A stretch of DNA of 64,000 nt from Urechidicola croceus (GTDB lineage Bacteria; Bacteroidota; Bacteroidia; Flavobacteriales; Flavobacteriaceae), in contig CAJIZG010000005.1 of the NCBI GenBank assembly GCA_905181865.1, forward strand, positions 350,705 to 414,704. The letters are read 5' to 3'. Below are positions 1-64,000 of this stretch, one piece after another (the first letter of the stretch is position 1; each line of letters starts with the position of its first letter). Below the pieces are notes generated by a model. The model had not been told where the DNA came from, ran no database searches, and was given only the letters and a program-made list of their open reading frames with translations. The translations under genes were made by a program, and so were the position numbers.

Positions 1-648
1 TTTATTCTACTTATCGACCAATCGTATAGAAATATTAGTTCTAGTTCATTTGGGGTTTTAACTTTGAAAATATCATTTGGTTCAAACTGAAAGTTGGTGC
101 GACCATCTTCACCAGCTTTTGAAACTTGTAAGTATTCCTGATTTGGATGCATCGAGCGAATAACACGTTTGTTATTTATAAATAGTTCTCGAATGTTTCC
201 AGGGGAATTTGTGTCTAGTTGTGCAGAAAAGAGTCCGGTTGGTTCTAGTTCCCAATTAGTAATTTGTTTTCCACCACTCAGTATTGGTTGTTCACCTTCC
301 ATAGCCTTCCAATGTACATTGCTGTTTTCTAAACCTAACTTTAGAGGATTTGATAAATAATAGGTACCGCCATATAGCTATAGATTTATCTTTTTCTGAT
401 TGTGATGCAAGTACTGAAGCTTTGGCTAGAGTGTGAACAGGACTATTTTTGGTTCCGTTATTTTTGTCATTTCCATTTGGAGATATGTAAATGTCTTGGG
501 TAATTATTGTGTCATTACAACCTATAGCGATCGTTAAGAATATAACCGAAAGATGAAGAAGAAATCGATGCGTTTTAAGAAGAGTTAGTATATTTTTTAC
601 GAAATTGTTTGATGCATTGCAATATATCAATTTAAAAAGACCTCTCAA
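1..648 (-). pseudogene. Right-handed beta-helix repeat lipoprotein, frameshifted, 3' end outside window
   Basis: Read on the minus strand, the first frame (about 648 to 290) carries a hydrophobic signal ending in a lipobox (IAIGC) and then the motif YISPNGND followed by NNGTKNSP, typical of the N terminus of Bacteroidota parallel beta-helix proteins that act on polysaccharides. Near position 365-375 the reading moves by one base: the downstream frame continues with GGTYYLSNPLKLG and GEQPILSGGKQITNW, which is exactly what should follow, and stays open to base 1. One indel therefore separates two halves of one gene. It could be a real mutation or a sequencing error. The apparent start at 648 lies inside the ssb terminator, and no other in-frame ATG precedes the lipobox, so the true start is uncertain. 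Confidence 0.7.
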
Positions 649-663
649 ATTAATGAAAGGTCT
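634..663 (-). terminator. Rho-independent terminator of ssb
   Basis: On the minus strand AGACCTTTC pairs with GAGAGGTCT (one T-G wobble) around an 8-base A/T loop and is followed by TTTTT. It lies about 37 bases past the ssb stop and overlaps the apparent start of the beta-helix gene. Confidence 0.75.
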
Positions 664-699
664 AATAAGAGTAGTAAACTATTGTGAAAAGACTAAATA

Positions 700-1035
700 C
701 TATTTACCACCCAGCATTAATAATTCGCTGCACACCACTTCAGTGATGTATCTTTTGTTTCCGTCTTTGTCGTCATAAGAACGGGATGTTAATTTACCTT
801 CAATGGCGATTTCACTTCCTTTCTCTACATATTTTTCGATAATTTCGGCTGTTTTATTCCAAGCTACAATATTGTGCCATTCTGTGTTTTGAACTTTTTC
901 GCCTTTAGCGTTTTTAAAAGATTCGTTTGTAGCGATTGAGAATTTCGCTAATTTTTTTCCAGAGTCTAAAGTGATGATTTCTGGATTGTTTCCTAAGTTA
1001 CCGATTAACTGTACTTTGTTTCTTAACGTATTCAT
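700..1035 (-). CDS. ssb: Single-stranded DNA-binding protein, short form
   Basis: Protein of 111 residues that binds single-stranded DNA during replication and repair. It begins MNTLRNKVQLIGNLG, and the OB-fold runs nearly to the end with the family features NPEI, the WHNIVAWNKTAE segment and KYVEKGSEIAIEGKL. The acidic C-terminal tail ending in DIPF/DDDIPF that recruits partner proteins in longer SSBs is missing; the protein ends LLMLGGK. Short, tail-less SSBs occur widely in Flavobacteriia, so this looks natural and not truncated, and a second, longer ssb may exist elsewhere. It is transcribed alone and ends in a clear hairpin terminator. Confidence 0.93.
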   Translation of the reverse strand: MNTLRNKVQLIGNLGNNPEIITLDSGKKLAKFSIATNESFKNAKGEKVQNTEWHNIVAWNKTAEIIEKYVEKGSEIAIEGKLTSRSYDDKDGNKRYITEVVCSELLMLGGK

Positions 1036-1394
1036 AAGATAAGTTTTTAAAGATTAATAAAATGTGTGTCACTATTGACATTGCAAATATTGGAAGTCTT
1101 TAAGAATTTATTCGATTATTAAACGGTTACTTTCGTTTGTAAATGATATAGTCGTTTACATTCATATAATTTTGTAACTTTGTGAAGTATAATTATAGGA
1201 TTAACAGAGATATGTCTCCTTATGAATAAGGTAGTACTTCGACTTCTTCATTTGTTAAATTTAAAAATAAAATTTATAATGAGTATTTTTGATAAGGGCG
1301 TAACCTGTATATCCGTAAATCGTCATAAATAAATTAAAATATCGTATATTTAATTGATTTTAAAATAGTTAATGATGCATATATTTAGTTTTGG
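1036..1394. other. Intergenic stretch upstream of ssb
   Basis: A/T-rich with no convincing gene. It must hold the ssb promoter on the minus strand. The last 60 bases (about 1334-1394) closely resemble the sequence next to the small IS1595-derived element at 31143-31205 (reverse), so they may be part of the element or a shared insertion flank. Confidence 0.5.
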
Positions 1395-2270
1395 AGTTCA
1401 TTTTATGGATGAAATGAGGTGCTGACTTCACTTTAAAGCGCAAAGAGACCATGAAGGGATTATTTGTGAACGTTGTTGAGGAACAGAACACGATTGATTC
1501 GTTAATAAATGGAGTTATCATTGTAAAGCCTTTAATTCGAGGACATCACTTCCTAGCGGGGCGATAATGTAAAGTTCTAATTTTTCCTTTATGATATGGT
1601 ATAAGACTATATTTTTGATGAGCACTGCCAAGAAGAGATTTTCGAGTAAGGAGATACAGCCTCAATTAGGTTTAAAACGTTATGAGCCCGTATGTGCAAT
1701 GGTTCATAAGTTGTATAAAGCGATAGGACAACATGATGACCACGACTTTTTGGAAGGAATGATAGAAATGGATGAAGGTGATTTACCATAGAAGCTTCAG
1801 AGTAAGTCCATAAAACTCAAGAGATGGTCGTGGTAGTAAAACCAAGTCAAATGTGATAATTATGGCAGAAAGCACCATTGTTGAAGTTATTGATACAGGA
1901 AAAAATAGATAGGCAATGCAGGTACTTTAAAGTGAAGCTACGTCAAGACCATAAAATAGAAAGTACAGAAAAACGCTTCAGTAAGCCATAGATAAATAGG
2001 AATCTATCGTTTTTACAGACCAAAGTACCTCATATGTCAATATTGCCCATTATTGCGATATCCATATTAGTTAAAAGTCAAATAAACAGGCTGCTAAAGA
2101 GACTTTAAAATGGATACATATAATTATAAGCAAGGCTAAGAGAAGTTTTGTAGGAACGCATCATAAAATAAAAGGGAAATACATTCAACTTTACCTGAAT
2201 GAATTCATTTATAAACGCAATAGAAGGTACTTCTGAGAAAAAATATTCGATAGGCTATTAACAGCGATAA
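1395..2270 (+). pseudogene. IS1595-family transposase remnant
   Basis: Degraded reading frame interrupted by many stops. Joining frames gives the zinc-ribbon part (ERC, a stop, GTEH, then FVNKWSYHCKA), the SG-IM...SSNFSFMIWYKTIFLMSTAKK segment, the RYEPVCAMVHKLYKAI and EGMIEMDEG segments, and the C-terminal HHKIKGKYIQLYLNEF and NRRYF parts. This order is that of ISXO2-like DDE transposases of the IS1595 family. The left end AGTTCATTTT (1395-1404) matches the 10-base terminal repeat of a related small element at 31011-31142 except for one base. The normal right end is missing; similarity stops near 2250-2270. Clearly non-functional. Confidence 0.82.
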
Positions 2271-2389
2271 AAGTATTGGTCATTAAACGGATACACAAAA
2301 TGTTTTTTAAGAAAATGAAGCGCAGATTAAAGATTGGAAAAAATTATTAAAGAAAGAGTAAATCAAGATTCTGCTATTTTAGCAAAAAG

Positions 2390-2749
2390 ATGAAAACTAT
2401 GGAAGCACAAAAATGTTTGGAATGTGGAGAACCTTTTAAAGGTAGAATTGATAAGAAATTCTGTTCTGATTATTGTCGAAATTCATTTAATAACAGCATG
2501 AATAAGGATAGCAAAAAGATGATACGAAATGTCAATTATCGACTAAGACAGAATTATAAGACGCTTTGTGAACTAAATAATACTGGAAAGACAAAAGTTA
2601 CTCGAGTTAAATTAATCAGTAGTAATTTTGATTTTAATGTATTCACGTCAATATATACTACTAAAACGCGGAACACATATTATTACGTGTATGATCAAGG
2701 TTACTTAATGCTGGAAAACGATTATTATTTACTGATTAAAAGAGAATAG
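2390..2749 (+). CDS. Small protein with N-terminal zinc-ribbon-like motif
   Basis: Protein of 119 residues, unrecognised by specific function. Residues 9-30 hold CLECGEP and FCSDYCRNSF, a CxxC...CxxxC pattern that likely binds zinc, as in small FCS-type or translation-associated zinc fingers. The remainder is rich in Asn, Tyr and Lys and ends in a Tyr-rich, probably beta-stranded region (YYYVYDQGYLML). It starts about 120 bases after the IS1595 remnant and stands alone. An alternative start is the ATG at 2399 (residue 4). Similar uncharacterised proteins occur in Flavobacteriia. Function unknown. Confidence 0.72.
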   Translation: MKTMEAQKCLECGEPFKGRIDKKFCSDYCRNSFNNSMNKDSKKMIRNVNYRLRQNYKTLCELNNTGKTKVTRVKLISSNFDFNVFTSIYTTKTRNTYYYVYDQGYLMLENDYYLLIKRE

Positions 2750-2844
2750 ATACTATAATCTTAGATCTGTTAAATAGTAAAAAATAATAAAAAAGTAACT
2801 TTTTCTGACGGTTTCTTTTTTATTATTAGGAGAATAATACGGTA

Positions 2845-3309
2845 TTATTTCCAAGTATTTCCCTTTTGATTTAATGCTGCTTTCAATATATCATGCTGAC
2901 TAATTTGGCCAATTAATTTTCCGTCTTTAATAATTGGAAAACGTCTTCTTTTAGAATTTAAAAATTTATTCGCTGCATCGAAAATATTCATATTAGCTTC
3001 GATAGTCTCTACATTTTCAACCATGTAGGTTTCCACTTTTGTTTCGGTCAACGGCATATTAAAATAGCGACTTTCAGAGAGCTGTTTAATGCAATCTCCT
3101 TCTGAAATTATTCCGACGAGTTCACCTTTATCATTTACAACAGGTCCACCAGAAATACGATATTTTATAAGTATATTCATTACCTCTAGCACAGATTGAT
3201 CTGGCTTAAATGTAATTAATTTTTTCGTCATATAATCGGAAACCAACGTTGCGCTTCCCGCAGATCTGCTTTTTCTTTTAAACGGTGCTCTAAAATTCTT
3301 AATGCCCAT
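2845..3309 (-). CDS. CBS-domain protein
   Basis: Protein of 154 residues made of two CBS domains (about residues 24-78 and 93-147), the pair that usually forms one adenosyl-ligand-binding Bateman module. Visible signatures are VSDYMTKKLITF, SGGPVVNDKGELVGIISEGD in the first half and FPIIKDGKLIGQISQHDIL in the second. No enzyme domain is attached, so it is a stand-alone sensor of AMP, ATP or a related ligand; the partner is unknown. The basic N terminus (residues 1-20) is unusual in its density of Lys and Arg. It lies downstream of pyk with a 91-base gap, so it may share its transcript. Confidence 0.85.
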   Translation of the reverse strand: MGIKNFRAPFKRKSRSAGSATLVSDYMTKKLITFKPDQSVLEVMNILIKYRISGGPVVNDKGELVGIISEGDCIKQLSESRYFNMPLTETKVETYMVENVETIEANMNIFDAANKFLNSKRRRFPIIKDGKLIGQISQHDILKAALNQKGNTWK

Positions 3310-3400
3310 AGTAGTAGATTTTCGATGAATCCTAAATATAGCAAATAAAACGAAAAAGGCAAATTTAATTTCCGATTATGTAAATTATAGTGAAATCAGA

Positions 3401-4828
3401 TTAGTCTATTTGTGTAACACGCATGGTGTTTACCATCCCTTTTTCTTTTACTGGCATAGAGGTTAAGTTAATAACATAGTCGTCTTTTTCTATAAATCCT
3501 TTCTCACGAGCCATTTGGTTAATTTCTCTAATCGTAGTATCTGTATTGACCAAATTACTGTAGTAGAAAGTCTTAACACCCCATAAAAGGTTTAGCATTG
3601 TTAATATTCTCTTGTTAGAAGTGAATGCTAAAATATGTGTATTGCTAGGTCTCCATGCTGAAATTTGAAAAGCTGTATACCCTGAATTCGTTAGGGTAGA
3701 AATCGCTTTTGCATCAATATCGGTAGCCATTAACGCCGCATGATGACAAATAGCTTTTGAAATATACCTGTTTGTCTTAATATGTGGTGCTTCACGCGGC
3801 ACTTCAATAAGAGGTGAATTTTCAACACTTTCAATAATATTAGTCATGTGCTGAATCACATTTACCGGATCAATTCCAACAGAAGTTTCACCTGAAAGCA
3901 TTACTGCATCTGCACCATCCATAATAGAATTTGCGACATCATTTACTTCTGCTCTTGTAGGAACTAAATTCTCAATCATTGTTTCCATCATTTGAGTGGC
4001 AATAATAATTGGAATTCTCGCTTGTTTAGCTCTTAATACTAAACTTTTTTGAACTAAAGGCACTTCGTTCATTGGAATCTCTACGCCTAAATCTCCACGG
4101 GCAACCATTAAAGCATCGCAATAAGGAATCAACGAGTCTATATTTTTAACGGCTTCTGGTTTTTCAATTTTTGCAATTACAGGGATTTTGTAATCAGAAT
4201 GTTCAGCAATTAAATCGTGTAGCATTTTTAAATCATCACCAGTTCTTACGAAGGATAGTGCGATCCAATCTACTTCAAGGCCAATGGCAAAAATTGCATC
4301 TTCAATGTCTTTTTGAGTTAACGCAGGCTGAGAAATATTTGTGTTTGGTAAATTAACTCCTTTTTTTGATTTTAATTCCCCTCCACGAATAACTTTCGTA
4401 AGTACATTTGTGTTATTATCAGACTCTATAACTTCAAATAATAATTTTCCGTCGTCTACTAAAATATGTTCACCAGCTTTAACATCTTGTGGAAAAGTTT
4501 GATAAGTCATAAACGCTTTTTTATCATTTCCAACACATTCTTCAGTCGTAAAAGTAAAAGTATCGCCATCTTTCAAAATGGCATTTTCCATTACGCCAAC
4601 TCTAAGTTTAGGCCCTTGTAAATCGGCTAAAATAGTACTGTTACGCCCTGTTTCTTCATTTAATTCACGAATAAATTTAATTCGTTGTTCAACGTCGGCG
4701 TAATCGGCGTGAGAAAAATTTATTCTAAAAACATTAGCGCCAGCCAATATCATATTTTTTATGGTTTCCTTATCTCTACAGGCTGGCCCTAAGGTTGCAA
4801 CTATTTTAGTTTTTTTAAATTGTGACAT
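3401..4828 (-). CDS. pyk: Pyruvate kinase
   Basis: Cytoplasmic enzyme of the last step of glycolysis: phosphoenolpyruvate plus ADP to pyruvate plus ATP. The 475-residue length is normal. It starts KKTKIVATLGPAC, has the substrate and metal-binding signature IPVIAKIEKPEAVKN, the ARGDLGVEIP loop, ATQMMETMI, and the NDVANSIMDGADAVMLSGET segment. The C-terminal regulatory domain is present. The start is two bases from the stop of the following IPExxxVDY-type gene, so pyk is co-transcribed with it and rnc, the usual arrangement in Flavobacteriia. Confidence 0.97.
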   Translation of the reverse strand: MSQFKKTKIVATLGPACRDKETIKNMILAGANVFRINFSHADYADVEQRIKFIRELNEETGRNSTILADLQGPKLRVGVMENAILKDGDTFTFTTEECVGNDKKAFMTYQTFPQDVKAGEHILVDDGKLLFEVIESDNNTNVLTKVIRGGELKSKKGVNLPNTNISQPALTQKDIEDAIFAIGLEVDWIALSFVRTGDDLKMLHDLIAEHSDYKIPVIAKIEKPEAVKNIDSLIPYCDALMVARGDLGVEIPMNEVPLVQKSLVLRAKQARIPIIIATQMMETMIENLVPTRAEVNDVANSIMDGADAVMLSGETSVGIDPVNVIQHMTNIIESVENSPLIEVPREAPHIKTNRYISKAICHHAALMATDIDAKAISTLTNSGYTAFQISAWRPSNTHILAFTSNKRILTMLNLLWGVKTFYYSNLVNTDTTIREINQMAREKGFIEKDDYVINLTSMPVKEKGMVNTMRVTQID

Positions 4829-4830
4829 AG

Positions 4831-5295
4831 TTAAAATGTTAAAAAATCCTTCGACTTTAAATTGGAAGGACAGATTTTATATGATGTTATTACTTGTTTG
4901 ATCTTATTGATTTCACCAATGGTATTATTTAATTCTCCAGTCGATATGTCTCCTTCTATTTTTAAGAAATAGTCAACTTTTTTCTTTTCCGATATTAAGT
5001 ACATTGTTTGGCTGAACAAAACTTCATTTGAAAATAAATTTGCTTCAGACGTTATCCTTTCATTACCTATAAATTTATTTGAAATAAGATAACTTGTTAA
5101 TCTATTCGTTTTGTTTATATATTTGAAAATCGAAAAAGATGCTATACTGTCTTTGAAATCAAGATCGTCCTTGTACTTGTAGAATTTAGTGTTTAAATGT
5201 TTATTTATAAGAAATGCTAGTCTATAGTCCTCTTCAGCTGTGTAAATTCCAATTAAAGAGTAATTATCGGCTAATTCTAATGAATGTATGTTCAT
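4831..5295 (-). CDS. IPExxxVDY-type protein, variant motif
   Basis: Protein of 154 residues belonging by position (between rnc and pyk) and sequence to the Bacteroidota family named after an IPExxxVDY motif. Here the motif reads ISEKKKVDYFLKIEGD, so the Pro is replaced by Ser. No signal peptide or membrane segment is visible. The function of the family is unknown; its conservation next to rnc and pyk is the main clue. It is probably translated in one operon with both. Confidence 0.85.
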   Translation of the reverse strand: MNIHSLELADNYSLIGIYTAEEDYRLAFLINKHLNTKFYKYKDDLDFKDSIASFSIFKYINKTNRLTSYLISNKFIGNERITSEANLFSNEVLFSQTMYLISEKKKVDYFLKIEGDISTGELNNTIGEINKIKQVITSYKICPSNLKSKDFLTF

Positions 5296-5389
5296 AAATT
5301 ACTTAAAGTACGATTTACAAAGATACGGATTGTTTAAAGAAGAGAGGCTGTGAATCCTATAAAAAGCATAGATGATTAAAGTATTTAAA

Positions 5390-6127
5390 TTAATTCTTGG
5401 AGATTTCTTTTTGAAATACAAAATAGGCTCTCTTGGCAGCAATTTCTTCCGCCTTCTTCTTTGAAGTTGCTCTGCCTTTCGCAATAATTTTATCTTCTAA
5501 TGAAAGCTTAACGCTAAAATGACGAATAGGATCTTTCGCGGTATCATCATAAACGTCAAAAAGAAATGTTTTCTTTTCCTTTTGGCACCATTCAATAAAA
5601 AGACTTTTATAACTAGTAATCTTTCCTTCTAATTTAGGGATGTCGACATAGGGTTGAATAACTCTTTTGTGAATAAATTTTTTGCAAAACGTATAACCTC
5701 GATCAAGGTAGATGGCTCCAATTAAGGCTTCGAAAATATTGCCATTGATGTTTTCTCCAAATTTAGATTTTGCAACATTACTAGTAACGAGCCGAACTAA
5801 GTTTAAATCCCTGCCCAATTCATTTAAGTGCTCTCGGCTTACAATTTTTGATCTCATTTGTGTAAGGTATCCTTCGTTGCCAGAGGGTACTTTTTTGAAT
5901 AAATAAGAGGCGATTACTGCGCCTAGCATAGCGTCACCTAAAAACTCTAATCGTTCGTAATTTTGAGGGTTTCCTTCCGGATCTAAATTTTTTATAGACC
6001 GATGGATAAATGCTTTGTTATAAATTAAAATATTATTTGGAGTAAACCCCAATATTATTTTTAGTTCCCTATAAAAAGCCTCGTCTTTCTTAGGACGTGT
6101 TCTTAATATTCTTCGAATAAAATTCAT
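5390..6127 (-). CDS. rnc: Ribonuclease III
   Basis: Double-strand-specific endoribonuclease that processes rRNA precursors and structured mRNAs. In 245 residues the catalytic domain (about 15-160) contains the signature ERLEFLGDAMLGAVI, and GNIFEALIGAIYLDRGY with the second acidic metal-binding site. The C-terminal double-stranded RNA-binding domain (about 168-240) ends with the expected ATSKKKAEEIAAKRA helix. It starts nine bases after the fabF stop, so it is in the fabF-rnc operon. Confidence 0.96.
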   Translation of the reverse strand: MNFIRRILRTRPKKDEAFYRELKIILGFTPNNILIYNKAFIHRSIKNLDPEGNPQNYERLEFLGDAMLGAVIASYLFKKVPSGNEGYLTQMRSKIVSREHLNELGRDLNLVRLVTSNVAKSKFGENINGNIFEALIGAIYLDRGYTFCKKFIHKRVIQPYVDIPKLEGKITSYKSLFIEWCQKEKKTFLFDVYDDTAKDPIRHFSVKLSLEDKIIAKGRATSKKKAEEIAAKRAYFVFQKEISKN

Positions 6128-6136
6128 TGAAGAAAG

Positions 6137-7387
6137 TTAATCAATTTTTTTAAAAAGTACACATGCATTGTGACCTCCGAATCCAAAAGTATTACTCATT
6201 GCAACTTTAACGTCGCGTTTTTGAGCTTGGTTTAAGGTAAGGTTGAGTTTTCCGTCAATAGCATCATCTTTTTCAGTATGATTAATTGTTGGAGGTACAA
6301 TCCCATTTTTAATAGATAGGATAGAAGAAATTGCTTCAATAGCACCAGCAGCGCCTAATAAATGGCCAGTCATGGATTTTGTTGAATTGATGTTGATGGT
6401 GTAGGCATGTTCACCAAAAACATCTAAAATTGCTTTTATTTCAGCGACATCCCCTAGAGGAGTAGAGGTGCCATGTACGTTTATAGCGTCTACTTCTTCA
6501 ATCGTTAAACCAGCATCTTTTAAGCAATTATGCATTACGTTTTTAGCCCCTAAACCTTCAGGATGAGGTGCTGTGATGTGATGAGCGTCTGCCGATAAAC
6601 CTCCACCACCAACTTCGGCATAAATACTAGCGCCTCTAGCAATAGCATGCTCGTATTCTTCTAGAATCAAAGCTCCCGCTCCTTCACCTAGTACAAATCC
6701 ATCTCTGTTTTTGTCAAATGGTCGGGATGCTGAGGTTGGATTATCGTTTCTAGTTGAAAGCGCATGTAAGGCGTTAAATCCACCTACACCTGCCTCTACA
6801 ACAGCTGCTTCAGAACCACCTGTAACAAATATGTCTGCATGTCCTAATCGAATGTAGTTGAAAGCATCAATAATAGCATTTGCAGAAGATGCACATGCAG
6901 ATACCGTAGTAAAGTTAGGCCCTCTAAAACCATATTTAATGGAGATAAAGCCAGGAGCAATATCGGCAATCATTTTTGGAATAAAGAATGGATTGAATCT
7001 TGGAGTTCCATCTCCGCTAGCAAAATTAAGAACTTCATTTTGAAAAGTTTCAATTCCACCAATTCCAGCGCCCCATATTACTCCAATCCTATCTGGGTTT
7101 ATTTTTTCCAAATCGAGGTTAGCATCTTCAATGGCTTCATCTGCCGCTACCATAGCATATTGTGCAAACTTATCCATTTTACGTGCTTCCTTTCGATTGA
7201 TAAAATCAGTAACATTGAAATTTTTAACTTCACAAGCGAATTGAGTCTTAAATTTTTCAGCATTAAAATGAGTAATAGGAGCAGCACCACTAACTCCATT
7301 TACCAACCCATTCCAATATTCTTCAATATTATTTCCAATAGGTGTTAATGCGCCTAATCCTGTAACAACAACTCGTTTTAATTCCAT
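6137..7387 (-). CDS. fabF: Beta-ketoacyl-ACP synthase II
   Basis: Condensing enzyme of fatty-acid elongation that uses malonyl-ACP. The 416 residues contain the complete Cys-His-His triad: Cys in VSACASSANAI, His in NVHGTSTPLGD and His in STKSMTGHLLGAAGAIE. The C terminus has the family signature SNTFGFGGHNAC. It follows acpP on the same strand with a strong hairpin between them, the expected arrangement of carrier and synthase. Confidence 0.97.
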   Translation of the reverse strand: MELKRVVVTGLGALTPIGNNIEEYWNGLVNGVSGAAPITHFNAEKFKTQFACEVKNFNVTDFINRKEARKMDKFAQYAMVAADEAIEDANLDLEKINPDRIGVIWGAGIGGIETFQNEVLNFASGDGTPRFNPFFIPKMIADIAPGFISIKYGFRGPNFTTVSACASSANAIIDAFNYIRLGHADIFVTGGSEAAVVEAGVGGFNALHALSTRNDNPTSASRPFDKNRDGFVLGEGAGALILEEYEHAIARGASIYAEVGGGGLSADAHHITAPHPEGLGAKNVMHNCLKDAGLTIEEVDAINVHGTSTPLGDVAEIKAILDVFGEHAYTININSTKSMTGHLLGAAGAIEAISSILSIKNGIVPPTINHTEKDDAIDGKLNLTLNQAQKRDVKVAMSNTFGFGGHNACVLFKKID

Positions 7388-7416
7388 GTATGGATGATTT
7401 ATAGGTTCTAAAAATG

Positions 7417-7447
7417 ACTACGAGTTCAACTGAATTGAACTCGTAGT
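7417..7447 (-). terminator. Hairpin between acpP and fabF, likely attenuator
   Basis: Perfect 13-base inverted repeat (ACTACGAGTTCAA / TTGAACTCGTAGT) with a 5-base loop. On the minus strand it is followed by CATTTTTAG. It lies just past the acpP stop, so it would end part of the transcripts and let acpP outnumber fabF. Confidence 0.72.
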
Positions 7448-7460
7448 TTGTATTTTTAGA

Positions 7461-7697
7461 TTACTTTTTTGCCTCTTCTATATAACTTATTGCTTGACCT
7501 ACAGTTCCAATATTTTCTGCTTGATCGTCTGGAATTTGGATATCAAATTCTTTTTCAAATTCCATGATTAACTCAACTGTGTCAAGTGAATCTGCTCCTA
7601 GATCATTTGTGAAGCTTGCTTCAACTGTTACCTCATTTTCGTCAACCCCTAACTTGTCAACGATGATAGCTTTTACTCTTGATGCAATGTCTGACAT
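7461..7697 (-). CDS. acpP: Acyl carrier protein
   Basis: Carrier of growing acyl chains on a 4-phosphopantetheine arm. At 78 residues it has normal length and is acidic. The prosthetic group attaches to Ser in [10 protein letters not shown]. Four-helix ACP features such as [11 protein letters not shown] and [11 protein letters not shown] are intact. It is first in the acpP-fabF-rnc series and divergent from purN. Confidence 0.97.
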
Positions 7698-7729
7698 AAT
7701 ATTCTAATTTTAATAATTTAAATTAACGG

Positions 7730-7761
7730 CAAAAATAAACAACTTATTTTGTTTAATCCAA
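7730..7761 (-). promoter_or_regulatory. Probable acpP promoter (Bacteroidota type)
   Basis: On the minus strand TATTTTTG (7737-7730) fits the TAnnTTTG -7 box, with TTG at 7761-7759, 21 bases upstream. It lies 33 bases before the acpP start codon. Confidence 0.5.
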
Positions 7762-7878
7762 TTTCATGTCGAAAATGTGATTACTAAATTAAAAAAAATA
7801 CTTCAATTATTAGTACTTTCTTGGCAATTGTTAATAATTATGCTTTTTTTTGCTCTTTATTTTAATTTATAATACGAT

Positions 7879-8448
7879 ATGACGAGAGTTGTAATTTTCG
7901 CTTCGGGATCTGGTTCAAATGCAGAAAATATTTATACCTATTTTAAAGGAGATGATACTGTATTCATAAACTATATTTTGACCAATAACAAGAATGCAAA
8001 AGTATTGGAAAGGGCGAGGCGATTGGGTGTTTCAAGTTTTGTATTTGATAGGAGCGAATTTATTGATGAGACTAAATTATTGAAATTTTTAAAAGGCGAA
8101 GCAGACTTAATTGTCTTGGCTGGTTTTCTTTGGAAAGTGCCAGACTGCATCGTTGAAGCTTTTCCAAATAAAATAGTTAATATTCACCCCGCATTATTGC
8201 CGAAATATGGAGGTAAAGGGATGTATGGAATGAAAGTTCACAATGCCGTTGTTGCTAACAAAGAGCGAGAAACCGGAATTACGATTCATTATGTAAATGA
8301 GAATTATGATGAAGGAGCAATTATATTTCAGGCGAAGACAGAAGTTTTAAAAACTGATACTGCAGATGATGTTGCAGGAAAAATCCATGAATTGGAGTAT
8401 GAACATTTCCCAAAAGTTGTTAAAAAGATAATATTAAAGAATGGCTAA
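7879..8448 (+). CDS. purN: Phosphoribosylglycinamide formyltransferase
   Basis: Transfers a formyl group from 10-formyl-tetrahydrofolate to GAR in purine synthesis. It has 189 residues. The N terminus reads VVIFASGSGSNAENIY, the phosphate-binding loop; the catalytic region holds IVNIHPALLPKYGG with the active His, and the ETGITIHYVNENYDEGAII segment supplies the catalytic Asp. It is divergent from acpP. The stop overlaps the start of the next gene by eight bases, so the two are translationally coupled. Confidence 0.96.
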   Translation: MTRVVIFASGSGSNAENIYTYFKGDDTVFINYILTNNKNAKVLERARRLGVSSFVFDRSEFIDETKLLKFLKGEADLIVLAGFLWKVPDCIVEAFPNKIVNIHPALLPKYGGKGMYGMKVHNAVVANKERETGITIHYVNENYDEGAIIFQAKTEVLKTDTADDVAGKIHELEYEHFPKVVKKIILKNG

Positions 8449-9073
8449 GAAAAAGTTTTATGTAGTTTGGAGTGGTCATAAAACGGGTGTTTTCACTTCG
8501 TGGAATGTTTGCAAGAAGCATATTACAAATTTTAAAGGTGCCCAATACAAATCGTTTGTAAACGGTGAAGAAGCCGAAATCGCTTTAAAAGGGAAATATA
8601 TTGATTATGTAGGAAAGGATCCTAAACGGATAAAAGTAACTCCTGCCGATTTAAAACGAATCGGTATTCCTATTATACCTTCTCTTTCTGTAGACGCGGC
8701 ATGTAGCGGCAATCCGGGTAAAATGGAGTATCGTGGTGTTGATACTCAAACTAAGAAACAACTTTTTATTCAAGGTCCATTTAAAAAAGGAACAAATAAT
8801 ATCGGAGAGTTTTTAGCTTTGGTGCACGGATTAGGATTTCTGAAAAAAAATAAATCCGAAATCCCTATTTATTCAGATTCAAGAATAGCCATTGGTTGGC
8901 TAAAAAAGGGACAGTGCAGAACGAATTTAAAAATTACGTCAGAGAATAAAGACTTATTTGATTTTATCAAACGCGCTGAAAAATGGTTGAACGAAAACAC
9001 CTATTCAACAAAAATTCTAAAATGGGAAACCAAAGCATGGGGAGAAATCCCTGCTGATTTTGGGAGGAAATAA
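8441..9073 (+). CDS. RNase H with viroplasmin-like N-terminal domain
   Basis: Protein of 210 residues that should cleave RNA in RNA-DNA hybrids. Residues 3-50 form the caulimovirus viroplasmin/RNase HI N-terminal hybrid-binding domain (KFYVVWSGHKTGVFTSWNVC). The catalytic RNase H fold follows, with acidic residues in SVDAACSGNPG, IGEFLALVHG, IYSDSRIAIGW and the C-terminal PADFGRK. It is coupled to purN by an eight-base overlap, an arrangement found in other Flavobacteriia. Confidence 0.9.
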   Translation: MAKKKFYVVWSGHKTGVFTSWNVCKKHITNFKGAQYKSFVNGEEAEIALKGKYIDYVGKDPKRIKVTPADLKRIGIPIIPSLSVDAACSGNPGKMEYRGVDTQTKKQLFIQGPFKKGTNNIGEFLALVHGLGFLKKNKSEIPIYSDSRIAIGWLKKGQCRTNLKITSENKDLFDFIKRAEKWLNENTYSTKILKWETKAWGEIPADFGRK

Positions 9074-9077
9074 AAAG

Positions 9078-10292
9078 TTAGTTTAACATCATCTGTGCCT
9101 TTTTTACAGACTCAACTAAAACATCAATTTCTTCAAAAGTGTTATAAAATGAAAAGGACGCTCTAACCGTTCCAGGAATTTTATAAAAATCCATAATAGG
9201 CTGTGCACAATGGTGACCTGTTCTAACAGCGACTCCTAACTTATCAACGATGGTTCCGATATCATAGGGATGAATTCCTTGAATATTAAATGAAATTACA
9301 GACGTTTTATGAGCAGTGGTTCCGTAAATTCTTAAACCGTCAATAGTCAATAATTTTTCTGTAGCATATTCTAAAAGTTCTTTTTCGCGTTTTTCAATTA
9401 CGTCAAAACCAATATTATTAGCGTAATCTAAAGCAACTCCAAAAGCGATTACTCCAGAAATATTAGGAGTTCCTGCTTCAAACTTGTGAGGTAAGTCAGC
9501 GTAAGTGGTTTTCTCGAAAGTGACCTCTTTAATCATTTCTCCACCACCTTGGTACGGAGGTAGTTTAGTAAGCCATTCCTCTTTCCCATATAAGATTCCG
9601 ACCCCTGTTGGACCATAAATTTTATGCGCAGATGTAACATAAAAGTCGACATCTAATTTTTGAAGATCTGGTTTGATATGCGGACAAGCCTGAGCTCCAT
9701 CAATTAAAACGGCTGCTCCAATAGCATGGGCTTTTTCAATAATTTCTTCAATAGGATTGATAGTTCCTAAAGCGTTTGAAATATGATTTGTAAAGACTAA
9801 TTTAGTCTTGTCTGACAATAATTTATCGTATTCGGACATGATTAATTCACCTTCTTCATTCATCGGAATCACCTTTAAAATGGCTCCTGTTTTTTCACAA
9901 AGCATTTGCCAAGGAACAATATTAGAATGATGTTCTAAGGCTGAAACAATGATTTGATCGCCTTCGTTTAAAATTGATTCAAAACCTGTAGCAACAATAT
10001 TTATACTATGGGTAGTTCCTGATGTAAAAATTATTTCATAGGATTCTTTAATATTGAAATGCTTTTGAATTTTTAATCGCGCCCCTTCATATTTATCCGT
10101 TGCTTCTTGACTTAAAGAGTGCACACCACGATGAATATTAGCGTTGTAATTCGAATAATAATCAACGATTGCGTCTATAACTACTTGCGGTGTTTGAGAC
10201 GTTGCAGCATTATCAAAATATACTAATGGTTTTCCATTAACCTCTCTTTTAAGAATGGGAAAATCAGCTCTAATTTTATCAATATCTAACAT
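9078..10292 (-). CDS. sufS: Cysteine desulfurase SufS
   Basis: PLP enzyme that takes sulfur from cysteine for iron-sulfur cluster assembly. PLP-binding Lys is in TSAHKIYGPTG and the catalytic Cys in RTGHHCAQP. The start was set at the ATG at 10292, giving MLDIDKIRADFPIL, because family members begin there; the longer frame from 10334 adds 14 unlikely residues. In most Flavobacteriia sufS directly follows sufD. Here it is about 10.3 kb from sufD, with a sigma-factor/CHAT block between, and no sufE is next to it. Confidence 0.95.
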   Translation of the reverse strand: MLDIDKIRADFPILKREVNGKPLVYFDNAATSQTPQVVIDAIVDYYSNYNANIHRGVHSLSQEATDKYEGARLKIQKHFNIKESYEIIFTSGTTHSINIVATGFESILNEGDQIIVSALEHHSNIVPWQMLCEKTGAILKVIPMNEEGELIMSEYDKLLSDKTKLVFTNHISNALGTINPIEEIIEKAHAIGAAVLIDGAQACPHIKPDLQKLDVDFYVTSAHKIYGPTGVGILYGKEEWLTKLPPYQGGGEMIKEVTFEKTTYADLPHKFEAGTPNISGVIAFGVALDYANNIGFDVIEKREKELLEYATEKLLTIDGLRIYGTTAHKTSVISFNIQGIHPYDIGTIVDKLGVAVRTGHHCAQPIMDFYKIPGTVRASFSFYNTFEEIDVLVESVKKAQMMLN

Positions 10293-10396
10293 ACTTATAG
10301 GTTGACGTAATTTATCAACAAAATTACAAAACAATGCTTGATTTTATCCTATATCTATTTGATTTGTTTAAAAGGAAAAGAGGTTGTTTACGCTGC

Positions 10397-10424
10397 GTCA
10401 TTCTGAACGGATGTGAAGAATCTT
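10397..10424 (+). repeat. Short dispersed GTCATTCTGAAC-type repeat unit
   Basis: The sequence GTCATTCTGAACGGATGTGA followed by AGAATCTT is of the kind seen as dispersed inverted repeats in Bacteroidota intergenic regions, and relates to the arms of the inverted repeat at 13008-13110. It sits between sufS and the sigma-factor block. Confidence 0.45.
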
Positions 10425-10505
10425 TAAATTGTTCTTAGGGATACATTGAAAGCGAGATTTTTCGCTTGAACTCAAATTGGCATTGAACGTATTAATATAG
10501 ACACC

Positions 10506-11237
10506 CTAAAGCTTCTTCAATAGTTTTTGCGCATTTTTATAATCACCCGCATCACTAGGAATTCTTTTTAAGATCTCACTACATGTTTTGTAGTCTTTTT
10601 GTTTCAATTTGCTTAAAGCCAAATACCAATTCGCACTGCTTTTAAAAACTGAATTACCTTTTGAAATTTGCTTTAAAAGTACTTCGGCTTCAGTAAATTT
10701 ATTCAATTCAATTCCTGAAATGGCCTTATACAATTTAAATTCTTGATTTTCAGATTCAATACTTAATAATTGAGTAAAATAAGTTTCTGCTTCAGTAAAA
10801 TTTTTGTTGTTAAAAGAATTTTCAGCCTTGGTTAGTAATTCGTTTTCACCTCCTCTAACGGTTAAACTGATCTCATTAAAATTAGCAAAATCGCCATATG
10901 TTGGAATTGAAAACAGACTGTACCAATAAATGCCAATGAATATAGCAATGCTCGCTGCCATGGCATATTGCCAAGGTTTAAATCTAATTACTTTTTTGGT
11001 TGGTTCTTTTTTATTGAAATAGGTATCGGAAATATTCTTCAGGTTAGTTTGAAATGAGGCTTGTTTATCTTCATTTTCAAATTTATGCGCTAAAAGGCGA
11101 GACAATTTCTTATAAGTTTCAAAGGCTTGCTTGAAGTCATCTTCATTTTTCAGGCTATTCTCAAAAGAATTGTTAGCGTCCTTGGAAAGGTTTCCAGAAA
11201 GAAATTCTTCAAATAATATATAATCTTGATCTTTCAT
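10506..11237 (-). CDS. Single-pass membrane TPR protein, candidate sigma regulator
   Basis: Protein of 243 residues. Residues 1-80 are hydrophilic and presumably cytoplasmic, one membrane helix spans about 86-107 (WQYAMAASIAIFIGIYWY), and the periplasmic part (about 130-240) shows repeated helices of TPR type (NFTEAETYFTQLL, KFTEAEVLLKQI, YKTCSEILKRI). It starts two bases after the stop of the ECF sigma gene, so the pair is one operon. Position and topology suggest that it holds or regulates the sigma factor. No recognisable classical anti-sigma domain was seen, so this role is inferred. Confidence 0.8.
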   Translation of the reverse strand: MKDQDYILFEEFLSGNLSKDANNSFENSLKNEDDFKQAFETYKKLSRLLAHKFENEDKQASFQTNLKNISDTYFNKKEPTKKVIRFKPWQYAMAASIAIFIGIYWYSLFSIPTYGDFANFNEISLTVRGGENELLTKAENSFNNKNFTEAETYFTQLLSIESENQEFKLYKAISGIELNKFTEAEVLLKQISKGNSVFKSSANWYLALSKLKQKDYKTCSEILKRIPSDAGDYKNAQKLLKKL

Positions 11238-11239
11238 GA

Positions 11240-11821
11240 TTAATACTTTAATTGATTAAACTTTGGCGACTCTTGAACCAACTGCGTTAGTTTTCCAATA
11301 CACAAGGACTTCTTTTTTCGAGCATAGGCGTAAGAAACGTTTAGACTATTTGCTACTTCTTCCATAGATTTTATTTTAAAAGTAGCTTTCAGTAAATCTT
11401 TACATGCCGTACCCAGTTTTTGAAACATCTCATTAAAAAGTGTCTGTTTTTCGCCAAACAAAGAAGTTTCAAAAGACAGTTCTATAGCGTCGTCATCTAT
11501 AGATAGCACTTCATCATTAATTGTTACCTCATTATGAGTATTTTTTTTTAATTCGTTCAACCATTTCCGTTTACATAGCAAAAAGAAGTAGGCATCGAAG
11601 GGACAGGTTAGTTGTAGTTTTTTTTGAGAGGCTTGATTGTAAATAGTAACTAAAGTTTCTTGAATAACATCCTGAGCTTTATCGGAATCACCACCATTCT
11701 TTTTTATATAATTAATGACTTTAGGAGCAAATTTATCATAGATAGCCTGAATGATAAATGAATTGTTTTGCAACAGTCCATCAATGTATTTCTGATCTAC
11801 ATGTATTTTTTTTTCACTCAT
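11240..11821 (-). CDS. ECF-type RNA polymerase sigma factor
   Basis: Sigma-70 family factor of ECF size. Start taken at the ATG at 11821 (MSEKKIHVDQKY), giving 193 residues, because the longer frame adds 18 residues with no similarity. Region 2 is near residues 25-90 (VINYIKKNGGDSDKAQDVIQ; CPFDAYFFLLCKRKW), and region 4 with a helix-turn-helix near 140-175 (SMEEVANSLNVSYAYARKKK). It is the first gene of an operon with the TPR membrane protein, and 117 bases upstream the divergent lipoprotein gene begins. Its likely targets are the two promoters with the shared GGTAACAAA element. Confidence 0.88.
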   Translation of the reverse strand: MSEKKIHVDQKYIDGLLQNNSFIIQAIYDKFAPKVINYIKKNGGDSDKAQDVIQETLVTIYNQASQKKLQLTCPFDAYFFLLCKRKWLNELKKNTHNEVTINDEVLSIDDDAIELSFETSLFGEKQTLFNEMFQKLGTACKDLLKATFKIKSMEEVANSLNVSYAYARKKKSLCIGKLTQLVQESPKFNQLKY

Positions 11822-11867
11822 GAACGCTATTGTTTTTAGCGAATTTAAAAAAAACTTTGACAAAAGA

Positions 11868-11920
11868 GGTAACAAATTGAATTTGCAATTTATATAAGGA
11901 TGTAAAACAAAATTTAAAAC
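11868..11920 (+). promoter_or_regulatory. Duplicated upstream element, copy 1 (candidate ECF promoter)
   Basis: GGTAACAAA at 11868-11876 is followed by TATATAAGGATGTAAAACAA at 11891-11910; the two boxes start 23 bases apart. Copy 2 at 13388 has the same boxes and the same spacing. The GTAAC core resembles the -35 elements of ECF sigma factors, and the ECF gene is divergent from here. Confidence 0.6.
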
Positions 11921-11938
11921 AATAAAAACTTAGAAATT

Positions 11939-12931
11939 ATGAGAACTTTAAAAAACACTTTAGGAACACTTTTAATGACAACTTTAATAGTAACAAGTTG
12001 TAACACAATTGATGATGCTCAAGAATTTTTGGATATCCCAGCAACTGCTCAAGAATTTCAAAATTTAAAAAACGAAGCACTAGATAAATTGACACAAGAG
12101 TTTCAATTCAATGCAGAAGATGGGTATGTAACTTTTACATCGGCTAAAGGGGTAGAAATTGATATTAACGGAGCATGTCTTACTTTAGATGGTTCTTCAG
12201 TAACAGGAAATGTGAACTTAGAGTTTGTTGAGTTATTCGAAAAAGGAAATATGCTAACAACAAATAAAAGTACGATGGGAATTTTGCCAAATGGAGATAG
12301 AGCAATGCTTGTGTCTGGAGGAGAGTTTTTTATAAATGCTACTCAAAATGGAGAGGGATTAGGGACTAATTGTGGTGTTAATGTTAGAATCCCAACCAAC
12401 CTTTCTGGTGGTGATGATCATGACATGGTGATATGGAAAGGAATCGAAGATGAAAAAGGAAATGTAGCATGGGAGGAAGAAAGAGATCAAGACGGTGGTA
12501 AAGGAAATATATTTATTGAAAGAGGAACACAAGGAGGAAATCAGTATTACGCCCTGTTCGGTGGATTTGGATGGTCGAATGTAGATCGTTTCTATAGCGA
12601 TCCAAGACCTAAAACACAAATATTAGTAGATGTGCCAGCTGGGTATGATAATGATAATAGTGCGGTTTACTTATCGTATGACGGAGAAGAAACAGGATTA
12701 GCAAATTTAGATACTTATGATGTCGGACTAGAATTATTTAGTGAACATTATGGTCAAATTCCAATCGGGTTGGAATGTCATGTGATTTTTGCAACGGAAG
12801 AAAATGGAATGTGGAAGTATGCTGTCAAAGCAGTAACAATTGTTGATAACGGAACGGTGGTGATTTCAGATGGGGAAACAGCACTAGTAACAGAAACAGA
12901 ATTAACCACAATTATAAATGGATTGCCATAA
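11939..12931 (+). CDS. Secreted lipoprotein, paralogue 1
   Basis: Protein of 330 residues with a lipoprotein signal ending in VTSCNT (Cys at about 21). Unrecognised by name. The region 60-150 (FTSAKGVEIDINGACL, GNVNLEFVELFEKGNML, LVSGGEFFINATQNG) resembles the ZU5-like beta-sandwich present in many Bacteroidota surface proteins; this is a weak assignment. The end contains HYGQIPIGLECHVIF. The gene at 13459 encodes a close paralogue of the same length and order, and about 60 bases upstream are also copied, so this is a recent tandem duplication. It is divergent from the ECF sigma operon and ends in a hairpin terminator. Confidence 0.83.
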   Translation: MRTLKNTLGTLLMTTLIVTSCNTIDDAQEFLDIPATAQEFQNLKNEALDKLTQEFQFNAEDGYVTFTSAKGVEIDINGACLTLDGSSVTGNVNLEFVELFEKGNMLTTNKSTMGILPNGDRAMLVSGGEFFINATQNGEGLGTNCGVNVRIPTNLSGGDDHDMVIWKGIEDEKGNVAWEEERDQDGGKGNIFIERGTQGGNQYYALFGGFGWSNVDRFYSDPRPKTQILVDVPAGYDNDNSAVYLSYDGEETGLANLDTYDVGLELFSEHYGQIPIGLECHVIFATEENGMWKYAVKAVTIVDNGTVVISDGETALVTETELTTIINGLP

Positions 12932-12966
12932 ATAAAAACGTTTAAGTTAGTTCGGTTGAATGTAAG

Positions 12967-12997
12967 AGTCCTAGAGAATTTTCTCTAGGACTTTTTT
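12967..12997 (+). terminator. Terminator of lipoprotein 1
   Basis: Inverted repeat AGTCCTAGAGAA / TTCTCTAGGACT with a two-base gap between the arms (effectively a small loop) followed by TTTTTTG. Lies 36 bases past the stop. Confidence 0.8.
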
Positions 12998-13007
12998 GTT
13001 TTTGGTT

Positions 13008-13110
13008 GTCATGTCGACCTTAGGAGAAATCTTATATAAGTAAGCACATTAGATTAGAAATTAAACTAAGTTAATTTTTAGGATGCGATCTCTCCTAGTT
13101 TCGAAATGAC
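13008..13110. repeat. Imperfect inverted repeat of about 100 bp
   Basis: Left arm GTCATGTCGACCTTAGGAGA and AATC (13008-13031) is complementary to the right arm GATCTCTCCTAGTTTCGAAA and TGAC (13087-13110), with an A/T-rich centre. This looks like a dispersed REP or MITE-like unit of Bacteroidota. A related half-unit is at 10397. Confidence 0.6.
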
Positions 13111-13387
13111 TCAGTACAAAGTGAGCACTCTCAGAATATCCATTCGAACTCCGTCGTGAGTTGTTTATAGTCCGATCAAGATTATTAGAGTCGCATACTT
13201 ATTCTGAGAAGTTTTAAAAACCATATAGGTCTTTTAGAAATACTTACAAGATCACTCAGACCTTGCAGGACAGTCAAGTCTTTTTATTTTAGAGGTTTTC
13301 TAAAGAGCTTAACATTCTTATAATAAAATTTTTACTTATTAGTTTCAGTAGTAAAATTTAAAAAATATAATTTTTTTTCAAAAAAAG
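13111..13387. other. Intergenic spacer between the two lipoprotein genes
   Basis: No gene seen. It has short direct and inverted fragments (for example AGACCTTGCAGGACAGTCAA near 13258-13280 and ATAGGTCTTTTAG near 13225), which look like worn repeat sequence. Together with the terminator and inverted repeat it fills the 527 bases between the paralogues. Confidence 0.4.
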
Positions 13388-13440
13388 GGTAACAAAATAA
13401 CGCATCAATTTATATAAGGGTGTAAAACAAATTTTAAAAC
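13388..13440 (+). promoter_or_regulatory. Duplicated upstream element, copy 2 (candidate ECF promoter)
   Basis: GGTAACAAA at 13388-13396 and TATATAAGGGTGTAAAACAA at 13411-13430, again 23 bases from box start to box start. Sequence between the boxes differs from copy 1, while the boxes and the leader up to the start codon are nearly identical. Confidence 0.6.
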
Positions 13441-13458
13441 AATAAAAACTTAGAAATT

Positions 13459-14439
13459 ATGAAAATTTTAAAAAACACTTTAGGAACAATTTTAATGGCA
13501 ACTTTAATTTTAACTAGTTGTAACAAAAATGAGAATGATGATATATTTATTGAAACGCCACCAACGGCTCAAGAATTTCAAAATTTAAAAGAAGCGGCAT
13601 TAGAAAATTTAACACAAGAATTTCAATTCAATGCTGAAGATGGTTCAACAACATTTACTTCAGTAAAAGGCGTTCAATTAACAATTAACGGAACGTGTCT
13701 TTCTAATAATGGGTCTGCTGTTGCAGGAAGTGTAGTTTTAGAATTCGTAGAATTATTTGAAAAAGGAAACATGCTTATTACTAATAAACCAACGATGGGT
13801 TTATTGCCAAACGGAGATAAAGCGATGTTGATTTCGGGAGGGGAGTTCTTTATAAACGCCACTCAGAATGGTGAAGATTTGGATATTAATTGTTCAATTC
13901 AGTTGATTGTGCCGTCTGCTCTTAGCGGTGGAACTGATCCAGCGATGAGCTTATGGAATGGAATAATTGATGAAGACGATAATTTAGAGTGGGGAGAAGT
14001 AAACGCTGACCCTGCAGGAAATCAAGGAGGTGTTTTTGCTGAAGGCGGACAATATTACGCTTTTCTTGATCAATTTGGATGGTCTAACGTAGATAGATTT
14101 TATAATGATCCGAGACCAAAAACAACATTGCAAATCGCTGTTCCAGAAGGATACGATAATGAAAATAGTAGTGTTTACTTGTCTTATGATGGTGAAGAAA
14201 CCGGATTAGCAAATATGGACACTTATGATCCTGGAACTAAATTATTCAGTGAGCATTATGGACAAATTCCAATCGGATTAGAATGTCATGTAATATTTGT
14301 GTCAGAAGACAACGGGCTATGGAAATATGCTATCAAGGCGGTAACGATTGTAAATAACGGAATCATCACATTTACAGATGGAGAAACGAGTTCAGATATT
14401 GAAGCAGTATTAGTTGCATCAATTAACGGATTGCCATAA
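13459..14439 (+). CDS. Secreted lipoprotein, paralogue 2
   Basis: Protein of 326 residues, colinear with the lipoprotein at 11939 across its whole length: a lipobox (LTSCNK), TAQEFQNLK, LTQEFQFNAEDG, LEFVELFEKGNML, SGGEFFINATQNG, FGWSNVDRFYNDPRPKT and HYGQIPIGLECHVIF. The middle (about residues 150-205) is the most variable. Function is unknown; both copies are likely anchored in a membrane and exposed in the periplasm or on the surface. It is followed by a worn copy of the dispersed leader element and then by the barrel protein. Confidence 0.83.
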   Translation: MKILKNTLGTILMATLILTSCNKNENDDIFIETPPTAQEFQNLKEAALENLTQEFQFNAEDGSTTFTSVKGVQLTINGTCLSNNGSAVAGSVVLEFVELFEKGNMLITNKPTMGLLPNGDKAMLISGGEFFINATQNGEDLDINCSIQLIVPSALSGGTDPAMSLWNGIIDEDDNLEWGEVNADPAGNQGGVFAEGGQYYAFLDQFGWSNVDRFYNDPRPKTTLQIAVPEGYDNENSSVYLSYDGEETGLANMDTYDPGTKLFSEHYGQIPIGLECHVIFVSEDNGLWKYAIKAVTIVNNGIITFTDGETSSDIEAVLVASINGLP

Positions 14440-14444
14440 GGAAT

Positions 14445-14526
14445 ACGAAAGGAGCATGTTTAACTTTTTATCCCTCCAAGGAAATAATTAATAGCGAATA
14501 GTATGTGACGAATAAAAAATAATAAT
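14445..14526 (+). repeat. Dispersed leader element, copy A (worn)
   Basis: Starts six bases past the preceding stop with ACGAAAGGAGCATGTT, contains CCAAGGAAAT and AATAGCGAATAGTATGTGAC, and ends AATAAAAAATAATAATG. It aligns with copies at 57447, 62319, 47290 and 26429 (reverse). The small frame present in the 57447 and 62319 copies is broken here: one extra base precedes the SE-x-H/Y-V-T part and a stop replaces Gln. Confidence 0.6.
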
Positions 14527-14558
14527 GATGGGTGCATGAAAAAGAAACCCCAGTTTTG

Positions 14559-14590
14559 CAAAAAGTGATGATTGATTTCATCGCTTTTTG
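14559..14590 (+). terminator. Hairpin before the PKD/barrel gene
   Basis: CAAAAAGTGATG pairs with CATCGCTTTTTG (one wobble) around ATTGATTT. It lies between lipoprotein 2 and the ATG at 14616, followed by a T-rich stretch. Confidence 0.5.
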
Positions 14591-14615
14591 TATATTTAAA
14601 TTATATTTCAAAATC

Positions 14616-16571
14616 ATGAAAATAAAACTCCAAGTGATAATCGCTTTTTTTGTCGCGATGACAACATATTCACAACAAAAATTTTCGACTGATTCAATTG
14701 TAAGATCAGTAACGATTGAATCTAAACTCTCAGGAAATACCCTTGAATTCTCTCCAATTGCTCCACCATTGAATCAAATTGCAGGAGCACCAAAAGCATT
14801 TTATACTTATTTTTGGGAATTTGGTGATGGTCATTATAGTACCGATTCTCTACCAAAACATACTTATAGAAACATAGGAGAATACAATGTAAAATTATGG
14901 GCTACTAATAATTATGATACGGGAAAACCTCCAACGACAAGGCCAAAAAAAGTAACGGTAATGTCAGAAGAAAATGATTATAATGACACTTCATCTATGT
15001 ATGAGGATTTCACCCTAAAACGAAATCGAGAGCCTATTCCAAACGAAGAAATAGTAGTTGTGATGAGCTATAAGAACCCGAAGGACTTTGTAGCGAATGG
15101 TAAGATTTACCTTTTTTATAACGAACAAAAATACAAGGATAATAATTTTAATATTAAGGATACGAGAATGTATCACAATGAGCAAATAATTGAAGATGAA
15201 GAATCGTTTGTCTATGCAAATGACTTGGATGATAATCAGATGTTAATGGCGACTTCTAATGGTGGGATGGTCACCTATAATTCTCAAGAATTAGATACGA
15301 TAAACAAAACAAATTTACCCTTAACCCTTGAAGACTCAAAAGTATATTATAAAAATTGGAATATTTTAGAATTTAATGATATCCAGCCTAATGAAGAGCG
15401 AAACGTGTTTTTAACAATGGAAACGCCACAGGAAATGTTGAAAGATACCAGTGCTATAATTTCAATTCGAGGCGTATATGTTCCAGATAGAAATTACGAT
15501 AATCATCAAGTAAAAGACATGGAGATGGAAATTGTGACTTCGCATGACCCAAATAAAATGGCTTCAAATGGAACGTTTATGAACTATCGATTGGTTCGAT
15601 TTAAGCGGTTAAAATACAAAATTAGATTTCAGAATAATGGGGAAGGTCCGGCAAGAACAATTCGCTTAGAAACAGATTTGCCAGATATGTTTGATAAGTC
15701 AACTTTAAAAGTGGAAGATATGTATCCGAAATGTGAGATTTGTCCGAAGCAAAAAGTAGCATACAGTTGTTTGGACACGATTTTTACAGATTCTCAAGTA
15801 ATATTTACGTTTAAAAACATTTATTTACCCGGAAGCGAACAAAAAGGAGTAATGGATAAAGACTCTACAAAGGGATTTGTAAAGTATAGTATTAAGTTTG
15901 GAAAGGATTTTCATAAGAAGAATACGAAAAGTCAGACAGCCATAGTTTTTGATAAAAATGATCCAATCATGACCAATTATTCTACAACTCGATTTATTCC
16001 TGGAATTTCAATTGGTGCAAAGGTGGGATATAATTATTATCCCGAATTAGAGGCGTCTACAAGTTATTTTATAGGCGCAACGATTTCGCCGTACAAATCA
16101 TATCGCTGGTATTGGCAAGTGGAATGGTTGAATAGTTTTAATTCTTACACTAGTAAAGTTACTATTTTTGAGGAATTTACAGGTGGTGCCCGGGGATTTA
16201 AACAGTTGCAGCGTAGAACCACTTCAAATAGTTATGAATCTATTAATTGGGAAGTCCCAGTACTGGTTAGATATAATATTAATAATTATATTGGAGTTGG
16301 AGCAGGGATACAGGCAAATATAAATATTAGCGAAAAACAGAATGAGAGCATTTTAATCGAAGACTTTGAAGGAGATAGAGCCGATTTTTTAATTGATAGT
16401 AGGATGCAAGTTAATGAAACTACCGAGTCATTCACTAATTTTAAAGCTGGATTGTTATTCGAAATTACAGGAGGTTTTGCAAGAATTGGTCCGAGTGTTG
16501 GGGCCCGCTATGTTTTAAATTCTGAAAATGAACGTAACTATTGGCAACTGTATGCTATTTGGAAGTTTTAA
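14616..16571 (+). CDS. PKD-domain protein with predicted C-terminal outer-membrane barrel
   Basis: 651 residues from the ATG at 14616, which gives a clean signal peptide (MKIKLQVIIAFFVAMTTYSQ); the longer frame from 14532 reads through a terminator hairpin. A PKD fold occupies about residues 35-95 (YTYFWEFGDGHYSTDS, HTYRNIGEYNVKLWATN). The middle part (about 250-480) has a conserved-repeat, adhesin-like region with NGTFMNYRLVRFKRLKYKIR and FQNNGEGPARTIRLETDLP. The last 170 residues alternate as beta strands (GISIGAKVGYNYYPELEAS ... YWQLYAIWKF) and end in Phe, typical of an outer-membrane barrel. Six bases before the CHAT gene, thus one operon. It may present a sensor domain at the outer membrane. 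Confidence 0.8.
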   Translation: MKIKLQVIIAFFVAMTTYSQQKFSTDSIVRSVTIESKLSGNTLEFSPIAPPLNQIAGAPKAFYTYFWEFGDGHYSTDSLPKHTYRNIGEYNVKLWATNNYDTGKPPTTRPKKVTVMSEENDYNDTSSMYEDFTLKRNREPIPNEEIVVVMSYKNPKDFVANGKIYLFYNEQKYKDNNFNIKDTRMYHNEQIIEDEESFVYANDLDDNQMLMATSNGGMVTYNSQELDTINKTNLPLTLEDSKVYYKNWNILEFNDIQPNEERNVFLTMETPQEMLKDTSAIISIRGVYVPDRNYDNHQVKDMEMEIVTSHDPNKMASNGTFMNYRLVRFKRLKYKIRFQNNGEGPARTIRLETDLPDMFDKSTLKVEDMYPKCEICPKQKVAYSCLDTIFTDSQVIFTFKNIYLPGSEQKGVMDKDSTKGFVKYSIKFGKDFHKKNTKSQTAIVFDKNDPIMTNYSTTRFIPGISIGAKVGYNYYPELEASTSYFIGATISPYKSYRWYWQVEWLNSFNSYTSKVTIFEEFTGGARGFKQLQRRTTSNSYESINWEVPVLVRYNINNYIGVGAGIQANINISEKQNESILIEDFEGDRADFLIDSRMQVNETTESFTNFKAGLLFEITGGFARIGPSVGARYVLNSENERNYWQLYAIWKF

Positions 16572-16577
16572 TATGAT

Positions 16578-19169
16578 ATGTTAAAAAGTAGCCTGATTTA
16601 TATATTCTTGTTTTTTGGTTGTTTTGTCTTTTCACAGCAACTAGAGGAAGAGATTTATTCAGCAACAGTATCTTTTATTGAGAATCAAAATCAAGCATCA
16701 TTTCAAATTTTAAACGAAAAAGCAAAAATTGTTCAAACTCAAGTTTCAACGAAAGGGGAGCAGCTAGCATTTGTATTTCTGCAATGTAATAAAGCATATT
16801 ATTTAAAGAACAAAAGCAGTTTTAATAAAGCAATTATCGCTTATGAAGATGCTTGGAATCGATATTCGAAGTACCAATTATCGGGGTATGATATTATTGA
16901 ATTTTGTTTAAAACCCCTAGGAGAACTCTACACGGTTTCTAAAGACTATGCCAACGCAGAAAACACGATTCGACTGTATTTGTCTTTAGCAAAAAAAAAA
17001 GGAAGTCAAACTCAAATAAATGCAGCAATAATCAACCTTTCTATAGTATATCAAAGTCTTGGGAAGCATCGAGATGTTGTGAATAATATTACAGATGCTT
17101 TGAAATCGGCAACTGCAAATGCTATTCAAATAGAAAAGTTGAGAAATATAAAAACAGATAGTCAGATTGCATTGAGACAAGTTTTAACGGTAGACAAGAT
17201 TCCAAAAACCAATACGTATAATTACTTTTTAAAGAGATCGCAATTGGATTTGCAAAATGGTGATTTTCGTGCAGCAGAAAACAATTTCGAGCAATCTAAA
17301 AAGTTATTTTTTAAACAAGAAGATATCACCGCAAGAAGGCTGGCGAAATTTTATGTGTATGAATCGGATCTGTTTTTAAAAGTAAAGAAAAAGGAAGATG
17401 TATTGCATAGTTTGTCAATGGCTATGAAATCATTGTTGCCAAATTTTAAAGGAGATGGCATTCCGAATCGGGAAGATCTATATTCAGAAAATACGTTTAT
17501 AGATATTTTTGATTTGATTGGTGACCTTCAAACAGATTTAGAAATAGCAATTAAATATTACAACTTGAGTTTCTATGTAGCCGATTTGTTACGTGAAAAT
17601 ATTTCTTCTCAAGAAACTAAAATTTTAAATCAGATCACCAATAGAATTCGCAGCGAAAAATGTATTGAATTACTGTATGAACACTATTTAAAATTGAAGG
17701 ATGAAGGGTTTCTAATAAGTGCTTTTCAATATGCTGAAAATAGTAAGGCGTCTGTTCTAAAAGAAATATTGCAAAAAAAATTCGTACTTCAAGAACATCC
17801 TAATGTTGAGGTTCTTGAAAAAGAACAAGAGTTACTTCAAGAGCAAGAATCTTTAACAAATGAATTGATAAAAGAGCGGATGGGTAAGTCGAGCATGGTT
17901 GTTTTAAATACTCTGGCGATGCAATTAAGCGAGAATAATATTCAATTAAAAGCAGTTAAAAATGAAATCTTAAAGAAGTATCCGTCATCAAAAGGAAATG
18001 AGATTTCAATAGATAAATTGAAAGCTCGCTTGAAACAAGATGAGGTTACCTTGGTCGAATATTTTTATGGCAAACGAGGGTTATATCAATTTGTTATTAG
18101 TGCCGAAAAAGCCTCATTTTATAGAATTGAATTGAGCGATGAGGTTACAGAGGATGTCTCAAATTTCATTGGTTTTTTTGATAATGCAGCATCTATAAAT
18201 AATGATGTAAGTAACTACTCAACTCAGGCGTTTGAAACCTTTCAATCATTGAATTTGAAAAATGTTTCGTCTACTCAAAATTTAATGATTATCCCAGATG
18301 GATTGCTAAATTTTATTCCTTTTGAAGCATTACTAACGGAGCGCACAGAAACCATGAATTTTTCAAAGATGCCTTTTTTCTTGAAGCGTAAAAAGGTAGT
18401 TTATAATTCAAGCGTGGAGTTTTATTTGAAAGATTATAAGACTCAAGGCGATAAGAATTTATTAGGTATTTTTCCGGTATTTGATAACACCAATCAGCAA
18501 TTGACACATTCAATAGAGGAAGCTAAGGCTATAGAAAATGCGATGAATGCTACCTTATTGATGAGAGACGAAGCCACTAAAAGCAGTTTTAAAGAAAATA
18601 GTTCGAAATATGGAATATTACATCTTTCAACACATGCCAATAGTGGTGATTATATCACCCCAGCGAGTATTGATTTTTATGATGAAAAATTATATCTGAA
18701 CGAATTGTATAGTCTTGATTTAAATCCGGAATTAGTGGTTTTAAGTGCCTGTGAAACAGGTGTAGGTAAATTGCAAAAAGGGGAAGGTGCCATGAGCATT
18801 GCTCGAGGATTTCAATATGCAGGTACTCAAAATATTCTATTTTCATTGTGGAAAATAAATGACCAATCGACATCAATGATTATGGAGTCTTTTTACAAGC
18901 AGTATAGAAACCATGCGTCGTTATATACCGCAAACCACGATTCTAAATTGAACTATTTGCACGATAGATCAATTAGTAATAGCAAGAAATCACCTTATTA
19001 TTGGGCTCCATTTATGTATTATGGAAAATTAACTCCTCCAGAAAAATCCAATGCAAGTTTATTATTACTAGGTGTTGGAATTCTTTTCGTTGTATTGGTT
19101 TTTATTTTGAAACGTTTTCATGTTTTTAGAAAACTTGCAATGGATTTAGGAAAGAACAACAAAAAATAA
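16578..19169 (+). CDS. TPR-CHAT caspase-like protease with C-terminal membrane helix
   Basis: 863 residues. N-terminal signal (MLKSSLIYIFLFFGCFVFSQ), then TPR-type helices through about residue 400, then a CHAT domain of the separase/caspase clan. The catalytic dyad is visible: His686 in LHLSTHANSG and Cys725 in VVLSACETGVG, followed by the expected GEGAMSIARGFQYAGTQNIL and SLWKIND. A hydrophobic segment at about 827-846 and a basic tail (KRFHVFRKL) anchor the C terminus. The bulk should therefore lie in the periplasm. Substrate unknown. CHAT proteases cut specific partners, so the neighbouring barrel protein, lipoproteins and membrane TPR protein are candidates. Intact and in an operon with the barrel gene. 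Confidence 0.9.
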   Translation: MLKSSLIYIFLFFGCFVFSQQLEEEIYSATVSFIENQNQASFQILNEKAKIVQTQVSTKGEQLAFVFLQCNKAYYLKNKSSFNKAIIAYEDAWNRYSKYQLSGYDIIEFCLKPLGELYTVSKDYANAENTIRLYLSLAKKKGSQTQINAAIINLSIVYQSLGKHRDVVNNITDALKSATANAIQIEKLRNIKTDSQIALRQVLTVDKIPKTNTYNYFLKRSQLDLQNGDFRAAENNFEQSKKLFFKQEDITARRLAKFYVYESDLFLKVKKKEDVLHSLSMAMKSLLPNFKGDGIPNREDLYSENTFIDIFDLIGDLQTDLEIAIKYYNLSFYVADLLRENISSQETKILNQITNRIRSEKCIELLYEHYLKLKDEGFLISAFQYAENSKASVLKEILQKKFVLQEHPNVEVLEKEQELLQEQESLTNELIKERMGKSSMVVLNTLAMQLSENNIQLKAVKNEILKKYPSSKGNEISIDKLKARLKQDEVTLVEYFYGKRGLYQFVISAEKASFYRIELSDEVTEDVSNFIGFFDNAASINNDVSNYSTQAFETFQSLNLKNVSSTQNLMIIPDGLLNFIPFEALLTERTETMNFSKMPFFLKRKKVVYNSSVEFYLKDYKTQGDKNLLGIFPVFDNTNQQLTHSIEEAKAIENAMNATLLMRDEATKSSFKENSSKYGILHLSTHANSGDYITPASIDFYDEKLYLNELYSLDLNPELVVLSACETGVGKLQKGEGAMSIARGFQYAGTQNILFSLWKINDQSTSMIMESFYKQYRNHASLYTANHDSKLNYLHDRSISNSKKSPYYWAPFMYYGKLTPPEKSNASLLLLGVGILFVVLVFILKRFHVFRKLAMDLGKNNKK

Positions 19170-19221
19170 TCAAAATGTAAAGTTTTATGGTTTATTTTTG
19201 TTACAATCAATTGGAATTTTA

Positions 19222-20634
19222 ATGCGTAAACTTTTAAAATATACGGCACTTCTTTTTATCCTAGTTATAGGTTATTTGGGGTGTACAAATTTTCAAAAAT
19301 TTATTATTATATCTGGTTTATCCGCAAAATGGGTGGCTTCGGGAATTTTTGTTGCAGAAAGAACACAATGGTCTATTGAAGAATCTGATAGTGATTTTTC
19401 GCCAATTACGTGGGCTAAGAATGAAGTGGATCTTCAGGACAAATCGGTGAGCACTTCGGTCTTTGGTTTACAAGAAAGAAAAGCGATTTATAGAAAAGGA
19501 TTAGGAACGGTGGTTACGAATGATGGATTTGATCCTGATATTCCATATTTAAGTCCGAATAGGCAGCGAGTTGCGAATAATTTAGAATTTCCCTATGGTG
19601 ATTTGCCTCAAAAAGACACTATCTTCTCAAACGTTAATTATGATGATTTGGAGAAGGTAGTTGTCGATTATTTTAATGAGAATGATGAAACGAATACTAC
19701 CCGTTCTTTGTTAATAGTGTATAGGAATCAAATTATAGCGGAGAAGTATGCTGATGGTTTTGATAAAGATTCTAAGATGTTAGGATGGTCTATGTCCAAA
19801 AGTATCCTGAGTGCAGTATATGGTGTTATGGAGCAGCAAGGAAGAATTGGGAAAGACGATTTCGCGCCAATTGAATCATGGAAGAATGATGGGCGTTCAA
19901 AAATAACCATTAATAACTTGTTACAAATGAATAGTGGGTTGGAGTGGGAAGAAGATTATACTAAGATTTGCGATGTTACGGAAATGCTGTATGTAGCATC
20001 GGATATGACAAAACCTCAATTAAAGAAGCCTTTAATTGGGAAGTCAAATGAAACGTGGAATTATTCTTCAGGAACTACAAATTTACTATCTGGTATTTTA
20101 AGGCAGCAGTTAAAGTCGCATCAAGAATATCTTGATTTTTGGTACGCCGAATTGATTGATAAAATAGGGATGAATTCTATGGTGCTTGAAGCAGATTTGG
20201 CGGGTAATTATGTGGCGTCTTCATATGCATGGGCAAATACAAGGGACTGGGCAAAATTCGGCTTACTTTATTTGAATAAAGGCAATTGGAATGGGAAACA
20301 AATTTTAAGTGAAGATTGGGTAAAGTATACTGCTACCCCAACAAATGGATCGAAAGGAATATATGGCGCGCAGTTTTGGCTAAATGCTGGAGGTCATTTG
20401 ATAGACGTTCCAAAGGACATGTACATGGCTAGCGGTTATCAAGGTCAGTATGTTTTTATTATTCCATCTAAAGAATTGGTGATTGTTCGGATGGGGGTTA
20501 ATTATAATAATACGAAAGAACTGTTGAAAAAGAGACCCGTAAAAGAGAATGAAATAGAAGCCGTTGTTGAGTTTGAATTAAAAAATAAAGCCAACAATAT
20601 TTTGTTGGCTCAAATTCTATCGACACTAAATTGA
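19222..20634 (+). CDS. Beta-lactamase-family serine hydrolase
   Basis: 470 residues from the ATG at 19222 (MRKLLKYTALLFI); an upstream TTG at 19198 adds eight residues. A lipobox-like GYLGCTN follows the first hydrophobic segment. The serine beta-lactamase/class C-like fold has the nucleophile Ser190 in SMSK (SxxK), a YSSG segment and VRMGVNY near the end. Such proteins are esterases or D-amino-peptidases more often than true beta-lactamases. It follows the CHAT gene by 52 bases. Its last codons contain the hairpin of the opposite-strand suf operon. Confidence 0.86.
   Translation: MRKLLKYTALLFILVIGYLGCTNFQKFIIISGLSAKWVASGIFVAERTQWSIEESDSDFSPITWAKNEVDLQDKSVSTSVFGLQERKAIYRKGLGTVVTNDGFDPDIPYLSPNRQRVANNLEFPYGDLPQKDTIFSNVNYDDLEKVVVDYFNENDETNTTRSLLIVYRNQIIAEKYADGFDKDSKMLGWSMSKSILSAVYGVMEQQGRIGKDDFAPIESWKNDGRSKITINNLLQMNSGLEWEEDYTKICDVTEMLYVASDMTKPQLKKPLIGKSNETWNYSSGTTNLLSGILRQQLKSHQEYLDFWYAELIDKIGMNSMVLEADLAGNYVASSYAWANTRDWAKFGLLYLNKGNWNGKQILSEDWVKYTATPTNGSKGIYGAQFWLNAGGHLIDVPKDMYMASGYQGQYVFIIPSKELVIVRMGVNYNNTKELLKKRPVKENEIEAVVEFELKNKANNILLAQILSTLN
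20589..20610 (-). terminator. Terminator of the suf operon inside the neighbouring gene
   Basis: On the minus strand AGCCAACAA / TTGTTGGCT with a 4-base loop, followed by TTATTTTTT. It lies about 36 bases past the sufD stop and is part of the coding sequence of the convergent serine hydrolase. Confidence 0.75.
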
Positions 20635-20645
20635 TCTCAAATAAA

Positions 20646-21968
20646 CTACATATCAAAGCCTAGTTTAACATTCAATTTGTTTGCGATTAATTTTGTGATT
20701 CTAGTTTTTAACTCTGGAATTTTAATTTTCTCCACCACTTCATTTCCAAAAGCATATAGTAATAAAGCCTTTGCTTCTTTGGTTGGAATTCCGCGAGATT
20801 GCATATAGAATAGAGCACTTTCGTCTAATTGCCCAATAGTACACCCATGTGAACATTTCACATCATCTGCAAATATTTCTAACTGTGGTTTTGAATTGAT
20901 TGTTGCTTTATCTCCTATTAATATGTTATTGTTTTGTTGAAAAGCATTTGTTTTCTGTGCTTCTCGATTAACAATTACTTTGCCATTAAAAACTCCTGTT
21001 GAGGCGTCATCATAAATTCCTTTATATAATTCAAAACTCTCACAATTGGGAGACTTATGATGCATTAAGGTATGATTATCTACATGCTGCTTTTTATCTA
21101 AAATAGAGATACCATTGATATGCGATTCTATGCGCTCGCCTTCATGAAAGAATTCAACATTGTTTCTAGTCAATTTACCTCCAAAAGAAAAGGTGTTAAC
21201 CGAAGCGATACTACTTTCTTTTTGTTGAACAAAAGTACTATCTATTAAAGAGGCGTTTTCACGATCATTTTGAATCTTGTAATAATCGACAATAGCTCGT
21301 TTTCCAGCAAAAACTTCAGTAACAGCATTGGTTAAAACAGTATTATTACTCAAGCTTTGATGGCGTTCAATAATTTCAACATGTGAATTTTCTCCAACAA
21401 TAATAAGGTTTCTAGGTTGTAATAAAATATCTTTTTCACCTCCAGTATAGAAATTTACGATTTGAATAGGCTTCGGTAAAATTTTATTTTTGCCAATATG
21501 TATATAAGCACCTTCTATGGTAAACGCAGTATTTAAATCTGTAAGGCTATTATTATTTTGCGCAATTTTATTAAAGTAGTTGTCTAAAACTAGTTGGTAT
21601 TGAGGTTTTTTCAAAACTGAAGACATCAGGCAGATATCAAAGCCGTCATGCGTAGTTTCAGATAAATAGGAACTATAAATGCCGTCAACAAAAACAACTT
21701 TATAAGATTCAATTTCATGTAAAAAATACTTTTTTACGTCTTTAAATTCAATATCACTTTCTTCTTTCGGAAAAACACTATAATCGTGATTTAAAACTGA
21801 CTTTAAAGAGGTGTATTTCCATTCTTCATCTTTTTTTGTAGGGAAACCTTCTTTTTCAAAAGAAGCCATGGCTTTCGTTCTAATATCGTGTATACTAGAA
21901 TCTAAATCTACTTTTCCAAGGTTTTCCATAACCATGAAAGATGATATTAATTTTTCTTGTAATTCCAT
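20646..21968 (-). CDS. sufD: SUF scaffold protein SufD
   Basis: Component of the SufBCD scaffold for iron-sulfur cluster assembly. 440 residues with the SufBD beta-helix core and its closing segments DDVKCSHGCTIGQLDESALFYMQSRGI, with the conserved Cys and His, and ETRIT-like ending. It starts three bases after the sufC stop. Weaker N-terminal conservation (DEEWKYTSL) is normal for SufD. Confidence 0.95.
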   Translation of the reverse strand: MELQEKLISSFMVMENLGKVDLDSSIHDIRTKAMASFEKEGFPTKKDEEWKYTSLKSVLNHDYSVFPKEESDIEFKDVKKYFLHEIESYKVVFVDGIYSSYLSETTHDGFDICLMSSVLKKPQYQLVLDNYFNKIAQNNNSLTDLNTAFTIEGAYIHIGKNKILPKPIQIVNFYTGGEKDILLQPRNLIIVGENSHVEIIERHQSLSNNTVLTNAVTEVFAGKRAIVDYYKIQNDRENASLIDSTFVQQKESSIASVNTFSFGGKLTRNNVEFFHEGERIESHINGISILDKKQHVDNHTLMHHKSPNCESFELYKGIYDDASTGVFNGKVIVNREAQKTNAFQQNNNILIGDKATINSKPQLEIFADDVKCSHGCTIGQLDESALFYMQSRGIPTKEAKALLLYAFGNEVVEKIKIPELKTRITKLIANKLNVKLGFDM

Positions 21969-21971
21969 CTT

Positions 21972-22715
21972 TTATATGTCTTTAACCCAATCATACCCTT
22001 TTTCCTCTAGCTCGTAGGCCAATTCTTTGCCTCCAGATTTTACAATTTTTCCGTTGTGAAGAACATGAACAAAATCTGGAACAATATAGTCGAGTAAGCG
22101 CTGATAGTGTGTAATAAGTATGACTGCGTTCTCTGCACTTTTAAGTTTGTTTACGCCATTGGCAACAACCTTTAAGGCATCAATGTCTAATCCAGAATCA
22201 GTTTCATCTAATATGGCAAGTTTAGGTTCTAACATGGCCATTTGAAAAATTTCGTTACGCTTTTTCTCACCACCTGAAAACCCTTCATTCAATGATCGTG
22301 ATAAAAACTTACGATTCATTTCTAACAAAGCAGACTTTTCACGAATTAACTTTAGCATATCTTTAGCAGGTAAATCTTCCATGCCATTCGCTTTACGTTT
22401 TTCGTTTATCGCCGTTTTAATAAAGTTTGTTGTACTAACTCCTGGAATTTCAATAGGATACTGAAAACTCATAAAAACTCCTTTATGAGCTCTTTCGTCA
22501 GGAGATAATTCTAGAATACTTTTATTTTCTAAAATAACATCTCCTTTAGTAACTACAAACGTTTCGTTTCCAGCGATTACTGAAGCTAATGTACTTTTCC
22601 CAGAACCGTTTGGCCCCATGATTGCATGAACTTCTCCCGCTTTTACATTTAAATTAATTCCTTTCAGAATTCCTTTATTTTCTATCTCTGCGTGTAAATT
22701 TTTTATTTCTAACAT
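21972..22715 (-). CDS. sufC: SUF ATPase SufC
   Basis: ABC-type ATPase of the SufBCD complex, 247 residues. Walker A GPNGSGKSTLAS, signature FSGGEKKRNE and Walker B LAILDETDSGLD are all present, together with the SufC-specific TSFMSFQYP-like HKGVFMSFQYPIEIPG stretch. Same strand between sufB and sufD. Confidence 0.97.
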   Translation of the reverse strand: MLEIKNLHAEIENKGILKGINLNVKAGEVHAIMGPNGSGKSTLASVIAGNETFVVTKGDVILENKSILELSPDERAHKGVFMSFQYPIEIPGVSTTNFIKTAINEKRKANGMEDLPAKDMLKLIREKSALLEMNRKFLSRSLNEGFSGGEKKRNEIFQMAMLEPKLAILDETDSGLDIDALKVVANGVNKLKSAENAVILITHYQRLLDYIVPDFVHVLHNGKIVKSGGKELAYELEEKGYDWVKDI

Positions 22716-22781
22716 TCCTAATATGATGATTTGTGTAGTCGTTTAATCGTTTGCATTTTTATTTATGAACAATTCAACAAA

Positions 22782-24230
22782 TTAACCCACTGATCCTTCT
22801 AATGATATTTCTAATAATTTTTGTGCTTCTACGGCAAATTCCATTGGTAACTTATTCAACACATCTTTGCTAAAACCATTTACAATCAAAGCTATTGCCT
22901 TTTCTGTTTCAATGCCTCTTTGGTTACAATAGAATAATTGGTCTTCACCAATTTTACTTGTAGTTGCTTCATGCTCAATTTTAGCCGATTTGTTTTTTGA
23001 TTCGATATAAGGAAAAGTATGTGCACCACATTTATTTCCCATTAGCAATGAATCACACTGTGAAAAATTACGTGCGTTTTCTGCTCTCGATCCAATTTGA
23101 ACGAGTCCTCTATAAGAGTTTTGAGATTTTCCAGCGGAGATTCCTTTAGAAATGATTGTACTCTTAGAGTTTTTGCCAAGATGAATCATTTTTGTTCCAG
23201 TATCGGCTTGTTGGTAATTGTTTGTAACAGCAATTGAATAAAATTCACCTACCGAATTATCTCCTTTTAAAATACAACTTGGATATTTCCAAGTAACCGC
23301 GCTTCCTGTCTCTACTTGTGTCCAAGAAATTTTAGAACTGTCATGGCAAATCCCTCTTTTTGTTACAAAGTTGAATACACCACCTTTTCCATTTTTATCT
23401 CCAGGATACCAGTTTTGAACAGTCGAATACTTAATTTCTGCATCATCCATGGCAATCAATTCCACAACTGCAGCGTGCAATTGGTTTTCATCGCGACTTG
23501 GTGCAGTGCAACCTTCTAAATAACTTACATAACTTCCTTCATCGGCAATTAGAAGTGTGCGCTCAAATTGACCTGTACCGCCTTCATTAATTCTGAAATA
23601 AGTAGATAATTCCATGGGGCATTTTACACCTTTTGGAATGTAGCAAAAAGATCCATCCGTAAAGACGGCAGAATTTAAGGCTGCGTAGAAGTTATCCGTT
23701 TTAGGAACAACTGTTCCCATATATTTTTTTACCAAATCAGGATGCTGCTGTATTGCTTCAGAAATCGGCATAAATAAGATACCTTTTTCAGCCAAAGTCG
23801 CTTTAAATGTTGTCGCTACAGAAACAGAATCTACCACAATATCCATTGCGACATTATTCATCTTTTTTTGTTCATCAGTAGAAATTCCTAATTTTTTATA
23901 CATCGCTATTAAATCTGGATCTACATCGTCTAATGTTTTATTAGGGTCTACAGATTTCGGTGCGGAATAATATGCAATATTTTGAAAGTCAGGCTTAGGG
24001 TAATTTACATTTGCCCAATCTGGCTCTTTCATTCCTTCCCAAATACGAAAAGCCTCTAAACGCCATTCGGTCATCCATTCTGGTTCATTTTTCTTTTTAG
24101 AAATAGCACGAACTATATCTTCATTTAACCCTTTTGGAAAGGTGTCTGATTCTATATCAGTATAAAAACCATACTCATATTCTTGCGTTGCAAGTTCTTC
24201 TCTTAGGTCGTCTTCCGTATACTTTGACAT
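22782..24230 (-). CDS. sufB: SUF scaffold protein SufB
   Basis: Core scaffold on which clusters are built. 482 residues with conserved segments [38 protein letters not shown], the [15 protein letters not shown] part and the C-terminal [23 protein letters not shown]. It is 16 bases after the IscA/SufA-type gene and upstream of sufC. Confidence 0.97.
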
Positions 24231-24246
24231 AATGTTGATTTATAAA

Positions 24247-24576
24247 TTAAAGTGAAAACGATTCGCCACAACCACAAGTTCTATTGGCATTCGGATTTTG
24301 AAATACAAACCCTGTTCCGTTTAAACCTCCAGAATATTCTAAGGTGGTTCCAACTAAGTATAGAAAACTTTTTTTGTCAACAATAATCTGAACTCCATTG
24401 TCTTTAAAAACTTTGTCTCCTTCAGACTTATTTTTGTCAAATTTCAAATCATAAGAAAGCCCAGAACAACCGCCACTTTTAACTCCAACACGAACAAAGT
24501 CATTGTTTGCATCGAAACCATCTTCTGACATCATCTGAATGACTTTTTTTTTTGCTATTTCTGATACTTTTATCAT
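24247..24576 (-). CDS. A-type iron-sulfur carrier (SufA/IscA family)
   Basis: 109 residues. Start set at the ATG at 24576 (MIKVSEIAKKKVIQMM); the longer frame adds residues from the upstream region. The three cluster-binding cysteines are present: one in GGCSGLSYDL and the pair in RTCGCGESF. First gene of the sufABCD operon, so it probably accepts clusters from SufBCD and delivers them to targets. SufA versus IscA naming cannot be settled from the sequence. Confidence 0.94.
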   Translation of the reverse strand: MIKVSEIAKKKVIQMMSEDGFDANNDFVRVGVKSGGCSGLSYDLKFDKNKSEGDKVFKDNGVQIIVDKKSFLYLVGTTLEYSGGLNGTGFVFQNPNANRTCGCGESFSL

Positions 24577-24858
24577 AATTATATATAAAATACAGATTAA
24601 TTTTAAATGGGGTACAAAGGTAGTGACAAAATATGACATTTATCATCTATGTATATTGTTAAATTAGATAATTAAATAGAGTTAATCAATGGTTCAATGT
24701 ATCCGACTGTTTTTAGTAAATAGTATTTATATTTTTATTGGTCGTAAAAAAGTCAGGAATAATTCAATTTAAAAAAAATGATGCTACTTTGATAAAATTT
24801 ATAGAATTTTGTAGCTCTAATTTAGAATCCATTTCTTAATTAAAATTATTCGTCAAAT

Positions 24859-25908
24859 ATGTTACAAGATAAAAATGAACAGAGAACTTCCATTTCAGAT
24901 TTAGGTGAATTTGGTTTAATAAAACATATTACTAAATACTTTAAAATTCATAATGAATCAACTGAAAAGGGGGTTGGTGATGATGCCGCTGTTCTAAATT
25001 TTGAGAATAAGCAAATTCTAGTTACTACGGATTTATTGATTGAAGGTGTTCATTTTGATTTGTCATATGTGCCTTTGAAACATTTAGGATATAAGGCAGT
25101 AATGGTCAATTTGTCTGATGTGTATGCCATGAATGGAAATGCAACGCAAATTACGGTTTCGATTGCGATATCAAATAGATTTCCTTTAGAGGCAATGGAA
25201 GAATTATATGCAGGTATTCAATCGGCTTGTGCTAGTTATCAAGTTGATTTGGTTGGAGGAGATACAACTTCTTCAACTACTGGTTTGTTACTAAGTATAA
25301 CTGCAATTGGTGAAGCGAATGCAGAAGATATAGTTTATAGAAATGGGGCTAAAGTGGATGATTTATTGGTAGTTTCTGGTGATTTAGGAGCATCATATTT
25401 GGGGTTACAAGTATTAGAAAGAGAAAAGGAAGTTTTTAAAGTAAACCCAAATTCTCAGCCAGATTTAGAGAATTACACCTATTTAGTGGAGCGTCAATTG
25501 AAACCTGAAGCGCGAAAAGATATTGTTGAATTGTTGAAACAATTAGAAGTGAAGCCAACGTCTATGATTGATATATCTGATGGGTTGTCTTCTGAGATAA
25601 TTCATCTTTGTAAAGCATCAGAAGTTGGTTGTAATTTGTATGAGGAGAAAATCCCTTTAGATCCTCAAATGATTTCTGCTTGTGAGGAGTTTGAGATAAA
25701 TTCAACCATGGTTGCTTTGAGTGGGGGAGAAGATTATGAGTTATTGTTTACAATTTCTCAAAAAGATTTCCTTACAATAAAAGGAAACACTCATCTTACC
25801 GTAATTGGTCACATGACCGATAAAAATGCGGGTATGAATTTAGTGACTAGAGCAAATCAACATGTTCCACTAACCGCTCAAGGATGGAATTCCTTTGATA
25901 AAGAATAA
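24859..25908 (+). CDS. thiL: Thiamine-monophosphate kinase
   Basis: Phosphorylates thiamine phosphate to thiamine diphosphate. 349 residues with the N-terminal GVGDDAAVL, the VTTDLLIEGVHFDL loop, AVMVNLSDVYAMNG, LVGGDTTSS, DISDGLSSEI and SGGEDYELLF segments of the family. No THI-box riboswitch is visible in the 280 bases upstream. It converges on a dead DUF4251 gene; the two stop codons abut in a palindrome. Confidence 0.95.
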   Translation: MLQDKNEQRTSISDLGEFGLIKHITKYFKIHNESTEKGVGDDAAVLNFENKQILVTTDLLIEGVHFDLSYVPLKHLGYKAVMVNLSDVYAMNGNATQITVSIAISNRFPLEAMEELYAGIQSACASYQVDLVGGDTTSSTTGLLLSITAIGEANAEDIVYRNGAKVDDLLVVSGDLGASYLGLQVLEREKEVFKVNPNSQPDLENYTYLVERQLKPEARKDIVELLKQLEVKPTSMIDISDGLSSEIIHLCKASEVGCNLYEEKIPLDPQMISACEEFEINSTMVALSGGEDYELLFTISQKDFLTIKGNTHLTVIGHMTDKNAGMNLVTRANQHVPLTAQGWNSFDKE

Positions 25909-25917
25909 TTATTCTTT
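25900..25917. terminator. Palindrome at the convergent stop codons
   Basis: AAAGAATAATTATTCTTT is a perfect palindrome covering the stop of thiL and the stop of the DUF4251 remnant. It is short and A/T only, so it is a weak terminator at best. Confidence 0.35.
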
Positions 25918-26428
25918 GCTTTTTTCTTTCATTTCTTTTACGTCTCCATCATAAGATATATTTGATCTAGAACTACTTTAAATTTGAAGGCTGCTAATTC
26001 CGCTTCCTTATATGTTAAGCGCTATGTCAAAATATTCTGAGTCATTTTTGACTTTGAAACTGAGAGTAAGTTTATTTTTTTTTGTCCTTTCTATTTAATT
26101 TCAAAGTCAGAAATTCACCCTTCAAACTTTATATCGCTACCAGTGTAGGCTGCGGCTCCATAAGATTACTCATTAAATGGGAGGTCAGCAGAAGTTTTTG
26201 TGCCATTCATTGACATGGTGTATCTGTCGACAGCAATAGGAACTCTTCTACCACTCCTGGATGATGCCCAATTTTCTCCAAAAATGTATTTGTCGCTTTC
26301 TAGTGCCTTTATAGTTTCTAGGTATGTTTCTTTTCTTTTTTTTTTCTCAATTCTTTTTTTGATTGAGCAACCATATCAATGGACGTAAAAATAGATATGG
26401 AGAGAAATAGTATTATTACTTCTTTCAT
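25909..26428 (-). pseudogene. DUF4251-type periplasmic protein, decayed
   Basis: The start region is intact: a signal peptide (MKEVIILFLSISIFTSIDMV, then AQSKKE), then ESDKYIFGENWASSRSGRR and VAVDRYTMSMNGTK-like text with ADLPFNE. In the rest, the family order continues in the same frame past in-frame stops: SYGAAAYTGSDIKFEG, a stop, ISDFEIK, a stop, and after further damage KNDSEYFDIALNI and SNISYDGDVKEMKEKSKE at the end. At least five stops break a protein that would have been about 170 residues. Multiple lesions rule out sequencing error. Copy E of the dispersed leader element lies directly upstream. Confidence 0.85.
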
Positions 26429-26520
26429 GTGTCTATATTTAATATTTTTCATTTGTCACATGGTTCATCCATAATAGTCATTTCCTTGGGTGCATAAATC
26501 TTTATACATGGACGTTTCAT
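26429..26520 (-). repeat. Dispersed leader element, copy E
   Basis: On the minus strand it begins ATGAAACGTCCATGTATAAA and ends GGATGAACCATGTGACAAAT then GAAAAATATTAAATATAGACAC, with the start codon of the DUF4251 remnant following at once. Very similar to copy D at 47290. A 7-base inverted repeat (CGTCCAT / ATGGATG) is shared with D, where the G-T pair is an A-T pair. An open frame of 23 codons starts at 26520, but D carries a stop in it. Confidence 0.65.
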
Positions 26521-26561
26521 GATTAAAAAATTTATAAATTGATATTATTTTATAGTACAAA

Positions 26562-27338
26562 TTACCTAAATTTTTTAATAATTGAAACGACATCTTCTTT
26601 TGCTTCTATATGAGACATATGTCCATGCTTAATTTTATGCCATTTGATATTGGTATTCTTTATTTGTTGAATATGAGTATTGAAATCTAGCACGGTATCT
26701 TTTTCACCCAAAATCAAAACTATTTTTATTTTATCGTTTGATAAAAGGGAGGTGTAATCATGGCGTATTTTCATTCCTTCAAGTGCTGCAATAACTCCTT
26801 GTTTGGAGGTTTTTAGAGCTTCTGATGTAACCCTATCTATTTTTGGTTTTAGTTCGTCTCTATTCTGTTCAGAAAATAACATAGGAATTGAAATTCGTAT
26901 AAACGTTTTATAATTTTGTTTTACCGCTTTTATAGCTCTATCTCTGCTTGCTTTTTTTTCATTTGAGTCGGAATAAGCTGTTGAATTTAATAAGCAAATA
27001 CTTTTGGTTTTTTCTGGAAATAAAACAGCAAAAGCAAGTGCCACATAACCACCCATAGAATGCCCTACAAAGTTGAACTTTCTAAGTTTTAATTTAGTAA
27101 GAACATAATTCACCATGTTGGCCTGCTCTTCCATAGTATGTATATAGCTGAGGTTTTCCGTCTTTCCATGTCCTAATAAATCTATGGTAATGATTCTATT
27201 TTTTTTTGAAAGGAGAGGTAATAGCCCCTTCCACATCGAACTGTTTTCGAGAAAACCATGCAGTAAAACAATGACGGAGCCCTTGCCAATGGAGGAGTAG
27301 TTAACTTGAATGTTTTTGTATTCGAAAAAATTGGACAT
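26562..27338 (-). CDS. Alpha/beta-fold hydrolase
   Basis: 258 residues. Oxyanion region HGFLENSSMW, nucleophile elbow GHSMGGYVAL, catalytic Asp probably in ILGEKDTVLDF and His in KHGHMSHIEAKED. This matches small cytoplasmic esterases or C-C hydrolases of the MhpC/MenH type; the substrate cannot be read from the sequence. It is 49 bases downstream of the ACT-like gene on the same strand and may share its transcript. Confidence 0.87.
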   Translation of the reverse strand: MSNFFEYKNIQVNYSSIGKGSVIVLLHGFLENSSMWKGLLPLLSKKNRIITIDLLGHGKTENLSYIHTMEEQANMVNYVLTKLKLRKFNFVGHSMGGYVALAFAVLFPEKTKSICLLNSTAYSDSNEKKASRDRAIKAVKQNYKTFIRISIPMLFSEQNRDELKPKIDRVTSEALKTSKQGVIAALEGMKIRHDYTSLLSNDKIKIVLILGEKDTVLDFNTHIQQIKNTNIKWHKIKHGHMSHIEAKEDVVSIIKKFR

Positions 27339-27387
27339 GAATGCTATTTAAAAAGACTAAAATTAAGAAATCAAGTTATTTTTACAG

Positions 27388-28044
27388 TTAACTCTTCAAT
27401 CTTTTAATAACGGAAAAAGCTTTGTCAACAAGATAATCTTCAACCAATATGGTAAACTCATTTGTGGTTGAAATCACTTCATAAAGAGCGATTCCTTCCC
27501 AAGCCAAACGTTTAAATATTTGGTAATAAAGCCCAGTTATTTTTGAGTTTTCTTTAGGTAAAAGGATACCAATGGCCGATAGATTTGCTTGAACTCCAAT
27601 CAGATTTTCCTCTTTAAAACTTTCCGTGACAATTGTTTTTTCAGAACTAGAAATAATTAAATTACTCTCATGTATTCCTCGGGTGAAGCCATAAAATATA
27701 TTGGACTTGTCTCTTATTTCTTCCAATATTTTTGAATGGCTATCAATAAGTGTATTCGAATTTTTATACGTAAAATCTGTGAGATTAGATCGTACGGTGA
27801 TATCTCCTAAATTTTGTAGTACGCGCTTTAATTTAAGCGAGCTTCCTAAATCTTTTGGCGGATTATATCTACGTAATGCCATCATAATAGCACCAGATTT
27901 AACTTCCTTTCGAAGCATGGCTCCAATAGGGCGTTGTAACTCCTCGGCTAGCGCAGAGTAATTAATGATACTTCTAGATAAGGCTTCTTCCAAAAAGGGT
28001 TGTGCGACTAATATTTCTTCAACACAGGAGGCGATTGTTCGCAT
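27388..28044 (-). CDS. Stand-alone ACT-like regulatory protein next to aspartate kinase
   Basis: 218 residues with no catalytic domain. The N-terminal part (about 1-75) is helical (CVEEILVAQPFLEEAL, MLRKEVKSGAIMMALRRY), and the rest has the alternating strands and helices of ACT domains, e.g. LIGVQANLSAIGILLPKEN and WEGIALYEVISTTNEFTILVEDYLV, the last matching the C-terminal sensing region of aspartokinases. It is divergent from lysC with about 100 bases between. It may sense an aspartate-family amino acid, inferred from context and fold only. Confidence 0.75.
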   Translation of the reverse strand: MRTIASCVEEILVAQPFLEEALSRSIINYSALAEELQRPIGAMLRKEVKSGAIMMALRRYNPPKDLGSSLKLKRVLQNLGDITVRSNLTDFTYKNSNTLIDSHSKILEEIRDKSNIFYGFTRGIHESNLIISSSEKTIVTESFKEENLIGVQANLSAIGILLPKENSKITGLYYQIFKRLAWEGIALYEVISTTNEFTILVEDYLVDKAFSVIKRLKS

Positions 28045-28144
28045 TTGTTAAATATTTAACATTTTGTACAAAAATAGTATAATTTTTTTATTTATATAGG
28101 TAGTAGGGTGTATCAGAGTATCTTCGTCAATCAAAATTAGAGAA

Positions 28145-29455
28145 ATGTTAGTATTAAAATTTGGAGGAACATCTGTAGGATCGGTTGAGAATATGACCAA
28201 CGTTAAAAATATCATCAAGACCAGTGGTAAGAAAGTAGTTGTTTTATCGGCAATGTCTGGAACTACAAATGCCTTGGTTGCACTTTCTGAAAATGTCAGA
28301 AATAACGAAATTAAAGAGGGAAATAAAAGTTTAGACGAATTATATATAAAATATAATAAAACTATCAGCGAATTGTTAAACCAATCTTCTTTAAGTCAAG
28401 AAGTAGGTAATTATATTGATAGTGTTTTCGATTTTTTACGATCATGTTTAAATGAGTCATATTCGGAGTTACTATACAATCAAATTGTTTCGCAAGGTGA
28501 ATTGCTTTCAACGTTTATTTTTAGTCGTTTCCTAACGCAAGAAGGCTTAAACGCTCGATTGCTACCAGCATTAGATTTTATGCGTATTGATAGAAATAAG
28601 GAGCCAGATAATTTTTATATCGCTCAAAATTTAAATCGTGCTATTGATGAAATGCTTCCAGCAGATATTTACATTACACAAGGGTTCATTTGTTTGGATG
28701 CTGATGGTAAAATTTCAAATTTAGAAAGAGGGGGAAGTGATTATACGGCTACTATTATAGGTGCTGTCATCAATGCTGATGAGGTTCAAATATGGACAGA
28801 TATTGATGGTTTTCATAATAACGACCCTCGCTGCGTAGAGAATACACATGCAATTTCTGACTTGTCGTTTGACGAAGCAGCTGAATTGGCTTATTTTGGG
28901 GCAAAGATATTACATCCACAAACAGTGATGCCAGTGCGTAAGTTTGATATTCCAGTTCGATTAAAAAACACGATGTCTCCGGAGTCTTATGGCACATTAA
29001 TTACAAGTGAGGTTCACGAAGAGGGAATTAAAGCGATAGCAGCAAAGGATAATATTACCGCTATTAAAATAAAATCGGCACGTATGCTTTTGGCGTATGG
29101 CTTTTTGAAAAAGGTATTTGAGATATTTGAAAAGTATGAAACTTCGATTGATATGGTCACAACATCCGAAATTGCAGTTTCATTAACAATTGATAACGCT
29201 ACTCATTTAGATTCAATTGTTGAGGAATTAAATAAATTTGCTTTAGTAGAAGTAGATCAAAATCAAAGTATCGTTTGTTTGGTTGGGAATTCTATTATAT
29301 ATCATCAAGATACCTATAAATTATTTCAAGTATTACAAGATGTAAATGTTCGCATGATATCTTATGGAGGAAGTAATAATAATATTTCTTTGCTTGTAAA
29401 TACGGATGATAAGTTAACGACCTTAAAGAAGGTTCATGGTTACGTTTTTCGATAG
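28145..29455 (+). CDS. Aspartate kinase
   Basis: First step of the lysine, threonine and methionine pathway. 436 residues, mono-functional. The start is MLVLKFGGTSVGSVENM, the phosphate-binding KFGGTSV; substrate segments LERGGSDYTATIIGA and WTDIDGFHNNDPR are intact. Two ACT domains lie beyond about residue 290 (ITAIKIKSARML; LFQVLQDVNVRMISYGGSNNN), so feedback control is likely. It faces the ACT-like gene and ends in a clear terminator. Confidence 0.95.
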   Translation: MLVLKFGGTSVGSVENMTNVKNIIKTSGKKVVVLSAMSGTTNALVALSENVRNNEIKEGNKSLDELYIKYNKTISELLNQSSLSQEVGNYIDSVFDFLRSCLNESYSELLYNQIVSQGELLSTFIFSRFLTQEGLNARLLPALDFMRIDRNKEPDNFYIAQNLNRAIDEMLPADIYITQGFICLDADGKISNLERGGSDYTATIIGAVINADEVQIWTDIDGFHNNDPRCVENTHAISDLSFDEAAELAYFGAKILHPQTVMPVRKFDIPVRLKNTMSPESYGTLITSEVHEEGIKAIAAKDNITAIKIKSARMLLAYGFLKKVFEIFEKYETSIDMVTTSEIAVSLTIDNATHLDSIVEELNKFALVEVDQNQSIVCLVGNSIIYHQDTYKLFQVLQDVNVRMISYGGSNNNISLLVNTDDKLTTLKKVHGYVFR

Positions 29456-29499
29456 TTCCGTCATAATTAATTTATGCCTTAGTTATATATATGAAATGG

Positions 29500-29527
29500 A
29501 AAAGGGACGTTAATTCGTCCTTTTTTT
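29500..29527 (+). terminator. Terminator of aspartate kinase gene
   Basis: AAGGGACG pairs with CGTCCTTT around TTAATT, followed by seven T. About 45 bases after the stop. Confidence 0.8.
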
Positions 29528-29620
29528 AGTTTGGTATCATAGTAAGATTTACAGCTGTATGTAGTCAAATAAAAATGAACTTTTTCGCTCAAAATTTAAG
29601 AGAGGTTTCTGCTAATTTAG

Positions 29621-30586
29621 TTAAAAATTTTGATACTGTTTTTTTCTAGCTTTCAAAGTGCTATTTTTTGTCATTTTGCGTTTTCTTAATTTTCTTTCGG
29701 CTGTTCCAAAATATACTTCTGCTGGAGTTACATTTTTCAAAGATTCATGATAGCGTTCATAATTGTAATACTGAACAAATTCTTTCATTTTTTCTTCTAA
29801 TTGTCCAGGGCTAAAGTAATTATCAAGTTTTACAATGTTTTTCATTGATCTATGATAACGTTCAATTTTGCCCTGATTTTGAGGATGTAATGGTCTTCCT
29901 CTGATATGTTTCATATTTTTCTCTCCGATATAGTCTGCTAACTCGTGTGAGATGTAACAAGACCCATTATCTGACAACAACCTAGGCATTGATTTTTCAT
30001 TAACTCCAGAAAATGCAATAGCTGCATCGATTGTATTGGTGACATCTTCTGCTCTCATTGTTGAACAAAGCTTCCATGTAACAATGTAACGACTGTAATC
30101 ATCCAAAATAGTTGATAAATAATACCAACCCCAACCAAATATTTTGAAATAAGTAAAATCAGTTTGCCACATTTGATTCACGGCAGTTGTTTTATCGTGA
30201 AAACTATCCGAAGCACTCATTATTCTAAATGAAGGCGATGATATGAATCCATTTTCCTTTAAAATCCGATAGACACTTGACTCGCTGATATAATAGTTGT
30301 AATTATCCGTAATATGCCAAGCAACCTCCCTAGAAGATAACTCAGGCTTTTCTAACGCAATTTCAACTACTTTGTCTCTATCGACGATATTTATCTTATT
30401 CCACGTCCCAACTCTCTCTGATTTCTTACGAGCTAGACCTTCAAAGCCTTTTTGGGTATATAAATTATACCAATTATAAAAGGTTGTCTTATTGATTTTA
30501 AGCTCTTTGAGTGTTCGGTTTATTCCAAGATCAGACTGCTCAACAAGTTGTATCATTTCGTACTTTTCTGATTGACTATAGTGCAT
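29621..30586 (-). CDS. IS3 transposase OrfB (DDE integrase domain)
   Basis: 321 residues. An N-terminal helix-turn-helix part with NKTTFYNWYNLYTQKGFEGL, an HTH_21-like part with YRILKENGFI, then the rve core with D-D-E: WQTDFTYFKIFGW, LLSDNGSCY, and HPQNQGKIERYHRSMK. C terminus YHESLKNVTPAEVYFG is typical. Upstream of its ATG, the frame is open back to a run of eight A in orfA, so it is likely also made as an OrfAB fusion by a -1 shift. Confidence 0.93.
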   Translation of the reverse strand: MHYSQSEKYEMIQLVEQSDLGINRTLKELKINKTTFYNWYNLYTQKGFEGLARKKSERVGTWNKINIVDRDKVVEIALEKPELSSREVAWHITDNYNYYISESSVYRILKENGFISSPSFRIMSASDSFHDKTTAVNQMWQTDFTYFKIFGWGWYYLSTILDDYSRYIVTWKLCSTMRAEDVTNTIDAAIAFSGVNEKSMPRLLSDNGSCYISHELADYIGEKNMKHIRGRPLHPQNQGKIERYHRSMKNIVKLDNYFSPGQLEEKMKEFVQYYNYERYHESLKNVTPAEVYFGTAERKLRKRKMTKNSTLKARKKQYQNF

Positions 30587-30600
30587 ATACTTCTCTCTTT

Positions 30601-30951
30601 TTACTCGTCTCCACGTAAGTTTTTTTTCAGAAACCGAACTTCTAGAGAAAGCTCTGCAACCAACTCTTTTAAAGTACCATTCTCACCTTTGAGTTCGTGA
30701 ACCTCCGATGTGTTAGCTTCTCGCATCGTATCTCCATTTAGCCTGCGCTTTCCTGCTTCCATGAAATCTTTGGACCATTTGTAGTAATTAGCTTGATGGA
30801 TGCTTTCTTTTCGACACAATTCTGCAATGGTCGTTTCACCACGCATTCCTTCAATAATAATCCTGATTTTGTCTTCTGAATTGTAAGCTTTTCTTGTCTT
30901 ACGTTTTAAGTCGCTAATTAAAGCACTGGCACTTTTCTTGTTTTTCATCAT
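30601..30951 (-). CDS. IS3 transposase OrfA (helix-turn-helix)
   Basis: 116 residues. A helix-turn-helix of the HTH_8 type (EDKIRIIIEGMRGETTIAELC, YYKWSKDFMEAGKRRL) and a C-terminal coiled-coil (EVHELKGENGTLKELVAELSL). Near the end a run of eight A followed by C (CTGAAAAAAAAC) lies where the OrfB frame takes over; this is the usual slippery site. Same strand as orfB, 14 bases apart. Confidence 0.9.
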   Translation of the reverse strand: MMKNKKSASALISDLKRKTRKAYNSEDKIRIIIEGMRGETTIAELCRKESIHQANYYKWSKDFMEAGKRRLNGDTMREANTSEVHELKGENGTLKELVAELSLEVRFLKKNLRGDE

Positions 30952-31010
30952 TTAAGATTTAAAGGTTTGTAAAAATAATAAAACCTATCTCTTATATTAA
31001 AGTGATAATT

Positions 31011-31142
31011 AGTTCACTTTTTGCTGACGTTATACAGAATATTTTTTCTCCGAAGTACCTTCTATTTCGTTTAAAAACAAACTCATTAAGTACCTTGACT
31101 TTAAAATACAACCTCCAACTCTTTTCATCCGTAAAGTGAACT
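31011..31142. repeat. MITE-like derivative of the IS1595-type element
   Basis: A 132-bp unit with perfect 10-base inverted ends, AGTTCACTTT and AAAGTGAACT. On the minus strand its first 46 bases match the left end of the decayed transposase gene (1395-1440) and its last part, including LNEF...RRYFGEKIF codons (31037-31087), matches 2199-2249. It thus joins both ends of the IS with the centre deleted. It has no transposase, so it could only be moved in trans. Confidence 0.75.
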
Positions 31143-31824
31143 CTAAAACTAAATATAGTCATTGCTAATCATATAAAAATCAATTAAATATATGATATTT
31201 TAATCGGATTAGGAATAAATACAGATAATTATTTAATTAATCAATACTATTTTAAAAATAAACATTATTTTTTTTTTAGTCCAGATGTATTTAAGTAGAG
31301 ACCAATAGTGAATTTGTTTAGTTGGATGGAATTATCAAAATGAACTTTCACAAAACGATACCCTATAAAAATGTATACCAATAAATCACGAAGCCATTTT
31401 AAACTTTTTTAATAATCGTAGCGCTACTGTATCAGATAAATCCTTTAATACCAAAAACAAAGCATTCCGAGTCCTGCCCTCCCAATAACTTGAGAGATTA
31501 AAAGGGTTCAATCATAATATTTATGGAGATTAATTTAAATTCTGAACCATGTGGTTTAAATTTTATAAAAAAAAACCTCTTAATTTCTTAAGAGGTTTTA
31601 CGAGTAGCTAGAGCGTATTTTCCATAGACTGCGCCCAGAATAGAGGAAGTCAGTCATCTTATGAATTATCTCTTGAATTATAATAATTAGAAACTCGAAT
31701 GTTTATATCATTCTTATTATTAAGGGCTAATGACCTTTTTTTTTTATATTTTTGATTAAAAATTAAAATTATCCCGATATGGATAAGTAGTAAAAATAAT
31801 TTCATAACAAATTAAATAAAAAAA
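31143..31824. other. Long non-coding stretch in the decay zone
   Basis: 682 bases without a supported gene. The first 60 bases repeat the left flank of the IS1595 remnant (1334-1394, reverse). A terminator-like hairpin is at 31571. The rest is A/T-rich with no reading frame of note; it must hold the promoter of the small membrane gene at 31825. Confidence 0.5.
31571..31599. terminator. Free-standing terminator hairpin
   Basis: AAAACCTCTTAA / TTAAGAGGTTTT with TTTC loop, A-rich on one side and T-rich on the other, so it would act in both directions. No gene ends next to it, so it probably outlived a deleted gene. Confidence 0.6.
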
Positions 31825-32007
31825 ATGTTTAAAAAATTTACAATTGTGGACATGCTCCTGTTCGTTGCTGCCTTATTATCGTTGATATTTGCCGAAACAC
31901 TCTATTTTCAAGAAAAGAAAATGGACGGAATTTTTATAGGACTTTGGGTTCCCTCAATATTAGCATTTGGAATCTATCTAAAACTAATTAACAACACAAA
32001 AAAATGA
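31825..32007 (+). CDS. Small two-helix membrane protein
   Basis: 60 residues: MFKKF, then a hydrophobic helix (about 9-27, DMLLFVAALLSLIFAETLYF), a short charged loop (QEKKMDGI) and a second helix (FIGLWVPSILAFGIYLKL), ending in NNTKK. Both ends appear cytoplasmic. Its TGA overlaps the ATG of the next tiny frame (ATGA), so the two are translationally coupled. No family name was recognised. Such pairs may stabilise a membrane complex. Confidence 0.65.
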   Translation: MFKKFTIVDMLLFVAALLSLIFAETLYFQEKKMDGIFIGLWVPSILAFGIYLKLINNTKK

Positions 32008-32099
32008 GTGATTTAATACCATATTTCGCAGGATTGATAACTTTGATTTTCGGCATCGCTTTTGCTTTCGCAATTAGGGAAGGCACAAAAATAAAGTAG
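32004..32099 (+). CDS. 31-residue single-helix membrane protein
   Basis: Starts MSDLIPYFAGLITLIFGIA and runs as a single hydrophobic helix to FAFAIREG then TKIK. It overlaps the preceding gene in the ATGA pattern. Hydrophobicity and coupling support a real gene, but it is too short for certainty. Confidence 0.5.
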   Translation: MSDLIPYFAGLITLIFGIAFAFAIREGTKIK

Positions 32100-32410
32100 T
32101 TAATATTATTTAGTTACAGCTAAAAAATCTTTATGTATAATAGTAAGATTGTAATTGATAGTGAATGTTTTTCAATTTCTATTGATTATTGATGCTGGAG
32201 TAAATAAGGCTATGAAAAGTGGGTAAAATGATAAAAGATTTACCTATGGTATTTATAAACTATAGTTCGTTGTTGTCTTCAGAATGTTATCTGTTTAGTT
32301 TTGAAAAGTTAAAAACAAAAGTTATGCTCTAATTTTATCCGAAAATTATCGTCTTATTTTGCCGTATTTTTCATTTTTAACAGAATTCAAGAAAATACTA
32401 GCAAACGAGA
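32100..32410. other. Non-coding stretch upstream of the dead dehydrogenase
   Basis: A/T-rich and without an open gene. A short phrase (GYEKWVKMIKDLPMVF, near 32210-32260, allowing for a stop) could be a worn protein fragment, but it was not identified. Confidence 0.35.
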
Positions 32411-33073
32411 AACTATGTAATAATAGGAGGTTCTTCAGACATTGGCAAAGAGTTATTCCATGTGATTGAAAATCAAAAAGTGAACATAGTGACTGCATAC
32501 AAGGATAATGTGACACAAGACCTCCATAATGTAAAACACATGAAGTTTAATCTAAAGACTGACACTTTAAGCCTTTATAATTTACGTGAAGAAATTCATG
32601 GATTAGGATATTGTCCTGGAGGTATCAATTTAAAGTCATTTCATCGTTTTAAGTTACAAGTTTTGGGTGCAACTAAAATCATTCGACATTTATTAACGAA
32701 AATTAGAAAAAGTCAAGATTCATCAATTTTATTCTTTTCAATAGTTGTAGTTCAATATGGATTTAATTTCTATTTACAAGTTGCAACTTTAGAAGTTGCT
32801 ATTGGAGGGTTGACTAGATCCTTGTCGATATTATTGGCTTCAACCATAGGAGTAAATGCGATCGCTCCATGTTTAAAAAACACGAATTTGACGAGTAAAT
32901 TTTTAAATATTCTCTGAGAGAGCGAGCTTACAGGCTCAAAAAACCCTTTAAAGAAATTAGGAGATGCTAAAGATATTACAGCAGTAGTTATATACGTATG
33001 AATACAGAAATCATGAGGGGTAACTGGTCAAGTATTTCCTGTAGGTGGAGGATATTCAAACATAAAGGTATAA
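32411..33073 (+). pseudogene. Short-chain dehydrogenase/reductase, decayed
   Basis: The start codon is missing; the frame opens with NYVIIGGSSDIGKELFHVIE, the NAD(P)-binding GGSSxIG of SDR enzymes. It continues with GLGYCPGGINLKSFHRF, an apparent loss of several residues, KLQVLGATKIIRHLL, SSILFFSIVVVQ, VGVNAIAP-like GVNAIAPCLKNTN, and after a stop at 32915 ESELTGSKNPLKKLGDAKD. Two more stops precede the final VTGQVFPVGGGYSNIKV. The catalytic Tyr-x-x-x-Lys is lost. The dead gene lies directly before the photolyase gene, a pairing seen in other Flavobacteriia. Confidence 0.85.
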
Positions 33074-33239
33074 TAAATATTCAGGTTATTTTAAAAAAAA
33101 ACAGCAAGTTACAAACTTGAATTTAAAGGCACTTCGAGAAGTGTAAAAGGCGTCTCTTATTAATTGTTAGTTTTTTAACCTGATTGCAAAGTAAATTACT
33201 AACTTGAGGCACTGCTCATGGTCGAAACTATTAAATAAA

Positions 33240-34532
33240 ATGAAAACCTACAAAGAAAAGATATCAATATTTTGGTTTAGGAGAGATTTACGCCTTTCTG
33301 ATAATCACGCCTTGCATAAAGCATTAAAAAGTTCTATTCCGGTATTACCTATATTTATTTTTGACAATGAAATTACCGACAAACTTACAAAGGATGATTC
33401 TAGGCTTACTTTTATTTATGACACCCTTGCTACTTTAAATACTACTTTAAATAAGCATGCAAGCAGTATTTACTGTCTACAAGGGAAGCCTATTGATTTG
33501 TGGAGACAATTAATAGATGAATTTTGCATAGTTTCAGTTTTTGCCAATGAAGATTACGATCCATATGCTATAGAAAGAGATACAATGGTTCAGAAACTTC
33601 TATCTGACGAGCATATTAATCTTTTCTTATCAAAAGACCAAGTAATATTCTCCAAAGACGAAGTCGTAAAAAAGGACCATACCCCTTATACTATTTACAC
33701 GCCATACAAGAATAAATGGCTTCAACTATTTGCTGACCAAAAGAATTCTAAGTACCCTGTTGATAGTTGGAATAATTATGTAAAAGTTAAATTTAAATTC
33801 CCGACTATGTCTGACCTTAATTTCGTGCGTTCTGTTATAAAAGTAGAGCCTTACAATTTAGACGAGTTAGAAAATTATGATCAGACAAGGAACTTTCCTG
33901 CATTGAATGGAACAAGTAAACTTGGACCGCATTTAAGAATGGGTACTTTAAGTATTCGTGAAGTTATTTCTAAAACAAAATCTAATGAAATATTTTTAAG
34001 TGAACTGATTTGGCGAGAATTTTTTATGCAGATACTTTATCATTTTCCACATGTGGTCTCAAATAATTTCAAAAGGAAATACGACCGTATACAGTGGAGA
34101 AATAATCAGGAAGAATTCGAAAAATGGCAAAATGGAAAAACAGGCTACCCCATAGTTGATGCAGGAATGCGAGAATTAAATGCTACTGGATATATGCACA
34201 ACAGAGTGCGAATGGTGGTCGCTGGGTTCTTATGCAAACATTTACTAATAGATTGGAAATGGGGAGAAGCCTATTTTGCCACTAAACTTTTAGATTATGA
34301 ACTTTCGTCTAACAATGGTAATTGGCAATGGTCTGCTGGAACGGGATGTGATGCTGCCCCATATTTTAGAGTATTTAATCCAACAGCACAGGTTAAAAAG
34401 TTTGATTCACAATTATCGTATATCAATAAATGGATTCCTGAACTTGATTCGTTAACATATCCAAGCACTATTGTCGATCATAAATTGGCTAGAGAAAGAG
34501 CTATAAGCACCTATAAAAAGGGTTTAGAATAA
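33240..34532 (+). CDS. phr: Deoxyribodipyrimidine photolyase
   Basis: 430 residues from the ATG at 33240 (MKTYKEKISIFWFRRDLRL); the longer frame from 33204 adds 12 unlikely residues. Splits cyclobutane pyrimidine dimers with blue light. N-terminal antenna domain with FWFRRDLRLSDN, then the FAD-binding helices: GPHLRMGTLSIRE, LIWREFFMQIL, YPIVDAGMRELNATGYMHNR, DYELSSNNGNWQWSAGTG and PYFRVFNP. Class I type. It has stayed intact beside a dead SDR gene. Confidence 0.95.
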   Translation: MKTYKEKISIFWFRRDLRLSDNHALHKALKSSIPVLPIFIFDNEITDKLTKDDSRLTFIYDTLATLNTTLNKHASSIYCLQGKPIDLWRQLIDEFCIVSVFANEDYDPYAIERDTMVQKLLSDEHINLFLSKDQVIFSKDEVVKKDHTPYTIYTPYKNKWLQLFADQKNSKYPVDSWNNYVKVKFKFPTMSDLNFVRSVIKVEPYNLDELENYDQTRNFPALNGTSKLGPHLRMGTLSIREVISKTKSNEIFLSELIWREFFMQILYHFPHVVSNNFKRKYDRIQWRNNQEEFEKWQNGKTGYPIVDAGMRELNATGYMHNRVRMVVAGFLCKHLLIDWKWGEAYFATKLLDYELSSNNGNWQWSAGTGCDAAPYFRVFNPTAQVKKFDSQLSYINKWIPELDSLTYPSTIVDHKLARERAISTYKKGLE

Positions 34533-34690
34533 AAACATCCAATACCTAATCTGCATTTGAATAAAGATTAGCCTATGCCTTCGGTGCAATTATATAAAAG
34601 ATACTACAAAAGAGAGATAAACTCTTTTTTAGAATAAGGCGAATTCCGAAAAGCCATATGAGTAGGAAAAATTTATTAAAATTCAATAAA

Positions 34691-35026
34691 ATGGAAGAAT
34701 TAACAAGATTAGTACAATTGACTATAGCAATTTCTGTTGCTTATGTATGGGTTTTTAGATTTCATAATGTCGTTGATGAATTCAAAAAATTTGAATTAAG
34801 TGATGTAACGCGAAATTTTGTCGGAGTTAGTAAAATTTCAATAGCCACATTGCTTGTTGTGGGGATTTGGTATTCATCATTAGTTTTTATACCATCTATT
34901 GCTATGGGCCTATTTATGATAGCGGCTCAGTATTTTCACTTTAAAGCAAGGAACCCTTTTATTAAGCACCTGCCTTCACTAATTCTTTTACTTTTATGTG
35001 TTTTTCTAGTATTAGAATCAATATAA
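34691..35026 (+). CDS. DoxX-like four-helix membrane protein
   Basis: 111 residues from the ATG at 34691 (MEELTRLVQL). Four hydrophobic helices are visible; VWVFRFHNVVDEFKKFEL, the short soluble stretch after helix 1, is common to DoxX-like proteins. Function not known. The next gene, nine bases on, encodes a similar protein, so these two form an operon. Confidence 0.7.
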   Translation: MEELTRLVQLTIAISVAYVWVFRFHNVVDEFKKFELSDVTRNFVGVSKISIATLLVVGIWYSSLVFIPSIAMGLFMIAAQYFHFKARNPFIKHLPSLILLLLCVFLVLESI

Positions 35027-35035
35027 TAATCAAAT

Positions 35036-35374
35036 ATGGACATATATAAAATATGCATTCTAGTATCAAGTTTCTCTTTTTTTGCATATAGTATTTATTA
35101 TTTTAAATCGTTTAACATGAAAAGGGAATTTAAACGGTTTGGTTTAGAGAAATTTGGTCTGATAATAATTACCTTTCAATTTTTGGGAGCAACAGGTTTA
35201 ATAGTAGGACTCAAATTTAATCAGATTTTAACCATTTCATCTTTCGGTCTCGCATTACTGATGTTATTTGGCCTTATAGTAAGAATAAAATTAAAAGATG
35301 GTGTTTGGATTTCTTTACCAGCGTTTTTTTATATGATTTTAAATACTTATATCTTTTTGATGTCAATAAATTAG
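35036..35374 (+). CDS. DoxX-like four-helix membrane protein, second copy
   Basis: 112 residues, four hydrophobic helices (ILVSSFSFFAYSIYYF, LIIITFQFLGATGLIVGL, GLALLMLFGLIV, LPAFFYMILNTYIFLM), with FKRFGLEKFGLIIITFQFLG in the DoxX-like manner. Nine bases after the preceding related gene. No catalytic residues visible. Confidence 0.7.
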   Translation: MDIYKICILVSSFSFFAYSIYYFKSFNMKREFKRFGLEKFGLIIITFQFLGATGLIVGLKFNQILTISSFGLALLMLFGLIVRIKLKDGVWISLPAFFYMILNTYIFLMSIN

Positions 35375-35404
35375 CCTAAGATTTGAACTTTAACCTCCGG
35401 TTTC

Positions 35405-36694
35405 TTAATTCATAATTTCTTCAATTTCTTCAATTTCGAGTGGAATATCTTTCATCAAATTTATTGGCTCACCAACTTCTTGAACTACATAATCATCTTC
35501 AAGTCGAATCCCTAGATTTTCATCAGGAATATAAATTCCAGGTTCCACGGTAAATACCATTCCTGCTTTTATAGGATCTGTTAGTATTCCGTAATCATGG
35601 GTGTCTAATCCGATGTGATGGGAAGTGCCGTGCATAAAAAATTTTTTATAGGCGGGCCAGTCTGGGTTTTCATTTTTAATATCTTCTTTAGAAATTAATT
35701 CCAATCCGATTAGTTCTTCAGCCATTAGATTCCCAATTTTTTCGTGGTAATCGGAAATGATGGTTCCAGGAATCAACATTTTAGCAGCGGCTTTTTTAAT
35801 TCTTAAAACAGCATTGTAAACGTCTTTTTGTCTTTCTGAGAATTTTCCAGAAACAGGAACAGAACGAGTCATGTCACTTGAATAATTTCCATAAGCTGCT
35901 CCAACATCCATAAGAATAACCTCTCCTTCTTTACATTGGTGGTTATTTTCTATATAGTGAAGTATGTTTGCATTAAATCCACTAGCGATAATAGGAGTGT
36001 AGGCAAACCCATTGGCTCTATTTCTTATAAATTCGTAAAGGAAATCTGCTTCCAATTCATATTCCCATACTCCGGGTTTTGTTGATTTTAATGCACGTCT
36101 AAAGCCTTTATTGGTGATATCACATGCTTTTTGAATGAGTTCAATTTCTTCAGGTTCTTTTAGAGATCGTAATCGTTGTAATATAGGTTGACTTCGTACA
36201 TACGTGTGACCAGGATATTTATCTTTACACCATTTTACGAATCTTGCTTCTCGAGTTTCTGTTTCTGTATGAGCTCTGTAATATTCGTTTGTATTTATAT
36301 AAATATTGTCCGCTTGTGTCATTAATTCAAATAACACTTTTTCTAGATCTTGTAGCCAATAAACCGTATTAATTCCAGAAGTTTTCAACGCCCTTTCTTT
36401 AGATAATTTTTCTCCTTCCCAAATGGCAATGTGTTCGTTTGTTTCCTTTAAAAATAAAATTTCTTTGTGAGATTTCTTAGGAGCATCAGGAAATAGGATT
36501 AAAACACTTTCTTCTTGATCTACCCCACTTAAATAAAAGATATCACGATGTTGGGCAAAGGGTAAAGTACTATCTGCACTAATAGGATATATATCATTGG
36601 AATTGAAAACAGCTAATGATTTCGGCTTCAATTTAGAAATAAATTTCTTCCTGTTTTTAATAAAAAGGTTTGAGTCAATAGGTAGGTATTTCAT
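35405..36694 (-). CDS. pepP: Xaa-Pro aminopeptidase (aminopeptidase P family)
   Basis: Removes N-terminal residues before proline. Start set at the ATG at 36694 (MKYLPIDSNLFIKNR), giving 429 residues; the longer frame begins with 45 unlikely residues. N-terminal AMP_N domain (to about 170), then the pita-bread metallopeptidase with metal ligands in MDVGAAYGNYSSDMTRS (Asp pair), GTSHHIGLDTHD (His), FTVEPGIYI (Glu) and LGIRLEDDYVV (Glu). Transcribed away from sdh. Confidence 0.92.
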   Translation of the reverse strand: MKYLPIDSNLFIKNRKKFISKLKPKSLAVFNSNDIYPISADSTLPFAQHRDIFYLSGVDQEESVLILFPDAPKKSHKEILFLKETNEHIAIWEGEKLSKERALKTSGINTVYWLQDLEKVLFELMTQADNIYINTNEYYRAHTETETREARFVKWCKDKYPGHTYVRSQPILQRLRSLKEPEEIELIQKACDITNKGFRRALKSTKPGVWEYELEADFLYEFIRNRANGFAYTPIIASGFNANILHYIENNHQCKEGEVILMDVGAAYGNYSSDMTRSVPVSGKFSERQKDVYNAVLRIKKAAAKMLIPGTIISDYHEKIGNLMAEELIGLELISKEDIKNENPDWPAYKKFFMHGTSHHIGLDTHDYGILTDPIKAGMVFTVEPGIYIPDENLGIRLEDDYVVQEVGEPINLMKDIPLEIEEIEEIMN

Positions 36695-36885
36695 GATAGG
36701 TGCTAAATTTTTAATCTTCAAATTTATACAATTACAATGAATGATTTTTAAATTTTTGTACGGGGTATTTGAAATCATTCCAAATAATGCTGAAAGGCTT
36801 CTGGATAATGCAAATAATAAGTAAATCATTTTTTCATGGACGCACTAAATAGTATCTTTGCTAATCAAAATCAAAAACAATTAAA

Positions 36886-37557
36886 ATGAGCGGAATTTTA
36901 TCTTCGTCGATAGCGAAAAAGGTGTCAATGGCATTATCAGCTTTTTTCTTAATGTTTTTCCTTTTACAACACTTTGCAATAAATATTTTATCTGTTTTTA
37001 GTGGAAATCTTTTTAATCAAGTTTCTCACTTTATGGGTACGAATCCTCTGATTCAATATGTTTTGCAGCCGGTGTTAATTTTCGGAGTGGTTTTTCACTT
37101 CGTTATGGGATTCATTTTAGAAATTAAAAATAGAAAGGCGCAAGGCAAAAAGTATGCCAAAAACAACGGTGCTGCTAATTCTACATGGATGAGTAGAAAT
37201 ATGATTCTTTCTGGAATCGTAATTCTATTATTTGTACTGTTGCATTTTATCGATTTTTGGTTTCCAGAAATAAATACAAAATTTATTCAGGGCGATTGGT
37301 CTGGAATGCATGACGGAGAATTTAGGTACTTTCAAGAATTACAGCATAAATTCTTAAGTCCTTTAAGAGTTGGCGTATATTGTTTAGCGTTTGTCTTTTT
37401 ATCGCTGCATTTATTGCATGGGTTTAATTCGGCTTTCCAATCTGTTGGAGCAAACAATAAATATATAAAAGGATTGAGATCTTTTGGAAAATTGTATTCA
37501 ATACTAATTCCAGCAGGCTTTATTTTTATTGCAATCTTTCATCATTTTAATCATTAA
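36886..37557 (+). CDS. sdhC: Succinate dehydrogenase cytochrome b subunit
   Basis: 223-residue integral membrane anchor of complex II/fumarate reductase, B-type with a single polypeptide and about five helices. Heme-ligand histidines are in LLQHFAINIL, FGVVFHFVMGF, LLHFIDFWF and LSLHLLHGFNSAFQS. It starts the sdhCAB operon; a TATCTTTG -7 box at 36853-36860 lies 25 bases before the ATG. Confidence 0.95.
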   Translation: MSGILSSSIAKKVSMALSAFFLMFFLLQHFAINILSVFSGNLFNQVSHFMGTNPLIQYVLQPVLIFGVVFHFVMGFILEIKNRKAQGKKYAKNNGAANSTWMSRNMILSGIVILLFVLLHFIDFWFPEINTKFIQGDWSGMHDGEFRYFQELQHKFLSPLRVGVYCLAFVFLSLHLLHGFNSAFQSVGANNKYIKGLRSFGKLYSILIPAGFIFIAIFHHFNH

Positions 37558-37566
37558 AATAGAGGT

Positions 37567-39573
37567 ATGGCAACATTAAACTCAAGAGTACCTAAAAGCG
37601 ATAAAATCGCCGAAAAATGGTCAAAGCATAAAGAACATATCAACCTTGTAAATCCGGCAAATAAAAGAAATATCGATATCATTGTTGTCGGTACTGGTTT
37701 GGCAGGAGGCTCTGCATCGGCAACGCTGGCAGAATTGGGTTATAATGTAAAAGCATTTTGCTATCAAGATTCTCCGCGTAGAGCGCATTCAATTGCCGCA
37801 CAAGGAGGAATCAATGCAGCAAAGAACTATCAAGGTGATGGAGATTCAAACTATCGTTTGTTCTATGACACTGTAAAAGGGGGAGATTACCGTTCAAGAG
37901 AAGCAAACGTACATCGTTTGGCAGAGGTTTCGGGAAATATTATTGATCAATGTGTGGCACAGGGAGTTCCTTTTGCACGTGATTATGGCGGTTTGTTAGA
38001 TAACCGTTCTTTTGGAGGTGTATTGGTTTCAAGAACTTTTTATGCCAAAGGGCAAACCGGACAACAGTTATTATTAGGAGCATATTCTGCAATGAACCGT
38101 CAAATTGCTCGTGGTAAAATTACCATGCACAGCAGACATGAAATGTTGGATGTTGTAAAAGTTGATGGAAAAGCAAGAGGAATTATTGCACGTAATTTAA
38201 TTACTGGGGAGATAGAAAGACATTCGGCACATGCTGTTGTAATAGCAACTGGTGGTTACGGGAATGTGTATTTCTTATCTACCAATGCAATGGGTTCTAA
38301 TGCTACCGCAGCATGGAAGATTCATAAAAAAGGAGCGTATTTTGCAAACCCTTGTTATACTCAAATTCACCCAACGTGTATTCCACGTAGTGGAGATTAT
38401 CAGTCTAAGTTAACATTGATGTCAGAATCTTTGCGTAATGATGGCCGTATTTGGGTGCCGAAAAACTTGGATGATGTTAAAGCAATAAAAGAAGGTCTTA
38501 AAAAACCAACGGATCTTGTAGAAGAAGAAAGAGATTATTTCCTAGAGAGGCGTTACCCTGCATTTGGAAACTTAGTTCCACGTGATGTTGCTTCGAGAGC
38601 AGCGAAAGAACGCTGTGATGCTGGTTATGGGGTAAATGCCACAGGTGAAGCAGTGTATTTAGATTTCGCATCAGCGATTCAAAGATATGGTAAAGAGCAA
38701 GCCTTGATTCAGGGAGTTCAGAATCCATCAAACGAAAAGATTATTCAATTAGGGACCGGAATTATTGAGGCAAAATATGGAAACTTATTCCAGATGTACG
38801 AGAAGATTATAGATCAAAACCCATATGAAAGTCCAATGATGATTTATCCTGCTGTACATTATACAATGGGAGGAGTTTGGGTTGATTATAATTTAATGAC
38901 TACGGTTGAAGGGTTGTATTGCATTGGTGAAGCAAATTTCTCTGACCACGGAGCCAATAGACTTGGAGCTTCTGCATTGATGCAAGGATTGGCAGACGGG
39001 TACTTTGTCTTGCCATATACTATTGGAAATTATTTAGCCGACGATATTCGTACAGGTCCGATTCAAACGGATTCAAAAGAATTTGATGAAGCAGAAAAAT
39101 CGGTTAAAGAACAATTAGACTTTTTTATCAATAATAAAGGAACACATTCTGTAGATTATTACCATAAGAAATTAGGAAATATCATGTGGGAAAAATGTGG
39201 TATGTCTAGAAATAAGGAAGGTCTAGAAGGGGCTATTAAGGAACTACAAGAGGTTCGTAAAGATTTTTGGGAGAATGTAAAAGTTCCTGGAAGTTTGAAT
39301 GAATTTAATCAAGAATTAGAGAAAGCAGGTCGAGTTGCAGATTTTCTTGAATTAGGAGAGTTGTTTGCAAAAGACGCTTTGAATAGAGAAGAGTCTTGTG
39401 GAGGTCACTTTAGAGAAGAACACGTTACAGATGATGGTGAAGCGAAACGTGATGATAAGAATTTTGCTTATGTAGCAGCATGGGAATATACGGGAAAACC
39501 GAGTGATGCTATTTTACATAAAGAGGAACTGGAGTTTAAAGATATTGAGTTAAAAACTAGAAGTTATAAATAG
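37567..39573 (+). CDS. sdhA: Succinate dehydrogenase flavoprotein subunit
   Basis: 668 residues; catalytic subunit with covalently bound [42 protein letters not shown] (FAD-linked His in SIAAQGG), [12 protein letters not shown], the [15 protein letters not shown] active-site segment and [21 protein letters not shown]. Nine bases after sdhC and two before sdhB. Confidence 0.97.
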
Positions 39574-39575
39574 GG

Positions 39576-40322
39576 ATGGATTTAACGTTAAAAATATGGC
39601 GTCAAAAAGACGCTAACGCTAAGGGAAAATTGGTAGACTATAAAGTAACTGATATTTCTGAGCACATGTCATTTTTAGAAATGATGGATGTGTTAAACGA
39701 ACAATTGGTAAATACAGGTGAAGAGCCTGTATCATTTGATCATGATTGTCGTGAAGGGATTTGCGGTATGTGTTCTATGTATATCAACGGAGAAGCACAT
39801 GGGCCAGATAAAGGAAATACCACATGTCAATTGCACATGCGTTCTTTTAAAGATGGAGACACAATTCATATAGAACCATTTAGAGCAGCTGCATTTCCAG
39901 TGATTAGAGATTTGGTTGTTGACAGATCAGCGTTTGACAGAATTCAGCAAGCAGGAGGGTATATTTCTGTAAATACATCTGGAAATACGCAAGATGCAAA
40001 TTCAATTCCAATTGGAAAAGCAGCTGCAGATGACGCTATGGATGCAGCAACTTGTATCGGTTGTGGTGCATGTGTTGCGACTTGTAAAAATTCTTCTGCA
40101 ATGTTATTTGTTGGGGCGAAGGTATCTCAGTATGCCTTGTTACCACAAGGTCAAGTTGAGGCGGCAGATCGTGTAATGGATATGGTGGCTCAAATGGATG
40201 CTGAAGGATTCGGAAACTGCACCAATACAGGAGCTTGCGAAGTAGAATGCCCAAAAGGAATTTCTTTAGAAAATATTGCTCGTATGAATAGAGAGTATTT
40301 AAAAGCATCTTCAAAAGGATAA
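39576..40322 (+). CDS. sdhB: Succinate dehydrogenase iron-sulfur subunit
   Basis: 248 residues. N-terminal 2Fe-2S ligands in [20 protein letters not shown] and CQLHM; C-terminal clusters in [15 protein letters not shown] and [15 protein letters not shown]. It closes the sdhCAB operon and ends in a strong hairpin. Confidence 0.96.
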
Positions 40323-40365
40323 GGATAACTTGTAACAAGTAAATATCTATATCATAATTAATTTA

Positions 40366-40404
40366 GCAATCTCAATTCTTTAATAGTTTTGAGATTGTTT
40401 TGTT
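40366..40404 (+). terminator. Terminator of sdhCAB
   Basis: CAATCTCAA pairs with TTGAGATTG around an A/T-rich loop, followed by TTTTGTTT. 44 bases past the sdhB stop. Confidence 0.8.
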
Positions 40405-40406
40405 TA

Positions 40407-40557
40407 ATACCAATTTGATTATAAAATGTCGTATAAATAAATGGAATTATTTTTTGTTTGGATTATGCAAAAAATTTAAATATATCCATAGATACAGGTC
40501 TATTATTTAACGATATACAAGCGAAAAACAGACGCTATATTGTGATTAATTTGGTAT
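40407..40557. repeat. Palindromic intergenic element of about 150 bp
   Basis: Ends are imperfect inverted repeats: ATACCAATTTGATTATAA at the left and, read inward from the right, ATACCAAATTAATCACAATA, in all about 25 bases. The interior is A/T-rich and short on coding. Looks like a non-autonomous MITE or REP-like unit; elements with ATACCAATTT ends recur in flavobacterial genomes, as far as I recall. Confidence 0.55.
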
Positions 40558-40584
40558 CATACCTATTTAAATAAAAACGAAGTA

Positions 40585-42354
40585 ATGAAGCACCCAGATT
40601 TATTTTATAAAGAACAATTAGTAAAACACAATCTAAATGTAAAAAGGTCTAAGAAAAGCCTGATTCAATTCAGTTTAGTACGCCTCATTGTTTTTGTTGT
40701 TACCGGTTTTGGCATTTATTTTATGTTCGATCAAAGTCGAGTTGCAATTATTTTTGGGGTTGTTGGGGCCGTCATTTTTCTTTTGTTATTAAAAAAGTAT
40801 GGGAAGGTTAAACATGAAGAGGAATTATCGAAAGCCCTAGTTCAGATTAATACCGAAGAAATAAATATTGCCTCAGGCTATTTTCATAATAGAGAACCTG
40901 GTTTAAAATATCAAGATCCAAAGCATTTTTATAGTTTAGATATTGATTTGTTTGGGGAAGGATCTTTTTTTCAATACATCAATCGTACACATATTAATGA
41001 AGGTTCTCAGGCATTGGCGAACGTATTAACGGCTAATTCTATTAAGGATATTGCTGAACGACAGGAAGTAATTAAAGAATTAGTTTTAGTTCCAGAATGG
41101 ATGCAAACTTTTTCTGGAATAGCAAGCTTAATTAAAATAGAAACTAGGGTTGATGTAATTTTAAATTGGTTAAAAGACTACCAAGTATTTACACCAAAAA
41201 TAATGAGGTGGTTGCCATTGCTTTTTACAAGTGTTTCGGCAGTACTATTTGGACTTAATTTTGCAGAAATTATAACAGGGTTTCCCGTAATTATTTGGAT
41301 GTTTATAGGATTGATTATCATAGGAATCTATCTTAATAAGATTTCGAAATTAGCGGCTAATTCAAACAAGATAAAAGATACTTTTAGGCAATATTCGTTG
41401 TTGTTGCATCAAATTGAAAGCAAAGAATTTACTTCGGATATTTTAATAGAAAAGCAGCGAAAAATAAGGTCAGAAGGAGTAAAGGCTTCACTTATTTTTA
41501 GGGAGTTCTCTAAATATTTAGATGCTCTAGACAATCGTAATAATATATTTTTTGCCATTGTAGGAAACGGGTTTTTATTGTGGGATTTAAAACAGAGTTA
41601 TAAAATAGAGCAATGGATTCTAAAGTATAATGCAAAAGTAAAAGATTGGTTCGAGGTCATTTCATTTTTTGAGGCTTACAACTCCTTGGGAAATTTTACT
41701 TTTAATCATCCAGAATATATTTTCCCTAAAATAGAGGAAAGTAATACCGTAATAAAAGCTACAAATTTAGGCCACCCATTGGTAGATAAGAATAATAGGG
41801 TAGATAATGATTTGATGATTAACCATCAGGAATTCTTTATCGTTACTGGCGCAAATATGGCAGGGAAAAGCACTTTTTTAAGGACAGTTTCGATGTATAT
41901 TGTAATGGCAAATGTTGGATTGCCAGTTTGTGCTAAAGAGAGTTGCTATTCTCCGGTAAAATTAATTACAAGCATGCGTACTGCAGATTCATTGACTGAT
42001 GATAGTTCTTATTTCTTTTCGGAGTTAACGCGCTTAAAATTAATTGTAGACGCTATTGAAAAAGAATCTTACTTTATTGTATTAGATGAAATTTTAAAAG
42101 GAACGAACAGTACAGATAAGGCAATTGGCTCTAGAAAATTTGTCGAAAAATTAGTGGCTTTAAATACAACTGGAATCATTGCAACGCATGATTTGAGTTT
42201 GTGTGAAATTGAAAGTGAATTAGAAGAAGTAAAAAACTATTATTTCGATGCCGAAATTATTAATGACGAGTTGTATTTTGATTATACTTTTAAAAATGGA
42301 ATTTGTAAAAATAGGAACGCCTCTTTTTTATTGAAAAAGATGGAGATAATTTAG
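40585..42354 (+). CDS. MutS-like ATPase with membrane segments
   Basis: 589 residues. N-terminal hydrophobic pair (LVRLIVFVVTGFGIYFMF; VAIIFGVVGAVIFLLLL) and a second pair at about 210-250 (LLFTSVSAVLFGLNFA; GFPVIIWMFIGLIIIGIYL). The rest is the MutS core and ATPase: Walker A TGANMAGKSTFLRT, TADSLTDDSSYFFSEL, Walker B FIVLDEILKGTNSTDKA and IATHDLSLCEIE. The mismatch-recognition Phe-x-Glu domain is missing, so this is not classical MutS but the membrane-anchored branch. Role unknown. Confidence 0.87.
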   Translation: MKHPDLFYKEQLVKHNLNVKRSKKSLIQFSLVRLIVFVVTGFGIYFMFDQSRVAIIFGVVGAVIFLLLLKKYGKVKHEEELSKALVQINTEEINIASGYFHNREPGLKYQDPKHFYSLDIDLFGEGSFFQYINRTHINEGSQALANVLTANSIKDIAERQEVIKELVLVPEWMQTFSGIASLIKIETRVDVILNWLKDYQVFTPKIMRWLPLLFTSVSAVLFGLNFAEIITGFPVIIWMFIGLIIIGIYLNKISKLAANSNKIKDTFRQYSLLLHQIESKEFTSDILIEKQRKIRSEGVKASLIFREFSKYLDALDNRNNIFFAIVGNGFLLWDLKQSYKIEQWILKYNAKVKDWFEVISFFEAYNSLGNFTFNHPEYIFPKIEESNTVIKATNLGHPLVDKNNRVDNDLMINHQEFFIVTGANMAGKSTFLRTVSMYIVMANVGLPVCAKESCYSPVKLITSMRTADSLTDDSSYFFSELTRLKLIVDAIEKESYFIVLDEILKGTNSTDKAIGSRKFVEKLVALNTTGIIATHDLSLCEIESELEEVKNYYFDAEIINDELYFDYTFKNGICKNRNASFLLKKMEII

Positions 42355-42371
42355 TTGATATCATTTTAAGG

Positions 42372-42824
42372 TTAAGTAGATTTAGGCGCCCAACTTTTTT
42401 TGTTTTTCCAATATTGCATTAAGATAAACGTGCAAATCATAGAGGAGGCGACACCTTCAATAAATAGGGCGAAAGCCATTAGAGGTGGAGTAAGAGAAGT
42501 TCCCCATAAAGAGGAGTTTTCTAAAACTTGAATAAAGGAAGGTTCAATATAATATAAGTAAACTGTTAGTGCAATACAAACCATTATTACAGATACAAAC
42601 GAAGTGAAAAACCCAATAAATAGATTATGCAAATACATAGAATTTTCTTGAGTTTTTCTATTTTGTTTAATGGCCGTATTCACACCCCAAAAAACAAATG
42701 CAAAATTTAATATTCTCAATTCTGTAAATTCATCTAATCCGATCAACTTCATTAAAAAGAAGAAGAGAACAATGCCTAAAAATATTTTAACAGCATTGTT
42801 AATTACAATTTTTTCCACTGACAT
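42372..42824 (-). CDS. Four-helix membrane protein (DUF4199-like)
   Basis: 150 residues with four hydrophobic stretches (NNAVKIFLGIVLFFFLM, LRILNFAFVFWGVNTAI, FFTSFVSVIMVCIALTV, LMAFALFIEGVASSMIC). The size and layout resemble DUF4199 proteins, but the family call is tentative. It is transcribed alone, convergent with the MutS-like gene. Confidence 0.6.
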   Translation of the reverse strand: MSVEKIVINNAVKIFLGIVLFFFLMKLIGLDEFTELRILNFAFVFWGVNTAIKQNRKTQENSMYLHNLFIGFFTSFVSVIMVCIALTVYLYYIEPSFIQVLENSSLWGTSLTPPLMAFALFIEGVASSMICTFILMQYWKNKKSWAPKST

Positions 42825-42971
42825 AACCCAAAATTCTAAGTAAGTATGTTAAAGTTACTAATAATAAATGACTTAGGTATTGTTGATGGTGAAAATCGCG
42901 AATAAGGATATCTTATTTGAATTAATTGTAACATTATTTTTCTTAGTATCTTTATATGCAAAAACCGAGAG

Positions 42972-44117
42972 ATGCAGCATACTTCTAAACTTCCTAATAT
43001 AAAGACAACGATTTTTACTGTTATGAGTGACTTGGCGCAAAAGCATCAAGCGATTAACTTATCTCAAGGCTTTCCTAATTTTGAATGTAACTCTGAACTT
43101 CGAGAATTGGTAACTAAGGCCATGGCAGATGGTTTTAATCAATACGCTCCAATGCCGGGTGTTTTTGAATTAAGAAATGAAGTTTCGAAAAAGATAGAAC
43201 GACTGTATGATGCGTATTACCATCCAGAAAATGAAATTACAATTACAGCTGGTGCCACCCAAGCCATTTTTACGGCCATTTCCACATTTGTATACGCCTA
43301 TGATGAGGTGATAGTTTTTAAACCCGCATTTGATTGTTATGAACCTGCAATTGAGTTAAGCGGAGGGAATGTTATTCCGATACAACTAAAAGCGCCAGAA
43401 TTTGATGTTGATTGGATTGAGGTTGAAAGGAATGTTACAACTAAAACGAAGATGATTATTATTAATACGCCCCACAATCCAACAGGACGTATTTTTAATG
43501 AGAAAGACCTATTTGAATTACAGAGAATAACAGACGGGACTAATATTATTGTTTTAAGTGATGAAGTATATGAACACATTATTTTTGACGGACTCAAACA
43601 TCAAAGTGTTTGTAAATTCCAGGGTCTTAAATCACGCAGTATAATAGCGACTTCTTTTGGAAAAACATTTCACGTTACTGGATGGAAAATTGGTTATTGT
43701 TGCGCCCCAAAAGAGTTAATGGATGAATTCAGAAAAGTACATCAGTTCAACGTGTTTTGTGTACATCAACCTTCGCAAATTGCTTTTACGGAATATTTAA
43801 AAGAACCAAAGCATTATTTACGATTGAATGATTTCTATCAGCAAAAAAGAGATTTGTTTTTAGATTTAATTGGTGATACACCTTTTAAATTTATTCCAAG
43901 TCAAGGCACCTATTTTCAAAATTTAGATTATAGCGAGATTACAGATGAAAATGATGTAGATTTCTCAATTAGATTGGTTTCGGATTATGGTTTGGCAAGC
44001 ATACCTTTATCAGAGTTTAATGTGGATAATCTTGATTTTAAAACGTTGCGCTTTTGTTTTGCTAAAAATGATGAGACCTTAAAGAGAGCAGCAGAAATTT
44101 TAAATAAAATTAAGTAG
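42972..44117 (+). CDS. Aminotransferase of the methionine/glutamine type
   Basis: 381-residue PLP enzyme of class I. PLP Lys in SFGKTFHVTGWKIGY, NPTGRIFNEKDL, IVLSDEVYEHIIFDG and SQGTYFQNLDYS are visible. It resembles YbdL and kynurenine/glutamine transaminase K types, which make methionine from its oxo-acid using glutamine. The next gene is a nitrilase-type amidase, the pairing of the glutamine transaminase/omega-amidase route, so a role in methionine salvage is likely. Confidence 0.9.
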   Translation: MQHTSKLPNIKTTIFTVMSDLAQKHQAINLSQGFPNFECNSELRELVTKAMADGFNQYAPMPGVFELRNEVSKKIERLYDAYYHPENEITITAGATQAIFTAISTFVYAYDEVIVFKPAFDCYEPAIELSGGNVIPIQLKAPEFDVDWIEVERNVTTKTKMIIINTPHNPTGRIFNEKDLFELQRITDGTNIIVLSDEVYEHIIFDGLKHQSVCKFQGLKSRSIIATSFGKTFHVTGWKIGYCCAPKELMDEFRKVHQFNVFCVHQPSQIAFTEYLKEPKHYLRLNDFYQQKRDLFLDLIGDTPFKFIPSQGTYFQNLDYSEITDENDVDFSIRLVSDYGLASIPLSEFNVDNLDFKTLRFCFAKNDETLKRAAEILNKIK

Positions 44118-44126
44118 TTTTATAAG

Positions 44127-44909
44127 ATGCAAGAATTATTAAAAATAGCATGTTTACAAGTTGATATTCAATGGGAAAATCCCGTTGAAAATTTAAAATA
44201 CTATGCAGAATCGATTGAGAAGTTAATTTCGGAGGTTCATTTAGTAATCCTGCCAGAAATGTTTTCTACAGGATTTTCAATACAACCAGAGAACTGTGCA
44301 GAAACCATGGATGGGTTAAGCGTTTCATGGATGAAGGAAATTGCTCTTAAAAGGAATTTGGCAGTTATGGGTTCGTTAGTAATTATTGAAAATAATAATT
44401 ACTACAATAGACTGGTTTTTGTAAATCTAAGAGGTGAATTGGAATACTATGATAAACGGCATTTGTTCACCTTAGCGGGAGAAGATCAAGTTTATACTTC
44501 CGGAAATGAAAAGATAATTATAGAATATTTGGGCTGGAAAATTCGTCCTTTAATTTGTTATGATTTACGTTTCCCCGTGTGGTCTAGAAATAATGATGAC
44601 TATGATTTGCTTGTGTATATAGCAAATTGGCCGAAACCAAGAATTATAGCTTGGGATACTTTGTTAAGGGCTAGAGCTATTGAGAATTTGAGTTATGTAA
44701 TAGGTGTAAATAGAGTCGGTTCTGACGCTAATAATTTAGAATATATTGGCCATACGCAAATAATTAATCCTCTTGGTGAGGTGATAAATTCTTCTATTGA
44801 GAGGCAAATTTGTATTGTAGAAACTTCAATAAATAAAACTACACTACTAGAAATTCGAGAAAAATTTCAATTTTCAAACGACAAAGACTCATTTTCTTTT
44901 GATAAATGA
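44127..44909 (+). CDS. Nitrilase-family omega-amidase
   Basis: 260 residues of the carbon-nitrogen hydrolase fold with Glu in LPEMFSTGFS, Lys in YDKRHLF and Cys in LICYDLRFPVW; the RARAIENLSYVIGVNR and GHTQIINPLGEVI segments are typical. It would hydrolyse 2-oxoglutaramate produced by the neighbouring transaminase nine bases upstream. A 13-base inverted repeat covers its final codons and stop region (44882-44916). Confidence 0.9.
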   Translation: MQELLKIACLQVDIQWENPVENLKYYAESIEKLISEVHLVILPEMFSTGFSIQPENCAETMDGLSVSWMKEIALKRNLAVMGSLVIIENNNYYNRLVFVNLRGELEYYDKRHLFTLAGEDQVYTSGNEKIIIEYLGWKIRPLICYDLRFPVWSRNNDDYDLLVYIANWPKPRIIAWDTLLRARAIENLSYVIGVNRVGSDANNLEYIGHTQIINPLGEVINSSIERQICIVETSINKTTLLEIREKFQFSNDKDSFSFDK

Positions 44910-44936
44910 GTCTTTGCCATATGTATAAATAATGTT

Positions 44937-45926
44937 TTATGTTATTAATGGATTCACCCATTTAAAATTATAATCAGTATCTGGGATTACAATTCTACTA
45001 GCAATTCTTTTCATTCTATCGGGTAAACGCATTAAATATGTACGCGCCTTATCTGCTTCATCAGTCAGTCCAGTAATTTTATCTATTTTCCAAGCCTCGT
45101 TCAATTTTTCTAAAATATCAATATAGTCGAACGCCGTATATACACCTGCGCGTTGAGCAACATCTGAGAACCTATCAAATAAACTTGCTTTTGCTTCGAA
45201 AGATTCTCTCAAATACATGGCAGGCATTTCAATTTTATATTTCATCATATCACGAAATGCAATCATCATTTCACTAGGATCAACTGCAAATATTTGACGA
45301 ATAAACTCTACATAAGCTAAATGATGTCTCATTTCGTCACCTGCAATTATTTTTGACATTTTAGCCAAGCCTTTCATTCCTGCTTTACGTGCAATTTTTG
45401 CCACATTACCATGAGAAACAAAGGTTGCCAATTCCTGAAAACTTGTGTAAACAAATGTTTTATAAGGATCTCTAGCCGTACCAATATCAAAACCATCAGC
45501 AATTAAATGCTGTGTGGTGATTTCAACTTCGCGCATATTTACACGCCCAGACAAATAGATGTATTTGTTCAATACATCACCATGTCTATTTTCTTCGGCA
45601 GTCCATCTTCTAATCCAGCTAGACCAACCTTTTTCCTCTCCATGTTGATTAATGCCATCCAAATCTAATAACCAAGATTCGTATGTAGGCAATGCTTCTT
45701 CTGTAATCATATCTCCAACTAAAGAAATCCAAAAGTCATCATCTAATTCTTTAGACAATTCTCGAATTTCTTCAACTTCATCCATGAAAGAATCAGATTG
45801 TGGATTTGGCAAGAAATCTGTGGGTTGCCAAATTTCTTCAGGAGCAATTAAAAATTGTCCAAAAGTTGCTTCAATGTCTTTTTCAAGAGTTAGCATTACT
45901 TCCTTTCTTACATTATTTAATGGCAT
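44937..45926 (-). CDS. Acyl-ACP desaturase
   Basis: 329 residues. Soluble di-iron desaturase that inserts a double bond into acyl-ACP, setting membrane fluidity. Iron ligands in WTAEENRHGDVLNKY (EENRH) and IIAGDEMRHHLAYVEF (DEMRH) are complete. It is the last gene of a minus-strand group: membrane protein, acyltransferase, desaturase. Confidence 0.94.
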   Translation of the reverse strand: MPLNNVRKEVMLTLEKDIEATFGQFLIAPEEIWQPTDFLPNPQSDSFMDEVEEIRELSKELDDDFWISLVGDMITEEALPTYESWLLDLDGINQHGEEKGWSSWIRRWTAEENRHGDVLNKYIYLSGRVNMREVEITTQHLIADGFDIGTARDPYKTFVYTSFQELATFVSHGNVAKIARKAGMKGLAKMSKIIAGDEMRHHLAYVEFIRQIFAVDPSEMMIAFRDMMKYKIEMPAMYLRESFEAKASLFDRFSDVAQRAGVYTAFDYIDILEKLNEAWKIDKITGLTDEADKARTYLMRLPDRMKRIASRIVIPDTDYNFKWVNPLIT

Positions 45927-45950
45927 ATCACTTTTCTTTGATGTGTTAAT

Positions 45951-46694
45951 TTACAAAACTACAGCATTTTTAATAGTTTGTTCTACTTTTTCAAATAATT
46001 CTGTAAATTTTAAGGAGTTGGTTTCTATGGGTTCATGGACATCAAATGATAAGTGAACTCCAACTTTCATGGGAAAACCTCCATATTGTAAAAATTCCCA
46101 TGAATTATTAATCGTTATTGGCACTATAACTGAAGAGGGAGCGAACTTTACCAGCATTTTTAGACCGTTTTCTGAAAACTTTTTTGGGTGACCATCTCGA
46201 CTACGTGTTCCTTCAGGGAAAATAACTGCAGAAAAGGTTTTTTTTTCGATGAGTTGTCCGAGTTTTTTCAACAGGGTTAGAGCTTGTTTGGGACTTGTTC
46301 TGTCAATTAATACACTTCCACCATTTCTTAAGTTAAATGATACACTTGGTATACCTTTTTCTAGTTCTTTTTTTGCTACAAATTTTGGATGGAATTTTCT
46401 TAAATACCAAGAAATCGTTGGGATATCATTCAAACTTTGATGATTGGAAACGATGATAAGAGGTCTGTCTGTAGGGAGATTAAATTTATTTCTAAATGAA
46501 ATTTTTGTCCCTAATATGTGGAGGGATTTTATCAAAAATAGATTCATATAATTCACCATAATTTCATGCATTCTATAACCTCCAAGTTTTAAGGACATCC
46601 ATTGTAAAGGATGAAATATCAATAAAATTATTCCAAAACAGGCATAATAAATTATGGAAAGTGGGTACGCAATCAATTTTTTCAAGACACCCAT
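45951..46694 (-). CDS. 1-acyl-sn-glycerol-3-phosphate acyltransferase family protein
   Basis: 247 residues, one N-terminal hydrophobic segment (LSIIYYACFGIILLIF). Acyltransferase motifs NHQSLNDIP (H-x4-D), SVLIDRTSPKQA and FPEGTRSRDGHP are intact. It makes phosphatidate from lysophosphatidate or a related ester. It lies 24 bases before the desaturase gene and 13 after the membrane gene. Confidence 0.93.
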   Translation of the reverse strand: MGVLKKLIAYPLSIIYYACFGIILLIFHPLQWMSLKLGGYRMHEIMVNYMNLFLIKSLHILGTKISFRNKFNLPTDRPLIIVSNHQSLNDIPTISWYLRKFHPKFVAKKELEKGIPSVSFNLRNGGSVLIDRTSPKQALTLLKKLGQLIEKKTFSAVIFPEGTRSRDGHPKKFSENGLKMLVKFAPSSVIVPITINNSWEFLQYGGFPMKVGVHLSFDVHEPIETNSLKFTELFEKVEQTIKNAVVL

Positions 46695-46707
46695 AAAGAT
46701 ATATAGC

Positions 46708-47124
46708 CTAGTTAAACCAATTTGACCAAGGAATTCTACTTAAAATTAGCACCAACGCTAATCCATAGAAAATGGCAATAATTTTAAATTTCGAATTATC
46801 TGAATCTTTCTTTTTGTGTTTAGACCATCCTATGGTCATTAAAATAATTGCTAGAATCATAAAAAATGGATGCTCAACAGCCAAGAGTCTATTACCATCA
46901 TTGATACCGCTTTCTTTCATGGATTTATACCAAGGAGACATAAAATACCATCCTAACCCTATGATCAATTGAAGATGAGTTACAATCAAGGCAAATAGTG
47001 ATAACCTAAGATCTTTGTCTTTAAAATCTCTTTTGGAAGATACCCCTGAAATTGCATTAATTACTGCTAAAAGAACTAAGGATAATACCAAATAGGCCCA
47101 AAGAGAATGTATTGTTAACATCAT
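46708..47124 (-). CDS. Membrane protein of four helices (cytochrome b-like)
   Basis: 138 residues. Hydrophobic helices at about 10-27, 43-65, 83-100 and 115-133; a histidine in THLQLIIGLGWYF and HPFFMILAIILMT may be heme ligands, as in small cytochrome b-type proteins. Proteins of this family are often mislabelled as ribosomal protein L27, which is certainly wrong. It starts the lipid gene group. Confidence 0.75.
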   Translation of the reverse strand: MMLTIHSLWAYLVLSLVLLAVINAISGVSSKRDFKDKDLRLSLFALIVTHLQLIIGLGWYFMSPWYKSMKESGINDGNRLLAVEHPFFMILAIILMTIGWSKHKKKDSDNSKFKIIAIFYGLALVLILSRIPWSNWFN

Positions 47125-47289
47125 AATAAAGTTTGTTCAAGTTTAAGGTAAAAATACTAAAATAAAATTACTAGATGATTTTGTTCATTCAAATTTTGGC
47201 GTCATTCGTAGAATATTAGTTCAATCTGAAATCAATTATAGTATATTTATATTTCAGAAGTATTTACTTCTAATTTAAACTGGAATAAG

Positions 47290-47379
47290 ATGAAACATCC
47301 ATAACTAAAAGTCGATACCCAAGAGGATGACGAATATGGATGAACCACATGACAAATAAAAAATAATAAATAAAGACAT
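47290..47379 (+). repeat. Dispersed leader element, copy D
   Basis: Begins ATGAAACATCCATAACTAAA and ends GGATGAACCACATGACAAAT then AAAAAATAATAAATAAAGACAT. Highly similar to copy E at 26429 (reverse). Perfect 7-base inverted repeat CATCCAT / ATGGATG. The two copies C and E end in GACAC directly before an ATG; here GACAT is followed by ATA. Confidence 0.65.
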
Positions 47380-48561
47380 ATAAAGCATAGCAGAGTTGCC
47401 TCGATCGATATTTTTAGGGCTTTAACCATGTTATTAATGATTTGGGTAAATGATTTTTGGACTTTAACAGATATACCCAAATGGTTGAAACATGCTAGGG
47501 GTTCAGAAGATTATTTAGGATTTTCTGATATTATTTTTCCATTGTTCTTATTTCTAGTAGGATTGAGTATTCCCTATACCATTGAAAGGCGAAAGAAAAA
47601 AGGAAATTCAAACGTATCTATAGCAAAGCATATTTTTATTCGGTTTTTATCATTGCTTTTGATAGGAGTGTATATGTTGAATTTCGAAACTGTCCATCAC
47701 GAATCTATTCTAATTGGAAAGTGCTTTTGGGAGATTCTCATGGCTATTGCTGTTATGCTAATTTGGATGTATTGGAAGAGGAGCCCCATACCAGAAAAGT
47801 GGCATAGAATTTTTCAATTGGTTGGTTTTTTAATTCTGATTTACCTAGCAATGATATACAAAGGAGGTGCTGATGGAACTATGAGTATGAAAATACAATG
47901 GTGGGGAATATTAGGGCTTATCGGCTGGGCATATGGGTTTAATGCGCTCGTTTTTCTTTTTTCAAAAGGGAGGTTGGTTTTTATGACTTCAATTTATATT
48001 ATTTTGAATTTGCTTGTTTTATTGAGTCATACGGATTTATTGCCCAAGTTGCCAGCGTCATTAAAATATTTAAGTATAATTTATTCAGGGTCAATTCCGG
48101 CCTTTACTACTGCCGGAATATTGACGACACTACTGTTTAAAAAATTGCAAAGCGGAACCTTAAATAGAATTCCAATTGTATTGACTGGAATTGGTATTTT
48201 ACATATCATTTATGGGATTTTGTTGCGACCATATTGGGGTATTTCAAAGAGTCAAGGAACTCCATCGTGGTTGGCAATTTGTATTGGTATAGGAATTATA
48301 TCTTTTGTTGTATTATATGTACTCTTTGATTTGAAAGGGAAAAAGGACTGGGCAAAGATTATTGCTCCGGCTGGAACAGCAACGTTAATGTGTTATTTGA
48401 TTCTATACCTCGCATATCCAATTGGGCAATTGACAGGAATTAAGTTGCCACAAATTTTAAATACTGGAATTATTGGATTGATAGGTTCTATGATTTTTTC
48501 TTTACTGATTGTAGTATTGGTAGGGTGGTTCGAAAAGAAAGGGTATAAACTAAAGTTGTAA
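47380..48561 (+). CDS. DUF5009/HGSNAT-like multi-pass acyltransferase, ATA or later start
   Basis: Multi-pass membrane protein with about ten helices. The N-terminal family motif SIDIFRALTMLLMIWVNDF lies in an open frame before the first ATG (47428). Reading back, the frame is open to a TAA at 47371, and the only suitable triplet is ATA at 47380, which gives MKHSRVASIDIFRALT. Copies C and E of the upstream leader element end at an ATG in this position. So translation either begins at ATA, or from the ATG at 47428 with a cut first helix. Similar proteins acetylate sugars at the cell surface (heparan-alpha-glucosaminide acetyltransferase family), inferred from family membership. Confidence 0.7.
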   Translation: MKHSRVASIDIFRALTMLLMIWVNDFWTLTDIPKWLKHARGSEDYLGFSDIIFPLFLFLVGLSIPYTIERRKKKGNSNVSIAKHIFIRFLSLLLIGVYMLNFETVHHESILIGKCFWEILMAIAVMLIWMYWKRSPIPEKWHRIFQLVGFLILIYLAMIYKGGADGTMSMKIQWWGILGLIGWAYGFNALVFLFSKGRLVFMTSIYIILNLLVLLSHTDLLPKLPASLKYLSIIYSGSIPAFTTAGILTTLLFKKLQSGTLNRIPIVLTGIGILHIIYGILLRPYWGISKSQGTPSWLAICIGIGIISFVVLYVLFDLKGKKDWAKIIAPAGTATLMCYLILYLAYPIGQLTGIKLPQILNTGIIGLIGSMIFSLLIVVLVGWFEKKGYKLKL

Positions 48562-48577
48562 TGGTAACTAAAAAAGA

Positions 48578-48606
48578 ACGCCTTCTAAAATAATATAGAA
48601 GGCGTT
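48578..48606. terminator. Two-way terminator between DUF5009 gene and pgi
   Basis: AACGCCTTCTA / TAGAAGGCGTT around AAATAATA, with A-rich and T-rich flanks on the two sides. The genes on each side converge here. Confidence 0.8.
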
Positions 48607-48636
48607 ATTTTTATAATTGGTCTACAAACGTCTGAT

Positions 48637-50178
48637 TTACTTGGCTGTGTAAATTTTATGCGCTAATTCTTTTCCTAATTCTACTCCAAATTGGTCATAA
48701 CTAAAGATGTTCCAAATTACTCCTTGAACAAAAATTTTGTGCTCATACATGGTAATTAAACTTCCAAGATTTAATGGTGTCAAATTTTTAATCAATATGG
48801 TATTTGAAGGTTTGTTTCCGTCAAAAACTTTAAAGGGTAATAGTTTTGGATCGGCTACAACTTCTTCTTTCATTTTTCCTTCGGCCATAGCCTGACTTTG
48901 AGCATAGAAATTAGCCATTAGTTTTTCATGGTGTTCTTGATTTCCATATAGAGAATTTTTAAACCCAATAAAATCTGCAGGAATCAATTTAGTTCCCTGA
49001 TGAACTAATTGCATAAATGCATGTTGTGCGTTTGTACCAGCACTTCCCCAAACGATGCTTCCTGTTTGATAGTCTATCTTATCTCCGTTTCTATCAACAG
49101 ATTTCCCATTACTTTCCATAATGGCCTGTTGCAGATAGGCGGATAGTTTATTTAAATATTGAGAGTAAGGTAAAATAACTTCTGTTTCTGATTCAAAGAA
49201 ATTGTTATACCAAATTCCAATTAAAGCCAATAATACTGGAATGTTTTTATCGAAAGCAGTGTCTTTAAAATGATTGTCCATTTCATGTGCTCCTTTCAAT
49301 AACTGATTAAAGTTATCAAACCCAACCGCTAAACTAATTGACAAACCCACAGTACTCCATAAAGAAAAACGGCCCCCTACCCAATTCCACATGGTGAAAA
49401 TGTTATTGCTGTCTACACCAAATTCTTGCACAGATTTAAGATTGGTAGACACTGCTACGAAATGCTTTCTAATCGCGTCCTCATTCGCAGATTCTAAAAA
49501 CCATTTTCTTATAGTCGAAGCATTAGTAATTGTTTCTTGTGTTGTAAATGTTTTTGAAACAATTACAAATAAAGTAGTTTCAGTGTTTAGATTCTTAATA
49601 ATCTCCTGGACATGATCGCCATCAATATTAGAAACAAAATGAACGTTCAAATGATTTTTATAATATTTCAATGCATCCACGACCATGTCAGGTCCTAAAT
49701 CTGAACCGCCAATTCCAATATTTACAACATCTGTAATTGATTTGTTTGTATATCCTTTCCAGTTTCCAGAAACAACTTCATTTGTGAAATCTTGAATTTT
49801 TTGAAGTGTTTTATTCACTTCGGGCATTACATCAACCCCATCTACTAAAACAGGGATTTTTGATTGATTTCTTAAAGCGGTATGTAAAACAGCTCTGCCT
49901 TCTGTTTCATTAATTTCTTCTCCTCCGAAATATTGAGAAATAGCATCTTTTAATTCTGTTTCTTCAGCAAGAGATACTAAATTTTTCAATGTTGTATCAT
50001 CAATTCTGTTTTTTGACAGATCAATTGAAAAATCATTGAAGTTTATTGTGTAGTCTTCTTTTCTATTTGGATTATCAGTGAATAAGGTTCTTAAATGGGT
50101 GCCTTTAATACCTTCAAAATGCGCAGAAAGATTTTTCCAAGCATTCGTTTGAGTTGGGTTTATATTTTTTAAAGCCAT
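48637..50178 (-). CDS. pgi: Glucose-6-phosphate isomerase
   Basis: 513 residues; interconverts glucose-6-phosphate and fructose-6-phosphate. Family signatures: [68 protein letters not shown]-terminal Lys region is in [12 protein letters not shown]. Transcribed 27 bases after the M23 gene on the same strand. Confidence 0.96.
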
Positions 50179-50205
50179 AATTATGGATGTGTTTTGAGTG
50201 CTAAG

Positions 50206-51462
50206 TTAACGAGCGGCAATTTCGGAAGAATATTTAGTATAATCTATAGAATCTAACTGATACTTTTCATCTGTAATAGATTGCAGATAAATTGGTTTTA
50301 CAGCTTCTTTCATAGGCTTAGCCGCAGGGAGTTTTTGCTTTAAGGGATCAACTTGTACACCGTTTTTCCAAAAACGATAGCATACGTGAGGTCCAGAAGT
50401 GCTTCCTGTCATTCCTACATAGCCAATAACATCTCCTTGTTCTACAAACTGACCTTTTTTTACAGCCTGTTTACTCATGTGAAGATATTGGGTGCTATAG
50501 GTTCCGTTGTGTCTAATCTTTACATATTTTCCGTTTCCACCGCGCTGTCTAGATTCCGTAACGGTGCCATTTGCCGTGGCAATAATAGGCGTCTTGATTG
50601 GTGCCGCAAAATCAGTTCCTTTATGGGGTCTAATTCTGTTTCCGTAATGAGCAATACGTCTTTTTAAATTGTATCTAGAAGAAATGCGTGCGTTAAATTT
50701 AAGTGGCGCTTTTAGAAATTGGCGCCTTAATATTTTACCCTCTTCATCGTAAAAATCTTCAATCATTTTAGTGGAGTCTGCTATAAATTTAAAAGCATAA
50801 AAAGGTTTATTACTATGCTCAAAATATGCAGACGTAATTTGATGAAACCCGGCAGATATGGTGTCATCTATAAACTTTTCCTTATAAATAATTTTGAATC
50901 GGTCATTTTTTTGCAGGCGATAGAAATCAATCGTCCAAGCGTATATTGTGGCTAATTCGTTGGTAATTAAAGGGCTTAGTCCTTGTTCGTCTAGTGTTAC
51001 AGAAAGAGAACTATGGATGATTCCAGAAGCCGTTTTTTCAACATATTTCACGGGTTTCTTTTTGTGATTCGCCATGATGGAATCTTTAAAATCAATTACC
51101 GTGTAATTTATTTCATCTACCTGATAAATAAAAATTTGTGCTTGTTCTGTAGAATCTTTTTTAGCTAATACAATATACGGTTTTCCTGCACGTAATTTTC
51201 TAATATCAAAAGTATCTTTTATTTTTGTAGCAATTTTGTATATTGTTGGATAATCAACATGATTTCTATCTAGAATTTCTCCAAAACTTTCACCACCTTT
51301 AAGTGTGTCTTTAATAACATGGTAATCATCAAAGTTATATCCAAAAAGTATAGTTGGCAATTCAACTTTGGTAATTTCTTCATGAACAATGCTGGGCGCA
51401 TTTTTTTCTTTACATGCTACAATAAGCACTGTGCCTATAATGAGGGCAAGAAATTTTTTCAA
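50206..51462 (-). CDS. M23 metallopeptidase lipoprotein
   Basis: 418 residues. Lipoprotein signal MKKFLALIIGTVLIVACKEK. A beta-rich N-terminal part with an OapA/LysM-like feel, then the M23 peptidase with Zn ligands in HKGTDFAAPIKTP, HNGTYSTQYLHMSK and GPHVCYRF, where a Cys replaces the Leu of the usual HxH pair (GPHLH/HVCY). The Hx(n)D site is present. Likely acts on peptidoglycan stems or crosslinks. Confidence 0.88.
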   Translation of the reverse strand: MKKFLALIIGTVLIVACKEKNAPSIVHEEITKVELPTILFGYNFDDYHVIKDTLKGGESFGEILDRNHVDYPTIYKIATKIKDTFDIRKLRAGKPYIVLAKKDSTEQAQIFIYQVDEINYTVIDFKDSIMANHKKKPVKYVEKTASGIIHSSLSVTLDEQGLSPLITNELATIYAWTIDFYRLQKNDRFKIIYKEKFIDDTISAGFHQITSAYFEHSNKPFYAFKFIADSTKMIEDFYDEEGKILRRQFLKAPLKFNARISSRYNLKRRIAHYGNRIRPHKGTDFAAPIKTPIIATANGTVTESRQRGGNGKYVKIRHNGTYSTQYLHMSKQAVKKGQFVEQGDVIGYVGMTGSTSGPHVCYRFWKNGVQVDPLKQKLPAAKPMKEAVKPIYLQSITDEKYQLDSIDYTKYSSEIAAR

Positions 51463-51508
51463 AAGATAAAATTTAGGGTTACGTAATAGAACGTGTCAAA
51501 AGTACAAT

Positions 51509-52282
51509 TTATTTTGAAAAAATTATGTTAAAAGGGTGTGTCAATCCTTTATATTGATCTAAGTCTGCTTTTAAGGATCCAACAGCTAATTCTGCTTTTA
51601 TTCGAATGGGTATTTTGTTTTTGTCTGCAGTAACCCAAATAGTCAAACTTTCTTCAGTTTCAAAAACGCGACCAGACTGAACCATTGGTCGAAATTTATG
51701 GCATTTTATTTTTCCAAATTTTGAATTAATTACTTCATTACCTAAATAACGCATTCTAAAATCAAATGACTCCGAATCAAAGAACATCATTAATTTTATT
51801 TCATCGTTCAATTTCATTTCTGAAATATCATGATTTCTCAAATGGTAAAATGATGAAATCATATCCTGAACATTGTTAATAGGCACTGAGAATTCTTTCT
51901 TGTGCTTATGGTTTTTGATAAGTGCAGATTTTGCAGTTTGATCAAAATAAACATCTCTAGATTTTTTATGTCCACCTTCGCTTACTCGGCGTCTAAAATG
52001 AAAGGGCAATCCAGAATCTTTATAAAACCATGTTTGGTAATCGTCTTCTACGGGGAAAAAGAATTTTGTAATTCCTGTAGTCCAACCTTTTCCAATGACG
52101 TGGTAAGCTTGGGCATCATCTTCAATGTGGTCATTAATTTCTATAGTTGCGCAGCCAGCATTGATTAGACCATAATGCATTCTAAATTTCAACCATTCAC
52201 CATTTTTATAGGCAGGTTCTGATTTTTGTGAAAAGGCAGCTAATGAAATAAGAATTAGTAAGTAAAATATCTTTTTATACAT
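51509..52282 (-). CDS. DUF3108-family secreted protein
   Basis: 257 residues from the ATG at 52282 (MYKKIFYLLILISLAAFSQK), which yields a signal peptide; the frame from 52339 adds 19 residues. Contains YKNGEWLKFRMHYGLINAG, GKGWTTGITKFFFPVEDDYQT and SLTIWVTADKNKIPIRIKAELAVGS in the order of DUF3108 proteins. Probably an envelope protein; role unknown. 46 bases upstream of the M23 peptidase start. Confidence 0.83.
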   Translation of the reverse strand: MYKKIFYLLILISLAAFSQKSEPAYKNGEWLKFRMHYGLINAGCATIEINDHIEDDAQAYHVIGKGWTTGITKFFFPVEDDYQTWFYKDSGLPFHFRRRVSEGGHKKSRDVYFDQTAKSALIKNHKHKKEFSVPINNVQDMISSFYHLRNHDISEMKLNDEIKLMMFFDSESFDFRMRYLGNEVINSKFGKIKCHKFRPMVQSGRVFETEESLTIWVTADKNKIPIRIKAELAVGSLKADLDQYKGLTHPFNIIFSK

Positions 52283-52392
52283 TGCTTTGAATTCGATTAT
52301 ATTTGAGAAGAATAAAACAACTACCGTTCCAAACAACAATAAACCCTAACAAAATAAGGTTCAGCTTTATTAAAAAGTAGTTTGATATTTTT

Positions 52393-52644
52393 TTAATTGT
52401 CCATTTGTTGACTTATATCAACCACTTTTTCTATTTGTGGAGCATGACTCTTAATAGTGGCTTCCACACCGTGTGTTAATGTCATTTGATTTACGGTGCA
52501 ACTAACACAAGCACCTTCTAATTTGACTTTTACAATGTTGTCAACTATTTCCACTAATGAAATATTTCCTCCATCAGATTGCAAGAATGGCCTAATTTCT
52601 TCTAAGGCGTTCTCAACTTTAGTATTTAATTCTTGAGCAGTCAT
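52393..52644 (-). CDS. NifU C-terminal-domain protein
   Basis: 83 residues. Iron-sulfur carrier with RPFLQSDGGNISLVEI and the GACVSCTVN CxxC pair. It begins three bases after the Mrp stop, and the pair probably moves clusters from SufBCD to target proteins. Confidence 0.92.
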   Translation of the reverse strand: MTAQELNTKVENALEEIRPFLQSDGGNISLVEIVDNIVKVKLEGACVSCTVNQMTLTHGVEATIKSHAPQIEKVVDISQQMDN

Positions 52645-52647
52645 AAA

Positions 52648-53781
52648 TTATTTTTTAATGGCACTGCACCCACTCATTGTTGTAATACGAACAATATCAG
52701 TTGGAGGTAAATTTTTGTTTCTTTTTACTAATTCTGACAGGGTGTTTTTGGTAATCTTTTTAAAAATTTCTTCTTGAAGAGTCTCTTCTTGTAAGGCTGC
52801 CGGTGAACCAAAATCTCCTGATTCACGTATACTTTGAATCAAAGGAATTTCGCCTAAAAATCGAGTTTCAAGATCCTCTGCTAAGTCTTTAGCGCCATCT
52901 TTACCAAAGATATAATATTTATTATCGGGTAATTCAGCAGGAGTGAAATAACTCATATTCTCAACAATTCCTAAAACAGGGATATTAATACTTTCTTGTT
53001 GAAACATTGCCACTCCTTTTTTAGCATCAGCTAGCGCAATATTTTGAGGGGTACTTACAATTACAGAACCTGTAATAGGTAAAGATTGTACAATTGATAG
53101 GTGGACATCTCCTGTTCCTGGTGGCAGGTCTATCAGCATAAAATCTAGTTCGCCCCAATCTGCATCAAAAATTAATTGCTTTAGAGCTTTTGATGCCATA
53201 GGGCCTCTCCAAATTACGGCTTGGTTTGGCTGCGTGAAAAAGCCAAGTGATAAAATTTTAACACCATAATTTTCAATTGGTTTCATTTTAGAACGACCAT
53301 CAACTGTAACAGATCTCGGTTTTTCTTTTTCAACATCAAACATGATATGAATTGATGGGCCATAAACATCGGCGTCTAAAACACCAACGCTGAATCCCAT
53401 TTTTGCCAATGTAACAGCCATATTAGCAGTGACCGTAGATTTTCCTACTCCACCCTTTCCCGAAGCAACTGCAATAATATTTTTGATTCCAGGAATCTCT
53501 TTTCCTTTAATCTCATTTGTTGGCTTTTCTTGAACTATTACCTTTACATTTACTGTGATATCGGCTTTTGGATGAACCTGTTCGTGAATAATTTTCATAA
53601 TGTCCACTTCAACACGCTTCTTTGCTTGCAATGAGGGGTTACTAATTTCAATATCAACAACTACTTCTTTATCAAAAACCAAAATGTTTTTAACAGAATT
53701 ACTTTCAACTAAACTCTTTCCTTCCCCAGGTGCTGTAATGCTTTCTAAGGCTTTTAATATATCTTTTTTGAGAATGCTCAC
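52648..53781 (-). CDS. apbC: Mrp/NBP35-type iron-sulfur carrier ATPase
   Basis: 377 residues. An N-terminal DUF59-type domain (about 1-95), the deviant Walker A VASGKGGVGKSTVTANM, LIDLPPGTGDVHLS and the C-terminal FGKDGAKDLAEDL area. The CxxC of ApbC/Mrp is in GIVENMSYF; that pair is not visible, but a single Cys lies in the last residues (MSGCSAIKK). With the NifU-type gene it is an iron-sulfur transfer unit. Confidence 0.9.
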   Translation of the reverse strand: MSILKKDILKALESITAPGEGKSLVESNSVKNILVFDKEVVVDIEISNPSLQAKKRVEVDIMKIIHEQVHPKADITVNVKVIVQEKPTNEIKGKEIPGIKNIIAVASGKGGVGKSTVTANMAVTLAKMGFSVGVLDADVYGPSIHIMFDVEKEKPRSVTVDGRSKMKPIENYGVKILSLGFFTQPNQAVIWRGPMASKALKQLIFDADWGELDFMLIDLPPGTGDVHLSIVQSLPITGSVIVSTPQNIALADAKKGVAMFQQESINIPVLGIVENMSYFTPAELPDNKYYIFGKDGAKDLAEDLETRFLGEIPLIQSIRESGDFGSPAALQEETLQEEIFKKITKNTLSELVKRNKNLPPTDIVRITTMSGCSAIKK

Positions 53782-53891
53782 GTGTCTAAGTTATAATGAT
53801 TCTACACAACAAATATACAGTTATTCAGTTAATAATATGGTATGAGTGGTTAATATTTAAAATATGTAATTAACTATAAATTTTTAAAAAA

Positions 53892-54233
53892 TCAAGAAAT
53901 AATTAATTCATTAGACGGATCCCAAAAAACAGATCGAAAATTTTGAATTTGATTGTCTATCACTTCAATTCCTTCGCTTTCCAATAACTGTTGCATAAGA
54001 TTTGTGCCATCGAAATGATGTTTTCCTGTAAGAAGCCCTTTTCTATTTACAACTCTATGTGCTGGAACAGAATCATCATTGTGGGAAGCATTCATGGCCC
54101 AACCCACCATTCTAGCAGATCTAGCAGTTCCCAAATATTTTGCGATCGCTCCGTAACTCGTAACTCTTCCGTAGGGAATTAGACGTGCTACGATATAAGA
54201 TTTTTCAAAGAAATTATCATTAGATTTTTCCAT
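53892..54233 (-). CDS. Alkyltransferase-like protein (MGMT-like without active Cys)
   Basis: 113 residues with the DNA-binding part of O6-alkylguanine-DNA alkyltransferase (YGRVTSYGAIAKYLG, RMVGWAMN). The acceptor motif PCHRV reads PAHRVVNRKG, so the methyl-accepting Cys is Ala. This is the pattern of ATL proteins, which bind alkylated guanine and hand it to nucleotide excision repair. Next to trmB on the same strand. Confidence 0.92.
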   Translation of the reverse strand: MEKSNDNFFEKSYIVARLIPYGRVTSYGAIAKYLGTARSARMVGWAMNASHNDDSVPAHRVVNRKGLLTGKHHFDGTNLMQQLLESEGIEVIDNQIQNFRSVFWDPSNELIIS

Positions 54234-54249
54234 TGACTAAAAACACAAC

Positions 54250-54924
54250 TTAGTAATTCAATCTGAATTTAATATAGGTAATAGCTTTTCCCGTTTCCAA
54301 ATACTGACTTTCATAAAAAGTTTGTGTAGATATTACTTCTTCAGGAGAATGCTGTTTGTTATTGTAGACGTTATGATGCGCATATAGTATTTCGTGGTTT
54401 TCACCATGTAATAAACCGAGCGTATAACCGTGCATAAATTCACTGTCGGTTTTTAAATGAATAATTCCATCTTTTTTTAAAATAGTATCATACTTCTTTA
54501 AAAACTCTTGATTGGTCAATCTATGCTTTGTTCTCGTAAATTTTATTTGAGGATCTGGAAAAGTAATCCAAATTTCATCTACTTCATTAGCAGCAAAGCA
54601 CCGATTAATTAATTCTATTTGAGTTCTGAGAAAACCAACATTATTCATCTCATTTTCTAGTGCTGTTTTTGCTCCTCGCCAAAATCGAGCACCTTTGATA
54701 TCAACTCCGATAAAATTTTTATTTGGATTTTTTTTAGCTAATGCCAAAGAGTATTCACCTTTTCCACAACCCAATTCAAGTATGATTGGGTTATCATTTT
54801 TAAAGAAAGTACTCCATTTTCCTTTTAAGTGAAATTCATCAAGAACTTCCTCACGAGTTGGCTGTTCTACATTCGGAAAAGTTTCATTTTCACGAAAACG
54901 TTTCAGTTTATTTTTGCTTCCCAC
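54250..54924 (-). CDS. trmB: tRNA (guanine-N7)-methyltransferase
   Basis: 224 residues. Makes m7G46 in tRNA. Rossmann-fold SAM site in ILELGCGKGEYSLALA, then FIGVDIKGARFWRGAK, WITFPDPQIKFTRTKHRL and HLKTDSEFMHGYTL. It is 16 bases upstream of the ATL-type gene. Confidence 0.95.
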   Translation of the reverse strand: MGSKNKLKRFRENETFPNVEQPTREEVLDEFHLKGKWSTFFKNDNPIILELGCGKGEYSLALAKKNPNKNFIGVDIKGARFWRGAKTALENEMNNVGFLRTQIELINRCFAANEVDEIWITFPDPQIKFTRTKHRLTNQEFLKKYDTILKKDGIIHLKTDSEFMHGYTLGLLHGENHEILYAHHNVYNNKQHSPEEVISTQTFYESQYLETGKAITYIKFRLNY

Positions 54925-54959
54925 AGGAAAATTATTAAGGTAAGATAGAGTGAATAGAA

Positions 54960-55157
54960 CTATTCAGTTCCTTCACCTTTGAATTTTTTTAACTGACGCA
55001 TCCAATAAACAAATGCCGCCATTGCAATAATAGCAAGAATCCAACTAAGTGTATTTTGTAACCACCAATTGTCCATAAATCGGATAGCATCTAAAGGTTT
55101 GAACGCAACATTTGTAAAAAACCCGCTTATCGCTCTAAAAATATTGTTTGCAATCAT
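54960..55157 (-). CDS. Small membrane protein (DUF6341-like)
   Basis: 65 residues from the ATG at 55157 (MIANNIFRAISGFF); the longer frame to 55430 reads antisense through the divergent gene. One N-terminal amphipathic part, FMDNWWLQNTLSWILAIIA helix and a basic tail (RQLKKFKGEGTE). It lies 35 bases before trmB on the same strand. Family name from memory, medium certainty. Confidence 0.7.
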   Translation of the reverse strand: MIANNIFRAISGFFTNVAFKPLDAIRFMDNWWLQNTLSWILAIIAMAAFVYWMRQLKKFKGEGTE

Positions 55158-55197
55158 TATAAATATATTTACGTTGCAAATGTATAAAAAACTCAGA

Positions 55198-55564
55198 ATG
55201 ATTGCCATTTTTTTTAGGAAAACTAAACCTATACATGCCATTTTTATCGGTTTGTTCTTTTTAGTGTTTGATATTGCTTCTATTCTCGTCATTGAACAGC
55301 CAGAATTATCGCTAATTTTAGTAGGTAAAAAGGTTTTAGGTGTGTTTTTATTTTTGTTTTTATTCTTTTTGCTACGCTTTATGAATAGAAAAAATAAGCT
55401 GTCTGGGCAAGACTCATACTTTCTAATCATATTAATGTTGTTTTTTTATTTTTTCCGATAGCGCTATTTTCTGCAAACATGCTACAACTGATTAAGAAAA
55501 GTGTAATGAGAGAAATTGTAGCATCGATCTTTGTTGTGCTTGCATTTCTAGTCTATTTCCTGTA
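55198..55564 (+). pseudogene. DUF6427-like membrane protein, frameshifted and short
   Basis: From the ATG at 55198 it reads MIAIFFRKTKPIHAIFIG, hydrophobic segments, and GQDSYFLIILMLFFYFF, then stops at 55459. One base would be needed in the T-runs at 55440-55455; the other frame then continues as PIALFSANMLQLIKKSVMRE to a stop at 55564. Even so joined it makes about 120 residues, well below the roughly 300 I recall for DUF6427, so part of the gene is also lost. The frameshift alone could be a homopolymer read error. Confidence 0.55.
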
Positions 55565-55654
55565 ACTAGAAAAAGCAGCAGGACATCTATTTTAAAGTAA
55601 ATTAATACCCATCTTTGCACACTAGTTTTTAGTACTAATAAATTTTAAAATTTA

Positions 55655-56548
55655 ATGAACGGTAGAGTTTTAGCATTTATAGCGGCCTCTGTGGCTACTT
55701 TAATTTATGGAGCCAATTATACTATTGCAAAAGATGTGATGCCTGCATTTGTGAAGCCATTCGGGTTTATTGTGTTACGGGTATTTGGTGCAATGGTGCT
55801 ATTTTGGTTGCTTAGTTTGTTTGTAAAAAGAGAGAAAATTGCCAAAAAAGATTTTGTTGGTATTTTCTTCGCGGCTATTTTCGGTGCAGGTTTCAACATG
55901 TTAGTTTTTTTTAAAGGGCTTAATCTAACAACACCAATTGATGCCTCTGTAATTATGGTCTTAACACCCATTATTGTATTTGTATTGTCAATAATATTTT
56001 TAAAGGAAACAATCATTTCTCACAGAATTGCTGGAGTGATAATCGGACTTATTGGAGCACTAGTTTTAATTGTTTATGGAACGTCATCTGGGTTGAATGC
56101 CCCAAATATATTTTTGGGAAATATCTACGTTATTTTAAATGCTACCTTTTATGGAATTTATTTAGTAATTATAAAAAAATTAATGACTAAATATCATCCA
56201 ATAAATCTTATTAAATGGGTTTATTTATTTGGATTCTTTATTGTTTTGCCTTTTGGATTTCAAGAGTTTACAGAAATCAATTGGACGTCAATGCCAAATT
56301 TAATTAGGTATAAAGTGTTGTATGTTGTTGTCTTCGCTACATTTACGGTGTATCTATGTAATCTTATTGCCTTGACGAAATTAAAGGTAACCACAGTAGG
56401 GGTGTTTATTTATTTGCAGCCTGTCGTAGCCACAATTTTTGCTTTATTATTGGGAAGTGATACATTGAATACGGTAAAATTAGTTGCGAGTGCTATTATT
56501 TTTGTGGGGGTTTATTTAGTAAGTAAACGTCCCAAAGAAATTGTTTAA
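55655..56548 (+). CDS. EamA/DMT-family transporter
   Basis: 297 residues, ten predicted helices in two five-helix EamA repeats. Starts MNGRVLAFIAASVATLIYGANYTIAKDVMP-like; typical segments VIMVLTPIIVFVLSIIFLKE at the end of the first repeat and FIYLQPVVATIFALLLGSD at the end of the second. Exports or imports metabolites; substrate unknown. Stands before yicC. Confidence 0.9.
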   Translation: MNGRVLAFIAASVATLIYGANYTIAKDVMPAFVKPFGFIVLRVFGAMVLFWLLSLFVKREKIAKKDFVGIFFAAIFGAGFNMLVFFKGLNLTTPIDASVIMVLTPIIVFVLSIIFLKETIISHRIAGVIIGLIGALVLIVYGTSSGLNAPNIFLGNIYVILNATFYGIYLVIIKKLMTKYHPINLIKWVYLFGFFIVLPFGFQEFTEINWTSMPNLIRYKVLYVVVFATFTVYLCNLIALTKLKVTTVGVFIYLQPVVATIFALLLGSDTLNTVKLVASAIIFVGVYLVSKRPKEIV

Positions 56549-56567
56549 GATTCAAAATTGTATCTTT
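56540..56567 (+). promoter_or_regulatory. Probable yicC promoter
   Basis: TTG at 56540 and TATCTTTG at 56560-56567 with 17 bases between. It ends 22 bases before the yicC ATG and overlaps the end of the preceding gene. Confidence 0.5.
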
Positions 56568-56588
56568 GCCTAATTTTATTTTTAGCAT

Positions 56589-57446
56589 ATGATATTATCA
56601 ATGACGGGTTATGGTAAATCTGAACTACAATTACCAACAAAAAAAGTTACTATTGAAATAAAATCTTTAAATAGTAAAAACTTAGATTTAGGCGTAAGAA
56701 TTCCTTCATATTATCGGGAAAAAGAATTAGAACTTAGGAAGAATATTGCAAAAAAATTAGTTCGAGGAAAGATTGATTTTTCAATATACGTTGAGACAAT
56801 AGGAGTGAATTTGTCTTCTCAAATAAACAAACAGGCGGTACGTTCTTATATGGATCAATTAAAAGAAGTGTCTGCGGCAACAGATATAGAATTGATGAAA
56901 ATGGCAATGAAATTGCCTGAAACACTTCAAAGTAAAAGAGAGTCGATAGATGAAACAGAATGGAGTCAAATAGAGATTTCTATTAATGATGCCTTAATCA
57001 ATATTGTTAAGTACAGGAAGGATGAAGGGGAAGTATTGAAGCAAGATTTCAGTAAGCGAATAACGCTTATTAACGAACGTTTACAAGATGTTATTGCTAT
57101 AGATCCTCAAAGAATATCTAATGTCAAAGAAAGATTATATAAGGCCGTTTCAGAATTGGAGGCAAAAGTAGATGAGAATCGCTTTGAGCAAGAACTGATT
57201 TATTATCTAGAAAAATTTGATATCACAGAAGAGAAAGTACGTTTAAAAAATCATTTGGACTATTTTATTGATGCGTTAAATTCAGAGGATTCAAACGGAA
57301 AAAAATTAGGTTTTATCACCCAAGAAATTGGCAGAGAAATTAATACCATTGGATCAAAGGCAAATTTTGCAGAAATGCAAAAGTTAGTCGTTCAAATGAA
57401 AGATGAATTGGAGAAGATTAAAGAGCAAAATTTAAACGTGCTTTAA
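56589..57446 (+). CDS. yicC: YicC/YloC-family endoribonuclease
   Basis: 285 residues. Starts MILSMTGYGKSEL as all family members; EIKSLNSKNLDLGVRIPS and the C-terminal KLGFITQEIGREINTIGSKA are well kept. Family members cut RNA and influence small-RNA turnover. Next to gmk as in many bacteria. Confidence 0.93.
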   Translation: MILSMTGYGKSELQLPTKKVTIEIKSLNSKNLDLGVRIPSYYREKELELRKNIAKKLVRGKIDFSIYVETIGVNLSSQINKQAVRSYMDQLKEVSAATDIELMKMAMKLPETLQSKRESIDETEWSQIEISINDALINIVKYRKDEGEVLKQDFSKRITLINERLQDVIAIDPQRISNVKERLYKAVSELEAKVDENRFEQELIYYLEKFDITEEKVRLKNHLDYFIDALNSEDSNGKKLGFITQEIGREINTIGSKANFAEMQKLVVQMKDELEKIKEQNLNVL

Positions 57447-57532
57447 ACGAAACGAGTATGTTAGGATTTTTATTGCGTATTGTAAGTTTTAATAGCGAAC
57501 AGCATCTGAACAAAAATAAATAAAGAAAACAG
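57447..57532 (+). repeat. Dispersed leader element, copy B
   Basis: Fills the gap between the yicC stop and the gmk start. ACGAAACGAGTATGTTAGGA at the left and AATAGCGAACAGCATCTGAA with AAATAAATAAAG at the right align with copies A and C. It holds a 21-codon frame. Confidence 0.6.
57458..57523 (+). CDS. Candidate small ORF of 21 codons in leader element B
   Basis: Frame M-L-G-F-L-L...N-S-E-Q-H-L-N-K-N-K-stop. The first residues and the SEQH at positions 13-16 match the frame in copy C (62330) at the same positions. Preceded by GAAACGAG, a weak binding site. It may be an artefact of repeat similarity. Confidence 0.35.
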   Translation: MLGFLLRIVSFNSEQHLNKNK

Positions 57533-58108
57533 ATGAATAATAAGGGTAAACTTATAGTTTTTTCAGCTCCTTCTGGATCTGGTAAAACCACCATCGTAAA
57601 ACACTTATTGCCTCAGGAGGAATTAAATTTAGAGTTTTCTATTTCTGCAACTTCTAGAGAAAAAAGAGGTGATGAAGAAAATGGAAAAGATTATTATTTT
57701 TTATCTGCCAGAGAATTTAAAAATAAAATCAAAGGCAATGATTTCTTAGAATGGGAAGAAGTTTATGCTAATAATTTTTATGGAACCCTTAAGTCGGAGG
57801 TTGAACGTATTTGGGCAAAGGGGAAACATGTGATATTTGATATTGATGTTTCTGGTGGGTTGCGAATTAAAAGAAAATTTCCTAAAGAAACTTTGGCAAT
57901 TTTTATCAAGCCGCCAAGTATCGATGAACTCAAAATTAGATTAAAAAAGCGTCAGACGGAAAGTGAAGATAAAATTAAAATGCGCGTTTCTAAAGCCTCA
58001 GCTGAATTGGCCACAGCTCCTTTATTTGATGTTATTGTAGTGAACAAAGAATTAGGTAAAGCACAGAAGAAAGCGTTTGATTTAATTGCCGATTTTATAA
58101 AAAAATAA
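57533..58108 (+). CDS. gmk: Guanylate kinase
   Basis: 191 residues; GMP plus ATP to GDP plus ADP. Walker A SAPSGSGKTTIVKH, GMP-site EFSISATSREKRGDE-NGKDYYF and FLEWEEVYANNFYGTL are normal. It is translated after yicC and three bases before nadD. Confidence 0.96.
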   Translation: MNNKGKLIVFSAPSGSGKTTIVKHLLPQEELNLEFSISATSREKRGDEENGKDYYFLSAREFKNKIKGNDFLEWEEVYANNFYGTLKSEVERIWAKGKHVIFDIDVSGGLRIKRKFPKETLAIFIKPPSIDELKIRLKKRQTESEDKIKMRVSKASAELATAPLFDVIVVNKELGKAQKKAFDLIADFIKK

Positions 58109-58111
58109 AGT

Positions 58112-58690
58112 ATGAAAATTGGTTTGTTTTTTGGAAGTTTTAATCCAATCCATATTGGACATTTGATAATAGCCAATCATATGGTTGAATATTCAGATAT
58201 GGATCAAATATGGTTTGTTGTAACACCTCATAATCCTCATAAGAAAAAGAGTAGTTTACTAGATGATACTCATAGAATAACTATGGCCAATATCGCTGTT
58301 GAAGAATATAGAAATTTAAAAGTATCGAATATTGAATTTGGCTTGCCAGAGCCAAATTATACGGTTGACACATTAGCATATATTTCAGAAAAGTATCCTA
58401 ATCATAATTTTTCGCTGATTATGGGCGAAGACAATTTAAAGAGTTTTCATAAGTGGAAGAATCATAAAGTCATTCTTGAGAATTATTCAATATACGTTTA
58501 CCCACGAAAAGCAGAGGGTACAATAGCGAAAGAATTGTTAGAGGGAAATAGGATTCATAAAATTGAGGCTCCAATTGTTGAAATTTCATCTACACTCATT
58601 CGGAAATCAATACAAGAAAAGAAGAATTTCCGTCCATTGGTTCCACAAAATGTTTGGGCATATATAGATGAAATGAATTTCTATAAATAA
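58112..58690 (+). CDS. nadD: Nicotinate-nucleotide adenylyltransferase
   Basis: 192 residues. NAD synthesis. IGLFFGSFNPIHIGHLIIA (HxGH), SLIMGEDNLKSFHKWK, and VEISSTLIRKSI (ISSTxIR) are all intact. Follows gmk by three bases and converges on the GH43-like gene. Confidence 0.95.
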   Translation: MKIGLFFGSFNPIHIGHLIIANHMVEYSDMDQIWFVVTPHNPHKKKSSLLDDTHRITMANIAVEEYRNLKVSNIEFGLPEPNYTVDTLAYISEKYPNHNFSLIMGEDNLKSFHKWKNHKVILENYSIYVYPRKAEGTIAKELLEGNRIHKIEAPIVEISSTLIRKSIQEKKNFRPLVPQNVWAYIDEMNFYK

Positions 58691-58696
58691 ACAAAA

Positions 58697-59778
58697 TTAG
58701 TTGTCTTTTTTATAGTGCAACACGTAGTTGTTAGTGCCATCACTTCCGTCTATGGCCACACCCGAAGGGCAATACAAATATTCGGGTTCATTTTTGTCAT
58801 TCATTAATAATTGAGGTCGTTCGAATTTTACATTTTTGTGTACCTAACAGTCGTATTTTCTGGAATATTCCCTTTCAAATAATTTCTACCGAAATGATGA
58901 AAGCCGGGAAGTGGATTTTCATTGAATGTTAATCCATCTTTAGATACCCAAAGCAAGCCCCCGCCTTCTTCAAGTATTCCGTGATTGTCTGTTGTGAGAA
59001 GACATACTTTATCACCCCATAAAAAGGCATATCCATCTTCAATAACTTTATTATTTGTAGTTATTGGCTTAGGTTGGATGAGGTATGGGCCTTCTATTTT
59101 TTCTGCAATTGCAACTCCCATACTTACTTTTCCTTTGGGTCTTGGTCCACTCATTGCTTTAAAGTATAGGTAGTATTTTCCGTTACGATGTTCTATGATA
59201 CTTGGGTTGTTTACACCGCAACCACTATTGAAGCACCATACAGTTTCATCTAAAGGCGGACTCAATATAGGTTCTCTATCATTGGGTATATCAGACCAAT
59301 CTCCATTCAAATCATCACTGATTAGCATTCCAATCTTTTGATTTGGCCCATGATTTTCATTGCCGTCATTGGCAATATATACAAGTACATATTTGTTGTC
59401 TATTTTTCTAACATTTGGATTGTGATATCCAGTAGTATTCCAGGATCCTTTCGGTCTATTTTTGCGCAGTGTTCCTTGGTATTTAAATGGACCTTTAGGA
59501 GATTTAGCCATATAATGCGCAATTTCACTGTCAAATTTCCAGGCAGAAATAAAGGGTTTTTTAGAAGACCATCTAGCGCTAAAAAGATGAACATTCCCTT
59601 GTTCATCTCTAATAGGAGAACTTCCCCAAATGTCATAGCCAGGTTCGTTTATGGCTTCTCCTATAAACTGCCAATTATTGGTCATTGCAATTGGTGTGAT
59701 TTCAGATTCCTGATTGTTAATTTTTTTTTTACAACTCGCAAGTGTTATTAGAAGCAAAATTCTTACTATTAGATACAT
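58697..59778 (-). pseudogene. GH43-like lipoprotein, single frameshift near the C terminus
   Basis: The long frame (316 residues) has a lipoprotein signal ending in LASCKKK and five-bladed-propeller features: DIWGSSPIRDEQGNVHL, TGYHNPNVRKIDNKYVL, GVNNPSIIEHRNGKYYLYFK, VIEDGYAFLWGDK. It ends with TVRYTKM and a stop at 58828. Shifting by one base near 58840 gives HKNVKFERPQLLMNDK, then PEYLYCPSGVAIDG and VLHYKKDN to a stop at 58697, which is the expected end of the protein. So one gene is split by one indel. A run of five A is at the site; error and real mutation are both possible. Confidence 0.8.
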
Positions 59779-59938
59779 TGTCTGAAGGCTAAAAATGGTT
59801 GGTATTACGGAAACTATGTTGTAAATATAGTTTTAAAATAATAATGAGTTTGTCGAAATGATTTGAACAGAATAGCCGCAAGGTAATTTTAAAAAAATCT
59901 ATGGAGTATTTTGTAATTATTCTAAGAAAAATCCTTTG

Positions 59939-59946
59939 TATATTTG
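59939..59946 (+). promoter_or_regulatory. -7 box upstream of the M23 gene
   Basis: TATATTTG fits TAnnTTTG. It lies inside the apparent N terminus of the long frame starting at 59901, which argues that this ATG is not the real start. No well-spaced -33 TTG was found. Confidence 0.45.
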
Positions 59947-59969
59947 CTTTTATACCAACAGTCACAAAA

Positions 59970-60830
59970 TTGAAATTTAATATTCAGAAACTAAAGGAAA
60001 GACTTTTTTGTAAATATAGGATGGTTTTAATAAATGAAGATACTTTTGAAGAGAAAGGGTCTTTTAAATTAAGAAGAATAACTGTATTTATATTAGGAGG
60101 CTTATTGACGATTTTTTTAATAGTCTCTACCATACTTTTAATTGCATTCACTTCTTTGAGAGAGTATATTCCTGGATATACATCTATAAAATTAAAAAAG
60201 GAAGTTTCAGATTTGATGTTTAAAGTAGATTCACTAGAAAATGTTTTGGAATTAAATACTAGATATCTAAATAATATACAAGAAGTGTTGATTGGCGATG
60301 TATCTGCTTTTGCGTTTAATAAAGATTCTGTTTTTGATGAGATTGAATATGGTAAGGACATGGCCTCTGTGAATAACTCAGGAAGTGATTCTTTATTTAG
60401 GTTGGAAGTTGAAAGTGAAGATAAATACAGTTTTTTTGAAGAGGCAAAGAAAGATATAGGTGTTGTTTTTTTTGCACCAGTTACTGGGACTATCACAGCA
60501 GAATATAACATAAATGAAAAACATTATGCTGTAGATGTGGTTGTGAAAACCGGAACACCAGTGAAAGCAATTTCAGACGGGACGGTAATTTTTGCGGAAT
60601 GGACTGCAGCTACTGGGCACGTTATAATAGTAGAACATGCCAAAGAATATATTTCCATATATAAGCATAATGGATCACTTCATAAACAACAAGGAGATTT
60701 GGTGAAATCTGGAGAAGTAATTGCGAGCTCAGGATCTTCAGGAGAGTTATCAACAGGCCCTCATTTACACTTTGAACTGTGGAGTGATGGATATCCTGTA
60801 AACCCTGTTAATTTTATAGATTTTGAATAG
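59970..60830 (+). CDS. M23-family peptidase, likely TTG start
   Basis: Start proposed at the TTG at 59970 (gives M-K-F-N-I-Q-K-L-K-E-R-L), since relatives begin with such a basic leader followed by KYRMVLINEDTFEEK. The ATG at 59901 lies before a -7 box, and the ATG at 60021 would cut the conserved leader. One membrane helix at about residues 39-65 (FILGGLLTIFLIVSTILLIA), a coiled-coil (LKKEVSDLMFKVDSLENVLE), then the M23 fold with YAVDVVVKTGTPV and GPHLHFELWSDG. Periplasmic, likely on peptidoglycan or in its regulation. Confidence 0.83.
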   Translation: MKFNIQKLKERLFCKYRMVLINEDTFEEKGSFKLRRITVFILGGLLTIFLIVSTILLIAFTSLREYIPGYTSIKLKKEVSDLMFKVDSLENVLELNTRYLNNIQEVLIGDVSAFAFNKDSVFDEIEYGKDMASVNNSGSDSLFRLEVESEDKYSFFEEAKKDIGVVFFAPVTGTITAEYNINEKHYAVDVVVKTGTPVKAISDGTVIFAEWTAATGHVIIVEHAKEYISIYKHNGSLHKQQGDLVKSGEVIASSGSSGELSTGPHLHFELWSDGYPVNPVNFIDFE

Positions 60831-62322
60831 TTTTAAAATAAAATCAATTCTTGCAATTTTGTATGCAAACAGAATTGCCAAGCGAATATATGAATGGGCT
60901 TACCAACCTGAGATTACACAAGAAAAGGTGTTGAAAAAATTAATTTCAGATGCAAAATTTACTGCTTTTGGAAAGGATCATGATTTTTTAAAAATCAGAA
61001 ATTATGCTGATTTTAAAAAGAAAGTTCCAATTAGAGATTATGAAGGACTAAAGTCCTATATAGATCGGGTTGTGGCTGGTGAACCTAATGTATTGTGGAA
61101 AGGAAAACCTCTTTATTTTGGGAAGACGTCTGGGACAACCTCAGGAACCAAGTATATTCCATTGACCAAAGAATCTATGCCAGAGCATATCAAAGGAGCA
61201 AGAAATGCATTGTTGATGTATATTAATAGAAAAAAGAAGGCAGATTTTGTAAATGGGAAAATGATATTCTTACAAGGTAGCCCAGAACTGGATGAAAAGA
61301 ATGGGATTAAAATTGGTCGTTTGTCTGGTATTTCGGCTCACTTTGTTCCTCGGTATTTACAGAAAAATAGATTGCCAAGTTATACAACAAATTGTATCGA
61401 AGATTGGGAGACAAAAGTTGAAAAAGTAATTGATGAAACCATCAATGAAGATATGCGTTTGATTGGAGGAATCCCTTCCTGGGTGCAAATGTATTTTGAA
61501 CGAATAGTCGCAAGGACTGGTAAGAAGGTAGGGGAGGTTTTTCCTAATTTCGAAGTTTTTGTTTACGGAGGTGTAAACTATGAACCCTATCGAAAAAAGT
61601 TTGAAGAATTAATTGGTAGAAGGATAGATTCAGTGGAATTATACCCGGCTTCTGAAGGGTTTATTGCTTATCAGGATACCGATGAAATAGGCATGCTATT
61701 GATCTTAAATTCAGGTATATTTTATGAGTTTATTCCTGCAGATGAATTTTTCGATGAAAATCCAAGTCGAATTTCAATTGCTGCTGTTAAAATGCGTGTA
61801 AACTATGTTGTTATTTTAAATACAAACGCTGGTCTTTGGGGCTATAATATTGGCGATACCATTGAGTTTATTTCATTAAAGCCGCATCGTATTATTGTAA
61901 CTGGTAGGATTAAACATTTTATTTCTGCTTTTGGAGAACATGTTATTGGGAAAGAAGTAGAAAAAGCCATGCAAGATGCCACCGATGTTACTTCTGCGAG
62001 TGTAACAGAATTTACCATTGCACCAAAAATTGAAATTGAAGGAGAACTCCCTTATCACGAGTGGTTTGTTGAATTTGAGAAAGAGCCTGATAATTTAGTT
62101 GCCTTTTCAAAAATTATTGATGATTCTTTGCAAACTCAGAACAGTTATTACTACGACTTAATTGTTGGGAAAATATTGCAGCCTTTAAAAATAGTAAAAA
62201 TAAAAAGTGGAGGTTTTCATGGATATATGAAATCAATTGGAAAATTGGGAGGACAGAATAAAATACCTCGTCTCTCCAACGATAGAGGGATTGTGGATGA
62301 ACTTGAAAATTTTAAAAAATGA
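60823..62322 (+). CDS. GH3-family acyl-adenylate/auxin-responsive-like protein, TTG start
   Basis: 499 residues. Starts at the TTG at 60823, overlapping the M23 stop by eight bases; no ATG lies between it and the conserved EWAYQPEITQEKVLKKLISD. ATP-binding GKTSGTTSGTKYIPLT, acceptor segment EVFVYGGVNYEPYRKKFE, LYPASEGFIAYQ and ITGRIKHFISAFGEHV-like area. GH3 proteins link acids to amino acids through adenylates; the bacterial substrates are unknown. Confidence 0.88.
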   Translation: MNSFKIKSILAILYANRIAKRIYEWAYQPEITQEKVLKKLISDAKFTAFGKDHDFLKIRNYADFKKKVPIRDYEGLKSYIDRVVAGEPNVLWKGKPLYFGKTSGTTSGTKYIPLTKESMPEHIKGARNALLMYINRKKKADFVNGKMIFLQGSPELDEKNGIKIGRLSGISAHFVPRYLQKNRLPSYTTNCIEDWETKVEKVIDETINEDMRLIGGIPSWVQMYFERIVARTGKKVGEVFPNFEVFVYGGVNYEPYRKKFEELIGRRIDSVELYPASEGFIAYQDTDEIGMLLILNSGIFYEFIPADEFFDENPSRISIAAVKMRVNYVVILNTNAGLWGYNIGDTIEFISLKPHRIIVTGRIKHFISAFGEHVIGKEVEKAMQDATDVTSASVTEFTIAPKIEIEGELPYHEWFVEFEKEPDNLVAFSKIIDDSLQTQNSYYYDLIVGKILQPLKIVKIKSGGFHGYMKSIGKLGGQNKIPRLSNDRGIVDELENFKK

Positions 62323-62408
62323 AACGGGCATGTTAAAATTTTTCTCACACATGGGAATGATAAAGAGCGAACAGCATGTGACAGATAAAAAGCAATAAAT
62401 ATAGACAC
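62319..62408 (+). repeat. Dispersed leader element, copy C
   Basis: ATGAAACGGGCATGTTAAAA at the left (overlapping the GH3 stop) and AGAGCGAACAGCATGTGACA with GCAATAAATATAGACAC at the right, where the ATG of the MOSC gene follows at once. Aligns with copies A, B, D and E. Confidence 0.65.
62330..62398 (+). CDS. Candidate small ORF of 22 codons in leader element C
   Basis: Frame M-L-K-F-F-S-H-M-G-M-I-K-S-E-Q-H-V-T-D-K-K-Q-stop. SEQH is at residues 13-16, as in the frame of copy B. A GAAACGGG stretch precedes it. Two copies with equal length and the same SEQH are suggestive only. Confidence 0.4.
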   Translation: MLKFFSHMGMIKSEQHVTDKKQ

Positions 62409-62954
62409 ATGAAATTGATTTCCATAAATATTGGCGAAAAAAAGACCGTATCTTGGAAAGATAAAGAGGTGGTTACTGGAATATTTAAAGCACCCGTATA
62501 TAAACCAATTTATTTGGGAAAAGAGGATGTACTTCATGATAATGTTGTTGATAGAAGATTTCATGGAGGCATTAATAAAGCCGTGTACGGCTATTCTTTT
62601 AAAAATTATGGCTACTTCAAAGAACTGCATCCAGATTTAGATTGGAAGTTTGGTATGTTTGGTGAGAACCTGACGTTTTCTGATTTAAATGAAGAAGAGA
62701 TAACTGTGGGAAGTGTTTATGAATTAGGAGAATGTATTCTGCAAGTTACCGAGCCAAGACAGCCCTGTTTTAAATTAGGCATACGATTTAATTCATCAGA
62801 TATTATATCACAGTTTTGGAATACAACAAAAAGCGGAATTTATTTTAAAGTTTTACGCACTGGTTTTGTAAAATGTAATGATGAATTATTACTTTTAAAG
62901 AAACTGAATTCAACACCAACAATTGCTGAGGTCTTTACGTCTAAATATGGTTGA
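62409..62954 (+). CDS. MOSC-domain protein (YiiM type)
   Basis: 181 residues. Sulfur or amidoxime-reducing molybdenum-binding fold: DRRFHGGINKAVYGYS, WKFGMFGENLTFSDL, and the Cys ligand in VTEPRQPCFKLGIRF. YiiM-type proteins reduce N-hydroxylated compounds. It is two bases before the next gene. Confidence 0.9.
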   Translation: MKLISINIGEKKTVSWKDKEVVTGIFKAPVYKPIYLGKEDVLHDNVVDRRFHGGINKAVYGYSFKNYGYFKELHPDLDWKFGMFGENLTFSDLNEEEITVGSVYELGECILQVTEPRQPCFKLGIRFNSSDIISQFWNTTKSGIYFKVLRTGFVKCNDELLLLKKLNSTPTIAEVFTSKYG

Positions 62955-62956
62955 TT

Positions 62957-64000
62957 ATGATTTTTAAAAGAAACGCGTCATTACTTACTTCTCTTAAGTT
63001 GCCATGTGGAGCAGAAATAAAAAACAGAATTGCGAAGGCGGCAATGACGGAGCGAATGGCTGATAAGAACCATTTACCGAATAAAGATTTATGCAATTTG
63101 TATGGAAAGTGGTCAGATTCTGGAGCTGGCTTATTGATTTCTGGAAATATAATGGTCGATAAACGCTATAAGGAGGCTTCTGGAAATATTGTTATTGAAG
63201 ACGAAATCGGAATAGAAATAGTGTCAGAAATGACGAAAGCCGGAACAAGAAGTGGGAATCATTTTTGGGCTCAAATAAGTCATGCCGGAAGGCAATCTAC
63301 TATTTTTTCTACTTTTAAACCTATTGCGCCTTCCGCAATACATTTAAAAAAATTGATGCTTTTTGCAAAACCAAAAGCGATGACCCTTGAGCAGATTCAA
63401 GATGTGAAAAGACGATTTGTAACTACGGCACTAAATTGTAAAAAAGCGGGCTTTACAGGGGTTCAAATTCATGCGGCTCATGGTTATTTATTGAGTCAAT
63501 TTTTATCTCCAAAAACCAATGTGAGAGAAGATAATTATGGTGGCTCTATAGAGAGTAGATCTCGATTACTTGTCGAAATTCTTACTGAAATTCGTGTGGA
63601 AGTGGGGTCTGAATTTCCGATTTCTGTAAAGTTAAATTCTGCAGACTTTCAGCGAGGCGGATACGACGAAGAAGATGCTTTTTTTGTGATTGGTAAATTG
63701 GATAAAATGAAAATAGACTTGCTCGAAATTTCAGGAGGCACCTACGAAAACATTGTTTTTTTGACGAAAAGAAGTGAAAGGAGATCTACGAGAAAAAGAG
63801 AAGCCTATTTTATGGAATTTGCAGAAAAAATTAGAAAAATAACGACTATTCCATTAATGGTTACGGGAGGGTTTCGAACGCTCGATTTCTGTGAGCAAGT
63901 AATTCAAAAAGGTGAACTAGAAATGATCGGTTTTGCACGACCTTTTTTATTAAATGAGTCTTTTCCTGGTTGTTTTATAAATGGAGGAACTACAAAAATT
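62957..64000 (+). CDS. NADH:flavin oxidoreductase, OYE family (partial)
   Basis: Open to the right edge of the window for 348 codons. N terminus MIFKRNASLLTSLKLPCGAE, then FMN-barrel features AKAAMTERMADK, GLLISGNIMVD, HFWAQISHAGRQS, AAHGYLLSQFLSP and SGGTYENIV, with VTGGFRT and MIGFARPFLLN near the end. Old-yellow-enzyme-type ene reductase or dienoyl-CoA-type oxidoreductase. Directly after the MOSC gene, thus one operon. Confidence 0.93.
   Translation, partial: MIFKRNASLLTSLKLPCGAEIKNRIAKAAMTERMADKNHLPNKDLCNLYGKWSDSGAGLLISGNIMVDKRYKEASGNIVIEDEIGIEIVSEMTKAGTRSGNHFWAQISHAGRQSTIFSTFKPIAPSAIHLKKLMLFAKPKAMTLEQIQDVKRRFVTTALNCKKAGFTGVQIHAAHGYLLSQFLSPKTNVREDNYGGSIESRSRLLVEILTEIRVEVGSEFPISVKLNSADFQRGGYDEEDAFFVIGKLDKMKIDLLEISGGTYENIVFLTKRSERRSTRKREAYFMEFAEKIRKITTIPLMVTGGFRTLDFCEQVIQKGELEMIGFARPFLLNESFPGCFINGGTTKI

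Follow-up and report, generated by a model that had tools for sequence, protein, structure and literature searches.

Described protease-sigma systems

Craspase works in the cytoplasm. It is a type III-E CRISPR system in which the TPR-CHAT protein Csx29 cuts Csx30, an inhibitor of the ECF factor CASP-sigma; according to the available part of that report, it resembles the locus described here in having a TPR-CHAT protease, a sigma inhibitor that is cut and ECF promoters in its own locus, whereas its activity is RNA-guided (PMC10028731). In the accessible portion of a second study, Craspase cleavage follows L, M or A (PMC11106740), whereas the residue predicted here is Arg128. Csx30 is no membrane TPR protein, unlike the anti-sigma factor of this locus, and the module proteins matched no gRAMP/Cas7-11, Csx30 or Csx31 family (seven proteins searched with Pfam and the TIGR/NF models, six with PADLOC). 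Among the papers listed by literature searches, judged by title and the opening of the abstract, only the Craspase reports describe such a system.

DegS is a PDZ serine protease, whereas the site-1 enzyme here is a predicted separase-like cysteine protease with TPRs. The RseA-DegS-RseP system is like our proposal in that a membrane anti-sigma factor is cut on the periplasmic side and an ECF factor is freed, as outlined in the available text of PMC10028731. CalpL-CalpT-CalpS and SAVED-CHAT are defence proteases. As in our proposal, CalpL acts on an anti-sigma factor, by cutting it, and SAVED-CHAT is a CHAT protease, whereas the two differ in being activated by cyclic oligoadenylates, and the available part of the source does not mention a membrane anti-sigma factor (PMC11229360). 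The Dma anti-sigma systems of Bacteroidota, as far as the accessible text of their description goes, are alike in linking envelope signalling to ECF factors (PMC13088901). With Pfam, no FecR, Plug or TonB-receptor match was found at the locus. In Bacteroidota, systems of the FecA-FecR-FecI type also pass an envelope signal to ECF factors, and we know of no CHAT protein in Fec-type or Dma systems. Many Bacteroidota have envelope CHAT proteins, for which, to our knowledge, no substrate has been described.

A six-gene unit in Urechidicola croceus

The window, that is, the whole stretch of DNA analysed, comprises 64,000 nucleotides of Urechidicola croceus. From the ORF list and a comparison of orthologues, positions 10506-19169 form one six-gene unit:

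10506-11237, minus strand: TPR anti-sigma factor (role predicted), 243 aa; ORF, TPR_19 (Pfam)
11240-11821, minus strand: ECF sigma factor, 193 aa from the ATG at 11821; Sigma70_r2, TIGR02937
11939-12931, plus strand: LIP1, lipoprotein paralogue; ORF, LIP1/LIP2 comparison
13459-14439, plus strand: LIP2, lipoprotein with two beta domains
14616-16571, plus strand: signal peptide-PKD-DUF7619-DUF7849 protein, predicted outer-membrane partner; Pfam PKD_4, DUF7619, DUF7849
16578-19169, plus strand: signal peptide-TPR-CHAT-C-terminal TM protein, predicted periplasmic site-1 protease; CHAT E 3e-45
19198-20634: beta-lactamase-like gene, outside the unit

The ORFs match the original prediction of an operon of ECF and TPR genes, two bases apart and divergent from the lipoprotein genes, and they bear out a CHAT gene six bases downstream of the PKD gene. 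LIP1 and LIP2, which had been called paralogous, are 66% identical, and each has a lipobox-like Cys. The signal peptide assigned to the PKD protein was retained, but its start was corrected, most likely to 14616 (ATG followed by a signal peptide) from 14532. The earlier end of the module at 20634 was abandoned, since that span takes in the beta-lactamase-like gene of an older suf neighbourhood; as a member this gene was rejected, having no match in 37 complete loci and sitting between sufS and sufD in genome G113. No Rfam match at the gathering threshold was obtained in 9000-21000, and assignment to a defence system was rejected, the PADLOC matches being weak only (Csx1, E 0.009; TPR, E 6e-4).

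Linkage of CHAT, ECF and anti-sigma genes

In 37 of 42 orthologous loci, the anti-sigma and ECF genes were divergent from the lipoprotein, PKD-barrel and CHAT genes, and four of the remaining five were interrupted by contig ends. One genome of the same genus has an empty site for the unit. The linkage of ECF, TPR anti-sigma and CHAT genes reaches well beyond the orthologues of the unit and exceeds chance: among 149 genomes, a CHAT gene lay within 10 kb of 49 of 52 anti-sigma places (0.64 expected by random placing) and of 45 of 48 ECF places (0.55 expected). CHAT and barrel genes without the ECF/TPR pair, an arrangement whose regular occurrence had been named as refuting the proposed circuit, were looked for in these genomes and proved rare. 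All 20 strong barrel matches adjoin a CHAT gene or a contig-edge CHAT fragment, 19 adjoin ECF and TPR genes and 19 a lipoprotein gene. Locus L004, which has barrel and CHAT genes without the other genes of the module, is one real exception. Among weaker CHATs in the same genomes, 22 of 72 had no ECF or anti-sigma match within 10 kb. Anti-sigma loci without a CHAT gene on the stretch examined amounted to 14/54 in the first set and 24/60 in the second, and since many of these anti-sigma factors still keep an R/K/M site, they may be cut by a different protease or by one encoded far away. The idea that the linker Arg signals a nearby CHAT gene was rejected, as CHAT-less anti-sigma factors keep an Arg in 28/41 cases by a loose regular expression.

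Predicted topology of the anti-sigma factor and the CHAT protease

The ECF gene product contains Sigma70_r2 and matches TIGR02937 (sigma70-ECF) above the curated cut-off. For the adjoining TPR protein we predict the role of a membrane-bound anti-sigma factor of this sigma factor: it shares an operon with the ECF gene, its N-terminal part is helical in the structure model (mb9301ed05f78, mean pLDDT 87), and it matches the anti-sigma model NF047528 weakly (E 6e-4), falling far short of that model's cut-off. Residues 93-111 form a predicted TM helix with positive-inside charges, and the predicted arrangement is a cytoplasmic N-terminal part, one TM helix and a periplasmic TPR domain; by charge, the N-in topology holds for 154 of 161 anti-sigma factors. 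Two features lie outside the membrane:

10845-10904, minus strand: periplasmic linker, residues 112-131, from the TM helix to the first TPR helix
10854-10856, minus strand: Arg128 codon; this residue is the predicted P1 of cleavage by CHAT

Arg128 falls in a coil of the model (118-131) just outside the membrane, 17 aa past the TM helix. Position 128 is R/K in 29/32 aligned rows, and the residue after it is small (G, S or T) in 30/32.

The CHAT gene product matches the CHAT family (PF12770) at E 3e-45, has a His-Cys dyad and is the sole CHAT match in the Urechidicola croceus genome. His686 and Cys725, described as intact in the original prediction, are invariant in 24 aligned homologues, as are E648 and D762, whose placement in the fold was judged by motif. 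The catalytic His is present in 173/173 aligned CHATs; the Cys gives no independent count in these, because the rows were chosen by the Cys motif. The C-terminal membrane helix, which was also part of that prediction, stands and is found in 157 of 158 CHATs, and an N-terminal signal-like stretch has to be added to it, which would place the protease domain on the periplasmic side. The residues concerned are as follows:

18519-18521, plus strand: codon of Glu648, predicted S1 residue; coevolution rank 1
18633-18635, plus strand: codon of catalytic His686; invariant
18750-18752, plus strand: codon of catalytic Cys725; invariant
18861-18863, plus strand: codon of Asp762, predicted S1 residue; coevolution rank 2, separase Asp in the literature
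19053-19109, plus strand: C-terminal TM anchor, residues 826-844, followed by a K/R-rich tail

When solved structures were searched with the full CHAT profile, TPR proteins only were returned, and a CHAT-domain profile was needed. The best match of the latter, 8rot_B, covered only from position 124 on, retains an Asp within the 762 motif; matches were also obtained to 7zoq and to Csx29 (7y9x). Among the alignments listed, the four to solved CHAT chains that we take to be Craspase subunits lack a residue at 648 and have Ser in place of Asp762.

Coevolution of the CHAT pocket and the anti-sigma linker

Across 161 pairs of CHAT and anti-sigma factor, the top three of 63,433 column pairs were CHAT 648, 762 and 684, each with position 128 of the anti-sigma factor, and among 125 pairs CHAT columns 648 and 762 ranked first and second of 280 against position 128. 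After realignment, with one residue allowed either way, the anti-sigma factor has Arg in 121/129 pairs whose CHAT has E648 and D762 (E+D) and in 1/32 pairs whose CHAT lacks E648 or D762, where Met or Lys mostly takes its place. The single non-E+D pair with Arg is L272 (Q+D); the E+D pairs without Arg are L067, L069, L072, L184, L216, L248, L256 and L276, three of which have an LSG site in common. Jc-Craspase tolerated substitutions around its cut site in the available part of the study (PMC11106740), so strict P1 specificity is not to be expected of every CHAT.

The pairing rule was fixed before 40 held-out loci were fetched and read, and the second held-out set was likewise registered. The 40 loci agreed with the E+D/Arg rule. 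In the second set, the preset measure, a single column of an --add alignment, gave Arg in 14/23 E+D pairs and 0/13 others; realignment and the one-residue tolerance, chosen only after this first result, gave 20/23 and 1/13. Realignment also replaced an alignment-free linker regular expression, which caught stray Arg (E+D 121/129, others 6/32). The pair counts cover anti-sigma factors of about 200-340 aa with a CHAT gene on the same stretch; CHATs that lacked the Cys motif (L275, second held-out set) or whose segment was short were dropped. The anti-sigma factor of L210, which is truncated, was left out of the by-eye count and kept in the all-pairs count.

A Pagel-type test on one tree gave LR 43.6 and p 8e-9. 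In four independent comparisons between well-supported branches of the tree, the linker changed in the same direction as the pocket in 2.7 on average, was unchanged in 1.3 and never changed in the opposite direction; the sign test was not significant, four pairs lacking power. Because the predicted pocket residues and the linker residue change in step, CHAT likely cuts the anti-sigma factor at residue 128. The release of sigma through CHAT cleavage of the TPR regulator, a target named as possible in the original prediction, gains sequence-level support from gene linkage, topology and coevolution. In the available portions of the literature, clan CD proteases place acids for a P1 Arg at helix alpha1 (RgpB Asp163, MALT1 Asp365, modelled separase Glu917) and after beta4 (separase Asp2151/1080/2070), and the CHAT acids match these by motif and order. 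The likeness is by motif, not by alignment, and separase, RgpB and MALT1 differ in hosts, substrates and domain partners.

The linker might instead be an uncut pseudosubstrate of CHAT, or CHAT a scaffold for it, with binding alone holding or freeing sigma. Coevolution indicates contact rather than catalysis, and clan CD enzymes are known to be blocked by pseudosubstrates, namely by securin and by the gingipain prodomain, as far as the available sources describe; we nevertheless consider this unlikely, since the catalytic His is kept throughout the aligned CHATs and the small residue after position 128 fits a P1' position. Somewhat less probable still is a role of CHAT in maturing or releasing the lipoproteins or the barrel protein, its tie to sigma being one of shared regulation only. 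Both gene types do lie near CHAT in complete orthologous loci, but in many loci the linkage with ECF and anti-sigma genes persists without a matched lipoprotein or barrel homologue, and the coevolution was found with the anti-sigma factor, in a scan of CHAT against anti-sigma columns. That the covariation mirrors only the shared ancestry of CHAT and anti-sigma subfamilies is very improbable: only about eight pocket switches lie on the tree, yet 0/5000 simulations of independent evolution on it reached the observed association, residue 128 and active-site columns were singled out of all column pairs, and the E+D/Arg pairing makes chemical sense.

Proposed mechanism

Judged from these sequence comparisons, we think it quite probable that the TPR-CHAT protein is a periplasmic site-1 protease that cuts the TPR anti-sigma factor at linker Arg128. 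The barrel protein may pass an envelope signal on to the TPR region of CHAT. As coevolution suggests, CHAT would take Arg128 into an acidic S1 pocket of Glu648 and Asp762, and its H686/C725 dyad would cleave the linker close to the membrane on the periplasmic side. The shortened anti-sigma factor would then be processed further, perhaps by an M50 (RseP-type) protease, and sigma freed. The genome encodes one M50 protease, which lends no special support because all 14 control genomes have one too. As promoter conservation suggests, the freed sigma factor would act on GGTAACA-N16-KATATA promoters of LIP1, LIP2 and other surface or secreted proteins.

With less assurance, though at rather better than even chances, we propose that CHATs act as envelope site-1 proteases throughout the phylum Bacteroidota and that a P1-S1 code at 648+762 pairs each of them with its own anti-sigma factor (E+D for Arg; E+E, E+A, D+E and V/I/M/N+E for Lys; L/A/G/S with E, D or N for Met). 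If this is true, a cell with several copies would run insulated protease-sigma channels, each for a different set of surface proteins. Envelope CHATs thereby obtain a predicted substrate, cut site and specificity code that are accessible to single mutations, and separase-like proteases would, if the proposal holds, be tied to envelope sensing. Our data suggest that the cutting of a sigma inhibitor by TPR-CHAT in Craspase is one case of a wider theme.

Promoters, lipoproteins and the barrel protein

The predicted regulatory features around the lipoprotein genes are as follows:

11868-11899, plus strand: predicted ECF promoter of LIP1, GGTAACAAA-N14-TATATAAGG
12964-12995, plus strand: terminator-like hairpin after LIP1
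13388-13419, plus strand: predicted ECF promoter of LIP2
14557-14592, plus strand: terminator-like hairpin, LIP2 to the PKD gene

Scans for promoter and terminator consensus did not rise above shuffles, and the hairpin evidence is weak because 5 terminator-like hairpins were found in the region vs 4.6 expected in shuffles. The conserved predicted promoters suggest that the sigma factor may transcribe LIP1, LIP2 and a few other genes for surface or secreted proteins. The first beta domain of LIP2 is GAIN/ZU5-like at middling Z. The PKD-DUF7619-DUF7849 protein has an apparent C-terminal barrel and is predicted to be an outer-membrane protein whose N-terminal domains reach into the periplasm; alignment A3 of this protein has an invariant W-K-F end.

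A conserved six-gene unit

ORF calls and domain matches bore out the reading frames, spacings and domains originally described at 10506-19169, with 11821 and 14616 the most likely starts of the ECF gene and the PKD gene, respectively. The six genes are as follows.

10506..11237, minus strand, predicted TPR anti-sigma
11240..11821, minus strand, ECF sigma factor
11939..12931, plus strand, lipoprotein LIP1
13459..14439, plus strand, lipoprotein LIP2
14616..16571, plus strand, PKD protein with an apparent C-terminal barrel ("PKD barrel")
16578..19169, plus strand, CHAT protein (catalytic dyad H686/C725)

Among 80 loci fetched with a CHAT alignment, 42 (L004-L047 except L042 and L043) contained a close orthologue, and in 37 of the 42 the anti-sigma and ECF genes were divergent from the lipoprotein, PKD barrel and CHAT genes, in this order. 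Four of the remaining five (L009, L017, L032 and L036) were cut by contig ends; L004 was a real exception, carrying barrel and CHAT only on 22 kb. In 149 family genomes, CHAT orthologues (E < 1e-90) were found at 19 places, with ECF and anti-sigma genes within 10 kb at 18 and a contig edge at the 19th. All 20 strong barrel matches adjoined a CHAT or a contig-edge CHAT fragment, and 19 of the 20 a lipoprotein gene. In the same-genus genome G113 none of the five module families was matched at the thresholds used, and there sufS, the beta-lactamase-like gene (19198-20634 in the window) and sufD were directly consecutive. Since these three genes are contiguous in a genome without the module, the six genes look to have been gained or lost as one block, and the beta-lactamase-like gene is ruled out as a member. 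The module splits a sufB-C-D...S run (window 9078-24230; L286, L283-L285), at a site that holds only the beta-lactamase-like gene in G113; sufD adjoins sufS in three other genomes (G019, G134 and G121).

The core triad of ECF, TPR anti-sigma and CHAT is older than the six-gene unit. Distant CHATs, too, often had an ECF and a TPR anti-sigma gene alongside. Across the 149 genomes, a CHAT was found within 10 kb of 49 of 52 anti-sigma places and 45 of 48 ECF places, with 0.64 and 0.55 expected from random placing. An ECF or anti-sigma gene was matched close to 50 of the 72 weaker CHATs (E 1e-90 to 1e-20) and to none of the other 22. Two sets of stretches picked by anti-sigma matches carried a CHAT on 40/54 and 36/60 and an ECF gene on 44/54 and 54/60. 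On a Tenacibaculum contig (L055:8339-23751), five tandem CHAT genes stood beside a single ECF/anti-sigma pair; after the fifth CHAT comes one more open frame, the sixth, which the stretch end truncates. Two lipoprotein homologues (G135:C1:445896-446885, L123; G045:C10:141629-142573, L125) had no ECF, anti-sigma, barrel or CHAT match on the fetched stretch, and the promoter motif described below was absent there.

Predicted topology and proposed mechanism

The window CHAT has a signal-like N-terminal start, MLKSSLIYIFLFFGCFVFSQ, and a C-terminal TM followed by a tail rich in K and R. This arrangement should put both its TPR and its CHAT domain in the periplasm. The TPR domain of the anti-sigma should likewise be periplasmic, because a K/R-rich stretch precedes its TM and none of the next 16 residues is K or R. 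Across the pairs used (CHAT and anti-sigma of one locus), simple hydropathy rather than a trained predictor placed 154 of 161 anti-sigmas N-in by charge, and found a C-terminal TM in 157 of 158 CHATs, 142 of those 157 having the more positive charge on the tail, and an N-terminal hydrophobic stretch in 143 of 158. The lipoprotein is predicted to have two beta domains, the first resembling GAIN/ZU5 at middling Z.

The original prediction proposed that CHAT cleaves a partner, possibly the TPR regulator, to free the sigma factor. In the mechanism we propose, a signal would reach CHAT through the predicted outer-membrane barrel, whose PKD-DUF7619 domains would lie in the periplasm, and CHAT would cleave the anti-sigma after Arg128; an M50 protease of this genome could complete the process by a second cut, and the freed sigma factor would direct transcription of the lipoprotein genes and of a small number of genes for other surface proteins.

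Predicted pocket residues of CHAT covary with the anti-sigma linker

Residue 128, the predicted P1, was conspicuous in the linker: of 32 aligned anti-sigmas, 29 have R or K there and 30 have G, S or T as the next residue. The anti-sigma model (mean pLDDT 87) places it within a coil (118-131) that joins the TM helix to the first TPR helix. Side-by-side reading of CHAT and anti-sigma suggested a pocket rule, whereby CHATs without an acid at 648 or 762 (residue numbers of the window's CHAT) pair with anti-sigmas bearing Met or Lys at 128. The rule was fixed before 40 further loci, picked from the matches in the 149 genomes, were fetched; in this first held-out set, read by eye, Arg was present in 28 of 30 usable pairs with Glu648 and Asp762 (E+D) and in 0 of 9 with other pockets. 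A second held-out set of 60 pre-registered stretches gave a usable CHAT in 34, and 36 pairs. By the pre-fixed single-column measure, Arg was found in 14/23 E+D pairs and 0/13 others; after realignment and with a tolerance of one residue to each side, a procedure adopted post hoc once the single-column result had been seen, it was found in 20/23 and 1/13. The same realignment, made with all anti-sigmas and blind to the CHATs, gave 72/75 versus 0/10 in the discovery set and 29/31 versus 0/9 in the first held-out set, and 121/129 versus 1/32 over all pairs (Fisher 1.3e-24, uncorrected for ancestry). At the 32 non-E+D sites the residue was Met in 19 (with a Lys alongside in one), Lys in 10, Gln in one, Arg in one and something else in one. 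Three loci (L072, L256 and L276) formed a consistent exception, with ATLSG at the anti-sigma site despite E and D in the CHAT pocket.

Ancestry was considered on a quick tree of 158 CHATs with the two pocket columns removed, which required at least 8 changes of the pocket and at least 9 of the linker. Independent pairs differing in pocket numbered 8 on the best tree and 4 on well-supported branches; of these four, too few for a sign test, an average of 2.7 showed a linker difference in the direction of the pocket difference and 1.3 showed none, and no pair went in the opposite direction. On one tree, a model of dependent evolution was favored over independent evolution (LR 43.6, p 8e-9); in 5000 simulations run under independence, the observed association was never reached. 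Unbiased scans point to the same residues as the pocket rule: 648 and 762 ranked first and second of 280 CHAT columns (125 pairs), and 648-128, 762-128 and 684-128 were the top three of 63,433 column pairs (161 pairs). Residue 684, the third strongest partner of 128, lies two residues N-terminal of the catalytic His and may be a further pocket residue.

Comparison with other clan CD proteases

In published accounts of clan CD proteases, P1 Arg is bound by two acids, one where helix alpha1 begins (RgpB Asp163, MALT1 Asp365, modelled separase Glu917) and one after beta4 (separase Asp2151, Asp1080, Asp2070) (PMC4357240, PMC4626109, PMC10317155). E648 lies shortly past the hydrophobic LLGIFPVF, where a helix probably begins, and D762 within a WxxxD motif C-terminal of the catalytic Cys; read by motif rather than by computed alignment, they may be counterparts of the alpha1 and separase places. 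Four solved chains named 'CHAT domain protein', which we take to be Craspase subunits, have no residue opposite 648 and a Ser opposite 762 when aligned to the window CHAT. Craspases are reported to cleave after Leu, Met or Ala (PMC11106740), as the pocket rule would expect of a pocket without the acids. Jc-Craspase tolerates substitutions at the cut site, so a P1-pocket code could be a loose one in that branch.

Predicted promoters

The sequence GGTAACAAA-N14-TATATAAGG occurred twice in the window's genome, ahead of LIP1 and of LIP2. Of the 37 complete loci, 33 had the motif GGTAACA-N16-KATATA in the ECF-barrel interval, with 65 sites in all. In 20 genomes carrying all or part of the module the motif was matched 63 times and its reversed control 14 times; in 12 module-free genomes the counts were 5 and 7. 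The 63 were distributed as 33 in the ECF-barrel interval, spread over 18 of the 20 genomes, 4 within the ECF gene, 1 ahead of a lone lipoprotein gene and 25 elsewhere. Nine of these 25, picked by hand, were all intergenic, 52-230 bases upstream of a gene whose product begins, by eye, with a signal peptide or lipobox. One of the nine is a third copy in the window's genome (G000:C2:121700-121728, L114), 67 bases upstream of a short ORF (84 aa) whose start resembles a signal peptide.

In three of four relatives' loci read, ECF and lipoprotein were separated by an additional small gene that has a promoter copy of its own. These small genes vary by lineage, each after its own GGTAACA promoter: L005 encodes a signal-peptide protein of two similar halves (about 6139-6577), whereas L018 encodes a one-TM protein (about 6239-6536), and L044 has four promoter-like sites in series in place of the small gene. 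In genome G074 (L119), a promoter copy lies 230 bases ahead of a protein with curlin-like repeats, as judged by eye.
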